A stretch of 57,076 nt of DNA from the IMG/VR virus record IMGVR_UViG_3300037225_000975, positions 1-57,076 of that record; one strand, given 5' to 3'. The position numbers and the translations under genes were made by a program. Every line of letters starts with the position of its first letter. Position 1 is the first letter of the stretch. Below are positions 1 to 57,076 of this stretch, one piece after another. Source of the DNA: a virus. Below the pieces are notes generated by a model. That model saw only the letters and a list, made by a program, of their open reading frames with translations, did not search any database and was not told where the DNA came from.

Positions 1-98
1 TCACGGCTCCGAACGCGATCTGCGTTGACGTGATCGAGCCGCCGATGGTCCCGCCTCCGCCAGCCGCCGCCCAGGATAGATTTCCAGCGCCATCGTTG
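1..98. repeat. 98-base perfect repeat of 55065-55162
   Basis: Bases 1-98 match 55065-55162 without a mismatch by direct reading. The match ends at base 99 (a versus g). Both copies encode the GAGNLSWAAAGGGGTIGG-type module of the fibre protein. The second copy is internal to the fibre gene, so this is either a true tandem module or an assembly path that entered the wrong repeat copy. Confidence 0.85.
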
Positions 99-538
99 AT
101 CAGTATGGTCGCCGCAGCGCCCTGCGAAGCCGGCCAGACATAGGGAATGGTGCCGATGGTGAGCGACGTCGACGGTAAGGCGGTGAGGCCGGCAGCGTTC
201 GCCACGACCAGCGTTGCGTTGCTGGCGAGCACCGGGATGGTGACGGAGAAGCTGCCGGTCTGAGCACCGGTCTTGATCGTGGTGGTGGTGCCGGTGCCGG
301 AGGTGGACGGGTCGAACGCGAGAATCTTGGTCGGGTCGACGGCATCCTTGATCGACACCCCGCCGGTGGCCGAGATGCCTTGCGCGACGTTGAGGCTGGT
401 GGTCGAGTTCAGCGCCGAGACGGCTGCGGCGCCGATCTGACCGGCAGCGACGTTGGCCGCGCCGGTGTCAGCGTACAGGACCATCCCGACCGCGAAAGCG
501 ACCGTGGAAAAGGCGGTCGGGAAGATCTTGTCAACCAT
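1..538 (-). CDS. N-terminal part of giant fibre/tail protein (runs off window start)
   Basis: The ATG at 538 follows a GGAG ribosome binding site and lies three bases after the stop of the preceding small ORF. About 140 residues begin MVDKIFPTAFSTVAFAVGMV and continue as Ala/Gly/Ser/Thr-rich sequence with a conserved INDGAGNLSW segment, typical of phage fibre proteins. The frame is open to base 1. Bases 87-122 equal bases 57041-57076 in the same codon phase. On a circular genome this ORF therefore continues into the large ORF ending at 53212, giving a protein of about 1426 residues. Bases 1-98 are instead identical to an internal repeat at 55065-55162, so the first ~86 bases may be a wrong repeat path at the contig end. 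Exact function (side fibre, head fibre or adhesin) cannot be told. Confidence 0.75.
   Translation of the reverse strand, partial: MVDKIFPTAFSTVAFAVGMVLYADTGAANVAAGQIGAAAVSALNSTTSLNVAQGISATGGVSIKDAVDPTKILAFDPSTSGTGTTTTIKTGAQTGSFSVTIPVLASNATLVVANAAGLTALPSTSLTIGTIPYVWPASQGAAATILINDGAGNLSWAAAGGGGTIGGSITSTQIAFGAV
87..122. repeat. 36-base terminal overlap with 57041-57076
   Basis: These 36 bases are identical to the last 36 bases of the window, and position 86 already differs from 57040. The identity preserves strand and codon phase of the fibre gene. This supports closure of the contig into a circle, as expected for a circularly permuted or circularly assembled phage genome. Confidence 0.8.
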
Positions 539-541
539 GGG

Positions 542-676
542 CTATCTCCAGGAGACGTTATCGCCGCCGCGGGTGAGCACGTTCTGCCCAGCTCGCGTGA
601 GGAGCTGGTTCGGGTAGTGGATGCTTCTCGACCCGTAGAAGATCGACGACCACAGGTTGAGGAATATGCCGATCAT
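542..676 (-). CDS. small protein, 44 aa, unknown
   Basis: The ATG at 676 starts one base after the TGA (678-680) of the upstream virion gene, and the TAG at 542-544 ends three bases before the fibre gene start. It fills the space between two real genes exactly. The product begins MIGIFLNLWSSIFYGSRSIH, has a short hydrophobic N-terminus and Gly/Arg/Asn-rich remainder. No family is recognised. The tight packing is the main argument that it is translated. Confidence 0.6.
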   Translation of the reverse strand: MIGIFLNLWSSIFYGSRSIHYPNQLLTRAGQNVLTRGGDNVSWR

Positions 677-677
677 G

Positions 678-917
678 TCAGTCGAGGAAGACTATGCCGC
701 TGGCGTTGGTTCCGGTTGCCATCACGCCGATGCAGACGGTCGGCAGGATGGAGCCAGCAGAGACGTTCTGGAACAGCACGGCGATGCCGTCGGGGCGCAC
801 CACGTTGACATCTCCGGAGATTCCGACATAGAGCGCCCGGCAGGCTGGGAACCTGCCGGAGTCGTTCGGAACGACCGCCCCGTAGCCAGAAGACGGCAGC
901 GTTGAGTTGTCGCCCAT
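678..917 (-). CDS. small virion-like protein, 79 aa
   Basis: This compact, beta-rich sequence has the pattern RALYVGISGDVNVVRPDG followed by VLFQNV, AGSILPTVCIGV and TGTNASGIV. Similar patterns occur in short conserved phage proteins of head-gene clusters, where they are seen as minor virion or spike-like components; this is from memory of the family pattern, not a search. It lies 23 bases after the 150-aa gene and just before the 44-aa ORF and the fibre gene, so a structural role fits. Confidence 0.8.
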   Translation of the reverse strand: MGDNSTLPSSGYGAVVPNDSGRFPACRALYVGISGDVNVVRPDGIAVLFQNVSAGSILPTVCIGVMATGTNASGIVFLD

Positions 918-940
918 GATCTTTCCCTTTCAGGGATGGT

Positions 941-1393
941 TCAGCGCTTGGAGCGCCTGCCGCGATTGGCGGCGATGTCATCCTCGTCCTCCTGGGTCGA
1001 AACCGCGACCGGGGCTTCCTGCGCTGGAGGAGCGTCGGTGACCGGGATCTTGTTCTGGAGCTCGCGAATCTGCTTCGCCGACTCCTCCCTGGTCTTCTCC
1101 ACCGCCTCGGCGGTGGCCGCCTCGATCATCTGTCGCACTTGCGCGTGCGAGAGTTGCGACGGTCCAGCTCCGGTTCCGGCAGATCCCGGCGACTTGCGGA
1201 GCTCTTCCGGCGTGCACTCACCCTCGGGTTTCGCCGAGTAACAGCGACGGAGCAGATGGCCGATCTGGTCGTGAGCTTGCGGGCCGACGACCGAGCGTCC
1301 TTCGACGAAATTGATGCCGCCGAAGTTCTCGGTCTTGCCGGCGACTGGGCCGGTGAGAACCCACGTGACTGGATGCGTGCTCGTGTTCGACAT
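941..1393 (-). CDS. unknown protein, 150 aa, helical and charged C-terminal half
   Basis: The first ~55 residues form a small folded region containing TWVLTGPVAGKTENFGGINF. The middle is Gly/Pro/Ser-rich. From about residue 80 the sequence is helical and charged (QVRQMIEAATAEAVEKTR), probably a short coiled coil. The C-terminus is acidic then basic (EDEDDIAANRGRRSKR). The gene lies in the head cluster between two virion-like genes; a small head or connector accessory protein is possible but not shown. Confidence 0.75.
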   Translation of the reverse strand: MSNTSTHPVTWVLTGPVAGKTENFGGINFVEGRSVVGPQAHDQIGHLLRRCYSAKPEGECTPEELRKSPGSAGTGAGPSQLSHAQVRQMIEAATAEAVEKTREESAKQIRELQNKIPVTDAPPAQEAPVAVSTQEDEDDIAANRGRRSKR

Positions 1394-1438
1394 GGCTCTT
1401 CCTCCTGGGTTGAGCGGGTGATGTGAAAGAAGGACTCA

Positions 1439-1459
1439 GGGAGAGTGTCGTCCTCTCCC
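1439..1459 (-). terminator. hairpin in the 1394-1480 intergenic gap
   Basis: GGGAGAG (1439-1445) and CTCTCCC (1453-1459) form a 7-bp stem around a 7-base loop. It extends to CTC/GAG outside one mismatch. On the minus strand the stem is followed by a pyrimidine-rich run (TGAGTCCTTCTTTC). It lies just downstream of the 338-aa gene, so it could attenuate transcription or stabilise an mRNA 3' end. Confidence 0.45.
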
Positions 1460-1480
1460 CGAGATCGCGACGTCGACCGA

Positions 1481-2497
1481 TCAGCCGGTGACGAAGCCCT
1501 GCGCGGCGACCGCCAGCTCCAGCACCGGGAGGCGCGGGATCGGCAGCACGGTGTCGGCCGGCAGCACGATGTTGCGGTCGATCGAGCTGGCGCCGGGCGC
1601 GGTCACGGTCGGCTGGAGCGCGGCCTGGGCCACGCCGCCGAAGGTGATCGAGCTGGTGATGACCTTGGCACCCTGCGCGTCGGTCGCACCGGGGATCAGG
1701 AGGGTGTTCGTCCCCGCCGTGTAGGTGCAGTTGTTCACGACCGTGTTCGCCAGCGCCTTGAGCAGCACCACCATGCGGGCACCGATCAGGTCCATCGTCT
1801 CGGTGTCGCCGAAGTACAGCGAGGTGTTGATCGGGTACGTCGCGTCGCTGATCTGGATGTTCCACTTGTAACCGGCCAGGACGCCGGCCACGAAGGTGAT
1901 CGTGCGGGCCGAACCGGCGGTGGTGACTGCCGAGACCACCGGAGCGTACTGCGAGTACGGGTAGACGGCAGGGGCGGGAAGAACCTGGGCGGCAGCGCCA
2001 GGGATCGCCACGCCGGTCTGCGTGAGGGTGGGGACCACCACGCCGAACGCAGCCTGGATGTCGTTGGGCGGGCTGACGAAGTAGCCGGCGGTGATGATCT
2101 TGGCGCCGAGGCTGTTGCCCGCGGCGATGGTGATCACGAGGCCGGACGAGGTGACGCCGGACGGGAAGGTCGCGGTGTCGGCGTTCATCACGGCGGTCAG
2201 GCCGACCACCAGATTCAGCAGCAGATCGCCGGCGACGCCGACATAGCTGTAGGTCTGGGCGACGCCGGCAGCGTTCTGCACGGTGGCGCGGGCCTCGATC
2301 CCGCTCATGTCGGAGCGGTCAGCGAGCTCGGTGACGGTGGCGCCGACCCACGGCAGGTTGTTCTGGCCGTAGTAGGTCTTGGCGATGGCGAGAGCGTCGG
2401 TGGGATTGTCGGCCCGGACGATCATCGTGTCCTTGCCGTTGATGAACCCGGCCGGGGCGGTGGTCGCCAGCGAGCGCTGGACTGAGTACGTGGGCAT
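1481..2497 (-). CDS. probable virion structural protein, 338 aa
   Basis: The ATG at 2497 gives MPTYSVQRSLATTAPAGF. The composition (Ala/Val/Thr/Gly-rich, few charges, many predicted strands) is that of a phage structural protein. Recognisable stretches include DTMIVRADNPTDALAIAK near the N-terminus and a C-terminal LPIPRLPVLELAVAAQGF. It sits immediately downstream of the capsid gene, behind a strong intergenic hairpin. The position suits a decoration, head-completion or other abundant virion protein. I do not recognise a named family. Confidence 0.8.
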   Translation of the reverse strand: MPTYSVQRSLATTAPAGFINGKDTMIVRADNPTDALAIAKTYYGQNNLPWVGATVTELADRSDMSGIEARATVQNAAGVAQTYSYVGVAGDLLLNLVVGLTAVMNADTATFPSGVTSSGLVITIAAGNSLGAKIITAGYFVSPPNDIQAAFGVVVPTLTQTGVAIPGAAAQVLPAPAVYPYSQYAPVVSAVTTAGSARTITFVAGVLAGYKWNIQISDATYPINTSLYFGDTETMDLIGARMVVLLKALANTVVNNCTYTAGTNTLLIPGATDAQGAKVITSSITFGGVAQAALQPTVTAPGASSIDRNIVLPADTVLPIPRLPVLELAVAAQGFVTG

Positions 2498-2564
2498 GGG
2501 AGTGAGCTCCGAATGAGAGGTTGGGAAGAGCGGAAGGTCTCCTGGCGTCGACCGAGGAAGAGGT

Positions 2565-2617
2565 GGTCTCCGAGAATTATGCCGTCTGCCAGGAGTCAGG
2601 CGACGTTCTCGGAGACC
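2565..2617 (-). terminator. strong hairpin downstream of the capsid gene
   Basis: GGTCTCCGAGAA (2565-2576) and TTCTCGGAGACC (2606-2617) form a perfect 12-bp inverted repeat around a 29-base loop, which holds a further small GCC/GGC stem. It lies in the 131-base gap between the capsid gene stop and the next gene. No U-run follows, so partial termination, attenuation or mRNA protection is more likely than full termination. Confidence 0.55.
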
Positions 2618-2628
2618 CCCTCAGCTCG

Positions 2629-3567
2629 TCAGTTCGTGACGCCGTTGCAGACCGCGAGGCCGTTCAGGTTGAAGAGCGCGAGACCCGCGTACCACTTGAC
2701 GCGGGTGATCATCTCGTCGCGGCTCTGGTGGACGCCGACTCGCTCGACCTGCATGCCCGCGGCGTTCAGCGCCGTGAGACCCGAGATGCCGTACTTCCGC
2801 GAGCCGTCGTCCAGCGTGCCGGCGATGACCGACGTGCACCCGGTGGCGGTGCCCTGGACCTGGTTGATTGGCAGGTAGTCATTGCGGAAGATCGGGATCT
2901 TGCGGTAGCTGGGGACTTCGATGCCGCTCGGGAGGGCGACCACCTCGTCGATGCGAGCGCCGCCGAGAGCGCGCAGCAAGGCGAAGTAGGCGTTGATGGT
3001 CCGCCCGTTCATGATGAAGTAGTCGACCTCGCCGTCCTTGTCGATCACGAGGTTGATGAGCTGGTCGAGGGTGGCGAGCGTCAGCGGGCCGCCGTTGGTC
3101 GGATCGCCGGTGCCGTTCGGCTGCACGAAGGTCTTGCTGACGTCGCAGAGACCGAGCAGGCCGGTGAACTGGTCGGCCGAGCCGGTGCCGTTCAGCAGCA
3201 TGTTGCGATAGAGGCGACCGGCCGACTTGGCCTTGCTCGCGATCTGGACCGCTTCCTGGTTGTTGCCTTGGCCGGAGCGGGTGGCCTGCACGAGACCGTT
3301 CACCTCGGCGTCGCCGATGATGCTGGTCAGCGAGCTGGTGACCTGGGTGAAGGTCGCCGGGTTCTTGTTGGTGATGGTGTCGCCGACCGCGTAGGTGCCG
3401 ACATCTCCGAGCACGAGCTCGCGGTTGTAGGCGAGGGCGTTGCCATCGATCCCGTCGAACGGCAGGATCTCGTAGAACCTGTCGACGGTGATGATGTTTT
3501 CGACCACGCCAGCGATCAGCTCGTTCTGGCAGAGCGCGGCCGACTGGGCCAAGGTGATGGATGACAT
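2629..3567 (-). CDS. major capsid protein, HK97-fold type
   Basis: The 312-residue protein follows directly after a scaffold-like gene. It shows the usual order of an HK97-type capsid protein: an N-terminal helical region, a segment DVGTYAVGDTITNKNPATFT resembling the extended loop/strand, a helical spine around NQEAVQIASKAKSAGRLYRN, and a C-terminal P/A-domain-like half with PSYRKIPIFRNDYLP and IAGTLDDGSRKYGISGL. The length matches short capsid proteins cleaved or assembled with a separate scaffold. The start at 3567 is preceded by GGGAG, which is also the 3' arm of a hairpin. The assignment rests on context and pattern rather than a search. Confidence 0.9.
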   Translation of the reverse strand: MSSITLAQSAALCQNELIAGVVENIITVDRFYEILPFDGIDGNALAYNRELVLGDVGTYAVGDTITNKNPATFTQVTSSLTSIIGDAEVNGLVQATRSGQGNNQEAVQIASKAKSAGRLYRNMLLNGTGSADQFTGLLGLCDVSKTFVQPNGTGDPTNGGPLTLATLDQLINLVIDKDGEVDYFIMNGRTINAYFALLRALGGARIDEVVALPSGIEVPSYRKIPIFRNDYLPINQVQGTATGCTSVIAGTLDDGSRKYGISGLTALNAAGMQVERVGVHQSRDEMITRVKWYAGLALFNLNGLAVCNGVTN

Positions 3568-3572
3568 GGTGC

Positions 3573-3632
3573 GGGACTCCCGATGGTTGGTGGTGCTCGT
3601 CAGAGCGACCTGCCGGCCAGAGCGGGAGTCCC
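3573..3632 (-). promoter_or_regulatory. leader hairpin covering the capsid ribosome binding site
   Basis: GGGACTCCCG (3573-3582) pairs with CGGGAGTCCC (3623-3632), a perfect 10-bp inverted repeat around a 40-base loop. In the minus-strand mRNA the second arm, ending five bases before the capsid ATG, contains the only good Shine-Dalgarno sequence (GGGAG). Pairing would hide it, suggesting translational control or RNA processing at the most expressed gene. This is inference from sequence. Confidence 0.55.
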
Positions 3633-3651
3633 TACCCCTGATGGGTGACGA

Positions 3652-4479
3652 CTACCGCGGCAGCTGAGACAGACCGCGCTCGATTTTCTGTTGCGGAGTC
3701 AGCTTGTCGGAGGGAATCGCTCCCTTGCCGGTGCCAGATCCTTGTGGCATCCCGCCACCGGACCGGCCGCTCGACTCGAAGGCTCTCGCATACTTGGGAT
3801 TGGCTCGCATCTCCGCGACCAGTCCCTCTATGCTGAGATACCCGCCTCGTCCGTCCGAGCGAGGATCACCCTCGTCGTCGACGACTCTGACGACATACTT
3901 GCCGTCTTCCTTCAGAAGTACACACTGGTCCGTGATGAGCCGCGACAGCAGCTCGACGGATCCTTTCGCTGAAGCGAGAGCCGAGATGGCTTCCTTCTCG
4001 ATCAGGTGAGTCGCCAGGGACTCCCCCATCTCGCGAACTCGCGCCTCGTGCTCGGTCTTGAGCTGCTGGATGGTCTGCTCCGTTTCCTTCTTGATCTTGT
4101 CCAGCGCTCCCTTTGTGCGGCCGTCCGTGTCGCCGTTCTTCTCCTCGATCTCGCGGATCTTCTCGAGCTTCGCCTTGATATCTTCCGGCTCCATGCCCAG
4201 CTCCGTCCATCGACGGATCTGCGCCTTCATCTCCTTCGCCGCTTTGCGCTCGCTGTCGAGCGCCTTGGTGAGGCCGGTGTTGTCGAGCCGCTTGGCGAGA
4301 ACGGGGTCGAGCTTGTACTTGCCATCCTCTCCCTTGGCGTAGAGGGACTGGTACTGCTTCGGCACGGTGGCGACGTCGTCGACCTCCGGCGCGATCACGA
4401 CGTCGTCGCCATCGCCCGCTGCGCGGGCGCTGGTAGCTGCGAGCGCCATGGCGCCGATGGCTAGTGCGAGAATGAACAT
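3652..4479 (-). CDS. scaffold-like protein with a signal-peptide-like N-terminus, 275 aa
   Basis: Residues ~30-190 are highly charged and helical (SERKAAKEMKAQIRRWTEL, KLEKIREIEEKNGDTDGR, KKETEQTIQQLKTEHEARV), as in internal scaffolding proteins. The C-terminus is basic and Gly/Ser-rich. The gene lies directly upstream of the capsid gene, the classic scaffold position. Oddly, the protein begins MFILALAIGAMALAATSARA, a textbook Sec signal peptide ending in an AxA cleavage motif. The start is well supported by CCAGGAG upstream of the ATG at 4479; the next in-frame ATG (codon 11) has no ribosome binding site. Confidence 0.8.
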   Translation of the reverse strand: MFILALAIGAMALAATSARAAGDGDDVVIAPEVDDVATVPKQYQSLYAKGEDGKYKLDPVLAKRLDNTGLTKALDSERKAAKEMKAQIRRWTELGMEPEDIKAKLEKIREIEEKNGDTDGRTKGALDKIKKETEQTIQQLKTEHEARVREMGESLATHLIEKEAISALASAKGSVELLSRLITDQCVLLKEDGKYVVRVVDDEGDPRSDGRGGYLSIEGLVAEMRANPKYARAFESSGRSGGGMPQGSGTGKGAIPSDKLTPQQKIERGLSQLPR

Positions 4480-4497
4480 GTCCTGGTCTCCTGGGTG

Positions 4498-4572
4498 CCG
4501 GCGTCACGCCGGGCTCTGAGACGGACGGCGTCACGCCGCCCATCGGTGGTTGTGCGAGAGCGTCTCGCTCTC
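4498..4572 (-). promoter_or_regulatory. three small hairpins in the scaffold leader
   Basis: The gap between the 185-aa gene and the scaffold gene holds CCGGCG-TCA-CGCCGG (4498-4512), CGGCG-TCA-CGCCG (4526-4538) and GAGAGCG-TCT-CGCTCTC (4556-4572). The first two are near-identical repeats. All have 3-base loops and no U-tract. Such structures may protect or process the mRNA of abundant head proteins. Confidence 0.45.
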
Positions 4573-4584
4573 GACTTCAGAGAT

Positions 4585-5142
4585 TCAAGGGCGCGAACTG
4601 CGCGAACTGCGCAATTGAGAACCGTAGTTCGTCAACTGCATCTGGCGCTTGCCGAGGTCCTTGCCCTTGGCGATGACTTCGCTGCCGTAGCGAGCATCAC
4701 CTTTGCCATGCATCTTCGCAGCTTTCTCGTGAGCTGCTGCAGCGGCTTCATGCAGATCTTTCGATTCAGTGGAGTCAGCTTTTCCAGCCGCCTCGCGGTG
4801 CAAAGCTGCAGTTTTCAGATGCTGCTCAGAAGTCGCCGATGAGGAAGCGCCCCATGCTGACCGATGCGAAGCCAGTTCAGCTGACTCCATGACTTTCAGA
4901 TTTGGTTCTCTCTTGTTGAATCTATTCTGCACCGGGGCAGCTTTCATCGTAGCCTTCTCTGCGAGTATCGAAGCAGCGTGTGCCTCTTTACCGGCAGGAG
5001 CTAGAGGTTCGCTAGGAACCAAGGCGCCTGTCTCGTCTCTTACGAGCTTGTCTTTCGACTTAGGGCCGCCGCCGATCTTTTCGGCACTGCCGCCTGATCC
5101 GCTAGAGAACTTGCCTTGCGAGTCATGGTTGTCGTTGGGCAT
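4585..5142 (-). CDS. MPND-type paralogue A, 185 aa, helical head-cluster protein
   Basis: The start at 5142 (MPNDNHDSQGKFSSGSGG) is chosen because the gene at 5343-5795 begins almost identically (MPNDSHDAQGRFASGGGSGG); both then read AEKIGGG. After a disordered basic linker, the C-terminal half has helical repeats rich in His, Ala and Glu/Lys, for example TAALHREAAGKADS and LHEAAAAAHEKAAKMHGKG. The two genes look like a tandem duplication separated by a small zinc-ribbon gene. Comparable His/Ala-rich repeats occur in phage head proteins of unknown role. A scaffold accessory or internal virion protein is possible. Confidence 0.75.
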   Translation of the reverse strand: MPNDNHDSQGKFSSGSGGSAEKIGGGPKSKDKLVRDETGALVPSEPLAPAGKEAHAASILAEKATMKAAPVQNRFNKREPNLKVMESAELASHRSAWGASSSATSEQHLKTAALHREAAGKADSTESKDLHEAAAAAHEKAAKMHGKGDARYGSEVIAKGKDLGKRQMQLTNYGSQLRSSRSSRP

Positions 5143-5147
5143 GGGGT

Positions 5148-5339
5148 TCAGTCCTCGTAGTGGATGGAGCCTTGCAGCTCGGAGAGAGTGACGACTTCCT
5201 GGCAGTCGAGGCAGCGATGCTGAAACAGCGGAGGGTGGACGGGATGCGAGACGCCGATCGGCTCGAGCCTGGTGCCGTCGCACTTGGGGCAGCGGTAGAA
5301 GCGCCGCGTCACCCGCACTTCGCGATCGTCATGCTTCAC
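5148..5339 (-). CDS. zinc-ribbon protein, 63 aa
   Basis: Two CxxC pairs (YRCPKCDGTRLEP and HRCLDCQEVVTL), about 26 residues apart, form a standard zinc ribbon. The protein is inserted between the two MPND paralogues and nearly abuts both. Nucleic-acid or protein binding is likely; no specific role can be assigned. Confidence 0.8.
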   Translation of the reverse strand: MKHDDREVRVTRRFYRCPKCDGTRLEPIGVSHPVHPPLFQHRCLDCQEVVTLSELQGSIHYED

Positions 5340-5342
5340 GAT

Positions 5343-5795
5343 TTAACCACGGAACTTGCTCTTCGGCATTCCGGCGTTGTATTTGAGCGGGTTGGATCTG
5401 TAACTTCTCTGAGCTGGACTGACATCTCCGCGCTTAGCTGCCTTCATGTGCTCTGCTTGATAGCCGCGATGCGACTCAGCCTTCGCCTCATGGTGAGACT
5501 TGTACTGCTGATCGTTCGATTCGGCGGCGAGATTGGCATGCATGCGAGCGGCTGTGCCGTGCGCCTCTGAAGCGGCGATGTGATCTGCTTTCTTGCCGCT
5601 GCTCACCGCCGCAGACGAAAGAGAGTGAGCTTTCTCGCTTTGGCCACTGGCGGCGATCCCTCTGTCTATTGATCTCGTCTCGTCAGCGGTCATCATGCGA
5701 GGAGTGCTCTTCTTACCGCCTCCAATCTTCTCCGCTCCGCCAGACCCGCCGCCAGAAGCGAATCGACCTTGCGCGTCGTGGGAGTCATTGGGCAT
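5343..5795 (-). CDS. MPND-type paralogue B, 150 aa
   Basis: It shares the N-terminal MPND.HD.QG.F.SG segment and AEKIGGG with the 185-aa protein at 4585-5142. The remainder has the same His/Ala-rich helical character (ASEAHGTAARMHANLAAES, KSHHEAKAESHRGYQAEH), ending with basic, Asn/Ser-rich sequence. Its start overlaps the end of the 165-aa gene by 11 bases, consistent with translational coupling. Function unknown; a virion-associated role is inferred only from position. Confidence 0.8.
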   Translation of the reverse strand: MPNDSHDAQGRFASGGGSGGAEKIGGGKKSTPRMMTADETRSIDRGIAASGQSEKAHSLSSAAVSSGKKADHIAASEAHGTAARMHANLAAESNDQQYKSHHEAKAESHRGYQAEHMKAAKRGDVSPAQRSYRSNPLKYNAGMPKSKFRG

Positions 5796-6282
5796 GGTGG
5801 AATCCTTCTTGGTGGCGGTAGGGGCCGAGGTAGAGGTCGGGAGGAGGGGCTTCGTCGCCGGACTTGGTCTTGGCGGCTTTCGCTTCCCTGGATGCGAGGG
5901 CGGTCTCGTACTCGGCGACCTCGGCGGGGTCGAGTCCCTGGTCGAGCATGAGGTGGAGGTGCTCTGCCAGAAGAGCCGCCTCGTGGGCGTCGTCGTAGGA
6001 GAGTTTCGCCTCGACCATGAGGTGGCGCTCGATCGCTTCGTGGTGCGCTATCGCTTTATAGACGTCGACCGTCCTGCCGCTCGCGAGCTTGATCGTCTCC
6101 GGGCAGGCATAGTCGAAGTAGATCGTCCTGCCGTCGTTCGAGGCGCCGGAGAGGAGCGGCACCCTCGCCACGACGAACTTCGGCGGTCCCTCCGCGTCCT
6201 CGGGTCCCGTCTCGTCGGCAGGCTCTCGCAACTTTGGAGCTGGAGGGCGCTTGCCTCTGCCGACGAGAAGGGACTCTACCAC
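5785..6282 (-). CDS. conserved phage protein with HHEAIERH motif, 165 aa
   Basis: The start is a GTG at 6282, three bases after the TGA of the preceding gene. A Pro/Glu-rich N-terminus is followed by VPLLSGASNDGRTIYFDYAC, DVYKAIAHHEAIERHLMVE and SYDDAHEAALLAEHLHLML. I recall the arrangement of a strand region, a helix with HEAxE and a later A..AE helix from a conserved protein of unknown function in phage head clusters. The HEAIERH helix is reminiscent of zinc-peptidase motifs, but it is not a canonical HExxH. It might be a virion or maturation factor. Confidence 0.75.
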   Translation of the reverse strand: MVESLLVGRGKRPPAPKLREPADETGPEDAEGPPKFVVARVPLLSGASNDGRTIYFDYACPETIKLASGRTVDVYKAIAHHEAIERHLMVEAKLSYDDAHEAALLAEHLHLMLDQGLDPAEVAEYETALASREAKAAKTKSGDEAPPPDLYLGPYRHQEGFHHAQ

Positions 6283-6285
6283 CTG

Positions 6286-6558
6286 TCACCAATGCCAGGT
6301 GCCGGCGGGCTTGGCGTCTTCGTCGTGCGTGACGCCCGAGACGTGCATCGGCAGGCCGTCGAGCTTTGGATTGCCGGTGAGGAACGCGACTGCGGCGACG
6401 ATCTCGGAGTCGGCCTTGACGTGGGTGACCACCGCCTCACGGTCGACGATCCCGTCCTTGGTGGTGGTCGAGAGCTTGATGCGAGCTCCTGGACGAAGAC
6501 GAGGCGGATTCGCGACCGGAGGAGGAGCGACCGGAGGCTGCGGGACCGGGCCTGCCAT
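6286..6558 (-). CDS. small conserved phage protein ending GTWHW, 90 aa
   Basis: A Pro-rich N-terminus is followed by a beta domain: GARIKLSTTTKDGIVDREAV, VAAVAFLTGNPKLDGLPMHV and a C-terminal AKPAGTWHW. The Trp-His-Trp tail is seen in small phage proteins of unknown function near portal and capsid genes. The gene lies between the 65-aa gene and the 165-aa gene with 2-3 base gaps, so it belongs to the head operon. Confidence 0.75.
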   Translation of the reverse strand: MAGPVPQPPVAPPPVANPPRLRPGARIKLSTTTKDGIVDREAVVTHVKADSEIVAAVAFLTGNPKLDGLPMHVSGVTHDEDAKPAGTWHW

Positions 6559-6561
6559 GGC

Positions 6562-6759
6562 TCAGTCCTCCAGCTTTCCGCTCGGCTCGGTCTGCTTCAG
6601 CGAGCGACGGCCGACCTGGGAGAGCGCGTCGGCAAGCTTCGACTTGCCTTCCGGGGTGTGGAGCTTGGTCGTCTGGCCGGTCGGGGTCGAACCCGCCGCG
6701 GCGACCGCGGCTGCCATGTCGGAGGCGTGGCACTTGTCGGCGGAGTGGATGGGCTGCAT
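6562..6759 (-). CDS. unknown small protein, 65 aa
   Basis: The ATG at 6759 is followed by MQPIHSADKCHASDMAAAVA and a basic, Lys/Ser-rich C-terminus (KLADALSQVGRRSLKQTEP). It lies 25 bases beyond the tRNA and three bases before the 90-aa gene. No family is recognised; the tight spacing supports expression. Confidence 0.65.
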   Translation of the reverse strand: MQPIHSADKCHASDMAAAVAAAGSTPTGQTTKLHTPEGKSKLADALSQVGRRSLKQTEPSGKLED

Positions 6760-6784
6760 GGTGTGAGTTCCTTCGATGTGAGTG

Positions 6785-6860
6785 TGGCTGCCAGGGCTGG
6801 AATCGAACCAGCGACCTTCGAGTTAACAGCTCGCTGCTGCTACCGCTGAGCTACCCGGCA
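6785..6860 (-). tRNA. tRNA-Asn (anticodon GTT), CCA encoded
   Basis: The 76-base minus-strand sequence folds as a tRNA. A 7-bp acceptor stem TGCCGGG/CCTGGCA has one G-T pair. The D arm is GCTCAGCGGTAGC. The anticodon stem CGAG/CTCG carries loop CTGTTAA, giving anticodon GTT. The variable region is AGGTC and the T arm GCTGG-TTCGATT-CCAGC. The discriminator is G, as in bacterial tRNA-Asn, and the 3' CCA is encoded. It is the only tRNA I found and sits inside the head operon. Confidence 0.93.
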
Positions 6861-6865
6861 ATTCG

Positions 6866-7096
6866 CTACGCGCCAGTGCGCTGCTCGAGCGGCGGCTGGT
6901 CGCGATTCTGCGGGTTGGCCTGGACGAACTGGAGAGGGCGGGGGCGAATCGAGGCGATGCAGTCGTGGATGTTGCCGTGCGCCGCTACCGGGTAGCTGTT
7001 GACCTGCTCCTCGACGATCGCGTCTCCGGTCGCCTTGACCATCTCCTTCTGGGAGGTGGAGCCGTGCGGGCTGGAGGTGAAAGGTTTCTCGTGCAT
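6866..7096 (-). CDS. unknown small protein, 76 aa
   Basis: The product starts MHEKPFTSSPHGSTSQKEMV and continues with VEEQVNSYPVAAHGNIHDCI, then a Pro/Arg/Gln-rich tail. It ends five bases before the tRNA and starts one base after the 62-aa gene stop. No family is recognised. It may interact with the portal or terminase by position only. Confidence 0.7.
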   Translation of the reverse strand: MHEKPFTSSPHGSTSQKEMVKATGDAIVEEQVNSYPVAAHGNIHDCIASIRPRPLQFVQANPQNRDQPPLEQRTGA

Positions 7097-7097
7097 G

Positions 7098-7286
7098 TCA
7101 GACTCCGGGCTCGGGTGCGGGTTGCTGGGCGTACTGATTCAGCGACTGATCGACGTCTGCTCTGAAGCCGGCCATCACGCTCTTGACAGAGTTGTGGTTG
7201 GCGATGACGATCGGCTTCTCCAGGGCTGGGAGCGCCGAGTACTGCTGCATGCAGAGGTCGATGTTGTCGCGCGCTCTGTTGTCCAT
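7098..7286 (-). CDS. unknown small protein, 62 aa
   Basis: MDNRARDNIDLCMQQYSALP leads into a helical region (KPIVIANHNSVKSVMAGFRA) and a Gln/Pro-rich end. It abuts the 76-aa gene with one base between them, which suggests a translationally linked pair between the portal and the tRNA. Function unknown. Confidence 0.7.
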   Translation of the reverse strand: MDNRARDNIDLCMQQYSALPALEKPIVIANHNSVKSVMAGFRADVDQSLNQYAQQPAPEPGV

Positions 7287-7326
7287 GAGCGACTTCTATT
7301 CTTTCTTCTTCAGAAGAACACAGCCA

Positions 7327-7473
7327 TCAGCGCGCTGCGATATCCGCAACTTTCACCTCGTACTTGAGCGAGAGTCGCGCTGGAATCGGAACTCCTGGGT
7401 AGCGCCAGCACTTCAGCCACCATCGGTGCCCGGACTTGGCGTGACGAGTCGAGTAACAGTTGAATGCTGGCAT
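7327..7473 (-). CDS. small basic protein, 48 aa
   Basis: The ATG at 7473 lies eight bases after the portal stop. The product MPAFNCYSTRHAKSGHRWWL continues with a basic, Trp-rich stretch (KCWRYPGVPIPARLSLKYEV), a pattern compatible with a small nucleic-acid-binding or virion peptide. Two overlapping frames in the same area are longer but have no ribosome binding site or sensible composition. Confidence 0.55.
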   Translation of the reverse strand: MPAFNCYSTRHAKSGHRWWLKCWRYPGVPIPARLSLKYEVKVADIAAR

Positions 7474-7481
7474 GGTCTGTC

Positions 7482-9155
7482 CTATGCCGGCGTCGGGCGG
7501 TCTGGGGACGTCGGGATCGTGGAGCCTGGGCCGCCACTCTTGCCGGAGATCTGCTTGGTGCCGGAGCGCGGGTTGGGAGGCGGAAGACCTTCGCCGAGTT
7601 TGGGAGGCTTGCCCTTCTGGCCTGGGAGCATCAGCGCTCCGGAGAGCTTCTGCTCGGCTTCGCGCTCCGTGGCGTCGTCGTCGATGTCGAAGGTTTCTGG
7701 CAGATAACCGCGGCGCTTCGCGGCGTCGAGGAGAGCTCGACGAGATAGGTCGCCGCTGGACCGCATCGCCAGGAGGGTGGTCATGTTGTTGACGATGTTG
7801 AGGCTGATGATGTAGTCCTCGTCGCACTTGACCTTGCCGGTCTTCTGCGCCTCCTCGTCCGAGACGTCGCTCCACTTGTCGACCAGCCGAAGGATCTGGT
7901 TCAGGAAGATCTCGAAATTCATCACGATCGACTGCAGCTCGCTGATCGCCTCCATCCCGTCGAGCGCCTTCGCCGTGGCTGTCGGGTTTCCCGAGTTGGC
8001 CGGCATGAGAAGCTGCAGCCCCAGGATCGCCATCTCCGCCTTGAGATCCTCGAGGTCCTGGCGACCGGCGCTGATGGCGTTGCCCGAGTGCTCGACGAAC
8101 TTGAGGTTCGCCTTCTCGTTGCGCAGCGTCCAAAGACTGTTCGGTCCGATCTCGAGGTTGGACGCTCCCCTGGGGTTGGCGTCCGTGCTTGACTTCGGAT
8201 TGATGCCCGTGGCCACCAGGATCGGGAACCGCGTGACCGACAGAATGTTGCGCTGGTCGGACGCCGACTGGAAGTGGGCGACGTTGACGTGGGCGAGATC
8301 GAGGAGCGGAGGGCGGCTCCGCATGAAACCTTCCTTGTCAGCGTAAAAGGTGACGAGCGGGATCTCGCCGAGGGTGTTGGGACCGGAGCGAGCGATCTCC
8401 CACTTGTCTTTCCGCTTCGGCATCTTCGTCCAGATCTCCCAGCGATCGCGATAGATGACCCTGATGGAGGGCTTCAGGATCTCGCCGAACTCGCCGTCAG
8501 GGACGACCTCGATCTGCATGATTCGCACCTGGGTGAGCACCTCCTTGCCACCGATCGTTTCCGAGCGAGCGCCGATGAGCGCCTCCGGGGCGATGACGAC
8601 GGCGTACGGCTTGCGCGTCGCGTCCTCGAGGGCGGTGTCGTCCTGCTCGCCCGTCGGGAAATCCACCAGCACGTGGCAGATACCCTTGCTCACCCCGCCG
8701 GTGAAGGCGCTGAGGGCGAAAAGATCGAGCGGAGAGCCGGCCCCGTCACAATCTTGGGCGAAATCGCGCAAATGCTGGGGAAAGTCGTCCGGGATCTTGA
8801 GAGGAGATCCGAACGGCTTGCCGACATAGCCCATCACCGTCTTGCGAAAGAAGTTCAACAGAGTCGCCCGCTGCAGGCGGTGGAGCCAGCTCTGATGCGT
8901 CTCCTTCTCGTAGCGCGGCAGGTATCGCTCGCCCGCCATCCGCATCGCCTCGGTGCCGCCCAGCAGCGACTCGACCATCCACCATCTCGCTTTCTGATCG
9001 CGATGGAAAGCGCACTCGTACGCCGGCGAGTCGGAATCCTGCTCCTTGACTTGCTGGTACGGCGTCGACATCGGCTGCATCGGCGGCGGGCGCAGAGCGC
9101 TCGTGTCGTCGATGGCGCCGACGGTTTGCGAGACTGCACCTGAGGGACCGGGCAT
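7482..9155 (-). CDS. portal protein
   Basis: The 557-residue protein is encoded directly after the large terminase, with a 2-base gap, the normal portal position. Early residues (ARWWMVESLLGGTEAMRMAG, YLPRYEKETHQSWLHRLQRA) resemble the entry region of portal proteins of the DUF4055 type. The central part (PLVTFYADKEGFMRSRPPLL, VNVAHFQSASDQRNILSVTR) matches the portal pattern in which a short LDLAHVN helix precedes the stem. The C-terminus is basic and Pro/Gly-rich. It should form the dodecameric DNA channel at the capsid vertex. The family is inferred by pattern and context. Confidence 0.9.
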   Translation of the reverse strand: MPGPSGAVSQTVGAIDDTSALRPPPMQPMSTPYQQVKEQDSDSPAYECAFHRDQKARWWMVESLLGGTEAMRMAGERYLPRYEKETHQSWLHRLQRATLLNFFRKTVMGYVGKPFGSPLKIPDDFPQHLRDFAQDCDGAGSPLDLFALSAFTGGVSKGICHVLVDFPTGEQDDTALEDATRKPYAVVIAPEALIGARSETIGGKEVLTQVRIMQIEVVPDGEFGEILKPSIRVIYRDRWEIWTKMPKRKDKWEIARSGPNTLGEIPLVTFYADKEGFMRSRPPLLDLAHVNVAHFQSASDQRNILSVTRFPILVATGINPKSSTDANPRGASNLEIGPNSLWTLRNEKANLKFVEHSGNAISAGRQDLEDLKAEMAILGLQLLMPANSGNPTATAKALDGMEAISELQSIVMNFEIFLNQILRLVDKWSDVSDEEAQKTGKVKCDEDYIISLNIVNNMTTLLAMRSSGDLSRRALLDAAKRRGYLPETFDIDDDATEREAEQKLSGALMLPGQKGKPPKLGEGLPPPNPRSGTKQISGKSGGPGSTIPTSPDRPTPA

Positions 9156-9157
9156 GG

Positions 9158-10519
9158 CTAGAATCCTTTCACGACGGCGTCGCCGTCATGCTCGCATAGT
9201 TCGTTGAACGCGCCGGATGACGCGTCCACCTGGTCGTCGTGGCATCCCTTCGTGGGGAAGGACTCCAGTTCTGAGAGATATTCCTCGTTCCAAGGCGCTC
9301 GCACCAGCTTCACGTTGCCAGCCAGGCATTGCGCCGCGTACGGTCTGGCGCGCGTCTCCTTGCTCGCCGTGACCGGCACAGCGTAGACGTCGCGTCCCGA
9401 GAGGCGGCTGATGAGGTAGTGCATCTCCGCCTTGCCCGCCTGGCCAGGATCTTGCTCGAGAGCGATCGGGCAGCGAGGTTCCTGGGCGCTGACGCGCTTG
9501 ATGTTCTCGAGCACCTTCCCGGGACCGTCGTGGAATCGACGCACGTCGACCACGTAATACGTGCCGTTCTTGACGACCATGCGCACGCCGACCGTCGCGT
9601 CAGGATCGAGATTCGAGTCCGATATCTCCGTGGCGGCGCGATCCCAGTAACGGATCTCGTTGTCGAACTCTTTCGGAACGGCGTCCACCACGTCGAACAT
9701 CTGCCTCTTGAAGTACGAGCCGGCTTGCTGCCTGGCGTTCCAATTACCGCCATACAGTCTCGAGCGCTCGTGCGCCGGCAGCGACTTGAGGTTGGCGACG
9801 TAGCCCGGATCTTTCGCCAGCAGCAGCGGATTGTCGTGGATGTTGGCGCTGATGAACGTCACCGATTTCGGCTCGAGGCCTCGATCGACCAGGGACTTCT
9901 TCGTGTCGCCCCAGACGATCTCGCCCTTCTCTCTGGCCATCCATCGCACCTTGGAATCTCGCTCGGGAATCGGGTAGCCCTTCTCCTCGTCGATCCACCA
10001 GCTGATGAACCGCCTCACCCAGCTGTCTGGATCCGGGTTGCAGGTGGCGCGCACGTACGGTCTCACGCCACACATCGAACGGTTTCGAGAGAGCATGTAG
10101 AAGAATTGCTGCTGCTCGAAATGGCACAGCTCGTCGAACGCGATGTAGCAGATCTGCGATCCCTGCCAGTCATACACGTTCTTGGCATGCTGCATGTGAG
10201 CGAACTTGATGCGGCTGCCCGAGACCGGATCAAACCATTCCAAGGCAGACTCTTTCGGAACCAGGCCAGCAGGTCCGTAAATCTCCCTAGACGTGTCCCA
10301 CAATCCGCCTGGTGCCGTGATCTGCGGATAGGTGCGACGAAAGATGACCGCCGAGAACCCCGGCACGTGCACGTTGCGAAGTCCCTCGAGCAGCTCGACG
10401 AACGTCTTGCCTCCCCCAGCTGCCCCGCCATAGATGATGATGTCCGCGTCGATGGAGCAGAACCGCGCCTGCGGTCCCTCCTGCGGAGCGATCATGATCT
10501 CTTCGGCGACTGCAGTCAT
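9158..10519 (-). CDS. terL: terminase large subunit (ATPase and nuclease)
   Basis: This is the packaging motor. The Walker A motif GGAAGGGKT lies at residues 31-39 and the Walker B IAFDE at 126-130, with a C motif region around RATCNPDPDSW. The C-terminal RNase H-like nuclease shows RYWDRAATE (Asp ~293), EQDPGQAGK (~356) and CHDDQVDA (Asp ~429/430). The 453-residue length is normal. The start at 10519 overlaps the preceding stop as ATGA; an upstream in-frame ATG at 10573 would overlap that gene by 58 bases and is less likely. The order TerS-like protein, two small proteins, TerL, portal is typical. Confidence 0.95.
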   Translation of the reverse strand: MTAVAEEIMIAPQEGPQARFCSIDADIIIYGGAAGGGKTFVELLEGLRNVHVPGFSAVIFRRTYPQITAPGGLWDTSREIYGPAGLVPKESALEWFDPVSGSRIKFAHMQHAKNVYDWQGSQICYIAFDELCHFEQQQFFYMLSRNRSMCGVRPYVRATCNPDPDSWVRRFISWWIDEEKGYPIPERDSKVRWMAREKGEIVWGDTKKSLVDRGLEPKSVTFISANIHDNPLLLAKDPGYVANLKSLPAHERSRLYGGNWNARQQAGSYFKRQMFDVVDAVPKEFDNEIRYWDRAATEISDSNLDPDATVGVRMVVKNGTYYVVDVRRFHDGPGKVLENIKRVSAQEPRCPIALEQDPGQAGKAEMHYLISRLSGRDVYAVPVTASKETRARPYAAQCLAGNVKLVRAPWNEEYLSELESFPTKGCHDDQVDASSGAFNELCEHDGDAVVKGF

Positions 10520-10806
10520 CGCGGCAGCTTCACCTGGGCTAGGTGGCGATTGGCGAGATCCTTGCGCATCCATTCTTGCGCTTCTGACTTGCTATGAGCG
10601 AGCTGGCAGTCTCCGGCGACGCGCCAAGCGCCGTCGTGACCTCTGATGAAGCCCACCCAACAGACCCGCAGTTTCGTCGTCGACTCTACCTGCCGCTGGT
10701 TGAAGCAGTCGAAGCAGTACTTCGCCATCGGCACCCGGCGCATCGGCTGCCCGCACTTCGCGCAGGTCTTGTCGACGAGAATCGCCGGAGCGTGCGAGTA
10801 CGTCAC
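10516..10806 (-). CDS. zinc-ribbon protein upstream of terminase, 96 aa
   Basis: CAKCGQPMRRVPMAKYCFDC at residues ~15-34 gives two CxxC pairs, a small zinc-ribbon. The rest includes VCWVGFIRGHDGAWRVAGDC and a helical C-terminus (EAQEWMRKDLANRHLAQ). It overlaps terL (ATGA) and the 68-aa gene by four bases, so all three are probably translationally coupled. A regulatory or DNA-recognition role in packaging is possible but untested. Confidence 0.8.
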   Translation of the reverse strand: MTYSHAPAILVDKTCAKCGQPMRRVPMAKYCFDCFNQRQVESTTKLRVCWVGFIRGHDGAWRVAGDCQLAHSKSEAQEWMRKDLANRHLAQVKLPR

Positions 10807-11009
10807 GATCCGATCTCCTGGATGGCGCGCTTACGGAGAAGCATAGCTGCGTCTCGCTCCACCATCGACATCTGGTCGTCGCGGCGTCTCGCTCGCTCCT
10901 GCCTCTCGCGAATGGCTCGCGCAGCGCTGAATCCTCTCGTCACGTCAGCCCAGAATCTCTCGCGCGACCGGCGGCAGCGCTCGTCGACGAAACCGACGAT
11001 GCTGCTCAT
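10803..11009 (-). CDS. small basic helical protein, 68 aa
   Basis: The product is Arg-rich and helical throughout (ERCRRSRERFWADVTRGFSA, IRERQERARRRDDQMSMVER). It overlaps both neighbours by four bases (ATGA type). Location between the TerS-like gene and terL suggests a packaging accessory. Family unknown. Confidence 0.75.
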   Translation of the reverse strand: MSSIVGFVDERCRRSRERFWADVTRGFSAARAIRERQERARRRDDQMSMVERDAAMLLRKRAIQEIGS

Positions 11010-11341
11010 GACTTCTTCTCTCTGCCGTTTGGAGGCAGCATGATCGTGACTCGTGGTCCTGCTTGGAGAGGCTGGCCGTCAGGTCCCTGGAGCGTGGTGA
11101 TGGCCGCTCGTTTCGATTCGCGATAGGGACCGAGCTCCTTCTCGGCGGCGAACCGCATCGATGGCGGCAGGATCTCCATCGCGATCACGCGACCTGGTTC
11201 TCGAATCCAGCGAAAGCGTTTCGCGTCCCATTTTCCTTTGTCGTCGAGTTCTTTCTGAGTCATGAAGCCCAGGCCGACGACGTCGCCTTGAGCGTACATC
11301 TCGAGATTTCGAATCGGATCGTGTTTTTTTCTTGCCGCCAC
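11006..11341 (-). CDS. putative terminase small subunit, 111 aa
   Basis: It is the first gene of the packaging/head block, downstream of the 471-base repeat-rich gap. The C-terminal half (PPSMRFAAEKELGPYRESKR followed by AAITTLQGPDGQPL) resembles the conserved helix of small phage terminase-like proteins, in which an A.KELLPY..PKRAA pattern recurs. The N-terminal part is basic. The frame opens with GTG at 11341, whose ribosome binding site is weak; an ATG at codon 15 is the alternative. The assignment rests on position and a short resemblance, so it is tentative. Confidence 0.5.
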   Translation of the reverse strand: MAARKKHDPIRNLEMYAQGDVVGLGFMTQKELDDKGKWDAKRFRWIREPGRVIAMEILPPSMRFAAEKELGPYRESKRAAITTLQGPDGQPLQAGPRVTIMLPPNGREKKS

Positions 11342-11429
11342 GATCGCGATCTTGCGTCGATGGCTCTGAAATACACGAAAGCCTCACTCTGAGGCCAGAG
11401 ATGAGGGCGGGTCCATTTATGCCGGAGGG

Positions 11430-11507
11430 GCTGAGAATAACTATTTGGAGTTGCAAGTGATTGCTACCGCAACGATTTGCAACTTCCGAATCGGGGTTAT
11501 TCTCACG
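11430..11507. repeat. dyad element A (GGTGAGAATAAC hairpin, ~78 bases)
   Basis: GCTGAGAATAAC at 11430 and its reverse GTTATTCTCACG at 11496-11507 form the outer stem. Inside, GGAGTTGCAA pairs with TTGCAACTTCC with one bulge. The inner sequence GAAGTTGCAA is partly shared with element B. A long stem-loop in RNA or a cruciform/dyad site in DNA is possible. Confidence 0.7.
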
Positions 11508-11674
11508 AAAGGGGGGGTATATAGTATGCATCTCCTTCCTCTCATCCTTCCTCAGCTACTTCCGAAGCAGCTCATTTTCTCATTGACTTCTTAAGATATT
11601 AGCTCTCTAATAACCACACTACAATAGGTACGGATTAGAGATACATGTCATACCCCCCCTTTGGTGAGAATAAC
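11496..11674. repeat. 179-base element with ~38-base inverted ends and G7/C7 runs
   Basis: The left end GTTATTCTCACGAAAGGG continues as GGGGTAT and ATGCATCTC; the right end is its reverse complement with few differences (ATGTATCTC, ATACCCCCCC, TTTGGTGAGAATAAC). The centre is AT-rich and includes CTTAAG (11590-11595). It also holds a sigma70-like pair on the plus strand, TTGACT (11583-11588) with 17 bases to TCTAAT (11606-11611). Confidence 0.7.
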
Positions 11675-11739
11675 TAGCCGGCCGAAGTCGCAACTAGCAC
11701 GCCCGCCATCGCTTACGACTCGGTCTGGTTATTCTCACC
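11663..11739. repeat. dyad element B (GGTGAGAATAAC hairpin, 77 bases)
   Basis: GGTGAGAATAAC (11663-11674) and GTTATTCTCACC (11728-11739) form a perfect 12-bp outer stem. Inside, CCGAAGTCG pairs with CGACTCGG with one bulge. The spacing is the same (77-78 bases) as in element A. Both share the outer stem and the same GAAGTYGCAA-like inner arm. Confidence 0.75.
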
Positions 11740-11812
11740 CCTTCGGACGAAACCCCTCCCCGACCCCTTCCGGCCGCTTTTCGCCCCTCGCGATTCCAAA
11801 TCATCAAGCTCG

Positions 11813-12421
11813 CTATCTCGGAATCGCTGGACCCCATCCGACCACCTCCGCCACCCTGCGAGCCACCGCCTCGATCGATTCCGAGGCGTCGCAGAAAACG
11901 ATCTCGTCCCCGCCCCGACCCACTTCCTGGTCTCGATACGCCTCCCTCACTTTCTTTCCGAGCGAGTCGAACCTATCCGGGACCTCCCCTCCCCTGGCCG
12001 CGATCCTGGCATCCAGCGTCGAGTCGTCAGCTTCCAGGAAGACGACCTGAGACCAGCTCGGCTGACGAGCCCATCCTTCCAGCACCTTGCAGATGTCCGC
12101 CCCCTCGGCCTGGCGCATCGCGATCCTGTAAGCCAGATTCGAGACCCCGCACCGGTCCATCACCACCCGCAGCCCGGTCAGACGCAGGTTCTCCGCTCGC
12201 CGCATGCAGTCCACGTCCACCGCCGCGAAGGCGAGAGCCATCGCCTCCTCTCCCAGCTCGAACGCCGGATCCTTCAGGGGACCCCGGAGCAGCTCGCCAA
12301 GCCGCGTCCCTCCAGGGCATCGCAGGTAGACGGCACCCCACCCGCGTTCCAGCTCCCTGGCCACGCTGGTCTTCCCGCACCCGTCCGGACCTTCCAAGCA
12401 GCAGATCAGCGGATCGGTCAT
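11813..12421 (-). CDS. thymidylate-kinase-like nucleoside monophosphate kinase, 202 aa
   Basis: The P-loop GPDGCGKT lies at residues 11-18. It is followed by CPGGTRLGELLRG (~35-47), which matches the PGGT..GE segment of thymidylate kinases, and VMDRCGVSNLAYR (~87-99), equivalent to their DR..S..AYQ substrate motif. The enzyme should phosphorylate a deoxynucleoside monophosphate. In a phage encoding a dCMP-modifying enzyme it could act on a modified nucleotide, as T4 gp1 does, but that is inference. The start at 12421 overlaps the preceding stop (ATGA). It is the last gene before the non-coding region. Confidence 0.85.
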   Translation of the reverse strand: MTDPLICCLEGPDGCGKTSVARELERGWGAVYLRCPGGTRLGELLRGPLKDPAFELGEEAMALAFAAVDVDCMRRAENLRLTGLRVVMDRCGVSNLAYRIAMRQAEGADICKVLEGWARQPSWSQVVFLEADDSTLDARIAARGGEVPDRFDSLGKKVREAYRDQEVGRGGDEIVFCDASESIEAVARRVAEVVGWGPAIPR

Positions 12422-13209
12422 GCCTTCCCTTTCGTGATCACCCAGCAGCAGTTGGACGCCGCTTCCGGGTATTTTGGAGCTAAGAAATTCGCCAGCACGT
12501 CCCAAGAATAGAACTCGTGCAGCTCGTCGACCAGCGCCCGCTCCGCCGCGCTCATGACTCGCTTCATCGCCTGCGAGGTCATGAAGGTGCCGTGCGCCGA
12601 CCTCACCGCCAGCCCGGCCGCCTCGATCATCTGCTTCAGCTCCACCCACCGATACTCGTGCACGTGGTTCTTCGCCATGTGCTTCTCGTTGTAGACCGGC
12701 GTGCTGAGAAGGAGCACTCCATCCTTCCTCAGCTTCTCGCGGAAAGCCTCGAGCAGCTTGCGACCGTCATCCTTCTTCATGTGCTCGATGACCTCGAAGT
12801 TGACGATCACGTCGAACTGCCCGTCGATCTCGTCGGCGCGGCTCGTGAAATCGAACTCCTGGAGCACCTCGACCCACTTGCACTTGAACGGCTTCACCCG
12901 GTTCATGTCCACGCCCACGTATCTCCCGGGAATGTGGCTCATGGACGGTGCCAGCACTCGCACCAGCGGCAGATCCTGGCCGCACCCGACGTCGAGGACG
13001 CTCATGCCCTTCTTGATGAACCTGGTGGCGAACCCCCATCGAAAGAAATGCGCCGCGTAATCTCGATGCACCTTGTCGCCGTACTGGGCGGCTCGAAGCT
13101 GCGTCTTGTCGAACTTGCGATCGATCACGTCCAGGCGGTGCCGCCTGGGAGGCGGCAGCTCGACCGGCTCGATCGGCGCTGGTTTCGGTTTCTTGATTTT
13201 GACGATCAT
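12418..13209 (-). CDS. class I SAM-dependent methyltransferase, 263 aa
   Basis: After a Lys/Pro-rich N-terminus, the SAM-binding motif I reads MSVLDVGCGQDLPLVRVL (residues ~69-86), followed by GRYVGVDMN (motif II acidic residue) and FDVIVNFEVIEHM (motif IV/V, as in UbiG-type small-molecule and lipid methyltransferases). The C-terminus has LLLSTPVYNEKHM. The target is unknown; a modified base, small molecule or protein are all possible. The start at 13209 overlaps the previous stop as ATGA, and its own stop overlaps the kinase start. Confidence 0.85.
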   Translation of the reverse strand: MIVKIKKPKPAPIEPVELPPPRRHRLDVIDRKFDKTQLRAAQYGDKVHRDYAAHFFRWGFATRFIKKGMSVLDVGCGQDLPLVRVLAPSMSHIPGRYVGVDMNRVKPFKCKWVEVLQEFDFTSRADEIDGQFDVIVNFEVIEHMKKDDGRKLLEAFREKLRKDGVLLLSTPVYNEKHMAKNHVHEYRWVELKQMIEAAGLAVRSAHGTFMTSQAMKRVMSAAERALVDELHEFYSWDVLANFLAPKYPEAASNCCWVITKGKA

Positions 13210-13523
13210 GGCACTGCCTCGTAGGTTGCCGCGAAGATGTCTGGCTTGCACGGATATCGCTCGCCCTTGATGCCGGTGATGACCCAATCGCCCGGGCAGA
13301 CGATGTGTCCACCCTCAAGGGTGTCGATCCAGCCATGTTCCAAGAGGCGCCTGTTGCAGTTCACGCACAGCGCATGTCCCGAAGTGTTCGGGTCATTATA
13401 GCGCCTGACGACCTTGCCCTCTATGAGTACCCAATCTTTCCCCACCATGTCGTCAGGATGGTCTCCGTTCTTCCACCATCGCGTCGCTTCGACTATGACC
13501 GGTTTCTTGCGGAACTTGCTCAT
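13206..13523 (-). CDS. conserved phage protein with PGDWVITG-type motif, 105 aa
   Basis: MSKFRKKPVIVEATRWWKNG opens the protein and GHIVCPGDWVITGIKGERYP with CKPDIFAATYEAVP closes it. This C-terminal pattern is very common in small phage and prophage proteins of unknown function. A middle CVNCNRRLLEHG adds a CxxC. It belongs to the four-base-overlap chain of small genes. Function unknown. Confidence 0.85.
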   Translation of the reverse strand: MSKFRKKPVIVEATRWWKNGDHPDDMVGKDWVLIEGKVVRRYNDPNTSGHALCVNCNRRLLEHGWIDTLEGGHIVCPGDWVITGIKGERYPCKPDIFAATYEAVP

Positions 13524-13747
13524 TGCACGCCTTCCGTGATTACGCTGCGAACGATCGGCTTGGCCCCGACGAAGACTTCCCACCGCGTCATATGGACTCC
13601 CTGCCGTTCGTAGACGGCTACCTGGACGCCTGCCGCGTACCACTTGAATAGAATTGGGCCTCCGATGATGCCCACAACGGCGACAATGATGAGCGCGACG
13701 AACATCATGGTCAGAGATTTGTCTTTGAGGTCCATCGCGTTGTTCAT
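13520..13747 (-). CDS. small membrane protein, 75 aa
   Basis: The start at 13747 overlaps the upstream stop (ATGA). After a short charged N-terminus, MMFVALIIVAVVGIIGGPIL forms one transmembrane helix; the C-terminal half (YERQGVHMTRWEVFVGAKPI) is polar. It is the second of two adjacent membrane proteins. A holin or host-membrane modulator is possible, but nothing specific is seen. Confidence 0.7.
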   Translation of the reverse strand: MNNAMDLKDKSLTMMFVALIIVAVVGIIGGPILFKWYAAGVQVAVYERQGVHMTRWEVFVGAKPIVRSVITEGVQ

Positions 13748-13944
13748 TCGCAGGCTCGCATGATGAGGTAGATGATCCAGAATACGAAGAGGATGATGAC
13801 CAGGGCTACGATCGGGATCCATAGTGGCGAGAGCACCCACCACCATGACCAGTCGATGACGTGGCACAGCTTGAGAACGACGAAGGCGATCGTCAGAAGG
13901 CCGACGAGGCTGGAGCCGTTAGATGTCGCGTCGCTCACGTCCAT
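13744..13944 (-). CDS. two-helix membrane protein, 66 aa
   Basis: LVGLLTIAFVVLKLCHVIDW followed by SWWWVLSPLWIPIVALVII forms two transmembrane segments. The pattern VIDWSWWWVLSPLWIP is shared with small phage proteins annotated as transmembrane Fragile-X-F-type. The start at 13944 has GGAAAGG upstream and overlaps the previous gene by 10 bases; an in-frame ATG at 13998 would add 18 residues and overlap more. Confidence 0.75.
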   Translation of the reverse strand: MDVSDATSNGSSLVGLLTIAFVVLKLCHVIDWSWWWVLSPLWIPIVALVIILFVFWIIYLIMRACE

Positions 13945-14312
13945 CCCTTTCCGCCGCACGTGGTGCAACGAGGCGGATTTTTCTCCAATCTCAGCCATCT
14001 GCCTCCCTCACAGGTGGAACACTCCCGCTTTTCCTGCAATAAATCTAAATGCAGAGCAATTTTCTCAGGCTGATTTCCCGGATAACGCTTCGACGCTCGG
14101 TCTATCTCTATCGGCGGGTCGAGCTTGACGAGCTCTCCGCACGTCTTGCATCGCGACAGTGTCGTCGAGATGCACTCGCAGACAGGGTGGCGACATCGCA
14201 TCGCCTCTTCGAACTTCTTCTTCCTCCATTCCAGCCAGAGTTGAAGCGTCTCTCTCCCGCTCCAGCCCGCGACGAACGCCATGACGACCATGAAGATCTG
14301 GATGGGGCTCAT
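13935..14312 (-). CDS. membrane-anchored protein with zinc-binding CxxC repeats, 125 aa
   Basis: The N-terminus (MSPIQIFMVVMAFVAGWSG) is hydrophobic and could span the membrane. Three Cys clusters follow: CRHPVCEC, CKTCGEL, and CSTCEGGRWLRL with PPRCTTCGGKGW. The last has the CxxCxG repeat style of DnaJ zinc fingers. It is translationally coupled to both neighbours. The combination of a membrane anchor and zinc fingers suggests protein binding; role unknown. Confidence 0.75.
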   Translation of the reverse strand: MSPIQIFMVVMAFVAGWSGRETLQLWLEWRKKKFEEAMRCRHPVCECISTTLSRCKTCGELVKLDPPIEIDRASKRYPGNQPEKIALHLDLLQEKRECSTCEGGRWLRLEKNPPRCTTCGGKGWT

Positions 14313-14548
14313 CGGAGAGCCTCCGCGGTGCTAAGGTCTAGCGGTTTCGCTTCCACTCCGTGCGCCGCTATCCAGACGATCTCTGGCAGGATGATCGGCA
14401 AAGAACTGAACAAGTGCGATCTGAACGCGTCCTGAACTTCCTGGAGCATCGGCATTCTCCCGATTCTCTCGACCAAAGGCGTTGGCAAACTCCGAAAGCT
14501 GATCTGCCAGTCTTTCCCTGCGACGGAGATAGGATAGTGGGTAGTCAT
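14309..14548 (-). CDS. unknown small protein, 79 aa
   Basis: The start at 14548 overlaps the preceding stop (ATGA). The product begins MTTHYPISVAGKDWQISFRS and includes LPTPLVERIGRMPMLQEVQD, FRSHLFSSLPIILPEIVWIA; helical with a hydrophobic patch near the C-terminus. No family recognised. Confidence 0.65.
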   Translation of the reverse strand: MTTHYPISVAGKDWQISFRSLPTPLVERIGRMPMLQEVQDAFRSHLFSSLPIILPEIVWIAAHGVEAKPLDLSTAEALR

Positions 14549-14643
14549 GGGTTGATCCTCACGTAGAAGTAAAGCGGAATTGGATAGTCTCGATCCCAGA
14601 CCAGAGCCCACCAATACTTCTCCACCGTGACGGTCTCTCTCAT
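14545..14643 (-). CDS. very small protein, 32 aa
   Basis: The ATG at 14643 overlaps the upstream stop by four bases and its own stop overlaps the next ATG. The peptide MRETVTVEKYWWALVWDRDY continues as PIPLYFYVRINP and is aromatic-rich. The double four-base overlap in a chain where nearly every gene has such overlaps is the evidence for translation. Confidence 0.5.
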   Translation of the reverse strand: MRETVTVEKYWWALVWDRDYPIPLYFYVRINP

Positions 14644-14870
14644 GGCGCCTCCCATCGCACCAGCCAGTGCTTCGCATTTCCGCAAGGGCAGGGGACGTCG
14701 ACGGTCGGCACCTCCGTCCATCGCCGCCGAGCTGCGACCATCTTCCCGCACGGCATCTCAGCCGCGGAAGAAGGCGGGCATCCCCACCCGTCAAGACGGC
14801 GGAGAGCGTCGTGCCGCATCTCCCCGGCGAGAGGACGCACCCGCACCGCGCAGAATTCAGATCTGCTCAC
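14640..14870 (-). CDS. small Cys-containing protein, 76 aa
   Basis: The chosen start is a GTG at 14870 overlapping the previous gene by 14 bases; an ATG at the MRHDALRRLDGWGC position is an alternative. The C-terminus has PTVDVPCPCGNAKHWLVRWE, a CPCGN element typical of zinc-binding ends in small phage proteins, together with CPPSSAAEMPCG. Function unknown. Confidence 0.55.
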   Translation of the reverse strand: MSRSEFCAVRVRPLAGEMRHDALRRLDGWGCPPSSAAEMPCGKMVAARRRWTEVPTVDVPCPCGNAKHWLVRWEAP

Positions 14871-15189
14871 GGATCCTCCTGGCGATGGACTTCTTGGTGG
14901 CGATGACGGCGGATCGCAGCGCGACCTCAGCCTCTTCCTTGCTCCCCTTGACCCTATCCCAGATGTCGTCAGGCATAGGGCCGTCGAGCTCCTCTTCAGA
15001 CTCGACGATCTCGATCGCTTTCTCCTTGCTGAAGCTGGAGCAGGCGTGGTAGATGGCGATCTTGGCGAGCTCATCCACCGCCTCTCCAGCCGTCGCTCGC
15101 TTTCCTCTGACGCGATAGGTGCCATCTGTCAGCTTCTCGACGACCTTCACTTGCTGGCCGTATTCCTTGAATTGGTAGATCTGTCTCAT
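14857..15189 (-). CDS. unknown protein, 110 aa
   Basis: MRQIYQFKEYGQQVKVVEKL followed by DGTYRVRGKRATAGEAVDEL forms a small beta-rich N-terminus. The rest is helical and charged (EEAEVALRSAVIATKKSIAR). It is coupled to the upstream 69-aa gene by a four-base overlap. No family recognised. Confidence 0.7.
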   Translation of the reverse strand: MRQIYQFKEYGQQVKVVEKLTDGTYRVRGKRATAGEAVDELAKIAIYHACSSFSKEKAIEIVESEEELDGPMPDDIWDRVKGSKEEAEVALRSAVIATKKSIARRIREQI

Positions 15190-15395
15190 CCGCCCATCTC
15201 CTTCGCCAGAAGGATCAGCATCTCGCCGACCCGCCTGGCAGAGCTAGGATCGCTGAAGACGAGAGTCTGCACTTTCTCTCCATTCATGGAGACGACGCAG
15301 ATGCGGTCTTCCTCGCTCGACTGATTCGAAGGGCCGAAGTGGCGCGACGGCGAAAAGCCCTCCTGCTTCTCCAGTCCGACTGAGACGATGCTCAT
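15186..15395 (-). CDS. unknown small protein, 69 aa
   Basis: The start and stop both overlap neighbours by four bases. The sequence MSIVSVGLEKQEGFSPSRHF leads to a compact alpha/beta segment (EDRICVVSMNGEKVQTLVFS, ARRVGEMLILLAKEM). Function unknown. Confidence 0.7.
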   Translation of the reverse strand: MSIVSVGLEKQEGFSPSRHFGPSNQSSEEDRICVVSMNGEKVQTLVFSDPSSARRVGEMLILLAKEMGG

Positions 15396-15556
15396 GACTC
15401 CATCTCCTCCACGCTAGGATCGTCAGACTCTTCCTCGATCGCGGAGCGATCTCCCGCCTGCATCCTGGATCGAGCCTCCTCGATCGCCGCCTCCTCATCC
15501 GAGGCCTCGACCTCGTAGATCTTCTCGACCCGCAGCACCACTGAGTACTTCGGCAT
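15392..15556 (-). CDS. small acidic protein, 54 aa
   Basis: AAGGAG precedes the ATG at 15556. The product MPKYSVVLRVEKIYEVEASD continues with an acidic helix (EEAAIEEARSRMQAGDRSAI). The beta strand plus V-A-SDEEAA helix is a pattern common in small phage proteins of unknown function. An in-frame ATG 11 codons upstream is unlikely, because it lies inside the preceding gene. Confidence 0.7.
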   Translation of the reverse strand: MPKYSVVLRVEKIYEVEASDEEAAIEEARSRMQAGDRSAIEEESDDPSVEEMES

Positions 15557-15566
15557 GGCAGACTCC

Positions 15567-15770
15567 TTAGAAAGGTGGTTCGTCGTCATGACTCGGTGGC
15601 AGACCGTTAGCGATCCTCGCTCTTCGCGCAGTGTCGAGTTGAGCGCGAAGGAGAGACACGTTCGACTCCAGCTGGGCGAGTCTCTCCTCGTAGCCTTTCT
15701 CGCACGTTAGTCGAGTAGCGATCGCCGCGTCGATCTTCCTCTGCCAGGGCGTCTTCTTGGCTAAACGCAT
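15567..15770 (-). CDS. small coiled-coil protein, 67 aa
   Basis: MRLAKKTPWQRKIDAAIATR is followed by a heptad-like helix (YEERLAQLESNVSLLRAQLD) and a short acidic tail. The start overlaps the upstream gene by 10 bases. A small helical regulator or structural adaptor is possible; no family recognised. Confidence 0.65.
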   Translation of the reverse strand: MRLAKKTPWQRKIDAAIATRLTCEKGYEERLAQLESNVSLLRAQLDTARRARIANGLPPSHDDEPPF

Positions 15771-16033
15771 CGGCTGCTCGCCGGGAGAGCGTACTCCTGC
15801 ATGACGTGATCGAACGTCGCTCCGCACTTCGAGCACTTGGAGACCGTGGAACTGTGCCTCTCCCAGCGATGCCCAGCTCTGACATCGCTGACGATCACGT
15901 CGCACAGATGCTTCATCGCCGAATGCAGAGTTTCCTCCACTCCCTTGGCGTAGTGCGCTTGCATCTGCAGAGTCTGCGTCTCTGGCGGCTCCACCCAGAT
16001 CCTGCAACCGCCGACACGAATCGAGGTTGGCAT
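15761..16033 (-). CDS. zinc-site protein, 90 aa
   Basis: The start at 16033 overlaps the preceding stop (TGATG); an ATG two codons upstream is the alternative. The N-terminal part (SIRVGGCRIWVEPPETQTLQ) is beta-rich, a helix follows (GVEETLHSAMKHLCDVIVS), and the C-terminus has KCSKCGATFDHVMQ, a probable half zinc-ribbon. Function unknown. Confidence 0.65.
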   Translation of the reverse strand: MPTSIRVGGCRIWVEPPETQTLQMQAHYAKGVEETLHSAMKHLCDVIVSDVRAGHRWERHSSTVSKCSKCGATFDHVMQEYALPASSRCV

Positions 16034-16269
16034 CAGCATCTGCGCAGCTCGATAGGATCCTGCGAGTCTCGCTCCAGAACCCAGATCCGCCTGTCCATGA
16101 TCACGCAATGCTTTCGGCGAACCGCGTACTTGCTAGCTTGGTCGTTGTGGGCGTGCGCCGAGGCTGCTCGATGGCCCTCGACCTGCGACGGGTAAGCCTC
16201 CATCTGCTCCTCAAGGTTGGTCTCCTTGGGGGTTCTATAGACCACCCAGAGCTCAGCCACGGCGATCAT
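16033..16269 (-). CDS. unknown protein, 78 aa
   Basis: MIAVAELWVVYRTPKETNLE is followed by a charged middle (EGHRAASAHAHNDQASKYAV) and VIMDRRIWVLERDS. Its start overlaps the secreted-protein gene upstream (ATGA). The segment YAVRRKHCVIMDRRIWVLE looks like a small beta hairpin. No function recognised. Confidence 0.65.
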   Translation of the reverse strand: MIAVAELWVVYRTPKETNLEEQMEAYPSQVEGHRAASAHAHNDQASKYAVRRKHCVIMDRRIWVLERDSQDPIELRRC

Positions 16270-16598
16270 GGCGCGGCCTTGCGACAGCCGGCCATCACGA
16301 ACATCCTCGACCCAGTTGCCACCACCACCCCGTCTGGTTTCGACTTGACTGAGTCTGGAGAGGTGTAATTCCTGGCGTCATGGAATCTGACGAAGATGAA
16401 GCCATCAGCCGGCGCGAAGGTCATGCGAACGACGCCTGTCACCTCGCGCGAGCATCTAGCCGGGAAGGTCTCTCCCGGGCGGTCGGAAAACTGCCAGACG
16501 CCGCCACCGCTCGGGTCTACGTCGAAGAAGACCTGACTGGTCAGCTCCTGCCCGCTGCAGAAAGAAACCAGTGCTATCAGTAAGAGTAAGTATTTCAT
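16266..16598 (-). CDS. exported protein with Sec signal peptide, 110 aa
   Basis: MKYLLLLIALVSFCSGQ is a clear signal peptide; the Cys is not in a strict lipobox, so it is probably secreted rather than lipidated. The mature part is beta-rich with two Cys residues (FPARCSREVTG, FVMAGCRKAAP) that could form a disulfide in the periplasm. It lies in the same coupled operon as the exported transglycosylase-like protein. Envelope modification or superinfection exclusion is possible; no family recognised. Confidence 0.7.
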   Translation of the reverse strand: MKYLLLLIALVSFCSGQELTSQVFFDVDPSGGGVWQFSDRPGETFPARCSREVTGVVRMTFAPADGFIFVRFHDARNYTSPDSVKSKPDGVVVATGSRMFVMAGCRKAAP

Positions 16599-16649
16599 GG
16601 CTTGATCATATCCTCAAGAAGGTTCGTACATGTGTTTCCGAATCACGCT

Positions 16650-17030
16650 TCAACCGTCGAATCTGCGGTCAGGCGCCTGCTCCATCGTGGATCTCGCTCT
16701 ACAGCGAAGCGCTTCCTGGGCGTACACGACGAGGCCCATGGCCGTCCAGACCGCCAGCGAGGAGTGCACGCGAAGCCTCGTCTCTCCCGGCTTGCCATCG
16801 ACTTGGTGCTCGATCACGATCAGGTGACCAGCATGCCTCCGACTCAACTCGTCGATCAGTTCTTCAGAAGTCGACATGCCAAGGTTCGTTCTCTGACGCT
16901 CGGCCGCGTCCAGAGACCTCAGCGCAGCCTTGGCCTCCATCTCGGTCATGGCCCTGCCTTGCTCCATGCTGATCACCCACCCGCCAGTCGGCATCTGCGT
17001 CGCCACGTGCTTAGACTGCGACACGACCAT
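16650..17030 (-). CDS. unknown protein, 126 aa
   Basis: The start at 17030 overlaps the upstream gene by 20 bases and has GGAG just before ATG; a later ATG (MPTGGWVISMEQGRAM) is an alternative. It has a helical middle (MTEMEAKAALRSLDAAERQR), an IDELSRRHAGHLIVIEHQVD alpha/beta section and a C-terminus rich in Arg. Function unknown. Confidence 0.6.
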   Translation of the reverse strand: MVVSQSKHVATQMPTGGWVISMEQGRAMTEMEAKAALRSLDAAERQRTNLGMSTSEELIDELSRRHAGHLIVIEHQVDGKPGETRLRVHSSLAVWTAMGLVVYAQEALRCRARSTMEQAPDRRFDG

Positions 17031-17238
17031 CTCCAGTGATCGCCAGGTAACCAGCCTGCAAATTGGCGAGCGGGCTTGCATTATGCTCCATGAACTTCCC
17101 GGCAAAAGACCAGCCTTCCTCTTGCGCTCGCAGAATGCGAGAATCGATGTAATAATCCAGGATAGCCGTGCGATCATGAATGGACGCCGGCACTTTCTGG
17201 CTCGAGACGAGAATGATGGAATCGAAACGAAGGCTCAT
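17011..17238 (-). CDS. unknown small protein, 75 aa
   Basis: Four-base overlap with the upstream coiled-coil gene. The product MSLRFDSIILVSSQKVPASI continues as an alpha/beta sequence with ILDYYIDSRILRAQEEGWSF and LANLQAGYLAITGDGRVAV. No family recognised. Confidence 0.65.
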   Translation of the reverse strand: MSLRFDSIILVSSQKVPASIHDRTAILDYYIDSRILRAQEEGWSFAGKFMEHNASPLANLQAGYLAITGDGRVAV

Positions 17239-18542
17239 GCGATCTTCCCGCCCGCCGCGATGATGGCCTCACGCACGCTCGCCAAGCATACCATGGGCGG
17301 CCACGCACGACTCCCTTGCTGGACGGTGAAAGCTTCCGGCATCTTCACCACCACCTCCCGCCGCTCCGCCGTCACCGCTAGGAGTTTGTGGTTCTCCACC
17401 TCCGCCTTGAGCCGGTCGCGCTCTGCTTCGGCTTGCCGCTGGAACATCTTGGCGTTGAGGATGTCGTTTCGCAGGACCGTTATCTCAGCCTGCGCATCAG
17501 CAAAGTCAGTGCGCGAGGAGCCACGCAGCAGGTCCTCTAGGCGAGCGGCCTCTGCCTCGGCTTGCTCGGCGCGCTCTTCGGTGGCGGTCAGGAAGATGTC
17601 CAACTCATCAGCGTCCACCTTCGCCTTGGCAAGCTCGTGTCGCATGTGCGCAGCCTGCAACCCCTTCTCGTGGTTCCTGACCGCAAGCTCCGCCTTCTCC
17701 GCTCGCGCCACGGCGGCGTCGCGCTGTCGGTTCGCATAGCCTAACAGATTGATAGCCGTGGCGCGATCCTGGCAGTCACCATCGGCGGTTTGTTTCAACG
17801 CATCCCGCTCCCCCGTCAGACGCGCAACGTCGGCGCGGAGGGCGTCGCACTGGGATACTACCGCTTGCGCGTGAATCTTCGCGTTGGCATGCCCATCCAC
17901 GTACGTATCGGCGTCTGGCCCATCTTCTCGGACATCTAAGGCAACCATCACGTCAAAGAACCTGTCGCGCAACGCATCCCGCTCCCCCTCGACATGGCGA
18001 AGGTCGGCGCGTAGGGCGTCGTGCTCATCGGCAAGCCTGCCTAGATCCTCTATTGCGGCGATCATAGCCTCGGTGGTCGCATCCTCCCCACCCACCGTGC
18101 CGGTGTCTGCTGGCTGAAACTCGGCGTTAACTTTCCTCAAGGACTGCTGAAAGTCCCGGTTGGCCTGCTCTTGTAGCGCAGCCGTCAGCGCCTCTTGCTG
18201 GGGCATGGGAACGGTGCCATATTTACCCGGCTCCCCCGGCGCCGTGGACGCGGCGAGGAAGGCGTCGATGCGATCTAACTCTTCGCCGTTCACGACGCAT
18301 ATCTCAGTCCCTTCGCAGTGCTGAGACGCGGTGGAGAATCGGCGGATCTTGCTGACCCTGGCGAGCAACGCCGTCGCCTCGGCCAGTCTCGTTGCGTGGT
18401 TGGTCATGGGGGGTCTCCAAAGGGCGACGATTTCCCGAAGCGTTCCCCAGCAGTGGTCATGCACCTCCGGGCAATCATGGGACGAGGGTGTGGGATGGCC
18501 GCAGACGATGCAGCGACGGCCGGCTAATGGTGTGTCCTTCAT
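17235..18542 (-). CDS. long coiled-coil protein with N-terminal Cys/His cluster, 435 aa
   Basis: Residues ~10-32 contain CIVCGHPTPSSHDCPEVHDH with a following Cys, a plausible zinc site. From about residue 150 to 400 the protein is an almost continuous coiled coil (LRADLRHVEGERDALRDRFF, AEKAELAVRNHEKGLQAAHM, AEAEAARLEDLLRGSSRTDF), with a globular tail. Such proteins may be SMC-like scaffolds or host-takeover factors. It is one continuous frame, overlapping both neighbours by four bases. An internal ATG at codon 46 (MTNHATRLAEAT) might start a shorter form. No named family. Confidence 0.7.
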   Translation of the reverse strand: MKDTPLAGRRCIVCGHPTPSSHDCPEVHDHCWGTLREIVALWRPPMTNHATRLAEATALLARVSKIRRFSTASQHCEGTEICVVNGEELDRIDAFLAASTAPGEPGKYGTVPMPQQEALTAALQEQANRDFQQSLRKVNAEFQPADTGTVGGEDATTEAMIAAIEDLGRLADEHDALRADLRHVEGERDALRDRFFDVMVALDVREDGPDADTYVDGHANAKIHAQAVVSQCDALRADVARLTGERDALKQTADGDCQDRATAINLLGYANRQRDAAVARAEKAELAVRNHEKGLQAAHMRHELAKAKVDADELDIFLTATEERAEQAEAEAARLEDLLRGSSRTDFADAQAEITVLRNDILNAKMFQRQAEAERDRLKAEVENHKLLAVTAERREVVVKMPEAFTVQQGSRAWPPMVCLASVREAIIAAGGKIA

Positions 18543-18787
18543 GCTATCTCCTTGAGCGCGCGGCGCAGTCGTGCGTTGGCCACATAGAACGCTGCGTATT
18601 TCGGCGTGGTGCGAACCGGCAGGTTGTCCAGCGCATCGGATTCCTTCGCCGCCAGCGCGATCTCGACCAGCGCGACGACGTGCGCCGGGCGCATCATCAC
18701 CTGATTTTCACCAGTGACGGTCAGCGCGTGCGCCTTCAACGCCCCGAGGTCGATTGCCAGGCCGGCGGATACGTGGGGTTCGTTCAT
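18539..18787 (-). CDS. unknown protein, 82 aa
   Basis: Coupled on both sides by four-base overlaps. The sequence is helical (GLAIDLGALKAHALTVTGEN, PAHVVALVEIALAAKESDAL, KYAAFYVANARLRRALKEIA). A small helical protein without recognised family. Confidence 0.65.
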   Translation of the reverse strand: MNEPHVSAGLAIDLGALKAHALTVTGENQVMMRPAHVVALVEIALAAKESDALDNLPVRTTPKYAAFYVANARLRRALKEIA

Positions 18788-19188
18788 GGCTTACTTCCTG
18801 CCGCTCTCACGGCGTTGAGATATTCCGGCGCGCGGTGATGCGGACCGGCGTGGAACCATTGAACGGCCAGCTCCCACGATCCGCTGCGCTCGTACATGAG
18901 CCGCAGATACCTAGCCGCGCACTCGGCCGCAAACTCACGGTCAACCTCGATGCGCCAGTATTGCTCGCCGTGCTGGCGGATGTCATTGAAGGCGATGCGG
19001 CGCATTTGCCACGGGCCTAATTCTCCGTGCGATCCGCGGCGTTGATCGACATAATGGAGAACACCATCATCTGACCACCAGGACTTGCTTTCCACGGAAG
19101 GGATGCCGATCAGCACCCAATCAGGGATCGTCTCTTCAGCAACGACGGCTCCGATGATGGCGAGAAATAGAACGAAGATGCGCATCAT
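18784..19188 (-). CDS. exported lytic transglycosylase/lysozyme-like protein, 134 aa
   Basis: A Sec signal peptide (residues 1-17, ending AVVA before EE) precedes a small SLT/GH23-like domain. PSVESKSWW (candidate catalytic Glu33) is followed by GELGPWQM (~55-62), equivalent to the G..GPxQ loop, and by a helix and SWELAVQWFHAGP (~104-116), equivalent to the A..AYNAG motif of transglycosylases. It would cut peptidoglycan after export, as an exported endolysin or an envelope-remodelling enzyme. The location in an early operon, far from holin candidates at ~48.5 kb, is unusual. Confidence 0.65.
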   Translation of the reverse strand: MMRIFVLFLAIIGAVVAEETIPDWVLIGIPSVESKSWWSDDGVLHYVDQRRGSHGELGPWQMRRIAFNDIRQHGEQYWRIEVDREFAAECAARYLRLMYERSGSWELAVQWFHAGPHHRAPEYLNAVRAAGSKP

Positions 19189-19478
19189 GCGATCTCCATC
19201 ACCACGTCCGTCGACTTCATTCCCTCCATGTCCTTGTCGCTAAGGACGTCGACGATGATCTGCATGCGCCTCTTTCCCGCCACCTTGACGAGCTCTTCTG
19301 ATGAGAAATGCTTCGCCAAGAACTGCGCCAGCGCCAGAGCGCACTTCATCACTCCTTCGCGCTTGGCTCTCTCCTCGCACTCGACCTGGGCTCTCACCGA
19401 CGGGTCGAGCAGATTCACCTTCACGTTCGTCTCGCATCGAGCTGCGAAGCGGATGAGTTTCGCCTTTGTCCTCTTCAT
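19185..19478 (-). CDS. unknown small basic protein, 97 aa
   Basis: The start at 19478 overlaps the upstream enzyme stop (ATGA). The product MKRTKAKLIRFAARCETNVK continues with helical EEQ-type regions (REGVMKCALALAQFLAKHFS) and MQIIVDVLSDKDMEG. Function unknown. Confidence 0.65.
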   Translation of the reverse strand: MKRTKAKLIRFAARCETNVKVNLLDPSVRAQVECEERAKREGVMKCALALAQFLAKHFSSEELVKVAGKRRMQIIVDVLSDKDMEGMKSTDVVMEIA

Positions 19479-20452
19479 GGCGCCACTCCTCTCGCCCATA
19501 GAGGAGCATCCACGACTGCCAGAGGAGCCCCCAGTTTCCTAGCACAGGCGAGGAGCTTCTCGCACCACCAGCCATCATCTGGGTCTTTGACACGCTCCAA
19601 AACTGAATAGACTTCGCTGAAGTCTCCGTTCCTGAATTCATTCTCTCGATCACGCACCCACTCAGGCACTCCTTCCTCAAAAAAGGATTTTGCGCACGCA
19701 ACGGACGGTTCTGGTACCGCGACTGCTAGCTTCAGCATCGCCGGCAGAGCGACGATCTGTGTCGCTTTCTCATAGTTCGAGTCGTAAAGGTGCATGGAAC
19801 CAACGACATGGAGATACTTGCCCAGTCGAAGATCGAGAGCCGCCGCCATCAACGCCTGGATCTGGCAGAAGCAGTGCACGTCATATGGAGTTCCCAACCA
19901 TGCATCGTTCGACCGCATCGACGTCTGGAGATGCAGACGACCATCCCTGGCCAGAAACTGCAGCGTGAGCGTGCATGGCAAATCCTTCCACTCTCCACGC
20001 TCCGCCTCGACCACGTCACCGGAATCGAACAGGGCCACCACCGCTCGACGATCCTCTCGCTTCTTCAGCAAGACGTCCAAAGCGACGCGAAGCGAGGAGC
20101 GGCCTCCTCCCTTCGCCGCGATACCTGGATTGGAACGCATCCGCTTGCCGTAAGCTCCCATGGCCTCGCCATCGTTGCAAAAACCAGCGTACTTACTTGA
20201 ATAGGCGGACATCATCTCGCTGTCTGATTTTCCCATCAGATACCAGAGCAACTCTGCCGACGCATAACCGGCGGACCATTTCCTCCGATCATCGGCGATG
20301 GCACAATACTGAGGGTTCGACAAACCACCGGCCCAACCGACGATCTCTCGACAACCACCGTTGCGGCTCGGCGTCTCTGACCCTTCTGCGAGATCTGCGA
20401 GCAGATCCGACCACATGCAGTCGAGGTTTGAGTGAGTTGCGATCTGGCTCAT
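19475..20452 (-). CDS. thymidylate-synthase-family enzyme, probable dCMP hydroxymethylase
   Basis: Catalytic elements of the family are present: nucleophile in DLPCTLTLQF (Cys160), phosphate-binding MRSNDAWLG (Arg180-Asp183), and HLYDSN (His221, Tyr223). The residue that in thymidylate synthases is the dUMP-reading Asn (PFN) is Asp here (TPYDVH, Asp191). In T4 dCMP hydroxymethylase this position is Asp179, and Asn-to-Asp changes in thymidylate synthase shift preference to dCMP. The likely product is 5-hydroxymethyl-dCMP, or another C5-modified dCMP, from dCMP and methylene-tetrahydrofolate. Thymidylate synthase activity is the alternative. The start at 20452 is chosen because the region upstream overlaps the next gene by 23 bases anyway. 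Confidence 0.85.
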   Translation of the reverse strand: MSQIATHSNLDCMWSDLLADLAEGSETPSRNGGCREIVGWAGGLSNPQYCAIADDRRKWSAGYASAELLWYLMGKSDSEMMSAYSSKYAGFCNDGEAMGAYGKRMRSNPGIAAKGGGRSSLRVALDVLLKKREDRRAVVALFDSGDVVEAERGEWKDLPCTLTLQFLARDGRLHLQTSMRSNDAWLGTPYDVHCFCQIQALMAAALDLRLGKYLHVVGSMHLYDSNYEKATQIVALPAMLKLAVAVPEPSVACAKSFFEEGVPEWVRDRENEFRNGDFSEVYSVLERVKDPDDGWWCEKLLACARKLGAPLAVVDAPLWARGVAP

Positions 20453-20474
20453 GCGCGGTTCTCCTGGAATGTGA

Positions 20475-20960
20475 TCATGAGATGGTGACTCTGACAAGCT
20501 CGACACCGCACATCTTGGCGAGAGATCTGACGATCCACTCACCCCTGACTGTTAATGACGGATATTTCTCGACATCATAAACGACCCGCTTGATGCCGCA
20601 CGCGCAGATTACGTCGCGCATGCAGGCAGGACATGGCAGGTGAGTGCAATACAAGGACGCGTCTGGCAATGACACGCCTGCCAGCATCGCCTTGCGAGTG
20701 GCGTTCTTCTCGGCATGAACCACCAGGTCATACTTGGTTAGAAGATCTTCCATCTCGATCTTTCGGGTCCACCATTCCTCTCGATCTTCCACGCCATGAG
20801 GGAAACCATTGTAACCCAGGAACAGACCGCCGGTCACCGGATCGTGAATGCAGGCTCCAACCTTGCTGGACGGATCTTTCGATCGAGACTGGGCCCAGGC
20901 CGTGGTCGTGAGCATGATGCTCTCGTCCATGCGGAATTTGGATGTGAGTGTCTTGGTCAT
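20475..20960 (-). CDS. dCMP deaminase-like enzyme (zinc cytidine deaminase fold)
   Basis: The start at 20960 overlaps the methyltransferase stop (ATGA). The 161-residue protein has the zinc motifs VHAEKNA (His82, Glu84) and LPCPACMRD (Cys110, Cys113), plus NGFPHG (~51), standard for phage dCMP deaminases. It would turn dCMP into dUMP, so it competes for the substrate of the neighbouring hydroxymethylase-like enzyme or balances dUMP supply. Confidence 0.9.
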   Translation of the reverse strand: MTKTLTSKFRMDESIMLTTTAWAQSRSKDPSSKVGACIHDPVTGGLFLGYNGFPHGVEDREEWWTRKIEMEDLLTKYDLVVHAEKNATRKAMLAGVSLPDASLYCTHLPCPACMRDVICACGIKRVVYDVEKYPSLTVRGEWIVRSLAKMCGVELVRVTIS

Positions 20961-22027
20961 GATAGGAAGTCGCAGATGGTGGATCCGATCGGGGAAGCAA
21001 GTTTCCGATTCGATCGTATCGCCGAGGCGGCCACGCCACCGATCCATCGTGCCGCTGGAGGGAGAACGGCCTTGGCGATCTGGGCGTACTTGTCATTGAC
21101 GCCACCAACGAACTCGTAGTCATGCGGATAACCGCACATCACCTGCTGCTCTTTCACCGTTAGCGGTCTATGGTGTGTCGGGTGGAAGAACTGAGGACCG
21201 CCGGTGATCGTGGGCGACAGCTCGTCCATCTGCAATCTGATGTTGAGAAAGCCAGGCCTGCCAGCCACCATGCCATGCGCGTTCCTCTCGTATTCCTTCC
21301 CAGCGTTCAACCGCTCGAAGGTCTCGTTGAGAGACGTTTCTCCAGGTTTCATGGCTTTGAGGATTCTCAGGTAGTTATCGCTCGGCACGGCGCCTTCCTG
21401 GGACGAACCTGCCGGGATCGAGGCCAAGGCTTCGCGCACCGTGACGATACCTCCTCCAGGAGGTCCCTCGACATCAACCTTCACCTTTGATGCCAGGAAG
21501 AAGAACCGCTTGCGACGCTGCGGCAACCCGCAATCTGCGCCGTTGAACGTGATCAACCAGGCATGATATCCGAGTTTGTTCACCTGCTCGACTCTCTGCT
21601 GGACGAACGCCGCGCCGTTCTTCATGGCGGCGGCGACCGACTCCCAAAGAAAGATTTTGGGGCGTAACTTCTCCAAAAGAGCGAAGAGGCGAACGGTGCA
21701 ATCGGTCCGACCGTCTTTCGACCACCTGGCTTCGTTCCGGTCTTCCTTGTCTCTCACCTTCACGCCGGCTTGAGACCATGACGCGCATGGCGGATTGCCG
21801 TAGAGCAGGTCGAACTGGTCTCTCGCGTAATCGGTAACCGGTCCCCAGTTGCTTTCCGGATAGAGGACGCCCAAGTCGGGCATGTTTTTCTTGGCAGTCT
21901 CCACGCCGAACGGTCCCTCCTCGAGATGGGCGAGCACCTTGAAGTGCTCCCTGATCCCGAGCGTGAACCCGCCAGCGTAGATGTGGCAACCGATGGCGGT
22001 CGGTTTTGGTTTTCTGGTGATGAGCAT
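20957..22027 (-). CDS. cytosine-C5 DNA methyltransferase (Dcm-type)
   Basis: Motif I is YAGGFTLGI (~17-25). Motif IV is NPPCASWSQ with catalytic Cys81. The motif VI position reads WESV (Glu129) instead of the usual ENV. Motif VIII is LPQRRKRFF (~169-177). The target-recognition domain lies in the middle and a C-terminal SP..TGG-like part is present (LSPTITGGPQ). The enzyme flips and methylates cytosine in DNA, possibly as anti-restriction. It shares an operon with dCMP deaminase and the hydroxymethylase-like enzyme, so the target may include modified cytosine. Its stop overlaps the deaminase start. Confidence 0.9.
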   Translation of the reverse strand: MLITRKPKPTAIGCHIYAGGFTLGIREHFKVLAHLEEGPFGVETAKKNMPDLGVLYPESNWGPVTDYARDQFDLLYGNPPCASWSQAGVKVRDKEDRNEARWSKDGRTDCTVRLFALLEKLRPKIFLWESVAAAMKNGAAFVQQRVEQVNKLGYHAWLITFNGADCGLPQRRKRFFFLASKVKVDVEGPPGGGIVTVREALASIPAGSSQEGAVPSDNYLRILKAMKPGETSLNETFERLNAGKEYERNAHGMVAGRPGFLNIRLQMDELSPTITGGPQFFHPTHHRPLTVKEQQVMCGYPHDYEFVGGVNDKYAQIAKAVLPPAARWIGGVAASAIRSNRKLASPIGSTICDFLS

Positions 22028-22028
22028 A

Positions 22029-22421
22029 TCAGTAGCCGAACCAGTCCTTGAGCAGGCCGGAGATGTCCGGTGGCGAGTAGTCAGCTCCCTTGCCCTTGTC
22101 TCCCTGATGAGAGGCGGCGGCCTTGTGCTTGGTCATGTTCGACCTGTGCACCTCCCAAAAAGCCGCGTCGAGAGGCACGTCAAGCTGGGTGGCCGTTCCC
22201 GCGGTCACGTAGAGCAGATCGGCCAGACCGTCGAGCAGCTCTACCTCGTCCAGCTCGTGCATCGCCATCACCACCTCGCCGAGCTCCTCGATCATGAGCT
22301 CTGCCCGGAGATATCTCTGATCCTTGGTGACCTTGAACACCTCCTTCAGATGAGAACTGATGTCCTTCAGATGAGATGCTGCTTTGCAGAGATCGAGTCG
22401 ATGGTTCTTGTCGAACGTCAT
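22029..22421 (-). CDS. MazG-like / dNTP pyrophosphohydrolase, 130 aa
   Basis: The start at 22421 overlaps the primase stop as TGATG; longer in-frame extensions lie inside the primase gene and are probably shadows. AELMIEELGEVVMAMHELDE with VELLDGLADLLYVTAGTATQ matches the EExxE...ExxD metal-binding helices of the all-alpha MazG/HisE nucleotide pyrophosphohydrolases. Such enzymes degrade (d)NTPs to monophosphates; in a phage with modified nucleotides it could remove the canonical one, as T4 gp56 dCTPase does. The substrate is unknown. Confidence 0.8.
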   Translation of the reverse strand: MTFDKNHRLDLCKAASHLKDISSHLKEVFKVTKDQRYLRAELMIEELGEVVMAMHELDEVELLDGLADLLYVTAGTATQLDVPLDAAFWEVHRSNMTKHKAAASHQGDKGKGADYSPPDISGLLKDWFGY

Positions 22422-24622
22422 CAACCTTGCTGGCGGCGGAGCACCAACTTTTTTCTGAAATTCAAGGACGGCCTGTTCGACCCTTCCTCGTTGGGGGATT
22501 CCATTTCTGTTGTTGGCTTGCTCTCTCGTTTCTTCTCCGTCTTCCATGACTGGTCTCCTGATTTTGCGCGCATCCAAAGATCTTGGATTCGCTGGTTGAT
22601 GATGTATTCCACGACCGGTCTGCCGACCTTGCTCGATTTCTTCCTGGGTGTCAAGATGCCGAACAGGGTGAGGTCGTCGAACTTGCGATAGATGGTTGCC
22701 GAGTTGACCTTCATCGCCTCCACTATGGCGCCTCGTTCTGCAGTTCCGCCAAGCTTCATCATCGCCTCGATGATGTCGATGTTGAACCCGTGAGCGGTGT
22801 CCATCGCCACTCTCTCGATGATCCCGTAGACCTCGGCATCCACTGACTTCTTGTCGAGAACGTGCGCGATGGAGAGACCGAGCTTCATGAGCTGCTTGGC
22901 CAGGCGAGTGCCATTCTCCGCGATAGGCCTGTAAACGACCACGTCGTCACGATACTTCTCTCGTTCCACCTGGGCTCTCATGGCTGCCACGAGTTGCACG
23001 AGAGCGGTGAGCCGTTGAGCATAGATTGGAGGCAGATCAGGCAACGTGTCAGGGTCGAGACGCCTGATTAGAAACCTGGAGACCATGAGCTTGGTCTCGG
23101 TCTCCATCTTCTTCTCGATGCCGACCATGCGAATAGCAGACTCGATGATGCTGTCAGCTTGCGCTCCCTCGAGCTTCGATATTTGCAACTTCAAGAACCG
23201 CTCGCCGAGCAGAGCTTGTCTGTTACCATGGATCGCCGATGTCACGCCGGCCAGGAGAGAGAAGTGGCAGTCCAGATACTCCCTGGTGATGCCGTTGCCG
23301 AACGTCTTCTGCACGTAGCCATCGTAGGCGCCGCGAAGAGTCGAGAACACCTCCTCCTGGGCGACGACCGGCATCGAGAGAATCTCGGTGAAATCCTTCG
23401 CCACCAGGGTCTTTCCCTTCAGACGAGGAATCAAGCTTGGATCCTTGGCGGATCCTGCGTCGCCTCTCCATCCAGAGATCAGGCAGTGAGGAGTCACCGA
23501 CGACCTGAACACGGCTCTTTTCGTTTCTGATAGCGCGCTCAGCAGCATCGTCTTGCCTGCTCCGGGAGGTCCGACCAGGTACATCCACACCGGATCACCA
23601 GGAATCTCGTTGGAGCTGATCACCGCCAGCGAGCACATGAGAGCGAGTTCGAGATCGTCGGTCATCACCACGTGCTTCTTGAACGTCTCGACGACTTCCT
23701 GAAACGTGGCCGGTTCGAGCGGCTCTCCGTTGGCATCTATCTCGCGCGGATCCTCCTCGTCGGTTGTTCTCTTGTCCTCGTCATGGTGTCTCGGTTTGTC
23801 GGAGAGCAATCCCATGATCGACTTGAACGTCATCGACGGACCGGCGCTCTTCATGCCGTCGACGATGTGATCTCTGATGTCCCAACCGGTCGGGCGCCCG
23901 ACAGGCCATGAGACATGCTTGACAGCTCTCGCCACTCCTGCGAGATTTCTGATGGCTCGGTCAGTGCCCATGTCGCCGGCGTTGTCGGCATCATAGCACG
24001 TGATGACTTGCTTGTTGCGGAACAGGTCGGCCCAGTGGCTCTTGAACACGGCGGCTCCAGGCACCGCCACCACCACGTCATCATCGACCTCCATCTCCTT
24101 CAGCAACCACATCATCGCGATAGCATCCCATTCGCCCTCGCACAGCCACACCCTGGTTCCCTCAGGAGCCTCCGCGAGCTTGTCTCCCATCCACAGCTGC
24201 ACCTTGCAACCGGCCGTGCTCATCATCATCTTGGTCTCTGGATCGTAACGTCTCACGTCATGGATCACTCCCCTGGGACTGGCGCACGGCACGAGCCAGT
24301 GGAAACCGTCATATCCCAGACCGGCTTCCTTCAAGACGCTGATCGGTAGGTGGCGGTGCTGAGAGAGCTCTGTCCACTGCTTCTTCGTCGCTCGGTCGGA
24401 ATTCATCTTGCAGATGGCGGTTAGGAACGAGATATGGTTCCCGCTTGCTCCGCACACCTTGCAATCCCAGACCGTCTTGTCGACATCGCAAAAGAAGTGC
24501 CTCTCCTTCCCGCACAGAGGACAGTCACCAACCCAGTTTCCAGAGCCGTTGGGAGCTCTCATGGCCGCTCCCCAGAAGTTGAGGGTGCGGATGATGTCCG
24601 GAGATTTCTCGGCTTCGCTCAC
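22421..24622 (-). CDS. primase-helicase (TOPRIM primase plus AAA+ ATPase)
   Basis: The start is GTG at 24622, overlapping the polymerase stop as GTGA; an ATG at 24655 is the alternative. A CHC2-like zinc finger lies at ~34-57 (CPLCGKERHFF, DCKVCGASG). The TOPRIM domain shows VWLCEGEWDAIAM (Glu162) and CYDADNAGD (Asp211, Asp213). After an acidic linker, an AAA+ domain has Walker A VGPPGAGKT (~350-358) and later sensor-type arginines. The C-terminus has a winged-helix-like segment (GGTAERGAIVEAMKVNSATI). It should prime and unwind DNA at the phage fork with the family A polymerase encoded upstream. The 733-residue fused architecture is typical of phages and plasmids. Confidence 0.9.
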   Translation of the reverse strand: MSEAEKSPDIIRTLNFWGAAMRAPNGSGNWVGDCPLCGKERHFFCDVDKTVWDCKVCGASGNHISFLTAICKMNSDRATKKQWTELSQHRHLPISVLKEAGLGYDGFHWLVPCASPRGVIHDVRRYDPETKMMMSTAGCKVQLWMGDKLAEAPEGTRVWLCEGEWDAIAMMWLLKEMEVDDDVVVAVPGAAVFKSHWADLFRNKQVITCYDADNAGDMGTDRAIRNLAGVARAVKHVSWPVGRPTGWDIRDHIVDGMKSAGPSMTFKSIMGLLSDKPRHHDEDKRTTDEEDPREIDANGEPLEPATFQEVVETFKKHVVMTDDLELALMCSLAVISSNEIPGDPVWMYLVGPPGAGKTMLLSALSETKRAVFRSSVTPHCLISGWRGDAGSAKDPSLIPRLKGKTLVAKDFTEILSMPVVAQEEVFSTLRGAYDGYVQKTFGNGITREYLDCHFSLLAGVTSAIHGNRQALLGERFLKLQISKLEGAQADSIIESAIRMVGIEKKMETETKLMVSRFLIRRLDPDTLPDLPPIYAQRLTALVQLVAAMRAQVEREKYRDDVVVYRPIAENGTRLAKQLMKLGLSIAHVLDKKSVDAEVYGIIERVAMDTAHGFNIDIIEAMMKLGGTAERGAIVEAMKVNSATIYRKFDDLTLFGILTPRKKSSKVGRPVVEYIINQRIQDLWMRAKSGDQSWKTEKKRESKPTTEMESPNEEGSNRPSLNFRKKLVLRRQQG

Positions 24623-26724
24623 GCCGTCACCGTCACGTCGGTCGTTTGCGACCATCTCTCAGTCGCTATCTTGAAACCAACCGGGAACGGGATCGGCGAA
24701 CCGAGCTTCATCGCGTCATCTCCCATGATCCTCACCGTATCCTGCTTGAGTTCTTTGCAGTCGATTTCCTTGTCGACCTCGATGATCAGCTCATCGTGGA
24801 TCTGGAGCAAGATCCTAGCCTGATCACGCCACTTGGTTATATAGCACTCGTCGAGACCGATCATCGCGTTCTTCATGACCTCTGCTGCTGTTCCCTGGAC
24901 GAGGTAATTGGTGGCGCGATATTCATAGCCCGGATCGATGCTGTAAACTCTGCCGAATGGATTGACAACGACTCCTTGATGTTTTGCGAGACCGACACTC
25001 TCGCCCATGAACTTGCGCACGCCGGGTAGTCTTTCATCATAATCGGAGATGAATTGTTTGGCTTCTTCCAAAGAAGTGCCAGTCATCTGGGCGATCTTTC
25101 CCGGCCCGCCACCATAGATCTTGCAAAACTGAAGATTTTTCGCGCGCTTGCGACCGATCTTGTATCGTTTCAGATTAGAGAGTTCTTCTTTAGAAAGAGA
25201 CGACTGGTCTTTCTTTGCAGAGATTTTCGCCAGTTTCTTGTCGTACGTGTGTCCCCAGATCAGGTCAGCGACGTTCTGATGGGCGTCTCCTCCAGCTACC
25301 AACGCGTTGATGAGCTCTTTGTCCTTCGCGAGCAAGGCCAGAATCCACACCTCGATTTGCGAGTAATCAGGCACGTAAAATAACGTGCCAGGTCGAGGAA
25401 CGAACACCTCTCTGGGACGATAGGGAACGTCGACTTTCTTCTTGCCTGATTCGTCGCTCGCCACGTTCTGAAGGTTAGGTCTCTCGGCGCTCATGCGCGC
25501 GGTCCTGGTGCCGGCTTGCTTGTAGTTTGGGTGAATGATCTTGCAACCGGTATCTAGTTCGAGCACGGACAGTGCCGCGTATTGCTCCGTGAAGTGCAGC
25601 ATCGTCGAGGCGGCTGAGTGGTGCAGAATGTGCCAGGCCAAAGGGTCGCCCATCACGAGCTTTTCAGAGCCATCAGCCTGATGCTCTCGCTTGACGCCAA
25701 TGTGCTCCAGGAACTCACCATCGCATTTCGGGTTCTGGCCAGTGTCCTGGCACACCAGGCAACCTGACCCCTTGCAATGCTGGCAGGCCACCGGCGCGTT
25801 GCCCTTCTTCTTGTTCTTGGAGTACCTGATCGGCGCGTGCTCTCGCACGCCGAAAAACTCCATCGTCATCTGCTTCGGCGAGGCGACGTTCAGGTCCTTG
25901 CCGCCAGCGAGATCGATGCCTTTCTTCGCTCTGTTGGCGATGGATCGATAGAATCCGGTCAGCTCGTCGTTTCTCTTCGAGTCGATGGCGACGCCGAGGC
26001 ACTCCATGCGCTCCAAGGTGGCCATGAGAGCCATCTCTCGGTCGTAAACTTCCTGGGCATCAGGATGGTTCTTGAAATGCTCGATGTGAGCTGCTCTAAG
26101 AGTCGCCACTCTCACGGCATCCGTGACTCCATACTTCTTCAGTACCTCGTGATCGGCGAGCCAGTAGTCAGCCTTGAGCTCCTCGGCTATGGCCCAACCT
26201 CTCTTCTTAGCCAATCTCCTGGCCGAGATGGTGGACTTCTGCAGATCGGTCTCGTCATCGATCGGAATGTCGAGGTACTTCTTGCACAGCGGCTTGAGAG
26301 CGTACGTTATCTCGTCCGAGGAGATGACCGAGGTACCGATGATGGTGCACAGCCACTCGCCGACCAGCGGCAACCCGACGGCCCTGGTCATGTGGCGATC
26401 GAATGGCGCATTGTGAGCGACTTTCGCGATCTTCTCGTTGACAAGGATCGGCTCCAAGGCCTTTCTCACGTCATCGGTCATGCTCACTTGCCTGGTCTGA
26501 GCACAAACCGGCAATCTAGCCCAAGCTGTTCTCCCATCGGGGTCGCAGAAAGTGAAGAAGAACGGTCGAGCTGGCCAGGTCTGTCTGTCGACGCCACGCT
26601 TTCCCCAGGGATCGAGCCCCGTGGTTTCCGTGTCGTACCCGAGCCAGTCACCTCGCAGAAGATCCAGGCCTTCATGACCTGGCACTCCAACCCACTCCCG
26701 TCTCCTCAGAATGGTTAGGGGCAT
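24619..26724 (-). CDS. family A DNA polymerase with 3'-5' exonuclease and Cys-rich insertion
   Basis: Exonuclease motifs are YDTETTG (Asp31), NAPFD (~105) and YGVTDAV (~198). Polymerase motifs are motif A DYSQIEVW (Asp453), motif B KRAKNLQFCKIYG (Lys528, Phe532, Tyr536) and motif C HDE (642-644), with GTRTARMSAERPNLQN at ~405-420. Residues ~314-334 hold CQHCKGSG and CLVCQDTG, then a further Cys: a DnaJ-like zinc knuckle inserted between exonuclease and palm, unusual for this family. Motif A has Trp where SQIELR polymerases have Arg. It should be the replicative polymerase. The stop overlaps the primase start. Confidence 0.95.
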   Translation of the reverse strand: MPLTILRRREWVGVPGHEGLDLLRGDWLGYDTETTGLDPWGKRGVDRQTWPARPFFFTFCDPDGRTAWARLPVCAQTRQVSMTDDVRKALEPILVNEKIAKVAHNAPFDRHMTRAVGLPLVGEWLCTIIGTSVISSDEITYALKPLCKKYLDIPIDDETDLQKSTISARRLAKKRGWAIAEELKADYWLADHEVLKKYGVTDAVRVATLRAAHIEHFKNHPDAQEVYDREMALMATLERMECLGVAIDSKRNDELTGFYRSIANRAKKGIDLAGGKDLNVASPKQMTMEFFGVREHAPIRYSKNKKKGNAPVACQHCKGSGCLVCQDTGQNPKCDGEFLEHIGVKREHQADGSEKLVMGDPLAWHILHHSAASTMLHFTEQYAALSVLELDTGCKIIHPNYKQAGTRTARMSAERPNLQNVASDESGKKKVDVPYRPREVFVPRPGTLFYVPDYSQIEVWILALLAKDKELINALVAGGDAHQNVADLIWGHTYDKKLAKISAKKDQSSLSKEELSNLKRYKIGRKRAKNLQFCKIYGGGPGKIAQMTGTSLEEAKQFISDYDERLPGVRKFMGESVGLAKHQGVVVNPFGRVYSIDPGYEYRATNYLVQGTAAEVMKNAMIGLDECYITKWRDQARILLQIHDELIIEVDKEIDCKELKQDTVRIMGDDAMKLGSPIPFPVGFKIATERWSQTTDVTVTA

Positions 26725-26951
26725 TCTAGGATCCTGTAGACCGAGCCTTCGTTAGGGGCGGCTCGGTGGTGCCTTGTAGAGATGGCTAGCCGATGCCCGA
26801 TGGGCGTCGCGGCGCGTCACTAGGACTGGCCGCCTTGGTGGCTAGGCGGCGTTGCATCCGCACCACTCGTTGACCCATGAGCTTGCGCTGGGGGCTTTTC
26901 GCGCTGCCAGGCGCCTCGGGGACTCAGCCCGTGGATTCCTCCCACCAACCC
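26725..26951. other. 227-base leader upstream of DNA polymerase, structured
   Basis: No convincing gene was found. A hairpin GCCGCCT-loop-AGGCGGC lies near 26830-26855, and there are further GC-rich inverted segments. A 30-codon minus-strand ORF (beginning MGQRVVRMQRRLATKA) has no ribosome binding site. The region may be a leader RNA or mark a transcript boundary before the polymerase operon. Confidence 0.4.
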
Positions 26952-27206
26952 CTACTTGGTGGACGACTTCTTGAAAGCGAGCTTGATCTTCTCGGTCTTG
27001 ACGGGCTTCTTCGCGCCTGCCTTCTTCTCAACAGGCTTGCTGGAGGTCTGGATCGTCGTGGCTGAAGCCAGCTTGGCCTGGAGCCTGGCGATGATGACAC
27101 GGCGCTTCTCCACGCGAGCCTGGGTGAGCGCCAGATACCGCTCGCCGCTGACGAGCTTCTCCTGGTGGCGCTTGAGGTCGGACTTGATGTCATTCGTGTC
27201 GAGCAT
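26952..27206 (-). CDS. small basic helical protein, 84 aa
   Basis: A helical N-terminus (MLDTNDIKSDLKRHQEKLVS, TQARVEKRRVIIARLQAKLA) is followed by a Lys-rich tail (KKAGAKKPVKTEKIKLAFKK). The charge suggests nucleic-acid binding. It lies between the ssDNA-binding protein gene and the polymerase leader, so a replication accessory is plausible; family unknown. Confidence 0.75.
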   Translation of the reverse strand: MLDTNDIKSDLKRHQEKLVSGERYLALTQARVEKRRVIIARLQAKLASATTIQTSSKPVEKKAGAKKPVKTEKIKLAFKKSSTK

Positions 27207-27274
27207 GCTTGCTCTCCTGGGTTAGGGCGCTGGGCCCGGGTTGAAAGTGGAGAGAGGCCGGGTTCTCACCGGCC

Positions 27275-27308
27275 GCCGGTTTCGATCATCCGCGCGATGA
27301 TCACCGGC
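27275..27308 (-). promoter_or_regulatory. intergenic hairpin upstream of the 84-aa gene
   Basis: GATCATC-CGCGC-GATGATC (27284-27302) is a perfect 7-bp stem with a 5-base loop, extended by GCCGGT (27275-27280) and ACCGGC (27303-27308) with a 3-base bulge. It lies between the ssDNA-binding protein gene and the 84-aa gene, without a U-tract. It may be an attenuator, RNA-processing site or protective stem. Confidence 0.5.
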
Positions 27309-27377
27309 TCTTCTTAACACGAAGCTCTCGCCATGGAAATGCCGCAGAGACTGCTGCGACGCCAGCTGGCAGACCAG

Positions 27378-28394
27378 TTACTCGAGCTCGAGATCGTCCG
27401 GGGTGACCTTGTGGATGGCACCATCCTTGGTCTTGACCTTCAGCTCTCCCTTCTTTTCGTCGATGGAGACGACCTTGGCGTCGACCTTCTTGCCCTTGAT
27501 GATGGCCTTGACCGACATGCCGATCTCGATCTCGACCGACTGCTCCGAGGCCTTGGGATCGGGTTCGGTTCCACCTGCCTTCGATTCGCGATGCTCGCGG
27601 ATGGCGGCCCGCATCTCGTCCTCGGTGGTCGCCTTCTTCACCGCCAGCTCGATCTCCTCCTCCTCGATGATGTCCTTGAGCTCGCCGCGATCCTTCTCGT
27701 CGAGATCGTCCTTGGCCTTCTCCTCCTTCTCTTCCTTGCCAGGTTTCTCCGAGCGCTTTGTGCGGATGGCTTCGCGGATCGCATCATCGCTGACGGATTT
27801 CTTGATCGCGATCTCGACCTCCTCCTCCTCCACGACCGCCTTCAGGGCATCGCGATCCATGTCCTCGAGGTCGTCGGCCTTGGCATGGGCGCCTTTCTTG
27901 ATGCCGGCCTTGCCACCACCAGCGTCGGCGTCCGCGGCGGAACTGCCGCCGGAGTCGGAAGCTTCGACGTCGTCGAGCTTTTTGTCAATATAGACATTGA
28001 CATACTCACCCTTCTGCTTGGCGGTCAGGCGCACGACAGGCGTGTTCTCCTTGAGGTCGGCCATGATCTCGACGAGCATCTTCTCGTCGAGATCTCCAAC
28101 GTCATAACCGAGCATGGTGAGGGTGCGGAACAGGTGGACGATTCGTTCCTCGTCCAGACTGTACCAGACGCTGACGCGCCCGCCGGCCTGCTCGCTCTCA
28201 CCAGCGATCTTGCAATCGATGACGATCGAGTTGCCCTTATCGGTGGTGACGCCGCGAGCGCCCGTCACGATAGCCACGTGGCGACCTGGTGTGAGCTCCA
28301 CGTCGTCGGCGAATCCGCCATTGGGATTCGTCTTATAGGCCTCGCGGCCCTTCTCGAAAACGGATTTGGGTACTTTCAGACCGAGTCCTGACAT
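27378..28394 (-). CDS. modular ssDNA-binding-like protein, 338 aa
   Basis: Residues 1-140 form a beta-rich domain (DDVELTPGRHVAIVTGARGV, RVSVWYSLDEERIVHLFRTL) resembling the DUF669-type putative ssDNA-binding proteins that accompany Sak4 recombinases. A disordered Gly/Ala linker leads to two related ~38-residue helical units (DDLEDMDRDALKAVVEEEEV at ~174 and DDLDEKDRGELKDIIEEEEI at ~229). These are SAP/HeH-like. A C-terminal KOW/Tudor-like beta domain (VEIEIGMSVKAIIKGKKVDA, ~287-336) follows. It sits next to the RecA-like ATPase and the polymerase. The family name is by resemblance only. Confidence 0.75.
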   Translation of the reverse strand: MSGLGLKVPKSVFEKGREAYKTNPNGGFADDVELTPGRHVAIVTGARGVTTDKGNSIVIDCKIAGESEQAGGRVSVWYSLDEERIVHLFRTLTMLGYDVGDLDEKMLVEIMADLKENTPVVRLTAKQKGEYVNVYIDKKLDDVEASDSGGSSAADADAGGGKAGIKKGAHAKADDLEDMDRDALKAVVEEEEVEIAIKKSVSDDAIREAIRTKRSEKPGKEEKEEKAKDDLDEKDRGELKDIIEEEEIELAVKKATTEDEMRAAIREHRESKAGGTEPDPKASEQSVEIEIGMSVKAIIKGKKVDAKVVSIDEKKGELKVKTKDGAIHKVTPDDLELE

Positions 28395-28437
28395 GGTGTT
28401 CTCCTGGGAATGACGCTGACGCGTCGGGGTTGAGTTG

Positions 28438-29301
28438 TTACTTCTTCTTGGCGAGGATGAGACGCTTCGCCGCTGGAGTCTCTTTCGGCTTGACGCCGAT
28501 CATGGTTTGGCGATTGTCGAAAGCGAGCTGGAGGTTCTTGGCAGACTGCTTCTCATCGTCGCCCATCGGGATCTCCTCGACCCGCTCACCATCAGGAGTG
28601 CGGAAGTTCTCCACGCACCTGCACCCGGCGACCAGGGTGTCGCTGCCTTTGATACGGAGATAGCGAAGTCCATCAGCATAATCGTAGAACCCGATGACGT
28701 CCACGATACCTTCGATCTCGTTCAGGGCGCGAGCCGCCATGGTCGGCATGCGACGCTCGATCTTCTCGCCATCTGGAAGCTCGACTTCCTTCTCCGTATC
28801 ATGGCTGAGAAACACCACGCCGCAACCGAGCCGTAGAGCCCTGGTCACGACCGAGCGGAAGAGGTCTCGAATCTCCTTCCAGGTCGCGCCGAAGTCTTTC
28901 TCTTCGCTCGGGTGGTTGATCATCTTGTCCTTGCAGACCTTGTTCCAGGCCAGGTCGTACACCAGGTCGACCGTGTCGATGACCAGGGTGTCGCAGTACT
29001 TCTCGCCACCGGCAAACTTGGCCTCGAGTTGATCCATCAGCGCGCTGATGTCCTGATAGCTGGTCACGTTGCTTGACCGAACCCGCAAAGCTTTCGTGCC
29101 CGGTTCGGTGGAGATGAAATAGGGATTCGGAAGTTGGGCGCACAGCGTCGTCTTGCCGATCTTCTTGCGACCATAGATCAGCATCGAGTAATCGCTGAAT
29201 CGTGTCGGAGGCACGCTCGCTTTCGTTGGAAGCTGCATGGTCGGTCGTTTCGGGGAGGACGCGATGGCGCTCTTTCCCCCGATCTTCTTGATGAGCGCCA
29301 T
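28438..29301 (-). CDS. RecA-like recombinase ATPase (Sak4-type)
   Basis: The ATG at 29301 follows CCAGGAG. The Walker A motif is GRKKIGKTT (~44-52) and Walker B TLVIDTVD (~105-112). A later GVVFLSHDTEKEVELPDGEK segment matches phage NTP-binding proteins of the Sak4/AAA_24 group. These single-strand annealing and strand-exchange proteins work with ssDNA-binding proteins and nucleases in phage recombination. The gene lies between the ssDNA-binding-like protein and the Cas4-like nuclease. The C-terminus is basic (AAKRLILAKKK). Confidence 0.85.
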   Translation of the reverse strand: MALIKKIGGKSAIASSPKRPTMQLPTKASVPPTRFSDYSMLIYGRKKIGKTTLCAQLPNPYFISTEPGTKALRVRSSNVTSYQDISALMDQLEAKFAGGEKYCDTLVIDTVDLVYDLAWNKVCKDKMINHPSEEKDFGATWKEIRDLFRSVVTRALRLGCGVVFLSHDTEKEVELPDGEKIERRMPTMAARALNEIEGIVDVIGFYDYADGLRYLRIKGSDTLVAGCRCVENFRTPDGERVEEIPMGDDEKQSAKNLQLAFDNRQTMIGVKPKETPAAKRLILAKKK

Positions 29302-29327
29302 TGTCGATCTCCTGGCTGGTGACGCCA

Positions 29328-29358
29328 AGACCCGAGTCGCTCCTGGGCGCTCGGGTCT
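29328..29358 (-). promoter_or_regulatory. intergenic hairpin before the RecA-like gene
   Basis: AGACCCGAG (29328-29336) and CTCGGGTCT (29350-29358) form a perfect 9-bp inverted repeat around a 13-base loop. It lies in the 129-base gap between the nuclease stop and the RecA-like ribosome binding site. There is no U-tract; a transcription or mRNA-stability function is possible. Confidence 0.5.
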
Positions 29359-29430
29359 GGATGATTGGCAACCGGTTTCGATCCTATCCGGTCGCGAGCT
29401 CGTGTTCTACCAATTTCACGCGTTTCAGAA

Positions 29431-30396
29431 TCACAGTTCTGGATGATGTCTTTTCTTAAGCCGGAAGCTAGCTTCATCGCCCCTGCTGCAGACGGGAAGG
29501 AAGTGGCAGCCGCCGTATTGGTCGCACCTCGACCCGTTCCAGCCAAGATCTCGATCTTTCTGAGTGGTCGTCTTCCACCAGGCATAGAACTCCTCGACCA
29601 GCTTCTGAAGCCTGAACTTGTGGGTCTCCTTCTCATGCCGATCCAGGTGAATCTCGAGTCTTGTGAAGTAGTGATCCTCGTCCTTCATCGCCTCGTCGCC
29701 ACAGCGCTTCGCGTACTCGACCAGGCTCTCGTCCTGGCCCTGCTTCAATCCTGGACGGCGACAGATGTCGTAGATGATCTCGCCAGGCTCCTCGCCCATC
29801 ATCTCGGTGAGAGCCGTCGAGTAGGCGCCGATCTGCGTGTCAAGAGGCAGCGTGTCGCTGATGTTCTTTGACACCTGAGCCTTGAACTTCGTCTCGACCA
29901 GGTGAGGCGTCTTCTTGCCTTGGAACACCCGGTCCATCTTGCCGACATAGGGAACCGAGGCACCGTCGGGCATGGTCAGGTCCAGCTTGAACTTCTCCTC
30001 GATCTTGAGCCAGTCACGTTTCAGATCGCCAACCCCCCATTTCGACCAGTAGGCTGGCAGGATCTTGCCCAGCACCGCGACACTCTCGATCTTGATGTCC
30101 GTCGCCGTCGACGTCAACTCTCGATCTTCTGCCGAGAACTCTTTCTGGGCGTGCGCTAGGTCATCCTGGACGCCGCGAATGAGGCCGTTCACCGTTTTCC
30201 GGTTCGACACCAACGCGTGAGCGATGGCAGAGTGACCTAGCGCCCCAAAGATCAGCGGTTTCGAAGCGTGCGTGCTGTCCAAGCCTCGCACGATGCCAAG
30301 CCTGGCCATCTCCCGGCATTCGAGCCAGATGGACAGCATTGACTGGGATGTTCCGTCCACTCTGGGATCGTAGGTGGAGGATTTTGGAGCTTTCAT
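29431..30396 (-). CDS. Cas4/RecB-like PD-(D/E)xK nuclease with Fe-S cysteines
   Basis: The start at 30396 overlaps the preceding stop (ATGA). Nuclease motifs are VGKMDRVFQG (Asp154) and HLVETKFK (Glu168, Lys170), followed by LDTQIGAYSTAL, the Q..Y motif of RecB-family nucleases. Four cysteines, one near the N-terminus (Cys27 in IWLECREM) and three in CDQYGGCHFLPVC (291, 297, 303), match the iron-sulfur cluster layout of Cas4/AddB-type exonucleases. It probably resects DNA ends for the RecA-like annealase. A linked CRISPR function is not indicated because no array was found. Confidence 0.9.
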   Translation of the reverse strand: MKAPKSSTYDPRVDGTSQSMLSIWLECREMARLGIVRGLDSTHASKPLIFGALGHSAIAHALVSNRKTVNGLIRGVQDDLAHAQKEFSAEDRELTSTATDIKIESVAVLGKILPAYWSKWGVGDLKRDWLKIEEKFKLDLTMPDGASVPYVGKMDRVFQGKKTPHLVETKFKAQVSKNISDTLPLDTQIGAYSTALTEMMGEEPGEIIYDICRRPGLKQGQDESLVEYAKRCGDEAMKDEDHYFTRLEIHLDRHEKETHKFRLQKLVEEFYAWWKTTTQKDRDLGWNGSRCDQYGGCHFLPVCSRGDEASFRLKKRHHPEL

Positions 30397-31022
30397 AGAT
30401 GTCCTTTCACGAACAGGCCGATCCCGACCGCGTCCATCTCGTGCGACTTGTCGGTCTTGGGTCGCCATTTGGGAAGCTTCGCGCGGATGCGTGGTTCCAA
30501 GATGTCTTTCGGCATATTACCCTTCCACTCCATGATCGGCACTGGACAGAAGATGCTGGATTGGTTGTTGCAGAGCTTGCCCATGACGGCGCCGAACACG
30601 GTCGTGAGCTTCACCAGGTCACCATCCCTGGCTGCCGCGAGTCCCTTGCCCGCCTCCATGAACTGGGGCAGCTCGGCGTACACGACCATGACGGTCGACC
30701 TCCTGGCGATATCACCGAGTCGATCCGCGATCTCGGCGGCGTGCCACCACCATGGTCGATTCTTCGTCGGTGACGAGATCGAACCGGAATCGATGGGTGG
30801 CACGAGCTCGTCATGCTGCATCCTGCTCCAGAGAGCCCAGCCAGTTCCGCCGAGCCCCGGGTCGACGGTGAGGAAGTTGCCGAGGTTCCCGAAAAGCTTG
30901 TACGTGTTGCCTTTCTCGTTCTCGCCGAGCGCGCCGACGCCGACAAGTTCTTTTCGAGATCCTACGAGAGCGAACCCCAAGGTCGACGTCATCTTGACCA
31001 GTTTCTTCTTGAGCAACCTCAT
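30393..31022 (-). CDS. RuvC-like resolvase (RNase H fold), 209 aa
   Basis: Motif I reads LTVDPGLGGTGWALW (Asp54), motif II VVYAELPQ (Glu117), and the C-terminal SHEMDAVGIGLF gives the His/Asp of motif III-IV (~193-204). This layout matches RuvC-type Holliday-junction resolvases seen in phages. The start at 31022 and the stop both overlap neighbouring genes by four bases. It should process branched replication or recombination intermediates before packaging. Confidence 0.85.
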   Translation of the reverse strand: MRLLKKKLVKMTSTLGFALVGSRKELVGVGALGENEKGNTYKLFGNLGNFLTVDPGLGGTGWALWSRMQHDELVPPIDSGSISSPTKNRPWWWHAAEIADRLGDIARRSTVMVVYAELPQFMEAGKGLAAARDGDLVKLTTVFGAVMGKLCNNQSSIFCPVPIMEWKGNMPKDILEPRIRAKLPKWRPKTDKSHEMDAVGIGLFVKGHL

Positions 31023-32365
31023 CCGAGCCTCCTGTTGGTTTGAATCTTGGTCATGAGCCACTGGGCTGACTCATTCTTCGCAGCAAGAGACTCGAGGACA
31101 TCCTCGTCGACAGTGCGCTCCGTCACCAGGTCGACCACGAGGATCGGAGCTTTCTTCAAAGGATGCTCGAGTCGGTCTTCCGACTGGCGTCTTCCTTCAA
31201 ATGAGTACGGGCTGCTGAAATAGATCTCAGTGTCAGCAGCAGAAAGATCGAGACCGTACTTGCCGCACGCCACCTGGCAGAGGAAGACGCGTCGCTTGCC
31301 TTCATGGAATAGGCTCCTCCGCCGCCTTCGTTCTGGCACCTCAACCTCGCCGGAAACCCACGTGGCGCTAATGTTTGCCGCCTTCAGCTCCCGCCACACC
31401 CGAGCTAGCTCGAGGTTGAAGGAGAACCAGACCACGACCTGCTCGTTCTTGAGTTGAGTCAAAAGCAAGTCGACCAGGGCCGCGTACTTCCAGCACGGTA
31501 GCTCTCTCCCCGGCACGTGGCCTCCGGCTATCCTGCGGATCCAGGTACCGACCACGAGCGAGTTCTTCGCCTCGAGACCTGGAATCTCCCACCTCTCGAC
31601 TGACTGCCGGTAGATCCGCAAGGCGTCACCTTCCAGGGATCCGGTCAGCTTCTCTCGGATCTTGATCGAGCCGAGACCTGCTTCCTGGCGAGTGAGGATG
31701 TGACCATCGACATGGAACTGCTCCTTGATCTTCTTGGCCGATCCGGGCCTGGCCATGATGTCAAACCCGGCCTTGAAAAAGTGACGCTGCTGCCATGTCC
31801 AGTAATTGCTGCAGCCCATCCACTCGCCACCAGAGGCGAAAGCCATCTGGGTCCACACTTCGAGCAGTGATTCAGGATTAGTGAGACCGGTGAGGATGGC
31901 GCGAATCGGCGCGGTGCTCAGCTCCCTGACGGCGACCTTCGTGATCTGAGCTCTCGGATTTTTGACGGCCGTGCTCTCATCCAGCAAGATGGCGTGCCAG
32001 TTTCCTAACCAGGCAGATGACGTGTGAAGCAGCGTCTCGTACTGGATCAGATACCAGCCGGCCTCGCCACCACCATGCTTCTCCATGATCTTTTCGCGCT
32101 TCTTCTTCTCGCCTTTGATCATGGTCCAGCGGAGTGATTCCTTCTCCAACTCCTCCTGCCAGGAGACGAGCGGCGTCGACGGCGCCACCACCAGAACTTG
32201 CTCGCATCCTGGCTCGATTCCGGCAACCTTGAGACGATGCTGACACCATCGGATCGACGTGATCGTCTTGCCGAGCCGCATCTCCATGATGAACGCTGCC
32301 CAGTCCTGGTCAGCGAACCGATCGAAGGCGACCTGCTGGTGCGGCATCAGCTCGCGACGCTTCAC
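31019..32365 (-). CDS. SNF2-family DNA helicase/ATPase, 448 aa
   Basis: Motif I is MEMRLGKT (~27-34, compare EMGLGKT of SNF2 proteins). Motif II is LLDESTAVKN (Asp129-Glu130). A motif III-like LTGLTNPES follows, and motifs V-VI read LDLSAADTEIYFSS and EGRRQSEDRLEHP (~389-402). The C-terminal RecA-like domain is complete. Such single-polypeptide helicases are common in phage replication and recombination modules. It overlaps the next and previous genes by four bases. Confidence 0.9.
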   Translation of the reverse strand: MKRRELMPHQQVAFDRFADQDWAAFIMEMRLGKTITSIRWCQHRLKVAGIEPGCEQVLVVAPSTPLVSWQEELEKESLRWTMIKGEKKKREKIMEKHGGGEAGWYLIQYETLLHTSSAWLGNWHAILLDESTAVKNPRAQITKVAVRELSTAPIRAILTGLTNPESLLEVWTQMAFASGGEWMGCSNYWTWQQRHFFKAGFDIMARPGSAKKIKEQFHVDGHILTRQEAGLGSIKIREKLTGSLEGDALRIYRQSVERWEIPGLEAKNSLVVGTWIRRIAGGHVPGRELPCWKYAALVDLLLTQLKNEQVVVWFSFNLELARVWRELKAANISATWVSGEVEVPERRRRRSLFHEGKRRVFLCQVACGKYGLDLSAADTEIYFSSPYSFEGRRQSEDRLEHPLKKAPILVVDLVTERTVDEDVLESLAAKNESAQWLMTKIQTNRRLG

Positions 32366-32625
32366 TTGCGCTTCCTCGCCAAGCTGACGGTTTTCTTGAC
32401 GACCCGCGAGCAGATGATGTCCGCCGCGAAACTGTTCACAAAGAGATGCGTCGGGTAGACCTCGCCGAATCCGAAAGTGATGTTTTCGATATTCGGCTTT
32501 TCGTTAATCGTGAGCTCGTGGCACCAGAAGCGAAAGACTCGGCCTTTCTGATCGCCAGCGCGGACATCCACTGTGACGAGATGCGGGCGAGGCTTCTTGA
32601 TGCTGGTTCTGCGAACTGCAGTCAT
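32362..32625 (-). CDS. unknown basic protein, 87 aa
   Basis: AAGGAG lies a few bases before ATG at 32625, overlapping the previous stop. The product is basic at the N-terminus (MTAVRRTSIKKPRPHLVTVD), has a beta middle (VRAGDQKGRVFRFWCHELTI) and a basic end (VVKKTVSLARKRK). Nucleic-acid binding is possible. It is coupled to the SNF2-like helicase, so the pair may act together. Confidence 0.7.
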   Translation of the reverse strand: MTAVRRTSIKKPRPHLVTVDVRAGDQKGRVFRFWCHELTINEKPNIENITFGFGEVYPTHLFVNSFAADIICSRVVKKTVSLARKRK

Positions 32626-32882
32626 GACGTTCTCCTTCGCCCTTCGGCGTCGTATGCGTGTGAGCGGATTCTGGCTCGGCCGCGGCTCCTGTAGAAGCCG
32701 GTGCCAGCATTGTACTGGTGCCTCATCCACGAGACGCGCTGGATCGATGCGGCTCGCTTATTGGACGGGAATGCCGCCTGAGCAACCAACCTGAGTTCCT
32801 GGTCGGTGAGCGGCGTTGAGGATTTCTTGCGAAGTAGCTCGTTCATTTCGAACAGCTGCTTCCAGAGATCGACGATTTTCAT
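32622..32882 (-). CDS. unknown protein, 86 aa
   Basis: The ATG at 32882 is preceded by AAAGGA. The product has a Leu-rich N-terminus (MKIVDLWKQLFEMNELLRKK), SSTPLTDQELRLVAQAAFPS, and a basic Tyr/Arg-rich C-terminus. It is the first gene downstream of the 32.9-kb repeat element; the GGTGAGAATAACTA copy lies 20-34 bases upstream of its start. Confidence 0.7.
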   Translation of the reverse strand: MKIVDLWKQLFEMNELLRKKSSTPLTDQELRLVAQAAFPSNKRAASIQRVSWMRHQYNAGTGFYRSRGRARIRSHAYDAEGRRRTS

Positions 32883-32901
32883 CGAGTCCTTTCTTTCCGA
32901 A

Positions 32902-33008
32902 TAGTTATTCTCACCGACTACCCCCCTTGATATGTATCTCTTAACTTACTCTCTTAAGAGAGAAGAGAAATTAGTTCAAGAATAGTATAAGGGGGCTACT
33001 TGGTGAGA
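32902..33008. repeat. dyad element related to the 11.5-kb region, with covarying G/C runs
   Basis: The left arm is TAGTTATTCTCACC (32902-32915) followed by GACTACCCCCC and ATATGTATCTC. The right arm is AAGGGGGCTACTTGGTGAGA (up to 33008). The centre is AT-rich with a perfect CTCTCTTAAGAGAG palindrome. Compared with 11496-11674, the C and G runs are exchanged in both arms, so arm complementarity is kept. The right arm is less conserved after GGTGAGA. Confidence 0.65.
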
Positions 33009-33191
33009 GAAAGTCTTCAGAGGACAAATCACGAACCAGCGCTGTGCTTGTTTCCATGAAAATGTCGCTCGACGACCATCGTCAAAAGCCACGACGATCA
33101 TGACCCCGTGGACCCGACGATGCCTCTGGACCACGACTCCGCTGCCGTGGTACAGATGCTCGACGAGGTCTTTGGGGTGAGGACATCTCAT
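32976..33191 (-). CDS. small beta-domain protein, 71 aa
   Basis: MRCPHPKDLVEHLYHGSGVV followed by HGVMIVVAFDDGRRATFSWK is a compact beta domain, HGxGxV...VxF.DG, as in small Tudor/SH3-like domains of phage and helicase C-termini. Its last residues overlap the right arm of the repeat element, so the end may be poorly constrained. It lies 22 bases after the 149-aa gene; the ribosome binding site is weak. Confidence 0.5.
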   Translation of the reverse strand: MRCPHPKDLVEHLYHGSGVVVQRHRRVHGVMIVVAFDDGRRATFSWKQAQRWFVICPLKTFSHQVAPLYYS

Positions 33192-33213
33192 ATCATCGGG
33201 ATCCTAGGCTGGC

Positions 33214-33663
33214 TCACCAGACTTCGAAACCTTCGCCGCATCCGCGAAGGAACGCGACGAACTCCTCGAGATGCTCGATGCTGGCTGAGTATGGCGATTC
33301 TTCGATCTTCGTAGGGGAACCGCTCTTGAGTTGACCTGCGCGATCGACGTGGACATCATCACGCTTCCAGTTCTTGACGTGGATGACGTCTAAACCAGCG
33401 GCCTTGATGGCCATCACCTTCCTGGCCATCGCATCGGAGAGTATCTTGACTTGATCAGCAGTGCGAGGACCATCTCCATCGTTGAATGACATGCCCTTCA
33501 AGATCTCGTCAGAGAGACTAGTTTTGCCAGTCTCGGCGCGATGCTCATTCTCGCACTCGATGATGAGATAGAGAATTGGTCTCCAGGACCAGATGTTGGC
33601 CCTGAAATATTTGCCTGCTTCGGTGACGGGCTTGATGCCCGAGACGTCCATGCCCATGATCAT
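33214..33663 (-). CDS. conserved phage protein of unknown function, 149 aa
   Basis: The start at 33663 overlaps the HTH gene stop (ATGA). The N-terminus (MGMDVSGIKPVTEAGKYFRA, NIWSWRPILYLIIECENEHR) matches a widespread but uncharacterised phage protein family with the pattern G.DV.G..P..E.G.YFR.N.W.WRPL. The rest is helical with a short beta part (IHVKNWKRDDVHVDRAGQ). Function unknown, probably early. Confidence 0.8.
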   Translation of the reverse strand: MIMGMDVSGIKPVTEAGKYFRANIWSWRPILYLIIECENEHRAETGKTSLSDEILKGMSFNDGDGPRTADQVKILSDAMARKVMAIKAAGLDVIHVKNWKRDDVHVDRAGQLKSGSPTKIEESPYSASIEHLEEFVAFLRGCGEGFEVW

Positions 33664-33839
33664 CTCCAGGAGTGGGTGAAACCACGAATGATGTAGCTGA
33701 TATTGGACTGGGTGGTGCGGTACATGACGCCCAGATCTTCCTGACTCATCAGCGATTTCCTGGCAAGCCACCTGATAGCGCGCACTTGGAAATCGTGGAG
33801 GCGATGAGTTCTGTGACGACGATCGATGCCGTGAGCCAT
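33660..33839 (-). CDS. small helix-turn-helix protein, 59 aa
   Basis: The ATG at 33839 follows CAGGGA; an in-frame ATG at 33887 without ribosome binding site is the alternative. The segment FQVRAIRWLARKSLMSQEDL with GVMYRTTQSNISYIIRGFTH looks like a helix-turn-helix (S.EDLGVMYRTTQSNISYII). It is the first gene of the early minus-strand operon, so it could be an early regulator acting on phage promoters, for instance at the GGTGAGAATAAC sites. Partner or target is not shown. Confidence 0.65.
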   Translation of the reverse strand: MAHGIDRRHRTHRLHDFQVRAIRWLARKSLMSQEDLGVMYRTTQSNISYIIRGFTHSWR

Positions 33840-33974
33840 GAGGTTTCCCTGGGGTTGGACGGGCTCATCATGGCGCCATTTCGACATGTAAACTAGAGAC
33901 CTTTGGTTCTTTCAGAAGCATGCTTTAGGCCCGATTCATCAGTTTTCGCAGTTAAGTAAGTTACCTAAGTCATT

Positions 33975-34004
33975 ATTATCACAGTATCTATGATTTCCTG
34001 TTTA
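33975..34004 (-). promoter_or_regulatory. candidate early minus-strand promoter
   Basis: On the minus strand, -10 element GATAAT (33975-33980) has an upstream TG (extended -10 TGTGATAAT). A -35-like TAAACA (33999-34004) lies 18 bases upstream. It would drive the early block starting with the HTH protein. The -35 overlaps the plus-strand promoter -35, so the two are divergent and may compete. Confidence 0.45.
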
Positions 34005-34028
34005 CATATCTGAAGCAAGTGCTAATCT
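34001..34028 (+). promoter_or_regulatory. candidate plus-strand promoter
   Basis: TTTACA (34001-34006) and TAATCT (34023-34028) with a 16-base spacer lie about 30 bases before the first plus-strand gene, whose ATG (34060) has AGGAG upstream. The region between 33900 and 34028 is AT-rich compared with the rest of the window. Likely sigma70-type, read by host polymerase. Confidence 0.5.
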
Positions 34029-34059
34029 ACTCTCTGCAATGCGAACCCAGGAGAAAGCC

Positions 34060-34380
34060 ATGATCGTTTACCTCTCACAAAAGATCTGGGCCAGCGAACC
34101 CATCTACCAGCAGGTGATGGAAATCGCGGCTCGTCACGGCGGCTGCAGAACGGCCACCATCTCCGAAGCTGCTGGCTTGGAACTACAGGCTCTTCTCAAG
34201 TTCCTAGGTCATGACCACACCAGGCAGGAGTGCCAGCTTGCCTTCCACTTCGCTGGCCGCAGCCAGCAGCAGCGAGACCTCGTCGCGAAGTCCAATGGCT
34301 GGAAGAAGTCCCGTGCTGCCGACGATGATTCAGACGAGCCGAGAACGTACGAAGGCCTCCCAGACAGCATCGAGGTCTAG
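34060..34380 (+). CDS. unknown early protein, 106 aa
   Basis: AGGAG precedes the ATG at 34060, which is preferred over an in-frame ATG at 34039. The product MIVYLSQKIWASEPIYQQVM is followed by EIAARHGGCRTATISEAAGL, then an Arg/Asp-rich tail. The N-terminal half is helical and may bind DNA (TISEAAGLELQALLKFLGHD resembles a helix-turn-helix), but this is uncertain. First gene of the plus-strand operon. Confidence 0.7.
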   Translation: MIVYLSQKIWASEPIYQQVMEIAARHGGCRTATISEAAGLELQALLKFLGHDHTRQECQLAFHFAGRSQQQRDLVAKSNGWKKSRAADDDSDEPRTYEGLPDSIEV

Positions 34381-34382
34381 CC

Positions 34383-34700
34383 ATGAGCCGCCCCAACTAC
34401 TTCCAGGTCATGTCGGCCGAGGTTTCAGGTCTCGCTCGCTGGCTCAACTGGCGCCACGCCGTCAACGACATCATCGCCAACGGCGCCTTCCATTCGATGG
34501 TCGACGGCAGGATCATCCGCACCAGAGAGCCTACCCGCGTGTACGAGCAGCTCCTCTACGCGACCCAAGGCCTCGCTTCGAAGCGCCAGATCCGCGGCTG
34601 CAACCGCAGCCAGAGAATCGCTCTCCGCCTCATGGGCCGAGCCAAGCTGCTCACCCCCAGCCTCGCCAAGATATACGTCGCCATCCTACTCAAGCGCTGA
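34383..34700 (+). CDS. unknown early protein, 105 aa
   Basis: The start lies three bases after the preceding stop. The product is basic and helical (SRPNYFQVMSAEVSGLARWL, NRSQRIALRLMGRAKLLTPS). No family recognised. Position two in the plus-strand operon suggests an early, possibly host-directed role. Confidence 0.7.
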   Translation: MSRPNYFQVMSAEVSGLARWLNWRHAVNDIIANGAFHSMVDGRIIRTREPTRVYEQLLYATQGLASKRQIRGCNRSQRIALRLMGRAKLLTPSLAKIYVAILLKR

Positions 34701-34734
34701 ACCTCTCAACCGACCCCACTCCAAGGAGAACCCC

Positions 34735-35937
34735 GTGACCACCGCGCTAACCAAGGCCTCGAAGAAGGCCGCCCCCTCCACCAAGCCCAAGAACCTCTAC
34801 GAGGCTCACAATCAGTGGCGCGACCGCCCTGACGACGAGCGCTTCTGGACCATCGATGAGATGCGGGATCGCTGCCACAAGGCCGACCAGGCTCGCAGAG
34901 TCCTGGATGACGTCAAGATCAAGAGCATCGGCGTCGATGCCAGCATGCGTCTCCGCATCGGGGACGTGACCGCGCCGATGACGAACTGGGCCTTTCGCCA
35001 GGTGTGCAATCGCGCCGAGGTGCCGGCTCACTTCCTGGCGACCATCCCGACCGACAAGGCGGCTGACCTCCTTGACTGGTCGATCAAGAACCGCATCGCC
35101 GACACCAGCCTGAGCCGCATCTCAGTTGCTGGTGGCAGCGTGGAGGCCTTCACGAGCAGCCGCTACGCCTACATTCCGAACTACAAGATCTGCGATGGCC
35201 TGCGCGTCCTGGAAGGTCTCGGTTGGCGCGTGCCGCCGGCTCGTCCAGTCTCGGAGAACTCGGCCGGAGCCAAGAAAGCGACTCAAAAAGATGTTCTGAA
35301 GAAGAATGGAAAGAGCGGGCTCACGGTCAAGATTGGTGATTGGATCGCGCCCGCAGGACTCTACGCCAGCGCTAAAGACATGTTTGCCTTTCTGGTCAAC
35401 GAGAACGCCTTGGTCGATGATGGCGCCAACAACGGTCTCAAGCGCGGCATCTTCGTGTCCAACTCCGAGGTCGGGGCAGCCGCTTTCAAGATCACCTGTT
35501 TCCTGTATGACACCGTCTGTGGCAATCACATCGTCTGGGGAGCGACCAAGGCCGTCTCTGCCTCGATCCGTCATCTAGGTGACGAGGCTGGCAACCGTGC
35601 CTTCGGCGCCTTGGAAGGCGATCTGTCTGCCTGGGCCGAAGCTGATGGTGGCGAGTTGACGAAATCGATCCGCGCCGCTCGCAGGACCATCATCGGCGAC
35701 ACTGCGGAAGAGATCGCCGACTCGCTAGTGCTTCACAAGCGGCTGTACATCGGCAAGGCCGACGCCATCAAGGCCTACGAGCTGTGCGAGAAGCTGGATG
35801 GAGACCGCGTCAACCCCAGGTCGGTCTGGGGCATGGTCACCGGCTACACCCGCCTCAGTCAGGCCGAGCCCTGCGCCGATCGGCGAGTCTACCTCGAGGA
35901 AGGAGCCGGTCGCCTGATGCAGCTGGCGTCGAACTGA
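34735..35937 (+). CDS. DUF932-type phage protein, 400 aa
   Basis: AAGGAG precedes a GTG start at 34735. The protein has the DUF932 pattern: an N-terminal region with a basic leader and FWTIDEMRDRCHKADQARRV, central IKSIGVDASMRLRIGDVTAP, FAFRQVCNRAEVPAHFLATI-like sequence, and RGIFVSNSEVGAAAFKITCF with LYDTVCGNHIVWGAT in the C-terminal half. The family is common in phages and plasmids, often near recombination genes, with unknown biochemistry. It is the largest gene of the plus operon. Confidence 0.8.
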   Translation: MTTALTKASKKAAPSTKPKNLYEAHNQWRDRPDDERFWTIDEMRDRCHKADQARRVLDDVKIKSIGVDASMRLRIGDVTAPMTNWAFRQVCNRAEVPAHFLATIPTDKAADLLDWSIKNRIADTSLSRISVAGGSVEAFTSSRYAYIPNYKICDGLRVLEGLGWRVPPARPVSENSAGAKKATQKDVLKKNGKSGLTVKIGDWIAPAGLYASAKDMFAFLVNENALVDDGANNGLKRGIFVSNSEVGAAAFKITCFLYDTVCGNHIVWGATKAVSASIRHLGDEAGNRAFGALEGDLSAWAEADGGELTKSIRAARRTIIGDTAEEIADSLVLHKRLYIGKADAIKAYELCEKLDGDRVNPRSVWGMVTGYTRLSQAEPCADRRVYLEEGAGRLMQLASN

Positions 35938-36030
35938 CATCACCGCCTGACGAGGCCGATCGGTATCGGCCGAAACCAGCCATCTGGCTGGTCGCGGAAA
36001 CCAACCAACCACCGCATCCAGGAGAATCCC

Positions 36031-36648
36031 ATGCGTCTCGCCATCGAGCTCAAGCTCGCCAACCCGACCACCTGTCAGGCCCATGTCGGCATCCTCGAAG
36101 ACACGATGGTCTTTCCGGTGATCGTCGCCTTCACGAAGGACAAGACCTCCAAGTGGCACTTCGAGTCCATCGGCATCGACATCGGCAAGGGGAATCCCCA
36201 CCCCGACGTGCTGCTGGAGATCGCTGCCCAAGTCTTCAAGGAGCTCGCCAAGCACGATCCCCTCACCTTGACTCCTCGAGAACTGCTGTTCCGATCCGGC
36301 AAGTCGCTCAGCCGCCAAGTGTGCTTTGACCCGATCCAGAAGAAGCATGTCATGACCCGTACCCTGGAGGGTCGCGAGGCAGTGTGGTGGGCCGTGACCG
36401 GCAAGGGCAAGCACCTTCATGCCGATGCGAGCGTCGACAATGCCGACGGCGAGAAGCAGGCCAAGATCTTCCTCAAGGCCCAGGTGGCCGAGCTGATGGA
36501 GGCCCACCCGAACGAGATCAAGAATCTCGGCGAATGGTTTGCTGGCGGTTGCAAGGTCGAGCGCGAGGATGCCGGCGCCTCGGACTACGTCAAGCTGGAC
36601 GACATCGAGCCGCTGCCGATCACCGCGACCAAGGCCGAGAAGGCGTGA
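36031..36648 (+). CDS. unknown protein, 205 aa
   Basis: CCAGGAG precedes ATG at 36031. The protein has an N-terminal beta sheet (RLAIELKLANPTTCQAHVGI), SIGIDIGKGNPHPDVLLEIA, and a C-terminal acidic tail. The AQVFKELAKHDPLTLTPREL helix and LGEWFAGGCKVEREDAG are distinctive, but no family is recognised. It is coupled to the next gene by a GTGA overlap. Confidence 0.7.
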   Translation: MRLAIELKLANPTTCQAHVGILEDTMVFPVIVAFTKDKTSKWHFESIGIDIGKGNPHPDVLLEIAAQVFKELAKHDPLTLTPRELLFRSGKSLSRQVCFDPIQKKHVMTRTLEGREAVWWAVTGKGKHLHADASVDNADGEKQAKIFLKAQVAELMEAHPNEIKNLGEWFAGGCKVEREDAGASDYVKLDDIEPLPITATKAEKA

Positions 36649-36926
36649 AGCTAGTCATTCGGAAGAAGGGGGAGGCGGCGAGAGCCGTCTCCCTCGAATC
36701 CTTGGCAACGACCGAGCTCGAGTCGTCAGGTCAGGCCGGGATCAGTCCCAGGGAGTTTCATCGACGTCATCCCGGTCAAGATCTGATCCATCACGTGAAA
36801 GCTTTGGCTGCCGCCGCGAAGAAGCTCAGAGCCAAAGCATCCTGGTCGCCCATCAGAGGCGATCAGGGTGCCGCCCAGGAAGCTCGATACCACATGCACG
36901 GCATCGAGCCGGCGAAGGAGGACTGA
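36645..36926 (+). CDS. unknown basic protein, 93 aa
   Basis: A GTG start at 36645 overlaps the previous stop (GTGA) and its own TGA overlaps the next ATG (TGATG). The product is basic and helical (VKLVIRKKGEAARAVSLESL, HVKALAAAAKKLRAKASWSP). DNA binding or association with the next (glycosylase-like) protein is plausible, not shown. Confidence 0.6.
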   Translation: MKLVIRKKGEAARAVSLESLATTELESSGQAGISPREFHRRHPGQDLIHHVKALAAAAKKLRAKASWSPIRGDQGAAQEARYHMHGIEPAKED

Positions 36927-37447
36927 TGCGAGACTTCAAGTTCGACGGATCGCGGTTCGCCGGGGTCACGACCGCTGACTTCAATCATGGAATAGGACCC
37001 AGGCGCCCGATGATCATCGGCCAGGCACCGGCTCGATCTGGAGGACCTCCCATCACCGGTCGATGCGGCGAGAAGCTCGCCGACCTGCTCGGTATCTCGA
37101 TGGAGAAGTTCCTGGAGACGTTCGTTCGAGGCAACCTGATCCAGGAGTGGCCTGGCAAGTCAGGTCGAGGCGATGAGTTCCCTCGATCGTTGGGAATCAT
37201 GGCGGCGTTTCAGATCATGAGCAGTGGCGCCTTGAAAGATCGCCGGATCGTTCTCCTGGGTCGCGAGGTGGCGAGATGTTTTCGCATCACGCCGGACAAA
37301 GCTGACTACCTGGACAAGGTGGATCTGGTTGGCGGTCGAGCTCTTCTGCTTCCTCACCCATCAGGCGTCTCGAGATGGTGGAATTGTTCTCGACGATCCA
37401 CCGCTGCAAAGAGAGCTCTCCGGGCATTCCTGGCTGAGTACTTGTGA
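36926..37447 (+). CDS. uracil-DNA-glycosylase-fold protein, 173 aa
   Basis: MIIGQAPARSGGPPITGR (~28-45) matches the N-terminal loop of the UDG superfamily (G.APG..E/G). DRRIVLLGREVARCF forms the central strand and LLPHPSGVSRWWN (~143-155) is the C-terminal HPS motif region with the DNA-intercalating loop. The classical Asp/Asn activator after GQAP is not obvious; the position reads Ala/Arg. Possible roles: removal of uracil from phage DNA (dCMP deaminase raises dUMP), inhibition of host UDG, or modified-base handling. Coupled to the preceding gene. Confidence 0.8.
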   Translation: MRDFKFDGSRFAGVTTADFNHGIGPRRPMIIGQAPARSGGPPITGRCGEKLADLLGISMEKFLETFVRGNLIQEWPGKSGRGDEFPRSLGIMAAFQIMSSGALKDRRIVLLGREVARCFRITPDKADYLDKVDLVGGRALLLPHPSGVSRWWNCSRRSTAAKRALRAFLAEYL

Positions 37448-37610
37448 GTTCTGATAGCCATTTCTGGTCAATCCTAGGCCATCTTTGTTTGAGACCCCTA
37501 TCTGGCATCAGACCGGGGGCAGAAAGTGGGCTAGAAATGAGCTTGGTGAGAACCGGCTCAGCCGGTGCGGTCCTCCATCCTAGTCAACCCCGTGAAATCA
37601 TAGGTCCAAA
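37448..37610. other. 163-base gap with ACCGGC-TCA-GCCGGT hairpin and GGTGAGAA half-site
   Basis: The gap between the glycosylase-like gene and the small membrane-protein gene contains GGGGG, a GGTGAGAA half-motif at ~37545 and immediately downstream ACCGGC-TCA-GCCGGT, a 6-bp perfect stem. It resembles parts of the dyad elements at 11.5 and 32.9 kb but is incomplete. No U-tract follows the stem. Confidence 0.4.
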
Positions 37611-37793
37611 ATGACCAACCCCCGCTTCTTCATCTGGCTCTTCAGAATCACGCTCATCGTCGTCACTCTCTGCTTCGCCATTCTGGCTGGAGTTGGCGCT
37701 GGTCGGGGTAATTGCTTTCAATTTGTCTGCCTGACGCCGATGGCCATGGTCTTCATGGTGGCGTCTGTTCTGTCATTCGTCGATCGACGCTAA
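37611..37793 (+). CDS. small two-helix membrane protein (holin candidate), 60 aa
   Basis: Two hydrophobic helices (FIWLFRITLIVVTLCFAILA and CLTPMAMVFMVASVLSFV) joined by a short Gly/Arg loop, with a basic C-terminus (DRR): the layout of small class II holins. The stop overlaps the stop of the convergent fibre gene. The ribosome binding site is weak (AGGT), so expression level is uncertain. A holin or antiholin role competes with the 49-kb candidate. Confidence 0.55.
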   Translation: MTNPRFFIWLFRITLIVVTLCFAILAGVGAGRGNCFQFVCLTPMAMVFMVASVLSFVDRR

Positions 37794-40342
37794 TACTCGA
37801 TCATGCAGAAGCCGTCTTGGCCATCTTGACCGTTGCCGGCTGATCCTGGAACGGTGGCATCTCCACCGCGGCCATAGGTGTTTCCGCTGTAAGAGTCGTG
37901 ATAGCCGCCTCCGCCGATCCCACTCTTGCCTCGCACGGCGCTGCCAGCGGTGTGAACCTGTATTCCGCCAGGCGTTCCACTTTCAGATGTTGCCATGATC
38001 GGCATGCATGATATGGCTGTTCCTATGCAAGTAGTTCCACCTTTGCCAGCCTGGCCAGCGTCTCTTGGATTTCCTGACGCGACTGATTCTCCAGCGAATC
38101 CGCCACCGGCCGTCATGGTACCGGTCGGACATGCTAGAGTCGAGGCGCCGCCAGCACCAGGGGCTCCGCTTGGATTGACTCCGCCGGTTCCGTGAAGACC
38201 GATGTTGATCGTGATGGTGTTCCCAGGAACCACCGTGATCTCGAACACGAACCGCATCCCGCCACCACCGCCGCCAGGAAAGCCGTCAAACGAGATCTGA
38301 CTAGCGGTGAATCCTGGAGTAGTGCTCGACACGTAGTAGCTATTGAGACTCGCAGCCGCGGTAGTGCCTCCACCAGCACCAGCACCTACTAGCACGCACC
38401 TGAGTTTCGTTACTCCAGCAGGAACCGTGAAGGTCTGAGCACTACCAGTATAGGTGAAAGAAACTTGCGACGTGTAACCAGAAGACGATGCTGCTGCTTG
38501 TGGCTCGATGTTCACGATCGCCGTCGTCGTGTCGATGGCTTCCCACACTGCGACCACATTCGATCCTGGAGCGGTGGTTACCACGCCACCAGCGGTCGTC
38601 GCGCTGAGATACGAGACTTGAGCGGCAGTCAAACCACTGAGACCCCCGACAACTCCGGCCATCGTCATCACGAAATTGTCTGCGTCGATGATCTCGGAGA
38701 TGACGCCGACAACCTTGGCATTCGTCGCCGTGTCAGCTTGCGCCAGATCATAGGTGTCATCGCTGACGCACTTCACAACCTGACCGACGGCAGTAAACGG
38801 ATGTGCGATCTGATGAATCTGGATCTGGATGCTTGACGGGATCGGCGTCGGAATGATGTTGACAATGATGTCGTCATCGTCAGGAGTCTCGGCGATCCTG
38901 ACCACGTTTGCTGGTGGAGGAGTAGACGTCAGTTCACCAGCAACGGTCGCACTCAGGTAGAGGATGGTCCCAGACGGCTGAGCCAACGTGGCGTCAATGA
39001 TGCGACCGCTGGTGACCAGGAAGAAATCATCTACGCCGATGACCTTACCGACAACGCCGATCGCCTTCGCGTTGGCAGCCGTGTCCGCCTTCGCCAGAGC
39101 GTAGGTGTCAGCGCCACTGACGCGGAGCACCTGACCCAGCGTGAAGCTGTGGCCGGGCTGATGGACGATGTAACCGACAGCATCGGGCGAACTTGCCAGG
39201 CGTTGGATGTTGACGTAGTAGCTATTCCCGCCATCAACGATGGTGAAAAGCTGGACGGGGAAAGCGTCTGGCTTGGTGGTGGTGAACCCGCCAGTTGGAT
39301 CGAGGAAGTAGACGTCACCAGGGGTAGGGAGAGGACCGCCGATCGCTCGAGGCATGATTCCCTCAGAGATCAGCACGAATTGGTCAGCGTCGATCTCGTA
39401 GGCAACGATGCCAACCACGTCGGAATTGGTCAGGCTATCAGCCGTGGCAAGCTGGTAGACGCCGAGGTTGTCGATGCGCAGGATGTCGCCACGGATGAAC
39501 CCGTGCGCTACCTGCAACACCTCGATGCCGGTCTTGTTGGCGTAGCCCTGCGAGTGGAAGACATGAAAGTCGACGTCAGTCGCATTCAGTGCTGTGAACA
39601 CCTGCACAGCATTCGCGTATGGCTGCGTTGCGGTTGCCGTTCCAGCAGAAATGTGATCCAGCCAGTACCGAGAACCGGCAGTCAGACCACTCAGAACGCC
39701 GACAGCGATGCCTTCGAAAGTGGCAATGAAGTCATTCGCATCCAGAACCGATGACACGATCGCCATCGCGTTGAAATCGTCTGTGTTGTCTGCTAACACT
39801 CGCCTATACATGCCAGACGGCGTGGAACCGACGATGTCTCCCACCGAGAAACCATGACTATTTTGATTGATCGTCGACGTCAGGGCACTCGTAGACCCGA
39901 CTGTCGCTGAGACGCCCACGCCATTGACGACGTAGACGCTGTGAGAGTCCATCGCCGAGGCTTGGAATGGGCCGGCAGCTACTGAAGCAATCGGAGCGCC
40001 AAAGTTGAACGCGTAAAGAGCGCCGATGGAGAGACCTCCAGCTGGAATGACAGCGCGACCGTTCGTGGTGACCGAGAACGCGGTGGCGCTCGCCTTCGTG
40101 ACGATGCCCCAGAGCTGGCAGCCGGTCGGTGGAGTGGCGGTAGTCAGCAACGCCCAGACACCACCAGCTCCCATGGCCACTGCTTGGCCGCGAGCGAATG
40201 CGTTAGCCTGCGAGACGAAGATCGAGTACTGCTGCTTCGCGACTGGGGGATTGCCGGAGAGCTGGTTGCGCCCGGTGAGGCCGTTCACCATCTCCTCGAG
40301 AAGAGTGATACGGCGGTTGTCAGCTTCGCTAAGGCCTATCAT
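37790..40342 (-). CDS. tail fibre protein with internal repeats and Gly-rich end, 850 aa
   Basis: The start at 40342 overlaps the hub gene stop (ATGA); the in-frame upstream part is a shadow. From ~residue 190 several repeats of about 100 residues recur, with the core HPFTxGQVxRxxxxxTYxLAxADTxxNAxVVGxVxxxIDxDNFxxVxxG and then LSATxAGxxTTxP. The C-terminal ~200 residues are Gly/Ser-rich (GAGAGGGTTAAASLNSYYVS, GGGGGGMRF), typical of receptor-binding fibre ends. It is the last gene of the late block, at the convergent junction. Confidence 0.85.
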   Translation of the reverse strand: MIGLSEADNRRITLLEEMVNGLTGRNQLSGNPPVAKQQYSIFVSQANAFARGQAVAMGAGGVWALLTTATPPTGCQLWGIVTKASATAFSVTTNGRAVIPAGGLSIGALYAFNFGAPIASVAAGPFQASAMDSHSVYVVNGVGVSATVGSTSALTSTINQNSHGFSVGDIVGSTPSGMYRRVLADNTDDFNAMAIVSSVLDANDFIATFEGIAVGVLSGLTAGSRYWLDHISAGTATATQPYANAVQVFTALNATDVDFHVFHSQGYANKTGIEVLQVAHGFIRGDILRIDNLGVYQLATADSLTNSDVVGIVAYEIDADQFVLISEGIMPRAIGGPLPTPGDVYFLDPTGGFTTTKPDAFPVQLFTIVDGGNSYYVNIQRLASSPDAVGYIVHQPGHSFTLGQVLRVSGADTYALAKADTAANAKAIGVVGKVIGVDDFFLVTSGRIIDATLAQPSGTILYLSATVAGELTSTPPPANVVRIAETPDDDDIIVNIIPTPIPSSIQIQIHQIAHPFTAVGQVVKCVSDDTYDLAQADTATNAKVVGVISEIIDADNFVMTMAGVVGGLSGLTAAQVSYLSATTAGGVVTTAPGSNVVAVWEAIDTTTAIVNIEPQAAASSSGYTSQVSFTYTGSAQTFTVPAGVTKLRCVLVGAGAGGGTTAAASLNSYYVSSTTPGFTASQISFDGFPGGGGGGMRFVFEITVVPGNTITINIGLHGTGGVNPSGAPGAGGASTLACPTGTMTAGGGFAGESVASGNPRDAGQAGKGGTTCIGTAISCMPIMATSESGTPGGIQVHTAGSAVRGKSGIGGGGYHDSYSGNTYGRGGDATVPGSAGNGQDGQDGFCMIEY

Positions 40343-42390
40343 CCGATCTGCTCCACGTCGACGGGGATGTGTTTCGTGGTGACCATCGTCTCGCCAGGTT
40401 CGGCGAAGTTGAACTCCACCGAGGTGACGATGCCAAGCACCGCCGAGATGGAACCCTCGAAGTTGGGAATGTCGATCAACATTTGACCAGGTTTGGCGTA
40501 GTTCTTGTCGATCTCTCCGATCCTGCTGAAAGAAACCGCCCATGCCGGGTTGATGCACCAGGGCGTGCTAGTCGCCATGATGCTGCGCGCCTGACCGAGA
40601 TCATCCTGGATCACCACGTCAGAGGATGGTGACTGCAGAACGCCAGTTTGAGAGACGCCGACGATGGTTCCTGAAGGAATGACTCGACGCTGAAGATGAG
40701 GGCGCTGCTTACAGAATGTGCGCATCTGATCGCGAGCCCAGTCAGGCGTGTCCTTGCGGAAAGAGACAGTTTCTTGGAGCTGGCCGCGCATGCCGACCGT
40801 GACGTATATCTTCCTGCCAGCCTCGAAAGCATCTCTGATCCAGTTGTCGCCACTGTTCTCGTCTTTCGGTATGTCGCCGAAGGTGAGAGCGCAGTTATCG
40901 GAGTCGACGGCGATCTCGATGCTCTTCTTGTCCAGGAACTCGGCAAGAGTGTACCATTTGCCGTCGTCTTCTTGAGCGAATGCTTGGATCGGAGCGTTGC
41001 GACGAGTCTTGTCAGCTGCGGCAGGATCTTGAGTAGCCCAGTCATAACCGTCGATGCATGGGAGCTCACCAGTCATTTCCAGCACATTGGGGCTCACCAC
41101 CGTGACCGCGTCATCAGATGAGGTGCCGTCCAAGCCGCTCGACCCGTAGAGAGCGCTACTAGCGAAGTTATGCGTGTTAGGCAGAACGAATCCGCCGGTG
41201 AAGATGCCATTCCATGCTGGGTTTATCTTCCAGCGACGCCAGACTCTGGCGATGCCGGTGTTCGTGTTGAGTGATCCGAACGTGTTGTCACCATCGGATT
41301 GCGCTTCGTACGCGGTCTGATCTGCTGGCGTCCAGTCCTGGATGAAGTCGTCGAAGAGCGAGAAGGTGACGGCGTACCATGTCGGCGAGATTTGCACGAA
41401 CATCTGATCTACCGTGGCCGCGCTGTCCTCGGTGATGTTGAATTTCTGGATGTGGTCTGGATCGGTGAGATCGATGGTGATCTGCTCGTAATTCGCCGGC
41501 AGCGTGTACGCCGCGGTGAACGGCGGTACTGCCGGGACGGTGACTGGTGTCGGGCTGAACGACTCCACGATGATGCGCGGTTGGAAACCGTTCATCTCCC
41601 AGCGGTAACCAACACCTTGCTTTTGCGACATCACTCGGCTCAACGCTTCTCCGCAAGAGTGACCGGAAAGATCCCATTGTTCCGAGAATCCGAGAGCACC
41701 GGTGAGCGCCAGACCTCCGAGATCGAAACGAGGACCGCCTCCGCCGAAGAGAATGTAAAGTCCCAGATAGTACTTCACCACGTCGAGAGCGGTCCACATC
41801 ACCGCGTCGCCGGAAAAATCGAAAACTGGGGCCATCCAGCCGCCGCCGAAGTCATAGAGGTTGGGCGACATGTTGCCGGAGATTTTCGTGCCGAGCTTGT
41901 TGAAGATCGGCGCGGCGCCACAATCAGACGCGGTGGTGCTAGGTGCCTGCGTGGTGGTGAAATGCCATGGCGGCACGACCGAGTCAAGCACCGACATGAT
42001 ACCGGAGCACTTGTACGAATTGAAGAACGCCACTTGGTTCGCGTCTGGAGCGACGATGCGCTTGCTGATGACGCCCCACCAGAGCGGACTGTATTTCGTG
42101 CCATCTTCTGAGTCGGTGACAGATCCGGCAGGATCGAATTGTGACACCTGAACGTACTGGCCACCGATGTTGAGAGACGAGATCGCTTGCGACACCGACT
42201 TGCCTGGCTTGAAGATGGTACCGGCAGGAGTGTAGAGTTGTGCCGACCCGACGTCATTGCAGAGACCGAGCACCGCGCTCTGACACCACGCGTCAATCTG
42301 AGTCCAACCTCCCGGGTCGATCGGCCAAGTCTTGGCGATCTGCACCAGGGTTCGAGTGCGGTTGGGGAGGATGAGCGGAGTGGTCGGCAT
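40339..42390 (-). CDS. tail hub/baseplate-like protein, 683 aa
   Basis: The protein follows the tape-measure region and precedes the fibre gene, the usual position of tail tip or hub proteins. It has a long beta-rich N-terminus (PLILPNRTRTLVQIAKTWPI), a middle rich in Phe/Trp/Gly (NLYDFGGGWMAPVFDFSGDA) and a C-terminal part with TIVGVSQTGVLQSPSSDVVI. No single named family is seen. The length and location suit a tail tip protein between tape measure and fibres. Confidence 0.75.
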   Translation of the reverse strand: MPTTPLILPNRTRTLVQIAKTWPIDPGGWTQIDAWCQSAVLGLCNDVGSAQLYTPAGTIFKPGKSVSQAISSLNIGGQYVQVSQFDPAGSVTDSEDGTKYSPLWWGVISKRIVAPDANQVAFFNSYKCSGIMSVLDSVVPPWHFTTTQAPSTTASDCGAAPIFNKLGTKISGNMSPNLYDFGGGWMAPVFDFSGDAVMWTALDVVKYYLGLYILFGGGGPRFDLGGLALTGALGFSEQWDLSGHSCGEALSRVMSQKQGVGYRWEMNGFQPRIIVESFSPTPVTVPAVPPFTAAYTLPANYEQITIDLTDPDHIQKFNITEDSAATVDQMFVQISPTWYAVTFSLFDDFIQDWTPADQTAYEAQSDGDNTFGSLNTNTGIARVWRRWKINPAWNGIFTGGFVLPNTHNFASSALYGSSGLDGTSSDDAVTVVSPNVLEMTGELPCIDGYDWATQDPAAADKTRRNAPIQAFAQEDDGKWYTLAEFLDKKSIEIAVDSDNCALTFGDIPKDENSGDNWIRDAFEAGRKIYVTVGMRGQLQETVSFRKDTPDWARDQMRTFCKQRPHLQRRVIPSGTIVGVSQTGVLQSPSSDVVIQDDLGQARSIMATSTPWCINPAWAVSFSRIGEIDKNYAKPGQMLIDIPNFEGSISAVLGIVTSVEFNFAEPGETMVTTKHIPVDVEQIG

Positions 42391-42391
42391 C

Positions 42392-42772
42392 TCAGCTTCC
42401 CAAAGGCATGTAGACCGTGAACTCCAAGATGCAGTGGAAGTTGCCGAGAGCGCTGAACACTGCTCCGCACTTCACGACCTTGTAGGATTCCACGAAAACG
42501 TCTGGCGTGCTCACTGGTCCTCCACCGGCGACGTCTTCCACGACATCCTGCACCGCTCCGCAAACCGCGGCGGCAGCATCCAGTAAAGCTGCTTCGTCAG
42601 TCATGCTAGCGATGAAATGCTCGCTCCTGAGGATAGTCGGATCTGCGTACTGCGGACCGAGAATGTGGCCGTTGCCGTCGCGACCTGACTGACGATATGC
42701 CGTCGAGTGGACATACGGTGGTCCTTGCGGCCAGTTTATCGTGTCGCAGAATAGTGAGCCGATGGCTGACAT
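42392..42772 (-). CDS. small tail protein, 126 aa
   Basis: The ATG at 42772 lies two bases after the tape-measure stop. MSAIGSLFCDTINWPQGPPY, DGNGHILGPQYADPTILRSE and a helical AALLDAAAAVCGAVQDVVED, ending with beta FHCILEFTVYMPLGS. In siphophages a distal-tail-type protein often follows the tape measure; this might be such a protein, but no family is recognised. Confidence 0.65.
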   Translation of the reverse strand: MSAIGSLFCDTINWPQGPPYVHSTAYRQSGRDGNGHILGPQYADPTILRSEHFIASMTDEAALLDAAAAVCGAVQDVVEDVAGGGPVSTPDVFVESYKVVKCGAVFSALGNFHCILEFTVYMPLGS

Positions 42773-42774
42773 GT

Positions 42775-44073
42775 CTATCGCCTCTTCGCCGAAAGGACGT
42801 CGAGTTCTTTGCTCGCTCTGCTGGCATCCGTGTCGGAGATCTTGTGGTATGGATCCCAGGTGTTCTTGAAGTTGTCCCACCACGACCGATGCTCTTTATC
42901 AGCGTTGATCCGAGTCTCTAGAATCTGCGCTTCGAGAACGAGCTTGATATTGTATTCCTTCTCCTTGTCCGCCATCGGATTACGCTCTTGCTCGAGAAGA
43001 TGCGCCGAACCAGACCGCATCAGAGGACCGAACATGTCGGTCATCTCGTCTCGCATCCTCAGCATGCGGTCGCCTTTTGCGGTGGCAATGTTGGCGCCGA
43101 ATTCTGAGGAAGCGGCGTTGTCTCCCCACGTGTTGAGCTGATCGCCAGAGAAGGCGCGACCGTTGATCCTCTTCACGAGTCGATCGCGATTGTACCTGCC
43201 ACCACCCTCTCCCATCTTTCCCATGGCCTCCGTAACAGACAGACCGGTTCTCGACGCGATGGTTTGCGCTTCTTCCAGGAGGTCGAGTTGCGTCATCGCG
43301 CTGGCGCCAGTTCCGAAACGCGTGCCGCGATGCTGCATGAGATTGGCTAGGCCCTTGATGGCCTCAGGCCCGAGACCCTCACCCTGGATCTGTTTGAGCG
43401 CCAATTCGCCAGTCTTCATGCCGCCATGGTTGAGAATGTACTCCATCGGGTCGACGATCTGTGCGAACCCGCTCGCAGCTTTGTCTTGCTTGGATGAGAG
43501 AGTGGTGCGCACCGATTCATTGTATTCCTGGTTGGCCTTGACACCTGCCAGGATCACCTCGTTGAGATGAGCGACGTACTCGGCGTTGAGTTCGAATGCC
43601 TTGGTGACCGCGAAAGCGGCTGCGGCTAGGCCTACCAGAACAGGTCCGCCAGCCATGGCGGCGTGAAGAAGATGACCACCTTCGCCAGGAACGAATCGCG
43701 CCGCCATGTGCTCGGCGCGACCTTTGAGACCGAAGACCCCGCCTCCGCCGTGACCTCCCTGCTCCTGATTCAGCAACTTAGCCTCGGTCCTGGCCACCTG
43801 CATGTCCGCGGCAACTTTCCGATAAGACATGCCTTGCTGGGCCATCGACGTGTTCAGCTTTGCTGCGACTTTCTGCAGTTCCATCATCTCCAGATGCGTG
43901 AGACGAACGCCCTTCGACATCGCCGTGTGAGCTGACCCGGCACCTTGAGCCGCCGTGGTGACGATCTTTTCTTGAGAGGCGAGTCTGGCAGCTGAGTCCG
44001 CGGCCTGATCCAGCTCTTTCGACGCTTGGGTGGCGCCTGGAACGCTGACTGGAACGATGATGGGTTCGGTCAT
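42775..44073 (-). CDS. tail tape measure protein, 432 aa
   Basis: A helical, Ala/Lys/Glu-rich sequence (STAARLASQEKIVTTAAQGA, MQVARTEAKLLNQEQG) with a central hydrophobic segment (GGPVLVGLAAAAFAVTKAF, ~141-160) and a following long helical C-terminal half, as in tape measures. The location directly after the -1 frameshift chaperone pair is diagnostic. At about 0.15 nm per residue, 432 residues imply a tail of ~65 nm, a short siphovirus tail. It overlaps the chaperone frame by four bases (ATGA). Confidence 0.85.
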   Translation of the reverse strand: MTEPIIVPVSVPGATQASKELDQAADSAARLASQEKIVTTAAQGAGSAHTAMSKGVRLTHLEMMELQKVAAKLNTSMAQQGMSYRKVAADMQVARTEAKLLNQEQGGHGGGGVFGLKGRAEHMAARFVPGEGGHLLHAAMAGGPVLVGLAAAAFAVTKAFELNAEYVAHLNEVILAGVKANQEYNESVRTTLSSKQDKAASGFAQIVDPMEYILNHGGMKTGELALKQIQGEGLGPEAIKGLANLMQHRGTRFGTGASAMTQLDLLEEAQTIASRTGLSVTEAMGKMGEGGGRYNRDRLVKRINGRAFSGDQLNTWGDNAASSEFGANIATAKGDRMLRMRDEMTDMFGPLMRSGSAHLLEQERNPMADKEKEYNIKLVLEAQILETRINADKEHRSWWDNFKNTWDPYHKISDTDASRASKELDVLSAKRR

Positions 44074-44201
44074 GGTGCTTCGCCTTTGGAGAGCATCCAG
44101 TCAGCAAACTGGACTATCTCCGCGGGAGTGAGTAGGACGCCTTCTAGACCGCCGCAGGCGCACTGAGCGCGGAGGGCGCGCTGCCTGGCTCGGGCGCAGC
44201 T
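44070..44201 (-). CDS. -1 frame extension of tail assembly chaperone (gpGT-like)
   Basis: The -1 frame after the slippery site encodes SCARARQRALRAQCACGGLE and 23 more residues, ending at 44070 immediately before the tape-measure ATG (overlap). Fused to the first 201 residues of the 44144-44803 gene this gives a ~244-residue product. The extension has no good start of its own. Such gpG/gpGT-type pairs assemble the tail around the tape measure in lambda-like phages. Confidence 0.7.
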   Translation of the reverse strand, partial: SCARARQRALRAQCACGGLEGVLLTPAEIVQFADWMLSKGEAP

Positions 44202-44803
44202 TTTGGGACGTGAGTGATGGCCCTCCAGATCGGGAGAGCAGAGTTCTCCGTGATCCAGCCGCAGTCGGCGATGAGCTCCTTCGTGCACCGCGTCGTGTGC
44301 ATGATCGCTTCTCTGCAGATGTCGAACACTTGAGCGGAGAAGTCCTCGATGGGACTGTCTTCTCCAGTCTTCTTGTCGCTCATTTGACCGAGCAGATTGA
44401 GCGTCTTCCTGGCAAATGCCGTGGCGAAATCCCCGAGAGAGTTATCCTCAAGGATCTTTCTCGGGCTGGCGTAAGCCGGCACGATGAGCAAGACGGCCAT
44501 GCCGCCTTCTCCGGTCTCTACCTGAACCCGATGAGCGTCAGTTCTCTGAGCGAATCCCTCGCGAAGAAGGCTCATCGGGTTGGGAAGCACCTTTGGCGGG
44601 AAGTACAGCATCCCGTCATCGGTCTTTCTACTCGGGCCGAACTCGGTGAGAGGTCGAGGTCCAGCTCCGGCCCACGTCATGAGACAACCAGCCTGATGCG
44701 GTTGTACTTGCCACGGTCCGGCGCGAAGCAGTCGCTTGGCGCGCGGATCATTCTCCACCGTTTCCGGGGCGGTAGGAGCTCCTGGTAGCACGTACCCGAT
44801 CAT
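44144..44803 (-). CDS. tail assembly chaperone (gpG-like), 219 aa
   Basis: The start at 44803 overlaps the tail-tube stop (TGATG). The protein has LPGAPTAPETVENDPRAKRL, TFGPSRKTDDGMLYFPPKVL and a helical C-terminal half (TAFARKTLNLLGQMSDKKTG), ending with a Pro/Ala-rich zero-frame tail. It lies between the tail tube and tape measure, the chaperone position. The zero-frame product is the shorter form of the frameshift pair. Confidence 0.8.
   Translation of the reverse strand: MIGYVLPGAPTAPETVENDPRAKRLLRAGPWQVQPHQAGCLMTWAGAGPRPLTEFGPSRKTDDGMLYFPPKVLPNPMSLLREGFAQRTDAHRVQVETGEGGMAVLLIVPAYASPRKILEDNSLGDFATAFARKTLNLLGQMSDKKTGEDSPIEDFSAQVFDICREAIMHTTRCTKELIADCGWITENSALPIWRAITHVPKAAPEPGSAPSALSAPAAV
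44166..44182 (-). promoter_or_regulatory. GC-rich hairpin downstream of the slippery site
   Basis: AGCGCG-loop-CGCGCT (44166-44182) forms a 6-bp stem around a 5-base loop, starting 18 bases downstream of the slippery heptamer on the minus strand. The distance is longer than the usual 5-9 bases, so its role as a frameshift stimulator is uncertain. Confidence 0.35.
44201..44207 (-). other. slippery heptamer CCCAAAA, programmed -1 frameshift site
   Basis: On the minus strand C-CCA-AAA (CCCAAAA) lies in the correct zero-frame phase (GTC CCA AAA GCT) for an XXXYYYZ slip. The -1 frame then stays open to 44070, just before the tape measure. This matches the gpG/gpGT arrangement conserved in long-tailed phages. 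Confidence 0.75.
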
Positions 44804-45228
44804 CAGGTCACCGAGAAGATGCTGCTGGGGACGCCGTTCGGGTCGACGCAAGTGAAGTTCAGGTTGTTTGTCGGGTTGCCGTCGAGCGGGAGTCCGCGCG
44901 TGGTGCTGTTCAGCGTGGCGTTGGGGAACGTCCACGTGTGACCTCCGCCACCCAGAGCTCCAGCGCCGGCAGCTTGCGTGAAGCCGACGATCACCAGAGC
45001 GCCAGCTCCAGGGAGGATGAGGGTGGTGTTCGTGATCGCGCTCTGGAGAGCGTTCACCGTGACCTTGCCCTTGATGTCTTCGACGTAGGCGATCTGCGCC
45101 GCGATGGCGCCGTCGCCGCGAGCGGTTTGTTCCGATCCGCCGAGCTCGACCGAAGCATTGGTGGCTCCGACGATGGGCACGCCGGCGAACGTCGCCGACT
45201 GGACCTTGATGAGGAGAGGGGCGGACAT
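44803..45228 (-). CDS. major tail tube protein, 141 aa
   Basis: The beta-rich product (SAPLLIKVQSATFAGVPIVG, YVEDIKGKVTVNALQSAITN, GHTWTFPNATLNSTTRGLPL) matches the fold of small tail tube proteins, with the conserved pattern of a polar N-terminus, a central hairpin loop and a C-terminal strand. It lies between the tail-completion protein and the chaperones. No sheath gene precedes it, so a non-contractile tail is likely. Confidence 0.8.
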   Translation of the reverse strand: MSAPLLIKVQSATFAGVPIVGATNASVELGGSEQTARGDGAIAAQIAYVEDIKGKVTVNALQSAITNTTLILPGAGALVIVGFTQAAGAGALGGGGHTWTFPNATLNSTTRGLPLDGNPTNNLNFTCVDPNGVPSSIFSVT

Positions 45229-45240
45229 GGGTGAGGCTCC

Positions 45241-45819
45241 TTAGATGACTCTGGCTTGACCTTGACCGAACGCCGTGGAGGCAGATCCTCTGCCAACTTG
45301 AGCGCTCAGCCATCGTTCTGCGAATTCTCTGATCCTGATGACGTCTTGGGTATCAGGATCGACTGGCGATCGCTTGGGAAGATGCACCTTCGGTGCTCCG
45401 GTGTGATGATAGATGGCATATTCGGGAAGGCCGATGAAGGCGATCTGCGCCGTGTCTCCACTCGACGTGACACGATGGTTTCGCGAGTAGCCGACTGCGT
45501 TGCGAAGCGCGCCGCTCGCCACCAGGATTGGAAGACTTTTTCCTCCTCCGCCAGGTCTAGGAAGCAGTCGGCTGCCGTGACCGTACTTCTGCTTCTGGCC
45601 GGCATTGAGAGACTTCGCGCGACCAGCCTTGATAGCTTCGTAGTTCTCTGAGAGAGGAGCGAATCGAGCGTTGCCTTCACCCTGGAAACGATCGGCAACG
45701 ATCGGCTGGCTGACGCCAGGACCTCCGTTCGCGTAGAACTCGCCGATCTTCTGAGGCAGGGCGCGCATGGCGGCGGCGGCTGACTTGAGGCTTCTGAAAG
45801 CTGCAAGATTGTCACTCAT
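45241..45819 (-). CDS. tail completion / head-tail joining protein (HK97 gp10-like), 192 aa
   Basis: The segment RFAPLSENYEAIKAGRAKSL matches the F.PLS..Y...K pattern of virion-morphogenesis proteins of the gpG/gp10 type, followed by SGALRNAVGY and IYHHTGAPKVHLPKRSP, a typical end. It lies between the MuF-like protein and the tail tube, the usual place of proteins that complete the head-tail interface. It overlaps the preceding gene by eight bases. Confidence 0.8.
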   Translation of the reverse strand: MSDNLAAFRSLKSAAAAMRALPQKIGEFYANGGPGVSQPIVADRFQGEGNARFAPLSENYEAIKAGRAKSLNAGQKQKYGHGSRLLPRPGGGGKSLPILVASGALRNAVGYSRNHRVTSSGDTAQIAFIGLPEYAIYHHTGAPKVHLPKRSPVDPDTQDVIRIREFAERWLSAQVGRGSASTAFGQGQARVI

Positions 45820-46321
45820 CTTCGGCGCCTCTCATCACGTCAGTGATCATCTCCACGATCATTCTGGCATTGTCGATCTCTTTCGCTTTGGCGACCTTGA
45901 TGCCGACGGCCATCGCATCCTTGACTCCGGCGGTTTTCATCGCTCGCTTGACCGTTTTCCAGCCATCGACGTTGTCATCCAGCCACTGCTCGGTGGCCTC
46001 CACCGTGGTGGTCGGTTCTTCCTCGGTGACCTCCTCCACGACCTTTTCCGCCTCGGATCCTTTCACCGAGACGTAGCGGATGGCGCAACGACAGCCGTAG
46101 TCGAGCGGAGGAACTGGAGCTTCGCCGAGAGCGAAGATCTGACCGTGAAACGCGGCGTGCGATGGTCGGACGCGGTCGTCCGGCTCCTCGTCAGGATCGT
46201 GCTCGCCACCTTCGCCAGTGTTGCAAAGAAATTGCACCATCACGTCATCGTCGAGAGCGCCATCCTTGACAGAGTCCTTGACATCCTGGGATAGCAAACC
46301 AAGGTTGATCTCAATGGGCAT
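45812..46321 (-). CDS. MuF-type minor head protein, C-terminal part, 169 aa
   Basis: The start at 46321 (GAGAGG upstream) overlaps the previous gene by 11 bases. The segment DDRVRPSHAAFHGQIFALGE with PLDYGCRCAIRYVSV is the C-terminal signature of Mu gpF-like proteins (RVRP.H...G..F...P..GCRC). The domain normally sits in one protein with an N-terminal helical region; here that part is probably the upstream 210-aa gene. It should act in head maturation or DNA ejection near the portal. Confidence 0.75.
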   Translation of the reverse strand: MPIEINLGLLSQDVKDSVKDGALDDDVMVQFLCNTGEGGEHDPDEEPDDRVRPSHAAFHGQIFALGEAPVPPLDYGCRCAIRYVSVKGSEAEKVVEEVTEEEPTTTVEATEQWLDDNVDGWKTVKRAMKTAGVKDAMAVGIKVAKAKEIDNARMIVEMITDVMRGAEDE

Positions 46322-46943
46322 GTCTCGCCTCTCTGATCGCCTTCGCCACCATGCGGATCGCGAGTTGCGTGCCGGCGTAGTATGCCTCTTCTGCCGCGTT
46401 CGCGCAACTGTCGGCAAACCGCTGCACCACGCCACCCAGGAGTTGTGGCATCGATGCCGCTTCTGAGTCACCGATGAGCGGCGACGCCATCGTGCCATTG
46501 ACCTCATAGCGCAACTTGGCATGCATCGATGCGGACATCTCCGACGGAGTATGACCTTGGATGGGATAACCGGCCATCATCTCTTCTTCCGCCGGCGTGA
46601 TCTGATAAACAAGACCGCGCACTCGGGTCTTCTGGTGTGATAGCTCGCTCTCCAACCCGGCCTGCAAAGCTTCTATAAGAAGCTCTCCCACCGCGTCTTC
46701 CGAGGCGGCGAGATCCGTATCGATCGCCTGGTTGAAGGTAGGATCTCCACGAACATCGCGAAGATCCTGCACCGATTCCTTCAATGACAGCTCGCTGGTG
46801 CTGGTGAGCGCGATCTCGACAGCTTTCTGGGCGAGTTTGAGGGTCGTCGACCCAAGACAGCGCAGGCCGACAGCGCGAGCCTCCACCGACAGAGAGTTGG
46901 CATCTCTGGCTTGCGTCTCCTTGTGTGGGAGCGCGTTAGGCAC
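46311..46943 (-). CDS. helical head protein, possible N-terminal half of split MuF, 210 aa
   Basis: The whole sequence is helical (SVEARAVGLRCLGSTTLKLA, SEDAVGELLIEALQAGLESE, QLLGGVVQRFADSCANAAEE). It directly precedes and overlaps the MuF C-terminal gene and follows a virion-like gene, so the pair looks like one MuF protein split in two. It may instead be a separate connector subunit. The HAH C-terminal end (IREARHAH) overlaps the next start. Confidence 0.65.
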   Translation of the reverse strand: MPNALPHKETQARDANSLSVEARAVGLRCLGSTTLKLAQKAVEIALTSTSELSLKESVQDLRDVRGDPTFNQAIDTDLAASEDAVGELLIEALQAGLESELSHQKTRVRGLVYQITPAEEEMMAGYPIQGHTPSEMSASMHAKLRYEVNGTMASPLIGDSEAASMPQLLGGVVQRFADSCANAAEEAYYAGTQLAIRMVAKAIREARHAH

Positions 46944-47724
46944 GGATCAGCCGCCCCACCTGCATGATGGCTTCTTTGTCCTCCTCCGGCATCCGCTCTT
47001 CCCAGAAACGCATGATTCGAATTTCTGGCGGGATCCAGCTACCCTTGCGCAATGCTTGGATCTTGTTCGCATAGTCTTCGCGAGTGTCGTCGATGAACTG
47101 CCACGTGGTGCTGGCGCGAGCGAAGAACTTCGGTCCCATTTTCGCCACCGTGCCGGTGCAAACGAGCTGCAGAAGCGACGGGATGCTGAGTGTCGTCGGA
47201 TCCGCGCTATAGGTGCAATAGATCTTGTCATTCTGCGTCATGCCGCCTGGATAGAGCGTCGGATTGAGCGACCCCTGGCCGGTGGCAACGTCGAAGCTGT
47301 ACTGGTTTGACGGATCTGCCGGATTGGCGGTGTTGTAGTTCAACTCAGCGAGAGGGATGAGCTCAGGGTCGGTGAACGTCATGTCGGTCAGCAGCTCGGT
47401 CAGCAGACGCGGGCGCGTCTTGAACATGACCGGCTGGCCCTTCCAGACGTGGAACTGATTGGCCACCACCGGAAACAGACCAACCTGGAAGGTGAACTGA
47501 CCTTTGGTGGCGCGCAAGACGACGAGCTCCAGATCGACGTCGAACATCGATTGGAACATGTCTTCCGGCATCACCTGGATGATCTCGTCGGTGGCCAGAT
47601 CCATGAAGGCGGCTACCGATGGTTCTCCGCCGAAATCACCGACCACCGGATTGTACGACCCGGTGGCCAGGAACGTCATCACGTTCGCGGAAGTGCATCC
47701 AAAGCGATTGAGTCTGCCGGCCAT
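46936..47724 (-). CDS. virion structural protein, 262 aa
   Basis: Beta-rich, Phe/Val-rich sequence (FLATGSYNPVVGDFGGEPSV, FQVGLFPVVANQFHVWKGQP, TFTDPELIPLAELNYNTANP) with few charges, as in structural proteins of the head-tail interface. It lies between the lysis-region membrane gene and the MuF pair. A head-tail connector or decoration protein is possible; no family recognised. Confidence 0.75.
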   Translation of the reverse strand: MAGRLNRFGCTSANVMTFLATGSYNPVVGDFGGEPSVAAFMDLATDEIIQVMPEDMFQSMFDVDLELVVLRATKGQFTFQVGLFPVVANQFHVWKGQPVMFKTRPRLLTELLTDMTFTDPELIPLAELNYNTANPADPSNQYSFDVATGQGSLNPTLYPGGMTQNDKIYCTYSADPTTLSIPSLLQLVCTGTVAKMGPKFFARASTTWQFIDDTREDYANKIQALRKGSWIPPEIRIMRFWEERMPEEDKEAIMQVGRLIRA

Positions 47725-47727
47725 GGT

Positions 47728-47862
47728 TCACTTCCCTCGGTGTTTGAAGTACTCGATCTGGCCGAGACGCTTTTTAGCCGCCTCTTTTGACATCGGTTTG
47801 CTGAGACGCTTGCCGCTCTCCGACTTGACGACGTAGAGATGAGGAGATACTTTGACGATCAT
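47728..47862 (-). CDS. small basic protein, 44 aa
   Basis: The ATG at 47862 overlaps the preceding stop (ATGA) and the stop lies three bases before the 262-aa gene start. The product MIVKVSPHLYVVKSESGKRL continues with SKEAAKKRLGQIEYFKHRGK. The end (K..AEKRLRQIEYFKH.K) is a recurrent pattern in small phage proteins of unknown function. Confidence 0.65.
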   Translation of the reverse strand: MIVKVSPHLYVVKSESGKRLSKPMSKEAAKKRLGQIEYFKHRGK

Positions 47863-48530
47863 GGCTTCACAGGTAGTTTGATGCCAGCGAGTTTGAGAGT
47901 GCCAGAGAGCACGGGATCAGCTGCAGCCTCGTCTTGCGTCTTGTCCCACAACTTCCGCAGGGCATCGTGCTTGGCAGCGATCAGCCAGAGAAGACCACCG
48001 ATCACCAGCGCCGCGAATCCGCCGACCGCCCACTTCATCACCCATGGTAGGACTATGCCGATGGTTAGCGCGACGGTAGCCAGCGCAGCACCGGCGGCAG
48101 CGAAGGCCAGACCAGCCTGCCATCCCAGCGGGATGAAGCGGGTGATGACTGCGATCGCCGGGACGAAGCGTCCGACCACGCCGATCATGACTGCCCAGGC
48201 CACGCCGGCCAGAGCCAGCGCAGTACCGACCCAAGACGCCCACTTGCAGAGCGCGAGCAGCGGAGCCAGCGTGATGGCGGTCTGAGCGGTGGTGAGCTTC
48301 GACTCCACGGACGCGAGCTTCCCCTTGAGGTCGTCGCGCTCGATCTGGAGAGCCGCCAGCGGATCGACCGCAGGAGCGGTGGCCGTGGCAGCCGGCGGCT
48401 TGGGTGCCGCTGGTACGCCAGGTGCCGTGGGAGCCGCAGGAGGATGCGGAATATCCACGCGGACAGCAGAACACTGCGTGCATGAAGACATGCCGATGAA
48501 CATGAAGACGATGATGGCGACTCGGATCAT
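47859..48530 (-). CDS. multi-TM protein with lipobox-like N-terminus, 223 aa
   Basis: The N-terminus MIRVAIIVFMFIGMSSCTQC resembles a lipoprotein signal ending in MSSC. A ~45-residue Pro/Ala-rich linker (VDIPHPPAAPTAPGVPAAPK) and a short coiled coil (LQIERDDLKGKLASVESKLT) follow. The C-terminal half has three to four transmembrane helices (WVGTALALAGVAWAVMIGVV, LAFAAAGAALATVALTIGIV, AALVIGGLLWLIAAKH). The combination is unusual. It may be a lysis-cassette or envelope protein: spanin-like anchoring plus holin-like helices, but this is inferred. Coupled to both neighbours. Confidence 0.65.
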   Translation of the reverse strand: MIRVAIIVFMFIGMSSCTQCSAVRVDIPHPPAAPTAPGVPAAPKPPAATATAPAVDPLAALQIERDDLKGKLASVESKLTTAQTAITLAPLLALCKWASWVGTALALAGVAWAVMIGVVGRFVPAIAVITRFIPLGWQAGLAFAAAGAALATVALTIGIVLPWVMKWAVGGFAALVIGGLLWLIAAKHDALRKLWDKTQDEAAADPVLSGTLKLAGIKLPVKP

Positions 48531-49066
48531 GGCTGCTTGTCCTTTGCAACAGGAGCCGGATCCTGTTGCGGGTAATAGTGCTTGGCGATCTGCTGATGAG
48601 CGAGGACTGTGCCGATCAGGACGGTGATCGCGCCGATCAGCTTGACGACGCCAGCGAGCGACACTCTGTCACCACGTTTCTTCTCCACGGCGTGACTTTC
48701 TGTGGTATCAGACTGCTTGTGCTTGCCAGATGGCTTGCCGTTCTCTATCTGGTCGATCCGTTCCTTGGTCACGCTGATATGGGCGTCCAGCTTGTCCTCG
48801 ATGCGCTGCATGCGCCCGTCTCCACGCTCCAACCTGAGCAGCACCGCGACTCCGTTCTTGGTGAGCCCGCGCATGTCGTCGCTGAGTCGGTCATTTGACT
48901 CCTGCAATCGACCGTAGGCGGTGGACAGATGCGACAGGATGCGCTCGCCCTCAGTGACGCGGATCTCAGCGTTCGAGCGTGTCTTTTCTTGCTGCATGGC
49001 TTCCTGAGCAGCGTGCGCCGCTTCGCGGCGGACCATCGACCGCGTGTCGTCATCGTGGGCTGGCAT
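48527..49066 (-). CDS. holin candidate, coiled coil plus C-terminal TM helix, 179 aa
   Basis: The N-terminal ~110 residues are a coiled-coil (ERILSHLSTAYGRLQESNDR, RGLTKNGVAVLLRLERGDGR) and the C-terminus has one transmembrane helix (VSLAGVVKLIGAITVLIGTV) with a basic, Tyr-rich tail. This order is seen in XhlA-type hemolysin/holin proteins. It lies just after a fibre gene and upstream of the lipobox-like membrane gene, making a probable lysis cassette. Confidence 0.65.
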   Translation of the reverse strand: MPAHDDDTRSMVRREAAHAAQEAMQQEKTRSNAEIRVTEGERILSHLSTAYGRLQESNDRLSDDMRGLTKNGVAVLLRLERGDGRMQRIEDKLDAHISVTKERIDQIENGKPSGKHKQSDTTESHAVEKKRGDRVSLAGVVKLIGAITVLIGTVLAHQQIAKHYYPQQDPAPVAKDKQP

Positions 49067-49114
49067 GGTGCCTCCAGGATACTCGCTTTTCTGCAGAAGT
49101 GAACCGACGTCGGA

Positions 49115-51079
49115 TCATGCGCCAACCTGACCGTAGATCTTGAGGTCGAGAATGAGCTGCGCGACGGCAGCTGCCAGATTGGGAAGGGAGATCGTGCTCG
49201 CATCAAACGACGCCTGGTGGCTGCCGTTGGTCGGCGTGCCGTAACCTGTGATCTGAGCAACCGGAGTCGCGCCCCACCATGCCTGCTTCTGGGTGGTAGC
49301 CGTGCCGAACTTGGTGCCTGCGGCGCTGCCTAGCACCACGTTGCGGTCGGTGATCGTGAGATCGGCCGTGGTGATCGAAACGCCGCCGGAGAAGGTCTGC
49401 GTGGCGGAGAAGGTCTGCGCGACGCTGATGCCGGCGAACGTGCTCGATGCGTTCGGCACCACCCACGTCCTGGTGGTCAGTGTGGTGAATCCAGATAGAT
49501 TGAACGCCAATTTCTTCGTCACGTCGGTGGAGTCCACCACCCTGATGGACGCCGAGCTGAAGTCGGCGGTGACGAGGCTGTTGATCCTGACCATCACCTG
49601 AGTTGCCGAGATCGTCGGGTTCGGATAGGTGCCGCTCAGATCGCCGCCAGCGGAGCCGGACGGGGTGCGAGAATCGCTGAGGCGAGCGTCGTTTCCCTGG
49701 CAGATGGTGCTCACTGCCGTTCCGTATGTCGGAGAGAAGGTGATCGTCGACCCGGCGCCGCCATCGGTGAGCGTCAGACCGGAGCCGGCTGCTAGCTGCC
49801 TGGCGAACGCGAGACCGATGCCGCTGGTGGTGCCGACCACCACGTAGTTGTCGCCGACCGGAGCGTATGTGGTGGATCCAGGAAGAGCGAACCAGCCTCG
49901 CGCACCGCTACCGTCCGTGCCGTAGTATCGCGAGATTCCTGGAGTGGCCGTGTCGCCGACGAGGTTGAGCGTGCGAGACGTCGATAACGCACCTCCGCCT
50001 GTCAGCGAGTGCTGCGTGTTGACCGCGATGGTGTTCGCCACTGCGTCGGTGATGCCGTAACCGGCGAGAGTGGAGGGGGTGCTCGTGATCGAGCTCCACG
50101 CCCAGATGGCGCTCGCTGATGCCGCGCCGATGTCGCTGGGAACCGCTCCTGCCTTCGAGATCTTGCCCCACGAGATCGCGGCAGATGCGGAAACCATCGC
50201 GTCGACGATGACGCCGGTGTTGATGGTCGGATTCGGGTAGGTGCCGGTTAGTGATCCGCCTGCAGCGCCAGTTGGAATCCTGGAATCAGAGAGACGCGAG
50301 TCGTTGCCGACGCAAGGAGTGGTGCTGGTCGTGCCGAAGGTGAGCGAGAGATTGAGAGTCGATCCGAGCGTCGCGGTGGCATCACCGCTCACGCCGTTCG
50401 CGTAGGCCATCGAGAAGCTCGGAGTCGCCATCTTCGCATTCGTGACAGCGCCGTTGGCGATGGTCGGATTCGGCAGCGTTCCCGTCAGATCTCCGCCCAC
50501 CGCGCCAGAGGGAACCGCGACCACGGTGGCTGTCGTGACGGAGGTGACTCTACCCTTGGCATCCACCGTGATGATCGGGACCGTGCTTGCTGCCCCGTAG
50601 GTTCCAGCCGAGACCCCCGAGGTCGTTAGGGTTGGGTTAGGATATGCCCCCGTGAGGTCTCCACCAGCGGAACCCGTGGGGATCCTGGAATTGGTAACGC
50701 TGGGATCGCTGATGTTAACCGCGTCCGTGATCCCGTAGCCGGCGAGAGTGTTCGGGACGCCGGTGATGGTCGACCATGCCTGGGTGTGGGTCGATGTCGC
50801 CGCGCCGATACCTGCCGGGGTGATCGAGAGTGCTGATGCTGCGGTGATTCTACCGTACGCGTCGACCGTGATCTGAGGCACCGTCGCGGCGTCGCCATAG
50901 ATGGCTGGAGTGATGCCACTAGCGGCGAGATCGAGAGTGACGTCAGCGCTGAGAGGACCGCCACCGACTATCCTGCCAGCCGTCCCGACGACCTGGCGGT
51001 CATCTCTGACGGCGAGACGAGGACCTATTTTGAGGGTGGTTTGCTTGGTGCCGGCGAGATCGACGATGATGCGACCCAT
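49115..51079 (-). CDS. tail fibre protein with GxYPNPT repeats, 654 aa
   Basis: The motif GGDLTGTYPNPTI recurs at least four times (GGDLTGAYPNPTL, GGDLTGTLPNPTI, GGSLTGTYPNPTI, GGDLSGTYPNPTI), each followed by short repeats. Such triple-stranded-fibre repeats are common in phage fibres with folding along a shaft. The N-terminus (MGRIIVDLAGTKQTTLKIGP) probably attaches to the virion. It lies beside the holin candidate, so it closes the fibre cluster. Confidence 0.85.
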   Translation of the reverse strand: MGRIIVDLAGTKQTTLKIGPRLAVRDDRQVVGTAGRIVGGGPLSADVTLDLAASGITPAIYGDAATVPQITVDAYGRITAASALSITPAGIGAATSTHTQAWSTITGVPNTLAGYGITDAVNISDPSVTNSRIPTGSAGGDLTGAYPNPTLTTSGVSAGTYGAASTVPIITVDAKGRVTSVTTATVVAVPSGAVGGDLTGTLPNPTIANGAVTNAKMATPSFSMAYANGVSGDATATLGSTLNLSLTFGTTSTTPCVGNDSRLSDSRIPTGAAGGSLTGTYPNPTINTGVIVDAMVSASAAISWGKISKAGAVPSDIGAASASAIWAWSSITSTPSTLAGYGITDAVANTIAVNTQHSLTGGGALSTSRTLNLVGDTATPGISRYYGTDGSGARGWFALPGSTTYAPVGDNYVVVGTTSGIGLAFARQLAAGSGLTLTDGGAGSTITFSPTYGTAVSTICQGNDARLSDSRTPSGSAGGDLSGTYPNPTISATQVMVRINSLVTADFSSASIRVVDSTDVTKKLAFNLSGFTTLTTRTWVVPNASSTFAGISVAQTFSATQTFSGGVSITTADLTITDRNVVLGSAAGTKFGTATTQKQAWWGATPVAQITGYGTPTNGSHQASFDASTISLPNLAAAVAQLILDLKIYGQVGA

Positions 51080-51080
51080 G

Positions 51081-51899
51081 TCAGGTTGCTCCAGTGGTGA
51101 CGATCTGGACCACGAACTTTCCCGCCGTCGACGTCCCTGGATTGCAGTAAACGAAAACCGTCAGAGGCCCGACGGCAGAGGCTTCCCGCTCGAAAGAGTC
51201 AGTGCTGGTGACGTCGACGTCACCAGCGGTCATGTAGGCGCCGTGACTCGACGGTATGCCGACCTCGATGGTGGCTGTCGGATCGTTGAACGGAATCTCC
51301 ATGATCACTTCGACTTCGTCGAGCGCCTGGCCGGCGGGAAGTGCCAGCACTGCGAACGGGTAGGCGGCATTGTACTGAAGCTCTGTGCGGATTCCGCCCA
51401 CGCTACCTCCCGACGGTGGTGTTCCTCCTCCTGGCGTGGAGAAGTCAGTTTCGTAGGTCTTGCGATCCATCGCGCTTTGGAGATTGAACTGCACCTCGAT
51501 GGTGTAGCCCAACGGCGAGTCGCCGAAGTTGGTGATCGTCTCGTCGCCAATGAAGAAGTAATTCTGATTCCTGGCGATGATCAGGCCGGCATAGACGATG
51601 TTCCTGGCCAGCTCCTCGCCAGCGGTTTGCGTCATCGTCGCGACGTGAACCCTGATGCCCCAACGTGACGTGACGACACCGAGCTGGATGTCTCCCAGCG
51701 CTTTCCAGTGATCGTCGACTTGGAAGATCTCGACGGCTGGAAGACGACCGCGGTGCAGCTCGGCCAGAAGGCCGGCGCGATCGCCTTTGAGAACGCGAGT
51801 CGCCCAGGTGACAGAATCTATGCCCGCCACCGCGGCGACTGAGGGGTCGCTCCACGCGGACACGAGGCCGTCTCTCGCGACCGTGTGGAGCGATGACAT
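51081..51899 (-). CDS. virion protein, tail-terminator-like N-terminus, 272 aa
   Basis: The first ~150 residues (ARDGLVSAWSDPSVAAVAGI, HWKALGDIQLGVVTSRWGIR, TIEVQFNLQSAMDRKTYETD) resemble small tail-terminator/completion folds with a strand-rich core. A Gly/Pro-rich linker then leads to a C-terminal beta domain (AYPFAVLALPAGQALDEVEV). A head-tail or tail completion role is plausible by pattern; no firm family. Confidence 0.65.
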   Translation of the reverse strand: MSSLHTVARDGLVSAWSDPSVAAVAGIDSVTWATRVLKGDRAGLLAELHRGRLPAVEIFQVDDHWKALGDIQLGVVTSRWGIRVHVATMTQTAGEELARNIVYAGLIIARNQNYFFIGDETITNFGDSPLGYTIEVQFNLQSAMDRKTYETDFSTPGGGTPPSGGSVGGIRTELQYNAAYPFAVLALPAGQALDEVEVIMEIPFNDPTATIEVGIPSSHGAYMTAGDVDVTSTDSFEREASAVGPLTVFVYCNPGTSTAGKFVVQIVTTGAT

Positions 51900-51905
51900 G
51901 GAGGG

Positions 51906-52364
51906 TTACTCCGGCTTCGCTGCCGAATCGTCGATGATGAGCCAGTCCAGGGTGGCAAGCGCCGAGGCGGACAACTCCACGCCGACGCGTTCCTTGCCAT
52001 CCGGGCCCTTGAGCTTCATCTTTTCGAGATCCGACAACTTGAATGGCGTGACCTTGAAATCTTCCAGCTCGAGATCATAGAGCTCCTGGATGCGTTCGCT
52101 GGTGAGCACCGGGTTGGCCTGTTCCATCTTGTTGGGGTCGACGTTGCCATCCGCGTCGGTGGGGTGGACGGGCTTGCCGTCAGCGTCCTTCTTCGACAGG
52201 TCCGTGACCAGCTTCTTCTGGGCTTCGTTGAGCTCTTCGAGACGGTCACGCAGCGTCTTGATGGTGCGACTGATCGCGAAGCTCGTGCGCACGGGACCGG
52301 TCTTGGTCGCGTCGCTGAACTCCTGCAGCGCTTGGAGTGATGGAATGATCTGACTGTTCTTCAT
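51906..52364 (-). CDS. unknown helical protein, 152 aa
   Basis: CCAGGAG precedes ATG at 52364. The product MKNSQIIPSLQALQEFSDAT is helical (TIKTLRDRLEELNEAQKKLV) with a DTDGN..DPNKMEQANPVL loop and a C-terminal strand (ALATLDWLIIDDSAAKPE). It lies in the fibre/virion cluster. No family recognised. Confidence 0.7.
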   Translation of the reverse strand: MKNSQIIPSLQALQEFSDATKTGPVRTSFAISRTIKTLRDRLEELNEAQKKLVTDLSKKDADGKPVHPTDADGNVDPNKMEQANPVLTSERIQELYDLELEDFKVTPFKLSDLEKMKLKGPDGKERVGVELSASALATLDWLIIDDSAAKPE

Positions 52365-52415
52365 GTGCTTCTCCTGGAAGCGGGTGGATGCGGTCTGAAG
52401 AGACAAGATATCCAG

Positions 52416-52874
52416 CTAGCTCTGCTTTGCCATCGATGGAGGAGCGAACGCAGCTAAGAGGTCGTGCAATTTTCCGGGCGACACCGTGCACGGGACTACG
52501 TCGCGCAGAAGCTCGGCTCGTTGGAGCGCCGCGACGCAGAACTCGGAGCAGAACCACTTGCGCGGATGGCTGCGCGGGATGCGGAGAACTTGCGAGTAGA
52601 AGAGCCCCAGCCAGTCATACTTGCACCCTATCTCGGTGATGCACCAGACGTGGATGGCCAGCATTCTGTCTATGCTGAGATCGAAGCGCACCACGTCCCA
52701 TTCGTTCAGATCGAGAGACGCGACCTGGATGATCGTCACGCCGGTGCTATCCCTGGCGGCGATCATCTGCCCATCGTCGAACAGCAGTTCTACGTGAGAA
52801 TATGGCGATTTCGTCCACCATCTGATCAGACGGTCGAAGAGTCCAGCCTTGCCCTTGTAGAACGCCAGCTTCAT
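52416..52874 (-). CDS. NlpC/P60-superfamily (YiiX-like) protein, 152 aa
   Basis: SPYSHVELLFDDGQ (His27) and WFCSEFCVAALQ (Cys109) are in the permuted order (His first, Cys later) of the YiiX/LRAT-like branch of the NlpC/P60 papain-fold family. The His, SE-neighbour and Cys are retained, so it may be active. Such proteins act as amidases, peptidases or acyltransferases; in phages they may act on peptidoglycan or lipids. It sits between virion-like genes, so virion-associated wall digestion is possible. Confidence 0.75.
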   Translation of the reverse strand: MKLAFYKGKAGLFDRLIRWWTKSPYSHVELLFDDGQMIAARDSTGVTIIQVASLDLNEWDVVRFDLSIDRMLAIHVWCITEIGCKYDWLGLFYSQVLRIPRSHPRKWFCSEFCVAALQRAELLRDVVPCTVSPGKLHDLLAAFAPPSMAKQS

Positions 52875-52878
52875 GGTA

Positions 52879-53202
52879 TCAGGCGATGCCGGCGCCCTTG
52901 TGGGCGTCGATGACGGCGTTCACCGCCTCGAGGATCTGGCCCACGGTCAGCTTGATGCCATCCTGCAGCACGTGGGTCTCGCCGATGATGTCGAACACGT
53001 CAAGATTCACGTCGGGCAGCGGGATGCGCTCGCCGACCTGGACACCCATGGCGTCCTGTGGTTCCTTCACCCGCTGGATCTGCATGCCGTACTTGCCAGG
53101 AAGCACGTTGATGCCGAGGTTGTTGCTCGAGACCATGGCCGTGCAGCGAACCTCGAACCGCGTCGGGACTGGTGCAGTGTTGGGAATGATGACGTCGGTC
53201 AT
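52879..53202 (-). CDS. unknown virion-cluster protein, 107 aa
   Basis: The product (MTDVIIPNTAPVPTRFEVRC, NLGINVLPGKYGMQIQRVKE, PDVNLDVFDIIGETHVLQDG) is beta-rich with a helical end (VGQILEAVNAVIDAHKGAG). It lies between the giant fibre protein and the NlpC-like gene, coupled by a short gap. No family recognised; a fibre-associated chaperone or collar protein is a guess. Confidence 0.65.
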   Translation of the reverse strand: MTDVIIPNTAPVPTRFEVRCTAMVSSNNLGINVLPGKYGMQIQRVKEPQDAMGVQVGERIPLPDVNLDVFDIIGETHVLQDGIKLTVGQILEAVNAVIDAHKGAGIA

Positions 53203-53211
53203 GGGGGATCC

Positions 53212-56200
53212 TTAGTAGAGACGATACCAGACAGTGTTGTAGTAGATGAACGATACGCTGGTATCGGCGAGAAGCGCGGGCGGCGCGTTGTTGATCGACT
53301 GCCCGGCGTTTGGGCTCAACGTGAGGCTGGTCACTGCGCCGGCGGTGACGATGGTGTAGACCTTTCCGTTGATCGGGCCGCTCGGCATCGTCAGGGTGAA
53401 GGTTGCGATCGTGCTGGTGTTGGTGTTGAGCGTGGTCCAGGCGTTGTCGTTGATGACCAGCGACCCGGCAGCGGCCCAGGACGAGACGTTGCCTCCGATG
53501 GCTCCGTCAGCCAGGCCACCGACAATCGCCGTCCCCAAGTTGTCCACCTTGAAGTACGAGGTGCCGTTGACCTGGCAGTCGATGAGGTTGCCGACGAATC
53601 CAGAGGTCGCGTTGATGCCCAGCCCGGTTCCAGCGGTGTTCCAGCCGGTCGAGGTCGTGCTGTTCGGCTCAATGAGCAGTTGCGGCTTGGTTGTCGTCGC
53701 GCTGCCGCCGGTGTACCACGAGCCAGTAAACAGGAGCGCGGACTGCGAGGCATTCGGGCTGTTGCTGAAGGTGTTTCGCGCCTCGTAGCTGTTGATCCCG
53801 ACATTGCCGGACTGGTAGAAACCGAACCGGGTTCCTGAGCCAGACGAAGGAATGGCGAGGTAGATGCCGTAGAACGTACCCGAAGTTCCGAGAAGGTTCG
53901 CATCTACCCTGAGTCCGTACATCTGCGTGATGTTGTTGACTCTCGTGACGCTGATGGCGAGCCCGGCCATCCAGTTGGTCGTCGAACCACCGCCAGCGTT
54001 GGTGACCGCGATGTTGGCGCCGTAGATGTTGCCGGTCGAAGAACCGGATGCGTCCAGCGAGACGTTCAGGCAGTTCACCTGACCAGCGCCAGAGTTGATG
54101 CCAGTGAGCGTCAGCATGCTCGCCGCGCTGGCATAGGTGCCAGTGAGCGCGACGACCGAGCCGTCATAGGTAAAGTTGGCGCTGCCGTGGACTGTGTTGG
54201 CGCCTGAGTCGCCGTAGGCGATCTGCGTGTTGGAGAGCGTGCCGGTGATGCCGCCACCAGCGGCGCCGAGCTGCACGGTCGCACCATTGATGCGGACATA
54301 CATCGCCGTGGTCGTCGTCCAGATGTCGCCATCCACCGGCGTTGTCGGAGCGGCACCGTGGGGAACGTTCAGGGAAGACTTGGCTGTGGTTCCCACGCCG
54401 AGAGTCAAGAATGAGGTGGTGGTGGCGGTGTTGCCGATGCCGGTGTCGCCGTTGAGATAGTTCAACGTGGAGGCGCCGGACTGGTAGAAGCCGTAGACGG
54501 TCCCGCCGCTCAAGCTGGCGAGATAGACGCCGTAGGTGGTGCCTCCACCGGTGGCGTTCAGGCTCGTGATGCTGATGCCGTAGGTCGTCGCGCCGCCGGA
54601 GCTCGTCACCGACGACATCTGGAGGCCGTAAGCTCCGATGTTCTTGCTGCTGACGTTGTTGATCGTGATGCCGCTGGCAGAACCAGAGGTCGCTGCCGTC
54701 ATGTTGACGTGCGAGATATAGATGCCAGTACCGCCGGCGGAAGTTGCTCCGGCCCCATACACGATGTCGATGTGCAGGCCGTTGACCGTCGGGCCGATGC
54801 TGGTCGTCGAGCTGACGATGGGGGCGATGAGGATTCCGTCGACGGTCACCGTCGCGCTCGAAGCAGCAGAGATGATCGGCGCAAGCCAGATCGACCGATA
54901 CGTCAGACTCGTCGACCCGCCACTGGCTGAGAGCGTGGACCCGTCGGTGATCGTGCTGATGCTGGGCGACCCGCTGACGTAGGTGGCAGGAGCGCGGCCG
55001 AATGTGAGACCTGAGCCAGTTGCCAGGTAGGTCAGCTCGGCCAACCCCTGGATGGAGTTTGCCGTCACGGCTCCGAACGCGATCTGCGTTGACGTGATCG
55101 AGCCGCCGATGGTCCCGCCTCCGCCAGCCGCCGCCCAGGATAGATTTCCAGCGCCATCGTTGGTCAGCACCGTGCTCGCGCCGCCCTGGCTGCTCGGCCA
55201 TGAGTAGGACACGGCCTTGAGGAGCGACAGATCGCCGTTGCTATTGACGGTGAACTTATCGACGCCGCCGTACTCCATGTGCAGCAGATTGACCGTCAGA
55301 CCAGTGACGCTCGTGTTCACCGTGTCGACCGCGAGGACGTTGAAGGTCGTGTTGGTGTTCGAGGCGCCGGTATTGAACGTCGGCTTGTGGTACGAGCAGT
55401 AGAACGTGCGCGTGTTCGTGTCGTTCTTGGTGATCGTGGACGAGGTGTAGAAGCTGCTGACAGCCTGATCGGCAGCAGTGTTCAGTGTGGCACCTCCAAC
55501 CGTTAGCGAGGCGGTCTGATCAAGCGTGGCAGTGCCCATGCCGACCTGCCCGAATGTGCCGGCACCAGCCGCTCCGGTGATCCACATGGTCGGCGTGGTG
55601 CAGTTGAGGCCGAAGTTGATCGTGCTGCCCTGCACGGGCGTGAAGCGGTTGGCCCCAGATCCGGCTCCGATGCCGAACATATACACGTTCGCCATGTTGG
55701 AGACCACGATGTTGGAACCCATCGTGTAGAAGTTCGAGTAGTAGGGTCCAGACGTCGTGACCGACGTCAGCCCGCCGATCAGATGGGCGTTGTTGATCGC
55801 GTTGTTGGTGACGATTCCGCCACCAGTCGACATGATGATCGTTTGGGTGTCGCCAGCAGTGTCGCTATTCCCACCGATATTGAGAACGAACGTGTTGCTC
55901 TGATTGCTGGTGATCTGATTAAGGTACTGTCCCAAGGTGATCTTGCTGCCTGCCCACGTGCGGATATTCCGCGCAGTGAGCGAACCATCAGACAGGACGC
56001 TGGCCTGGGAGACGCCACCAGAGAGCAGGTTGAGCAGGTTGACCGTCAGGCCCGTCACCGACGTGTTGGTCGTGTCGACTGCGAGGACGTTGAAGGTCGT
56101 ATTGAGATTGCTTCCGCCGGTGTTCAGCGTCGGCTTCAACAGATTTCCATAGAAGACCCGCGTGTTCGAGTCGTTCTTGCTGATCGTCGAGGTTTCGCTG

Positions 56201-57076
56201 ATCGTCGCAACCGACTGGTCGGCCGCGGTCGACAGGTTCGCGCCGACGAGGTTCAGCGTGGCGGTGGCGGCCAGCGATGCCGTGCCGATGGCTGCCTGGG
56301 TGGTGGTCAGCGAGTTGACCGACTGCAGATAGCCTGCGCCTGGGCTGGCGGTGAAGGTGCCGCCGACTTGCATGCCGCCGTCGCCCCAGATCCGCACCTT
56401 CTCGGAGGTGACCACGGTCCCTGGCGCGGTGGTGAAGAATCCGATGCGCGCACCCTGGGCGGTGTCCGTCCAGTTCTCGGCGGCGAACATGGACAGGTAG
56501 GCGCGGGCAGAGGCAGAGTACCCGGTCGCTCCGTAACCGCGTGCCGAGATGTGGACCATCTCGTCGCCGAGCTGCAGCGCGGTCGGGCCAGAAGCGTTGC
56601 CGCGGGCGGCGCGTCCGGAGAACGAGACGTACTGACCGATGCCGTAGACGTCGATGTTGATGCGTCCGACGGCCGCGTCAGCCTGCTGGATCTCGAGCAG
56701 CGTTCCGGCGGGAGGGGCGGTAGGAGCGGAGGCGTTTTGAGACAGGGTGAGCAGGTTGGAGACGTAGGTGAAGGTCGAGCTGCCGGCGATCTGGTTGGAC
56801 GTCGCCGCGCCGTAGGCCACCTGCCCGGCGGTGATCGAGCCACCGATGGCGCTGATCGAGGCGGCGGTGATCGTCGCCGTGCTGACGGTCGTCAACCTGC
56901 CCTTGGCGTCGTAGGTGATGACCGGGACGACGGTGGCCGAGCCGGTCGGACCGCCGGCGACGATCACCGAGGCCAGCGTCACTGCACCGGACGCGCTCAT
57001 GGTCGCGTCGCTCGACAGCAAGTTCCATGTCAGATTGCCTGCGCCATCGTTGATCAGTATGGTCGCCGCAGCGCCC
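53212..57076 (-). CDS. giant fibre/tail protein, main part (5' end across the contig joint)
   Basis: The frame is open from the window end to the stop at 53212. It joins in phase, through the 36-base overlap, with the ORF ending at base 1, giving ~1426 residues. The sequence is Gly/Ser/Thr-rich with internal repeats: STISKNDSNTRVFYGNLLKP with NTTFNVLAVDTTNTSVTGLT recurs with changes at two places (~56.05-56.2 and ~55.3-55.45 kb). Modules GGSITSTQIAFG, GGSITAGQVAYG and GTLSNTQIAYG recur too. The C-terminus (ITAGAVTSLTLSPNAGQSIN then PPALLADTSVSFIYY) is a typical receptor-binding end. It could be a side fibre, a head fibre or central adhesin. Confidence 0.85.
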   Translation of the reverse strand, partial: GAAATILINDGAGNLTWNLLSSDATMSASGAVTLASVIVAGGPTGSATVVPVITYDAKGRLTTVSTATITAASISAIGGSITAGQVAYGAATSNQIAGSSTFTYVSNLLTLSQNASAPTAPPAGTLLEIQQADAAVGRINIDVYGIGQYVSFSGRAARGNASGPTALQLGDEMVHISARGYGATGYSASARAYLSMFAAENWTDTAQGARIGFFTTAPGTVVTSEKVRIWGDGGMQVGGTFTASPGAGYLQSVNSLTTTQAAIGTASLAATATLNLVGANLSTAADQSVATISETSTISKNDSNTRVFYGNLLKPTLNTGGSNLNTTFNVLAVDTTNTSVTGLTVNLLNLLSGGVSQASVLSDGSLTARNIRTWAGSKITLGQYLNQITSNQSNTFVLNIGGNSDTAGDTQTIIMSTGGGIVTNNAINNAHLIGGLTSVTTSGPYYSNFYTMGSNIVVSNMANVYMFGIGAGSGANRFTPVQGSTINFGLNCTTPTMWITGAAGAGTFGQVGMGTATLDQTASLTVGGATLNTAADQAVSSFYTSSTITKNDTNTRTFYCSYHKPTFNTGASNTNTTFNVLAVDTVNTSVTGLTVNLLHMEYGGVDKFTVNSNGDLSLLKAVSYSWPSSQGGASTVLTNDGAGNLSWAAAGGGGTIGGSITSTQIAFGAVTANSIQGLAELTYLATGSGLTFGRAPATYVSGSPSISTITDGSTLSASGGSTSLTYRSIWLAPIISAASSATVTVDGILIAPIVSSTTSIGPTVNGLHIDIVYGAGATSAGGTGIYISHVNMTAATSGSASGITINNVSSKNIGAYGLQMSSVTSSGGATTYGISITSLNATGGGTTYGVYLASLSGGTVYGFYQSGASTLNYLNGDTGIGNTATTTSFLTLGVGTTAKSSLNVPHGAAPTTPVDGDIWTTTTAMYVRINGATVQLGAAGGGITGTLSNTQIAYGDSGANTVHGSANFTYDGSVVALTGTYASAASMLTLTGINSGAGQVNCLNVSLDASGSSTGNIYGANIAVTNAGGGSTTNWMAGLAISVTRVNNITQMYGLRVDANLLGTSGTFYGIYLAIPSSGSGTRFGFYQSGNVGINSYEARNTFSNSPNASQSALLFTGSWYTGGSATTTKPQLLIEPNSTTSTGWNTAGTGLGINATSGFVGNLIDCQVNGTSYFKVDNLGTAIVGGLADGAIGGNVSSWAAAGSLVINDNAWTTLNTNTSTIATFTLTMPSGPINGKVYTIVTAGAVTSLTLSPNAGQSINNAPPALLADTSVSFIYYNTVWYRLY
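55065..55162. repeat. internal copy of the window's first 98 bases
   Basis: These 98 bases are identical to bases 1-98 of the window. They encode DGAGNLSWAAAGGGGTIGG and neighbours. The repeat inside the fibre gene makes the contig joint ambiguous. Confidence 0.85.
57041..57076. repeat. 36-base terminal overlap with 87-122
   Basis: The last 36 bases equal bases 87-122, in the same strand and codon phase for the fibre gene. This is the second copy of the overlap that closes the circle. Confidence 0.8.

Follow-up and report, generated by a model that had tools for sequence, protein, structure and literature searches.

A Palindromic, G/C-Clamped AT-Rich Element Present Twice in a Phage Genome: A Candidate Replication Origin

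Introduction

What is the function of the palindromic region that separates the replication genes from the packaging genes in this phage? The DNA analyzed, hereafter the window, is an IMG/VR virus record of 57,076 bases. In a 471-bp gap between the two operons (11342-11812), an earlier note had described a symmetric region at 11430-11739 (site 1) and had listed a replication origin, a packaging site, and operator or promoter sites as candidate functions, with no choice among them. The analysis presented here leans toward the origin, weakens the packaging site and leaves operators or promoters as a rival. We place the probability that site 1, together with a second site at 32904-33012 (site 2), represents two copies of one replication-origin element just short of even.

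Results

Genome Context

The replication operon is read leftward, with genes from ~33.9 to 11.8 kb that include an SNF2-type (SF2) helicase (31019-32365), what is probably a RuvC-like nuclease, judged from sequence alone (30393-31061), a PolA-type polymerase (24619-26724), a primase-helicase (22421-24655), an exonuclease, Sak4, a methyltransferase, a thymidylate synthase and, at the operon end to the right of site 1, a thymidylate kinase-like gene (11813-12412, - strand). The packaging and structural genes are also read leftward, from 11.34 kb and apparently on through the contig ends to ~37.8 kb; they comprise the large terminase subunit gene terL (9158-10573, - strand), which lies downstream (left) of site 1, the capsid gene (2629-3567), and portal and tail genes. 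No small-subunit terminase was recognised upstream of terL in the window.

Layout of Site 1

Site 1 contains four boxes, GGTGAGAATAAC, in alternating orientation (-> <- -> <-) around an AT-rich core clamped by a G7 and a C7 run. The outer left box, GCTGAGAATAAC, is at 11430-11441 (+ strand) and the inner left box at 11496-11507 (- strand, on which it reads CGTGAGAATAAC); the inner right (11663-11674, + strand) and outer right (11728-11739, - strand) boxes are exact. The G7 (11511-11517, + strand) and C7 (11653-11659, - strand) runs are the sole G7/C7 runs of the window. The 155-base AT-rich core previously placed between the hairpins does exist, but it is not bordered by these runs, which enclose 135 bp (11518-11652; 62% AT vs. 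40% for the window), the proposed unwinding element. The CTTAAG reported in the core is present close to the dyad centre (11590-11595); this hexamer occurs three times in the window, approximately the chance number, and lies near the centre of both site 1 and site 2.

The exact sequence GTGAGAATAAC was found four times in the window, three at site 1 and one at 32904-32914. When up to two mismatches were allowed, the box gave six matches vs. 1.98 expected, a count reached in 2 of 100 shuffles. The 25-nt inverted repeat 11496-11520/11650-11674, with a score of 22, was the strongest of the window, the top scores of 24 dinucleotide shuffles of the window being 11-16. The element at site 1 is real and non-random.

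Folding of Site 1

Box coordinates and fold z-scores confirmed the two hairpin-capable elements of the earlier note. The left hairpin (B; 11430-11507, 78 nt) displayed RNA fold z-scores of -6.3 (- strand) and -7.0 (+ strand); the right one (A; 11663-11739, 77 nt) is a mirror copy of it that retains the bulge and differs by three double compensatory changes. Values for the site 1 hairpins spanned -5 to -7, and in an 84-nt fold scan of the window they ranked second and third by z-score (~-6). As regards the outer stems, that of the right hairpin is perfect over 12 bp, as had been claimed, but the single mismatch attributed to the left one proved to be two unpaired terminal positions, leaving a perfect stem of 10 bp.

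Taken by itself, the inner part of the left hairpin gave z-scores of -4.5/-4.9, and the interior of the right one was no better than shuffles (-0.8 and -0.3). Aligned outward, the interiors of both hairpins beat 1000 of 1000 shuffles; their independently predicted folds have pair positions and a bulge in common, and three of nine inner pairs were changed on both sides yet still paired (permutation P ~0.012). The entire 320 nt of site 1 gave fold z-scores of -10.3 and -9.5 for + and - strand RNA, respectively, and ~-10 for DNA. The predicted structure (+ strand RNA and DNA, with a similar shape for the - strand) is three-armed, the outer boxes being paired together, the inner boxes and the G7/C7 runs forming a 25-nt central stem, and the hairpin interiors folding on themselves; the alternative fold consists of two separate hairpins of 77-78 nt. 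Structural support is therefore good for boxes, central stem and left hairpin, and modest for the right hairpin, whose interior alone is unexceptional.

Examined as intrinsic terminators, the 77-78-nt hairpins have no T run behind them, the next bases being CCC or AAAGGG, and a terminator scan gave two small matches inside hairpin B, near chance.

A Second Copy at the Head of the Replication Operon

Site 2, absent from the earlier note, is a shorter version of the same layout. Its exact box, GTTATTCTCACC (32904-32915, - strand), lies 21 nt from the ATG (32882) of the first ORF of the replication operon and is opposed to a degenerate box, GGTGAGAgaaag (33001-33012, + strand), across a C6 run (32921-32926, + strand), a 64-bp core (32927-32990; 73% AT, containing CTCTCTTAAGAGAG) and a G5 run (32991-32995, + strand). 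Each of the two leftward operons has a copy at its head: the replication operon site 2, the packaging operon site 1.

The 14-mer AGAGATACATRTCA is found only at these two sites in the window, on the rightward arm of site 1 (11637-11650, + strand, AGAGATACATGTCA) and on the leftward arm of site 2 (32928-32941, - strand, AGAGATACATATCA); the sites are therefore mutually inverted, though both adjoining operons read left. Between box and core, where the sequence varies, the arms are complementary within each site, strongly at site 1 and modestly at site 2 (equalled in 51 of 1000 shuffles), but they do not pair between sites, because the order is G then C at site 1 and C then G at site 2. Judged from the sequences, this within-site complementarity would be expected of a stem or clamp and less so of a directional protein site. 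Site 2 lacks hairpins of the site 1 type.

Sequence and Layout in Relatives

The nearest relatives found had TerL at best ~52% identical, capsid 63% over the full length and polymerase 44%. Exact pattern scans for the boxes and hairpins in IMG/VR (hairpin, relaxed hairpin, and run-plus-box) and for the hairpin in GTDB revealed no homologous element, and blastn against phage and plasmid collections gave no match to it. A covariance model built from both hairpins and run on 494 kb, made up of the window plus related loci, recovered only the window itself. Pattern matches at L002, L003, L040, and L041 were read as chance; another (L039, 4326-4430) corresponded to recurring TTGAG-AATAAC-CTCA palindromes, probably unrelated operators, on an AT-rich phage contig of no evident relation.

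The earlier note had proposed a search for box pairs upstream of terL in related phages. No boxes were found in the distant relatives G002 (IMGVR_UViG_3300037481_000553) and G010 (IMGVR_UViG_3300032883_000366), but the layout is present upstream of terS/terL in both: inverted repeat, G/C run, AT-rich core, opposite run and inverted repeat, as at sites 1 and 2, with one such region in each phage. The G002 element, with a DNA fold z-score of -8.7, is a 36-nt inverted repeat (86%, 210-nt loop), the strongest in 63.7 kb, around a C8 run, a 70-nt core (71% AT) and a G6 run; a terS-like ORF and terL follow immediately downstream. The G010 element has as its core the most AT-rich island in 41.6 kb (~20% GC), which contains the palindromic AATTAATT and is bounded by C8 and G7 runs, a perfect inverted repeat of 11 nt and an outer one of 26 nt (fold z -6.7); it is located between an early methyltransferase gene, homologue of that at 12418-13287 of the window, and a terS-like ORF plus terL. 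More short inverted units, e.g., GGGGGGTCTCACCCCC, adjoin the G002 element (L016, 3672-4020).

The replication module of these two phages is 27-40% identical to that of the window, and their TerL matches are only partial (40% over 178 aa and 27%). When 25 records or loci were scanned alike for opposite runs around an AT-rich core, the layout was present in all three near-complete records carrying primase-MCM/Pol/Sak4/helicase (the window, G002 and G010), in none of five large capsid-module records (286 kb), and in none of 16 TerL-relative loci (TerL 40-52%, the 50% class), many of which are short. A fragment with part of the module (G001) had no element, its contig stopping short of both operon heads. 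By exact count, three of three vs. none of five large records corresponds to 1 in 56, for layout criteria set once the window had been seen and with a chance of at least one match per record of 5-27% in shuffles, though not at this position. The box sequence appears private to this phage and the layout common to phages with the same replication module; the scan strongly suggests, rather than proves, that layout and module go together, because the criterion was shaped on the window.

Candidate Initiator

The product of 22421-24655 (- strand) contains CHC2 zinc ribbon and TOPRIM primase domains, an MCM-like AAA+ region and a C-terminal HTH match (residues 625-689). Its AlphaFold2 model had low to moderate confidence (pLDDT 61 overall; mostly 65-90 over residues 310-690, with some weak stretches), and MCM helicases were its best matches in the PDB, ranks 1-18 being all MCM proteins (E down to 6.8e-10). 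The modeled protein apparently joins a TOPRIM primase to an MCM-like AAA+ helicase that ends in a winged helix. Among 50,697 records of isolated phages it had two matches only, both weak and in the primase region, too few to widen the association of layout and module. The HTH ORF at 33660-33887 had no Pfam match and no convincing phage homologue, and nothing links it to the boxes.

Discussion

A Replication Origin as the Favored Reading

A replication origin is favored because the second copy heads the replication operon and an AT-rich core is flanked by inverted boxes. The occurrence of the layout with the replication module, and its absence from relatives sharing only the capsid module and from the mostly short loci sharing TerL, favors it further over a packaging site or an ordinary terminator. 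The pairing of arms inside each site, the common architecture of hairpins A and B with its compensatory changes, and the mutual inversion of the two sites also speak for an origin. More tentatively, the element may represent an undescribed type of phage origin, with a palindromic, G/C-clamped AT-rich core and inverted hairpin-forming boxes, conserved in layout and not in sequence, and served by the primase-MCM-like protein.

In the mechanism that we propose, a phage initiator would bind the 12-bp boxes facing each other over the core, the core would melt, and the G/C runs would limit the bubble. With the additional boxes of site 1, exposed strands or a cruciform could form hairpins with boxes as stems. 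Helicase and primase of the phage itself would then be loaded, the likeliest loader being the 22421-24655 protein, and forks would leave in either direction.

Several observations count against an origin. Neither tandem iterons nor DnaA boxes were found, promoters too lie in AT-rich intergenic sequence ahead of operons, G002 and G010 have a single region of this kind instead of two, and the association of layout and module rests on three phages. The cumulative GC-skew check put forward in the earlier note gave a minimum at ~38 kb, at neither site, and a maximum at ~9 kb, merely near site 1. Skew was discarded as origin evidence: the cumulative curve is suggestive, but third-position skew had no step at site 1 or site 2, and the curve probably reflects codon bias of structural genes.

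Two origins per genome are known in Bacillus phage SPP1, where oriL and oriR combine boxes with an AT-rich unwinding element (PMC6316719). One of them lies in a long intergenic region interrupting late genes. The window likewise has the same boxes at two genome places, next to AT-rich, putatively unwinding regions (62 and 73% vs. 40%). The SPP1 boxes, in contrast, are direct repeats bound by gp38, whereas those of the window alternate in inverted orientation with no tandem repeat; G/C clamps are a feature of the window, in which no relative of gp38 was identified. Inverted boxes over an AT-rich spacer are also the arrangement of HSV OriS, in which a third box gives a hairpin with a 12-nt stem (PMC12543377). 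The window has such boxes plus a further hairpin-capable inverted box, an analogy of layout only; there is no sequence relation, and site 1 differs by its fourth box and G/C clamps. The SF2 (SNF2-type) helicase of the window is at most a putative counterpart of OBP.

The origin of the Sulfolobus plasmid pRN1 is a 100-nt stem-loop conserved in structure and not in sequence, used by a primase-helicase-winged-helix protein (PMC4234260). As in pRN1 and the proposed phage BIP-1 stem-loop, structure is kept without sequence in G002 and G010, and the 22421-24655 protein has primase, helicase and C-terminal winged helix in the same order as that of pRN1. An archaeal-type primase and an SF3 helicase are present in pRN1, as compared to a TOPRIM primase and an MCM-like helicase here. 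Moreover, the single pRN1 stem-loop is directly 3' of the replication gene, whereas the window sites are at 11.5 and 32.9 kb and the gene at 22421-24655.

Alternative Explanations

The main and serious rival to an origin, which we regard as possible if rather doubtful, is transcription control: the boxes would be operators for a phage regulator, with promoters in the AT-rich core, and the two sites would co-switch the replication and packaging operons, perhaps by looping. Both sites head the two leftward operons, the exact box is found nowhere else, and the G002 and G010 elements lie between diverging gene blocks. At the site 1 dyad centre lies the top sigma70-like match of the window (11583-11611, + strand, TTGACT-17-TCTAAT; equalled in 10 of 300 core shuffles), but it reads right, where no gene is read. 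A weaker opposed match (7.6) occurs at 11624-11596 (TTGTAG-17-TAATAT). Bidirectional promoters would fit a control region, but the leftward one is weak and the implied starts would be ~29 bp apart, as against a start spacing that in such promoters is most often 18 bp and commonly also 10 or 23 (PMC12825309). No leftward match exceeded shuffles and the site 2 core had none. Furthermore, the orientation of the 14-mer relative to the operon is reversed from one site to the other, and a directional protein site would be unlikely to swap its G/C runs yet stay self-complementary.

An RNA role for the hairpins, in which transcripts would carry them as put-like antiterminators or as sites of RNase III processing, seems unlikely. 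The hairpin z-scores (-5 to -7) and three compensatory changes speak for an RNA element, as does the parallel with HK022 putL/putR, two sequence-similar structured RNAs of ~70 nt near PL and PR (PMC9378689); the window, too, has a pair of similar hairpin elements, ~70 nt long, at diverging starts. Each put RNA, however, has two stem-loops, as compared to one long interrupted stem per hairpin here, and put has no AT-rich clamped core; the rightward direction from site 1 has no operon, and the right hairpin would be transcribed outward solely by antisense RNA. No Rfam family was retrieved, the only hit being a sub-threshold CRISPR-repeat match (E 0.33). The inner stem of the right hairpin alone equals shuffles, site 2 has no such hairpin, and what sites and phages have in common is the clamped AT core, not the hairpins.

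A cos or pac site for terminase would agree with the closeness of the element to the packaging operon in the window, G002, and G010, but we consider it very improbable. The element did not accompany the terminase, many TerL loci being short: loci sharing TerL (40-52%) were without it, phages with poorly related TerL and the same replication module have it, and 21 kb separate the packaging operon from the second copy.

It is scarcely credible that the region is mobile, with MITE-like terminal repeats, or serves recombination, as sites for inversion of the 21-kb replication segment: the arms resemble terminal repeats and the mutually inverted sites flank the replication operon, but phage and plasmid collections gave no match, no recombinase or transposase was recognised among the scanned proteins, and no target duplication was seen. 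The consensus of integron attC sites is RYYYAAC; the box does not fit it and attC was dropped, as was a Fur-like box, on sequence.

If the element is an origin, it would provide a recognisable origin anatomy for an uncultured phage group with an unusual primase-MCM-like helicase, such elements could be found by layout where sequence searches fail, and the loading of an MCM-like helicase by a phage without host initiators would be testable on a short DNA fragment. If it is instead a control region, it would be a switch coupling the replication and packaging operons.

Other Features of the Window

The most significant 84-nt fold of the window (3571-3654, z -6.9) falls between the capsid gene and the gene next to it upstream, and another significant fold (33097-33180, z -5.4), possibly a terminator or small RNA, lies between site 2 and small ORFs of the HTH region. 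A tRNA-Asn (gtt) is encoded at 6785-6860 (- strand), inside the structural gene region. The last 36 bases (57041-57076) are repeated at 87-122, and simple and overlapped joins both break frame; the contig probably ends in repeats inside a tail-like gene. A third AT-rich intergenic region (33888-34038), without boxes, separates the HTH ORF from a rightward operon and contains opposed sigma70-like matches, TTTACA-16-TAATCT to the right and TAAACA-18-GATAAT to the left.

Follow-up and report, generated by a model that had tools for sequence, protein, structure and literature searches.

A predicted dCMP hydroxymethylase in a phage unlike T4 and its association with a divergent C5-methyltransferase family

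Within the thymidylate synthase (TS) superfamily, Asp at the position of TS Asn177 (191 in the numbering used here) marks enzymes that act on cytosine substrates, according to three reports (PMC8670742, PMC6400193, PMC5175136). Among the described members, T4 gp42 carries this residue as Asp179, and the CMP hydroxymethylase MilA of Streptomyces rimofaciens has in addition a Lys and an Ala that favour CMP (PMC5175136). The Mosigvirus enzyme, also a TS-superfamily member, has been named 5-hydroxy-dCMP synthase (PMC13390438). The cytosine of Xp12 DNA is all 5-methylcytosine (5mC), a state only suggested for its relative AXL1 by the authors of that work (PMC9206674), and phage M6 carries thymidine derived from 5hmdU (PMC6449724). 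On the cytosine-modified contigs of the MetaGPA study, TS position 177 is mostly Asp, and TS domains are found together with PRA-PH and dCMP/MafB19 deaminase domains, in many cases specifically on such contigs (PMC8670742). The DNA of Stenotrophomonas phage AXL3 was cut by 2 of 37 restriction enzymes, both with A/T-only sites; its authors interpret its TS cassette as thymidylate synthesis and report a separate ThyX-type protein, gp50 (PMC7504290).

The stretch analysed here, termed the window, comprises the 57,076 nucleotides of IMG/VR virus record IMGVR_UViG_3300037225_000975. The following genes enter the comparison:

11813–12649, minus strand: thymidylate-kinase-like (TMK-like) P-loop kinase, candidate hm-dCMP kinase, internal Met start likely (PF02223, 1.2e-13)
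12418–13287, minus strand: class I SAM methyltransferase, candidate accessory protein (PF13489, 1.2e-18)
19475–20452, minus strand: predicted TS-superfamily dCMP 5-hydroxymethylase, 325 aa (PF00303, E = 1.5e-21)
20475–21047, minus strand: dCMP deaminase with HAE and PCxxC motifs (PF00383, 8.6e-16; MafB19-deam, 4.3e-08; phrog_174, 1.9e-34)
20957–22027, minus strand: divergent protein of C5-methyltransferase (C5-MTase) fold, "ESV" family (PF00145, 1.2e-27)
22029–22577, minus strand: PRA-PH/MazG-like nucleotide pyrophosphohydrolase with an uncertain start codon, putatively a dCTP pyrophosphatase (PF01503, 1.2e-13; phrog_671, 3.2e-25)
22421–24655, minus strand: Toprim primase/helicase-like protein, in a neighbourhood of conserved gene order (PF13155, 1e-08)
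24619–26724, minus strand: family A DNA polymerase (PF00476, 5.1e-57)

The initial annotation had grouped the TS homologue with four genes. The dCMP deaminase, the MazG-like pyrophosphohydrolase and the C5-MTase homologue indeed adjoin it, whereas the thymidylate-kinase-like gene, like that of the class I SAM methyltransferase, lies about 7 kb away. The neighbouring domains include PF01503, PF00383 and PF14437, which are reported to co-occur with TS (PMC8670742). The deaminase and the pyrophosphohydrolase are neighbours reported with such enzymes on cytosine-modified contigs, and, with the residue and fold evidence given below, the locus is best described as a dCMP hydroxymethylase cassette of a known kind. 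It differs from the MetaGPA contigs in that their carbamoyltransferase was not found (searches of the record for carbamoyltransferase and ThyX gave no match) and in its C5-MTase partner, which the accessible text of PMC8670742 does not name. The genome type is likewise different from that of T4, as initially proposed, with family A polymerase, Terminase_6 and DUF4055 genes. A megablast search of 14–38 kb against phages returned no match.

Phage AXL3 offers a close parallel in gene content, in that a related SAM methyltransferase accompanies its pyrophosphohydrolase, TMK-like kinase, Asp-type TS and dCMP deaminase, although no ESV C5-MTase was detected in the AXL3 stretch examined. Its TS (gp28, locus L006) is of the Asp type, and the published dTMP-pathway reading is probably wrong. 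Relatives of the window's class I SAM methyltransferase also stand beside the TS cassette in MW202510, MW202621 and several viral loci, as in AXL3 (loci L006, L008, L009, L043, L089 and L092). This conserved protein could be the enzyme that methylates the hydroxymethyl group. Elsewhere, the window encodes a UDG-superfamily-like protein (36539–37447, plus strand; PF03167 below cut-off), which has relatives in two phages, the related MW202657 and M6 (L002, L005), and a single tRNA-Asn gene (6785–6860, minus strand).

The TS homologue occupies one open frame on the minus strand, while the plus-strand reading of the same interval is interrupted by stops. Its ATG lies at 20452 with AGGAG just upstream, and arithmetic from this ATG places the codon of Asp191 at 19880–19882 and that of Cys160 at 19973–19975. 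Alignment with 14 phage TS homologues confirmed the earlier assignment of Asp191, within TPYDVH, to the base-recognition site, where it replaces TS Asn177. T4 gp42 has Asp in this column, and SPO1 gp29, M6 gp58, LuckyBarnes, Montesquieu and Colly_1 have Asn. C160, R180, D183, H221 and Y223 were all found where the initial annotation had put them, and with E67 (equivalent to Glu60) the catalytic set C160, E67, H221 and Y223 is present. The equivalent of T4 Asp145, three residues ahead of the Cys, is D157, a position held by Asn in AXL1 and Glu in RB69. Compared with T4 gp42, the protein belongs to another TS sublineage (P-Y-D at the Asp, R-N-D in T4) and has G99 in place of T4 Ser94. This mismatch was treated as non-defining because the T4 S94A mutant retained about 25% activity (PMC6400193) and Gly occupies this position in the dUMP-type M6 gp58 too.

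The protein has the TS fold and matches PF00303. Its AlphaFold model (pLDDT 90.1) has MilA as its nearest PDB structure, with Z of 34.0–34.3 over 297–301 residues at a low identity of 26–27%, whereas other TS structures reach Z ≤23.3 among the matches listed. Both Asp residues and the Thr after the Cys are shared with MilA. In contrast, the window protein aligns Arg135 and Ser181, of deoxynucleotide type, with the Lys and Ala at the sugar/phosphate site of MilA, and these two residues argue for dCMP over CMP as the probable substrate. A single-sequence scan of IMG/VR with this protein (P0002) found no relative, an alignment-based search being needed; the latter recovered 80 related viral loci with an Asp-type TS. 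The Arg/Ser pair at 135/181 occurs in 79 of them, and the residues D/T/D/G/D/Y at positions 157/161/183/187/191/223 in all 80 (80/80), which is why this set is not attributed to chance.

These six positions, in window numbering, form a code that separates the described chemistries. The window protein is identical to T4 gp42 at all six, including the pairs Asp191/Asp179 and Asp157/Asp145. The patterns are N/P/D/G/D/Y in AXL1 (Xp12-type) and E/T/N/V/D/F in RB69 ORF048, each the single representative of its type (methylase and 5-hydroxylase, respectively), with 5mC in AXL1 inferred only from relatedness to Xp12. RB69 ORF048 is near-identical to a chain of PDB 9iqc, whose title describes a riboflavin-dependent monooxygenase with dCMP and FAD. 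SPO1 gp29, annotated as a dUMP hydroxymethylase, and M6 gp58 share D/N/D/G/N/Y. Among loci retrieved with the Asn-type alignment A2, 80/80 have D/N/N at 157/161/191, although this control set is redundant and mostly M6-like, and many of the loci analysed are short. Asp alone as proof of a dCMP hydroxymethylase was rejected, given that the AXL1 TS and the RB69 5-hydroxy-dCMP synthase have it too; the residue is common to at least three phage chemistries and is thus ambiguous by itself.

Since the six-position code equals that of T4, R135 and S181 are present, no DHFR was detected and the fold is nearest MilA, the window gene very probably encodes a folate-dependent dCMP 5-hydroxymethylase. The initial annotation had already pointed to a dCMP hydroxymethylase, a reading that now draws support from positions 157, 161, 183, 187 and 223 as well. 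One competing view, that of an Xp12-type dCMP methylase in which Asp selects dCMP and a folate hydride completes the methyl group, would yield 5mC DNA and need DHFR. Asp191 in AXL1 is consistent with it, as is the report that Asn-to-Asp changes in TS yield 5-methyl-dCMP (PMC8670742). Nevertheless, the N157/P161 pattern of this type, known from AXL1 alone, contrasts with D157/T161 in the window, and the fold lies nearest a hydroxymethylase. The AXL1 DHFR gene is two genes from its TS, whereas a search of this record for DHFR gave no match, an absence that proves little in a linear, possibly incomplete record. Taken together, a methylase appears improbable.

Even less probable is an enzyme acting on dUMP, either a TS or a dUMP hydroxymethylase, with the deaminase supplying its substrate. 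The adjoining dCMP deaminase would suit such a role, and the dUMP-type M6 also has one annotated, but dUMP types carry N191 and N161, as the uniform D/N/N pattern of the Asn-type loci illustrates. The least probable of these readings is a flavin-dependent 5-hydroxy-dCMP synthase of RB69 type, making 5-hydroxycytosine for glycosylation. Such synthases share the superfamily, and RB69 ORF048 has the equivalents of Asp191 and Thr161; however, its E157/N183/V187/F223 stands against D/D/G/Y in the window, which matches folate enzymes, and no sugar-synthesis cluster was seen in the scanned parts of the record.

For the preferred hydroxymethylase, the family, residues, fold and neighbourhood are direct observations, and from known families we infer the chemistry and the substrate of each partner. 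Cys160 would attack C6 of dCMP, Asp191 would recognise and protonate the cytosine ring, methylene-tetrahydrofolate would donate the carbon, and water would complete the hydroxymethyl group. The pyrophosphohydrolase would deplete dCTP and yield dCMP, the TMK-like kinase would phosphorylate hm-dCMP on its way to hm-dCTP, and 5hmC-containing, restriction-resistant DNA would be made by the phage family A polymerase. Cytosine-modified virion DNA is the best reading of this gene set, as judged from sequence.

With C5 already substituted, a cytosine C5-methylase would seem to have no purpose, and for this reason the neighbouring C5-MTase homologue was examined further. The fold bears out its initial label as a C5 methyltransferase, but with motifs I, VI and X altered it departs from the ordinary type. 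The model (pLDDT 89.5) matches DNMT1 (Z 30.0), the HaeIII MTase (28.6) and the HhaI MTase (26.8). With M.HaeIII, M.HhaI and DNMT1 it shares the fold and the catalytic Cys, Glu and Arg; unlike them, it has a shortened motif I loop, ESV for ENV in motif VI and Lys for GN in motif X. In the window protein, C81 and E129 are kept, and an AGG loop, ESV and AKA stand in place of the canonical FxGxGG, ENV and GN. Motifs I and X of C5-MTases bind SAM.

These changes characterise a whole family. Sixty ESV-family members were compared with 72 canonical viral C5-MTases, a set selected by the letters GGPPCQGF, so that motif IV is not comparable and more prophages may be included. The catalytic Cys, the motif VI Glu and both motif VIII Arg residues are conserved in 60/60 ESV members. 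The canonical motif I Gly (71/72) is Phe or Tyr in 57/60, with FAGGF replacing FxGxGGF and the loop shortened; the motif VI Asn (71/72) has become Ser in 57/60; and motif X GN (56/72 canonical, by pattern) is of Lys/Arg type in 52/60. The family forms one clade, which unites 63 of 64 labelled members and includes no canonical protein (split support 0.83); the exception, L237, is a canonical ENV protein.

Unlike canonical C5 DNA methyltransferases, the ESV protein is linked to the Asp-type TS. A profile of the window protein matched within 10 kb in 14/80 Asp-type TS loci and in 0/80 Asn-type loci. A family search seeded with eight TS-linked proteins retrieved 61 viral loci. In 39 of these a TS lies within the locus stretch, with D/T/D at 157/161/191 in 37, D/H/D in one and D/N/D in one; for the remaining 22 the whole contig was searched, and 13 proved to carry a TS, always with the full Asp code. 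An Asp-type TS thus occurs on 52/61 contigs with an ESV-family profile match. The nine contigs lacking it are L182, L204, L205, L229–L232, L236 and L237, seven of them shorter than 42 kb. Because the profile had been seeded from TS-linked loci, the linkage was recounted without the 7 seed contigs (45/54) and by clusters at 70% identity with seed clusters excluded (31/35), and named phages were checked. By comparison, no TS was found within the locus stretch of 80 canonical C5-MTase loci, nor anywhere on 30 of their contigs (0/30), mostly those extending beyond the stretch.

Ten named phage genomes were picked from 110 matched records. Micrococcus phage Kurnik, Gordonia phages GodonK and Sixama, and DSL-LC01 have an altered motif VI (ESV in three, ECV in one) with Lys in motif X, and each also has a TS gene bearing the full Asp code (4/4). 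The six others, including Flavobacterium and Streptomyces phages, have ENV and no TS (0/6; Fisher p = 0.005). Around the Asp, the TS of Kurnik resembles that of T4, in contrast to the MilA-like sequence of most others; the pairing therefore spans more than one TS lineage.

Retained catalytic residues, changed cofactor motifs and the near-exclusive company of a dCMP hydroxymethylase together suggest that the ESV enzyme handles 5hmC in DNA. Most likely, its role belongs to this pathway and falls close to or after the incorporation of 5hmC, where it may act on 5hmC instead of making 5mC and so finish or edit the modified base. Canonical C5-MTases act weakly on 5hmC in vitro. In the ESV protein, the Cys would add to C6 of 5hmC in DNA beside a remodelled cofactor pocket. 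A writer would then exchange the hydroxyl for another group, in a cytosine version of the DNA-kinase route known for 5hmU, and an eraser would release formaldehyde and restore C at chosen sites. That the family is a C5-methyltransferase turned 5hmC-acting DNA enzyme, whether writer or eraser, remains a tentative and rather doubtful proposal drawn from motif and linkage patterns.

The chief competing explanation for the linkage is that these phages share ancestry. Under this explanation, the ESV protein would be an ordinary SAM-dependent C5-methylase, acting on host DNA or on phage cytosines left unmodified or not yet modified, and its motif changes would be lineage noise. The conserved fold and catalytic Cys, Glu and Arg fit this account, to which we give a little less than an even chance, and the single clade makes common descent possible. 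Conversely, the linkage persists across differing gene order and with both MilA-like and T4-like TS, three motifs change together, and the canonical C5-MTase contigs lack TS altogether (0/30). In the openly accessible literature, as judged by title and abstract, no description of an ESV-type C5-MTase paired with a dCMP hydroxymethylase was found.

The hydroxymethylase finding itself is of a known kind and adds a member to the known but little-characterised cytosine-modifying phages outside the T4 lineage. What is added is the residue code separating Asp-type chemistries, a quick predictor of the modified nucleotide made by a phage TS homologue, and the linked ESV family. The latter weighs more, as it raises the question of whether a C5-MTase-derived enzyme acts on 5hmC in nature; if so, it would define a new class among the enzymes that hypermodify or edit DNA bases, one that is paired with dCMP hydroxymethylase. 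Kurnik, GodonK and Sixama carry both genes, and their virion DNA is therefore directly measurable.

Other modification genes accompany the Asp-type TS elsewhere. Searches of this record for HMUDK and Tet_JBP gave no match, but the control genomes gave none either, which makes these two negative results weak. Homologues of the 5-hmdU DNA kinase HMUDK (PF18723) lie near the Asp-type TS in 9/80 loci (L018, L019, L020, L022, L023 at 10974–12320 with a Pfam match of 8.1e-39, L024, L026, L039 and L062), a hint that cytosine hypermodification may proceed via phosphorylated 5hmC. The idea that the ESV protein and HMUDK are mutually exclusive alternatives was not supported in the Asp-type set (p = 0.51), in which one of 80 loci has both, 13 the C5-MTase only, 8 HMUDK only and 58 neither; HMUDK occurs in only 1/60 loci of the ESV set. 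TET-associated glycosyltransferase homologues (PF20691) are found near the Asp-type TS in 8/80 loci (L018–L020, L022, L023, L024 at 8002–8877, L036 and L062), which makes glycosylation of 5hmC probable in some of these phages. Finally, motif VI is altered further, to WETG, in C5-MTase relatives that lie near an Asp-type TS in L002 (27964–29115) and L028 (14566–15828).

Follow-up and report, generated by a model that had tools for sequence, protein, structure and literature searches.

Inverted boxes shared by two operon heads, early and late, in a tailed phage: putative control sites with an exchanged, still complementary core

The window analysed here is the whole 57,076-base IMG/VR virus record IMGVR_UViG_3300037225_000975 (60% GC), which reads as a lytic tailed phage. 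Its predicted genes fall into three transcription units only, two leftward (early and late) and one rightward. The early and replication operon runs leftward from 32.9 to 11.8 kb and encodes an SNF2-type helicase, a nuclease, a Sak4-like protein, DNA polymerase A and a primase, together with a C5 methylase, thymidylate synthase and thymidylate kinase. Also read leftward are the capsid, portal and terminase genes, between 11.3 kb and the left end, and the tail genes, between the right end and 37.8 kb. The short rightward unit occupies 34.0-37.8 kb; one of its ORFs (36926-37447, plus strand) matches the uracil-DNA glycosylase superfamily (PF03167) with a Pfam score right at the cut-off. Both ends of the record (1-538 and 53212-57076) fall within one repetitive tail gene, in which 1-124 is 93% like 55065-55188. 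Hence, this is probably a circular map that the nominally linear record breaks at a repeat, and the late operon would then, we infer, run from 11.3 kb through 1/57076 to 37.8 kb. The ORFs around the two elements described here are the following.

32622-32882, minus strand: 86-aa ORF that opens the early operon, without family assignment; ATG at 32882 with an AGGA ribosome site
33660-33887, minus strand: small helix-turn-helix-like ORF of 75 aa, adjoining element 2; weak match to the repressor family phrog_1468 (E 0.032)
11813-12421, minus strand: thymidylate-kinase-like ORF that ends the early operon and adjoins element 1 on the upstream side
9158-11299, minus strand: start of the late operon, with three small ORFs followed by the terminase large subunit (9158-10519)

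Directly upstream of the first early ORF, at the head of the early operon, lies an inverted repeat that we call element 2. An earlier note on this DNA had placed it at 32902-33008; the element is there, but this span is slightly short, as complementarity extends over 32896-33021. The early gene start that the note had put 20-34 bases away is that of the minus-strand ORF 32882-32622, the first of its operon.

32896-32945, minus strand: left arm (copy 5), with box I GGTGAGAATAAC at 32904-32915 and box II GAGATACATATCA at 32928-32940
32930-32989, no strand: loop, the joint AT-richest 60-mer in the record (73% AT)
32972-33021, plus strand: right arm (copy 6), degenerate, with AAGGGGGCTACTTGGTGAGAGAAAG at 32989-33013
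32984-33011, minus strand: sigma70-like site toward the early operon, TTCTCT-16-TATACT, rank 13 in the record, a consensus match only

The left arm reads GTTATTCTCACC-GACTACCCCCCT-TGATATGTATCTC over 32904-32940 and also carries GATATGTATCTC; the 12-nt core between its boxes contains G6 on the minus and C6 on the plus strand. The right arm carries the complementary G run plus a decayed box. Aligned with each other with gaps allowed, the arms match in 38 of about 53 columns, and the element folds as one long hairpin of about 125 nt. Taken alone, this repeat scores 13.0 (rank 6), a value that several other repeats in the record equal or exceed. Thus, element 2 is credible because it is homologous to element 1, and pairing alone would not single it out. 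An ORF that overlaps the right arm (32976-33191) has a codon score of -14 and is probably no gene.

Element 1, at the head of the late operon, is larger than first noted and forms a 328-nt nested structure with box copies at 11430, 11496, 11663 and 11728.

11421-11748, no strand: whole nested palindrome, four box I copies in the order < > < >
11430-11507, plus strand: hairpin A, in which copies 1 and 2 pair
11496-11520, plus strand: inner left arm (copy 2), GTTATTCTCACGAAAGGGGGGGTAT
11571-11630, no strand: AT-rich part of the loop, third AT-richest 60-mer (68% AT)
11583-11611, plus strand: sigma70-like site in the loop, TTGACT-17-TCTAAT, rank 2 in the record, a consensus match
11624-11596, minus strand: sigma70-like site in the loop, a consensus match
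11650-11674, plus strand: inner right arm (copy 3), ATACCCCCCCTTTGGTGAGAATAAC, with 96% complementarity to copy 2
11663-11739, plus strand: hairpin C, formed by copies 3 and 4 and duplicating hairpin A in inverted orientation

No inverted repeat in the record scores as high as the one made up by copies 2 and 3 (25 bp, 96%, score 22.5; the next scores 15.5), and copies 1 and 4 give an outer repeat of 40 nt at 73%. Hairpins A and C, compared as inverted duplicates, reach an alignment score of 81.5 against 30.3 +/- 5.7 in shuffles. Both elements lie outside the top 25 windows of 130 nt in a genome-wide RNA fold scan, so that short-range folding strength alone is not distinctive, while the repeat score is, for element 1.

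The two elements are connected by their boxes. The arm of element 1 that corresponds to the left arm of element 2 lies on the minus strand at 11674-11638 and reads GTTATTCTCACC-AAAGGGGGGGTA-TGACATGTATCTC, with G7 in its core. These 37-mer arms are of equal length and agree in box I (12/12) and box II (12/13) at an equal spacing of 12 nt, with unlike cores, which bears out the match between the two loci claimed in the earlier note. The sequence TGAGAATAAC occurs in five exact copies in the 57-kb record, where 0.04 are expected, all within elements 1 and 2, and a window scan finds the extended 12-mer and its one-mismatch forms confined to the same places. Box I is fixed in five of six arms, except for one edge base in two copies. 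This 12-mer is the most conserved part and shows no covariation; being invariant and non-covarying, it fits sequence recognition by a protein better than pure pairing, which suggests that box I is read by a sequence-reading protein. Homology does not stop at the repeat ends, since TTCCGAAT precedes the box in copies 2 and 5. This last observation speaks against taking the elements for MITE copies (small transposable elements with inverted repeats), a view for which one could adduce the terminal inverted repeats and the fact that the two copies differ in length and loop. Moreover, no target-site duplication is visible, there are two copies only, both at operon heads, and pattern searches of IMG/VR and GTDB retrieved no similar element; we hold this origin to be most improbable.

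The G and C runs are exchanged between the loci, as was noticed earlier: a C run/G run pair at 32.9 kb stands against G run/C run at 11.5 kb, and the right arm of element 2, with its complementary G run and degraded box, is indeed only partly conserved. This had been taken as compensating change in a base-paired structure. Pairing is kept across the exchange, and this part of the claim holds, but selection for structure is not distinguished from homogenisation by template switching: with two loci and no usable homologues in the collections searched, selected pairing and template-switch copying cannot be told apart. Over 25 paired positions in elements 1 and 2, in counts that come from two loci and from a structure derived from these same sequences, 45 of 50 cells (90%) pair, eight pairs differ on both sides and ten never vary. 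Sliding the arms by 1-3 columns leaves 1-4 both-side differences and 50-60% paired. Within element 1, four both-side changes separate hairpins A and C. Template switching would copy one arm onto the other, and the G/C exchange would then be silent on structural selection, an explanation that is compatible with any function of the elements and that we rate as quite possible, a little below an even chance. The eight both-side changes are clustered in one block (columns 16-24) instead of being scattered, and template switching between inverted repeats is a documented process that could homogenise arms in one step (PMC8794818, PMC8604942). However, both arms and box I survive, arguing for a function of the whole, and the inversion of the core TACCCCCCTT proposed along these lines is not significant: as a single event it has p 0.46 given the run.

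No usable homologues of the elements were found in IMG/VR, phage records or GTDB genomes. The G-run arm pattern has one match, within a coding ORF (L005) and attributable to chance, and neither the C-run arm pattern nor the two boxes at fixed spacing have any. The hairpin pair TGAGAATAACN{44,74}GTTATTCTCA retrieves 14 matches in GTDB, mostly AT-rich and such as chance or unrelated palindromes could give, and one in IMG/VR, in an unrelated 41-kb phage contig (L017). There, three copies of TTGAGAATAAC lie in noncoding DNA at 4325-4420, and two of the three together give a perfect 22-bp palindrome; these copies are probably chance rather than a shared box. Relatives found by protein are distant (terminase about 50% identical, best 52-53%; helicase 33%) and have no boxes, save single chance-level matches in two of three whole records scanned. 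A Planctomycetota contig (L028, 5180-5480) contains a near-perfect palindrome of about 300 bp with no clear ORF and with TTATCGGACA-type repeats in its arms.

The position of the elements is informative. Among all 60-mers of the record, the three highest in AT fall in the loop of element 2 (32930-32989), in the loop of element 1 (11571-11630) and in the divergent gap at 33950-34009. These islands coincide with the heads of the three transcription units, and the elements head both leftward ones. Together with the consensus promoter sites that the elements contain, this leads us to read the elements as operator boxes around the early and late promoters, that is, as paired inverted operator/promoter boxes that would coordinate the two operons, a reading to which we give about an even chance. 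Inverted copies of the 12-bp box GGTGAGAATAAC, each with a second box 12 bp off, would bracket an AT-rich stretch from which transcription of the operon presumably starts. A DNA-binding protein, probably encoded by the phage, would bind the paired boxes at both operons and switch them in a coordinated manner, for example with the early operon repressed and the late one activated. The G/C run may then serve as a spacer, the length of which would count more than its sequence, and the spacer arms would be held complementary by the inverted-repeat arrangement of the boxes; cruciform formation or template switching between the arms possibly helps to keep them so. The strict 12-mer beside a freely varying yet paired core supports such control sites. 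The ORF at 33660-33887 is a candidate, albeit a weak one, for the putative box binder. On the other side, sigma70 matches are easily found in AT-rich DNA, the strongest promoter-like site in element 1 faces away from the late operon, and stricter promoter scans return no site in either element. Ordinary operators also need neither near-perfect arms of 25 bp nor two extra hairpins. In one variant the control sites would act as cruciforms: the protein would read the invariant box only on extruded arms, the core would be kept by pairing alone, and DNA topology would set the switch from early to late. We regard this variant as improbable.

Inverted boxes of this kind are familiar from other phages. 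The phi29 protein p4 represses early and activates late transcription from inverted-repeat sites of the form CTTTTT-15-AAAATG (PMC3100819). The likeness to the p4 sites at promoters A2c, A2b and A3 lies in the use of inverted repeats for an early/late switch, putative in our case. Unlike the elements, however, the p4 sites sit together in one region and are without long paired arms or G/C runs, and the arms here (GTTATTCTCACC-12-TGAYATGTATCTC) depart from the p4 consensus. Cluster K mycobacteriophages carry ESAS, imperfect 17-bp inverted repeats with a variable spacer upstream of certain gene starts (PMC3203893), in which, similarly, the left arm is better conserved than the right. However, ESAS accompany the 13-bp SAS GGGATAGGAGCCC and recur at many genes, while here we see two loci and an unrelated sequence; SAS does not precede the ATG at 32882, where the sequence is CTATTCGGAAAGAAAGGACTCG.

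The main rival to the operator/promoter reading takes the elements for a pair of replication origins, or for one origin plus a fork-arrest site, with common initiator boxes around an AT-rich unwinding region. In SPP1, oriL and oriR are two distant sites of one lytic phage that are both bound by the initiator G38P (PMC3485210), and our record likewise has common boxes at two sites far apart, next to AT-rich DNA, here the AT-richest of the genome. Furthermore, the phage encodes its own primase, DNA polymerase A, helicase and Sak4-like annealing protein. In contrast to SPP1 oriL, which lies inside gene 38, the elements are intergenic, and strand skew does not support them: at fourfold-degenerate sites the skew has no turning point in the elements, its extremes falling at 8.8 and 39.9 kb, and the pattern partly tracks gene orientation. 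An early impression from the raw cumulative GC skew was lost at fourfold sites. No initiator protein was recognised, and no G38P-like gene is found among the genes scanned. Transcription also explains the operon-head position better, and we consider origins rather unlikely.

The folding of the elements could alternatively point to a conserved RNA hairpin in the early and late leaders, acting in antitermination, processing or translation control, in which case the G/C exchange would be true covariation. Folding of the operon-strand RNA exceeds that of shuffled sequence (z -7.2 for element 1, -3.6 for element 2), and the eight both-side changes also speak for this reading. A precedent exists in HK022, where two similar cis-acting put RNAs, each of about 70 nt with two stem-loops, lie in two early transcripts and act without a phage protein (PMC9378689), and our phage resembles it in having a pair of similar structured elements, one for each of two operons. 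However, an inverted repeat folds on either strand, and as DNA the elements give z -7.1 and -2.2, respectively. Pairs other than Watson-Crick comprise nine G-T on the plus strand and three on the minus strand (in overlapping stems); there is no wobble bias to the operon strand, hence the RNA reading is not favoured. The elements differ from put in size and form, being a hairpin of about 125 nt and a nested structure of 328 nt with no strand preference. The stems also lack the following T run typical of a terminator, and a 12-mer invariant in both arms would be odd for a stem that merely pairs. At the gathering score, covariance models of Rfam 15 detect only a tRNA in the window, and allowing E values up to 1 adds no credible match in the two gaps. 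Taken together, we think a leader RNA doubtful at best. Promoters of the N4 virion RNA polymerase combine conserved bases with inverted repeats in which other bases are free if the hairpin forms (PMC4496689). Unlike the elements, these hairpins fit in a 17-base stretch; they need the virion RNA polymerase, a gene for which was not recognised among the ORFs scanned here.

The place of element 1 just upstream of the terminase operon raises the question of a packaging site, a pac or cos region of which element 2 would be a diverged duplicate. This leaves the copy at the early operon unexplained, and genome ends were not located. In two terminase relatives, hairpins of 25-27 bp stand directly upstream of the putative terS (L011, 2468-2552; L012, 2998-3092); these are the strongest near terS and are unrelated in sequence to the elements. 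We therefore judge packaging very unlikely.

Thus, operator/promoter boxes remain our preferred reading. Inverted control boxes at phage operon heads are a known kind, as in phi29 (PMC3100819) and the cluster K phages (PMC3203893), and the sequence of the elements is without counterpart in the collections searched. What is unusual is the variant, a nested palindrome of four boxes paired with a reduced copy, the core being changed on both arms. The two elements are a natural pair that separates box sequence from arm pairing, since an identical box stands on G-run and on C-run arms, and this makes selected compensation and template-switch homogenisation testable against each other once relatives turn up. 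If the operator/promoter reading is right, the elements would be the master control sites of a phage without close relative in the collections searched.
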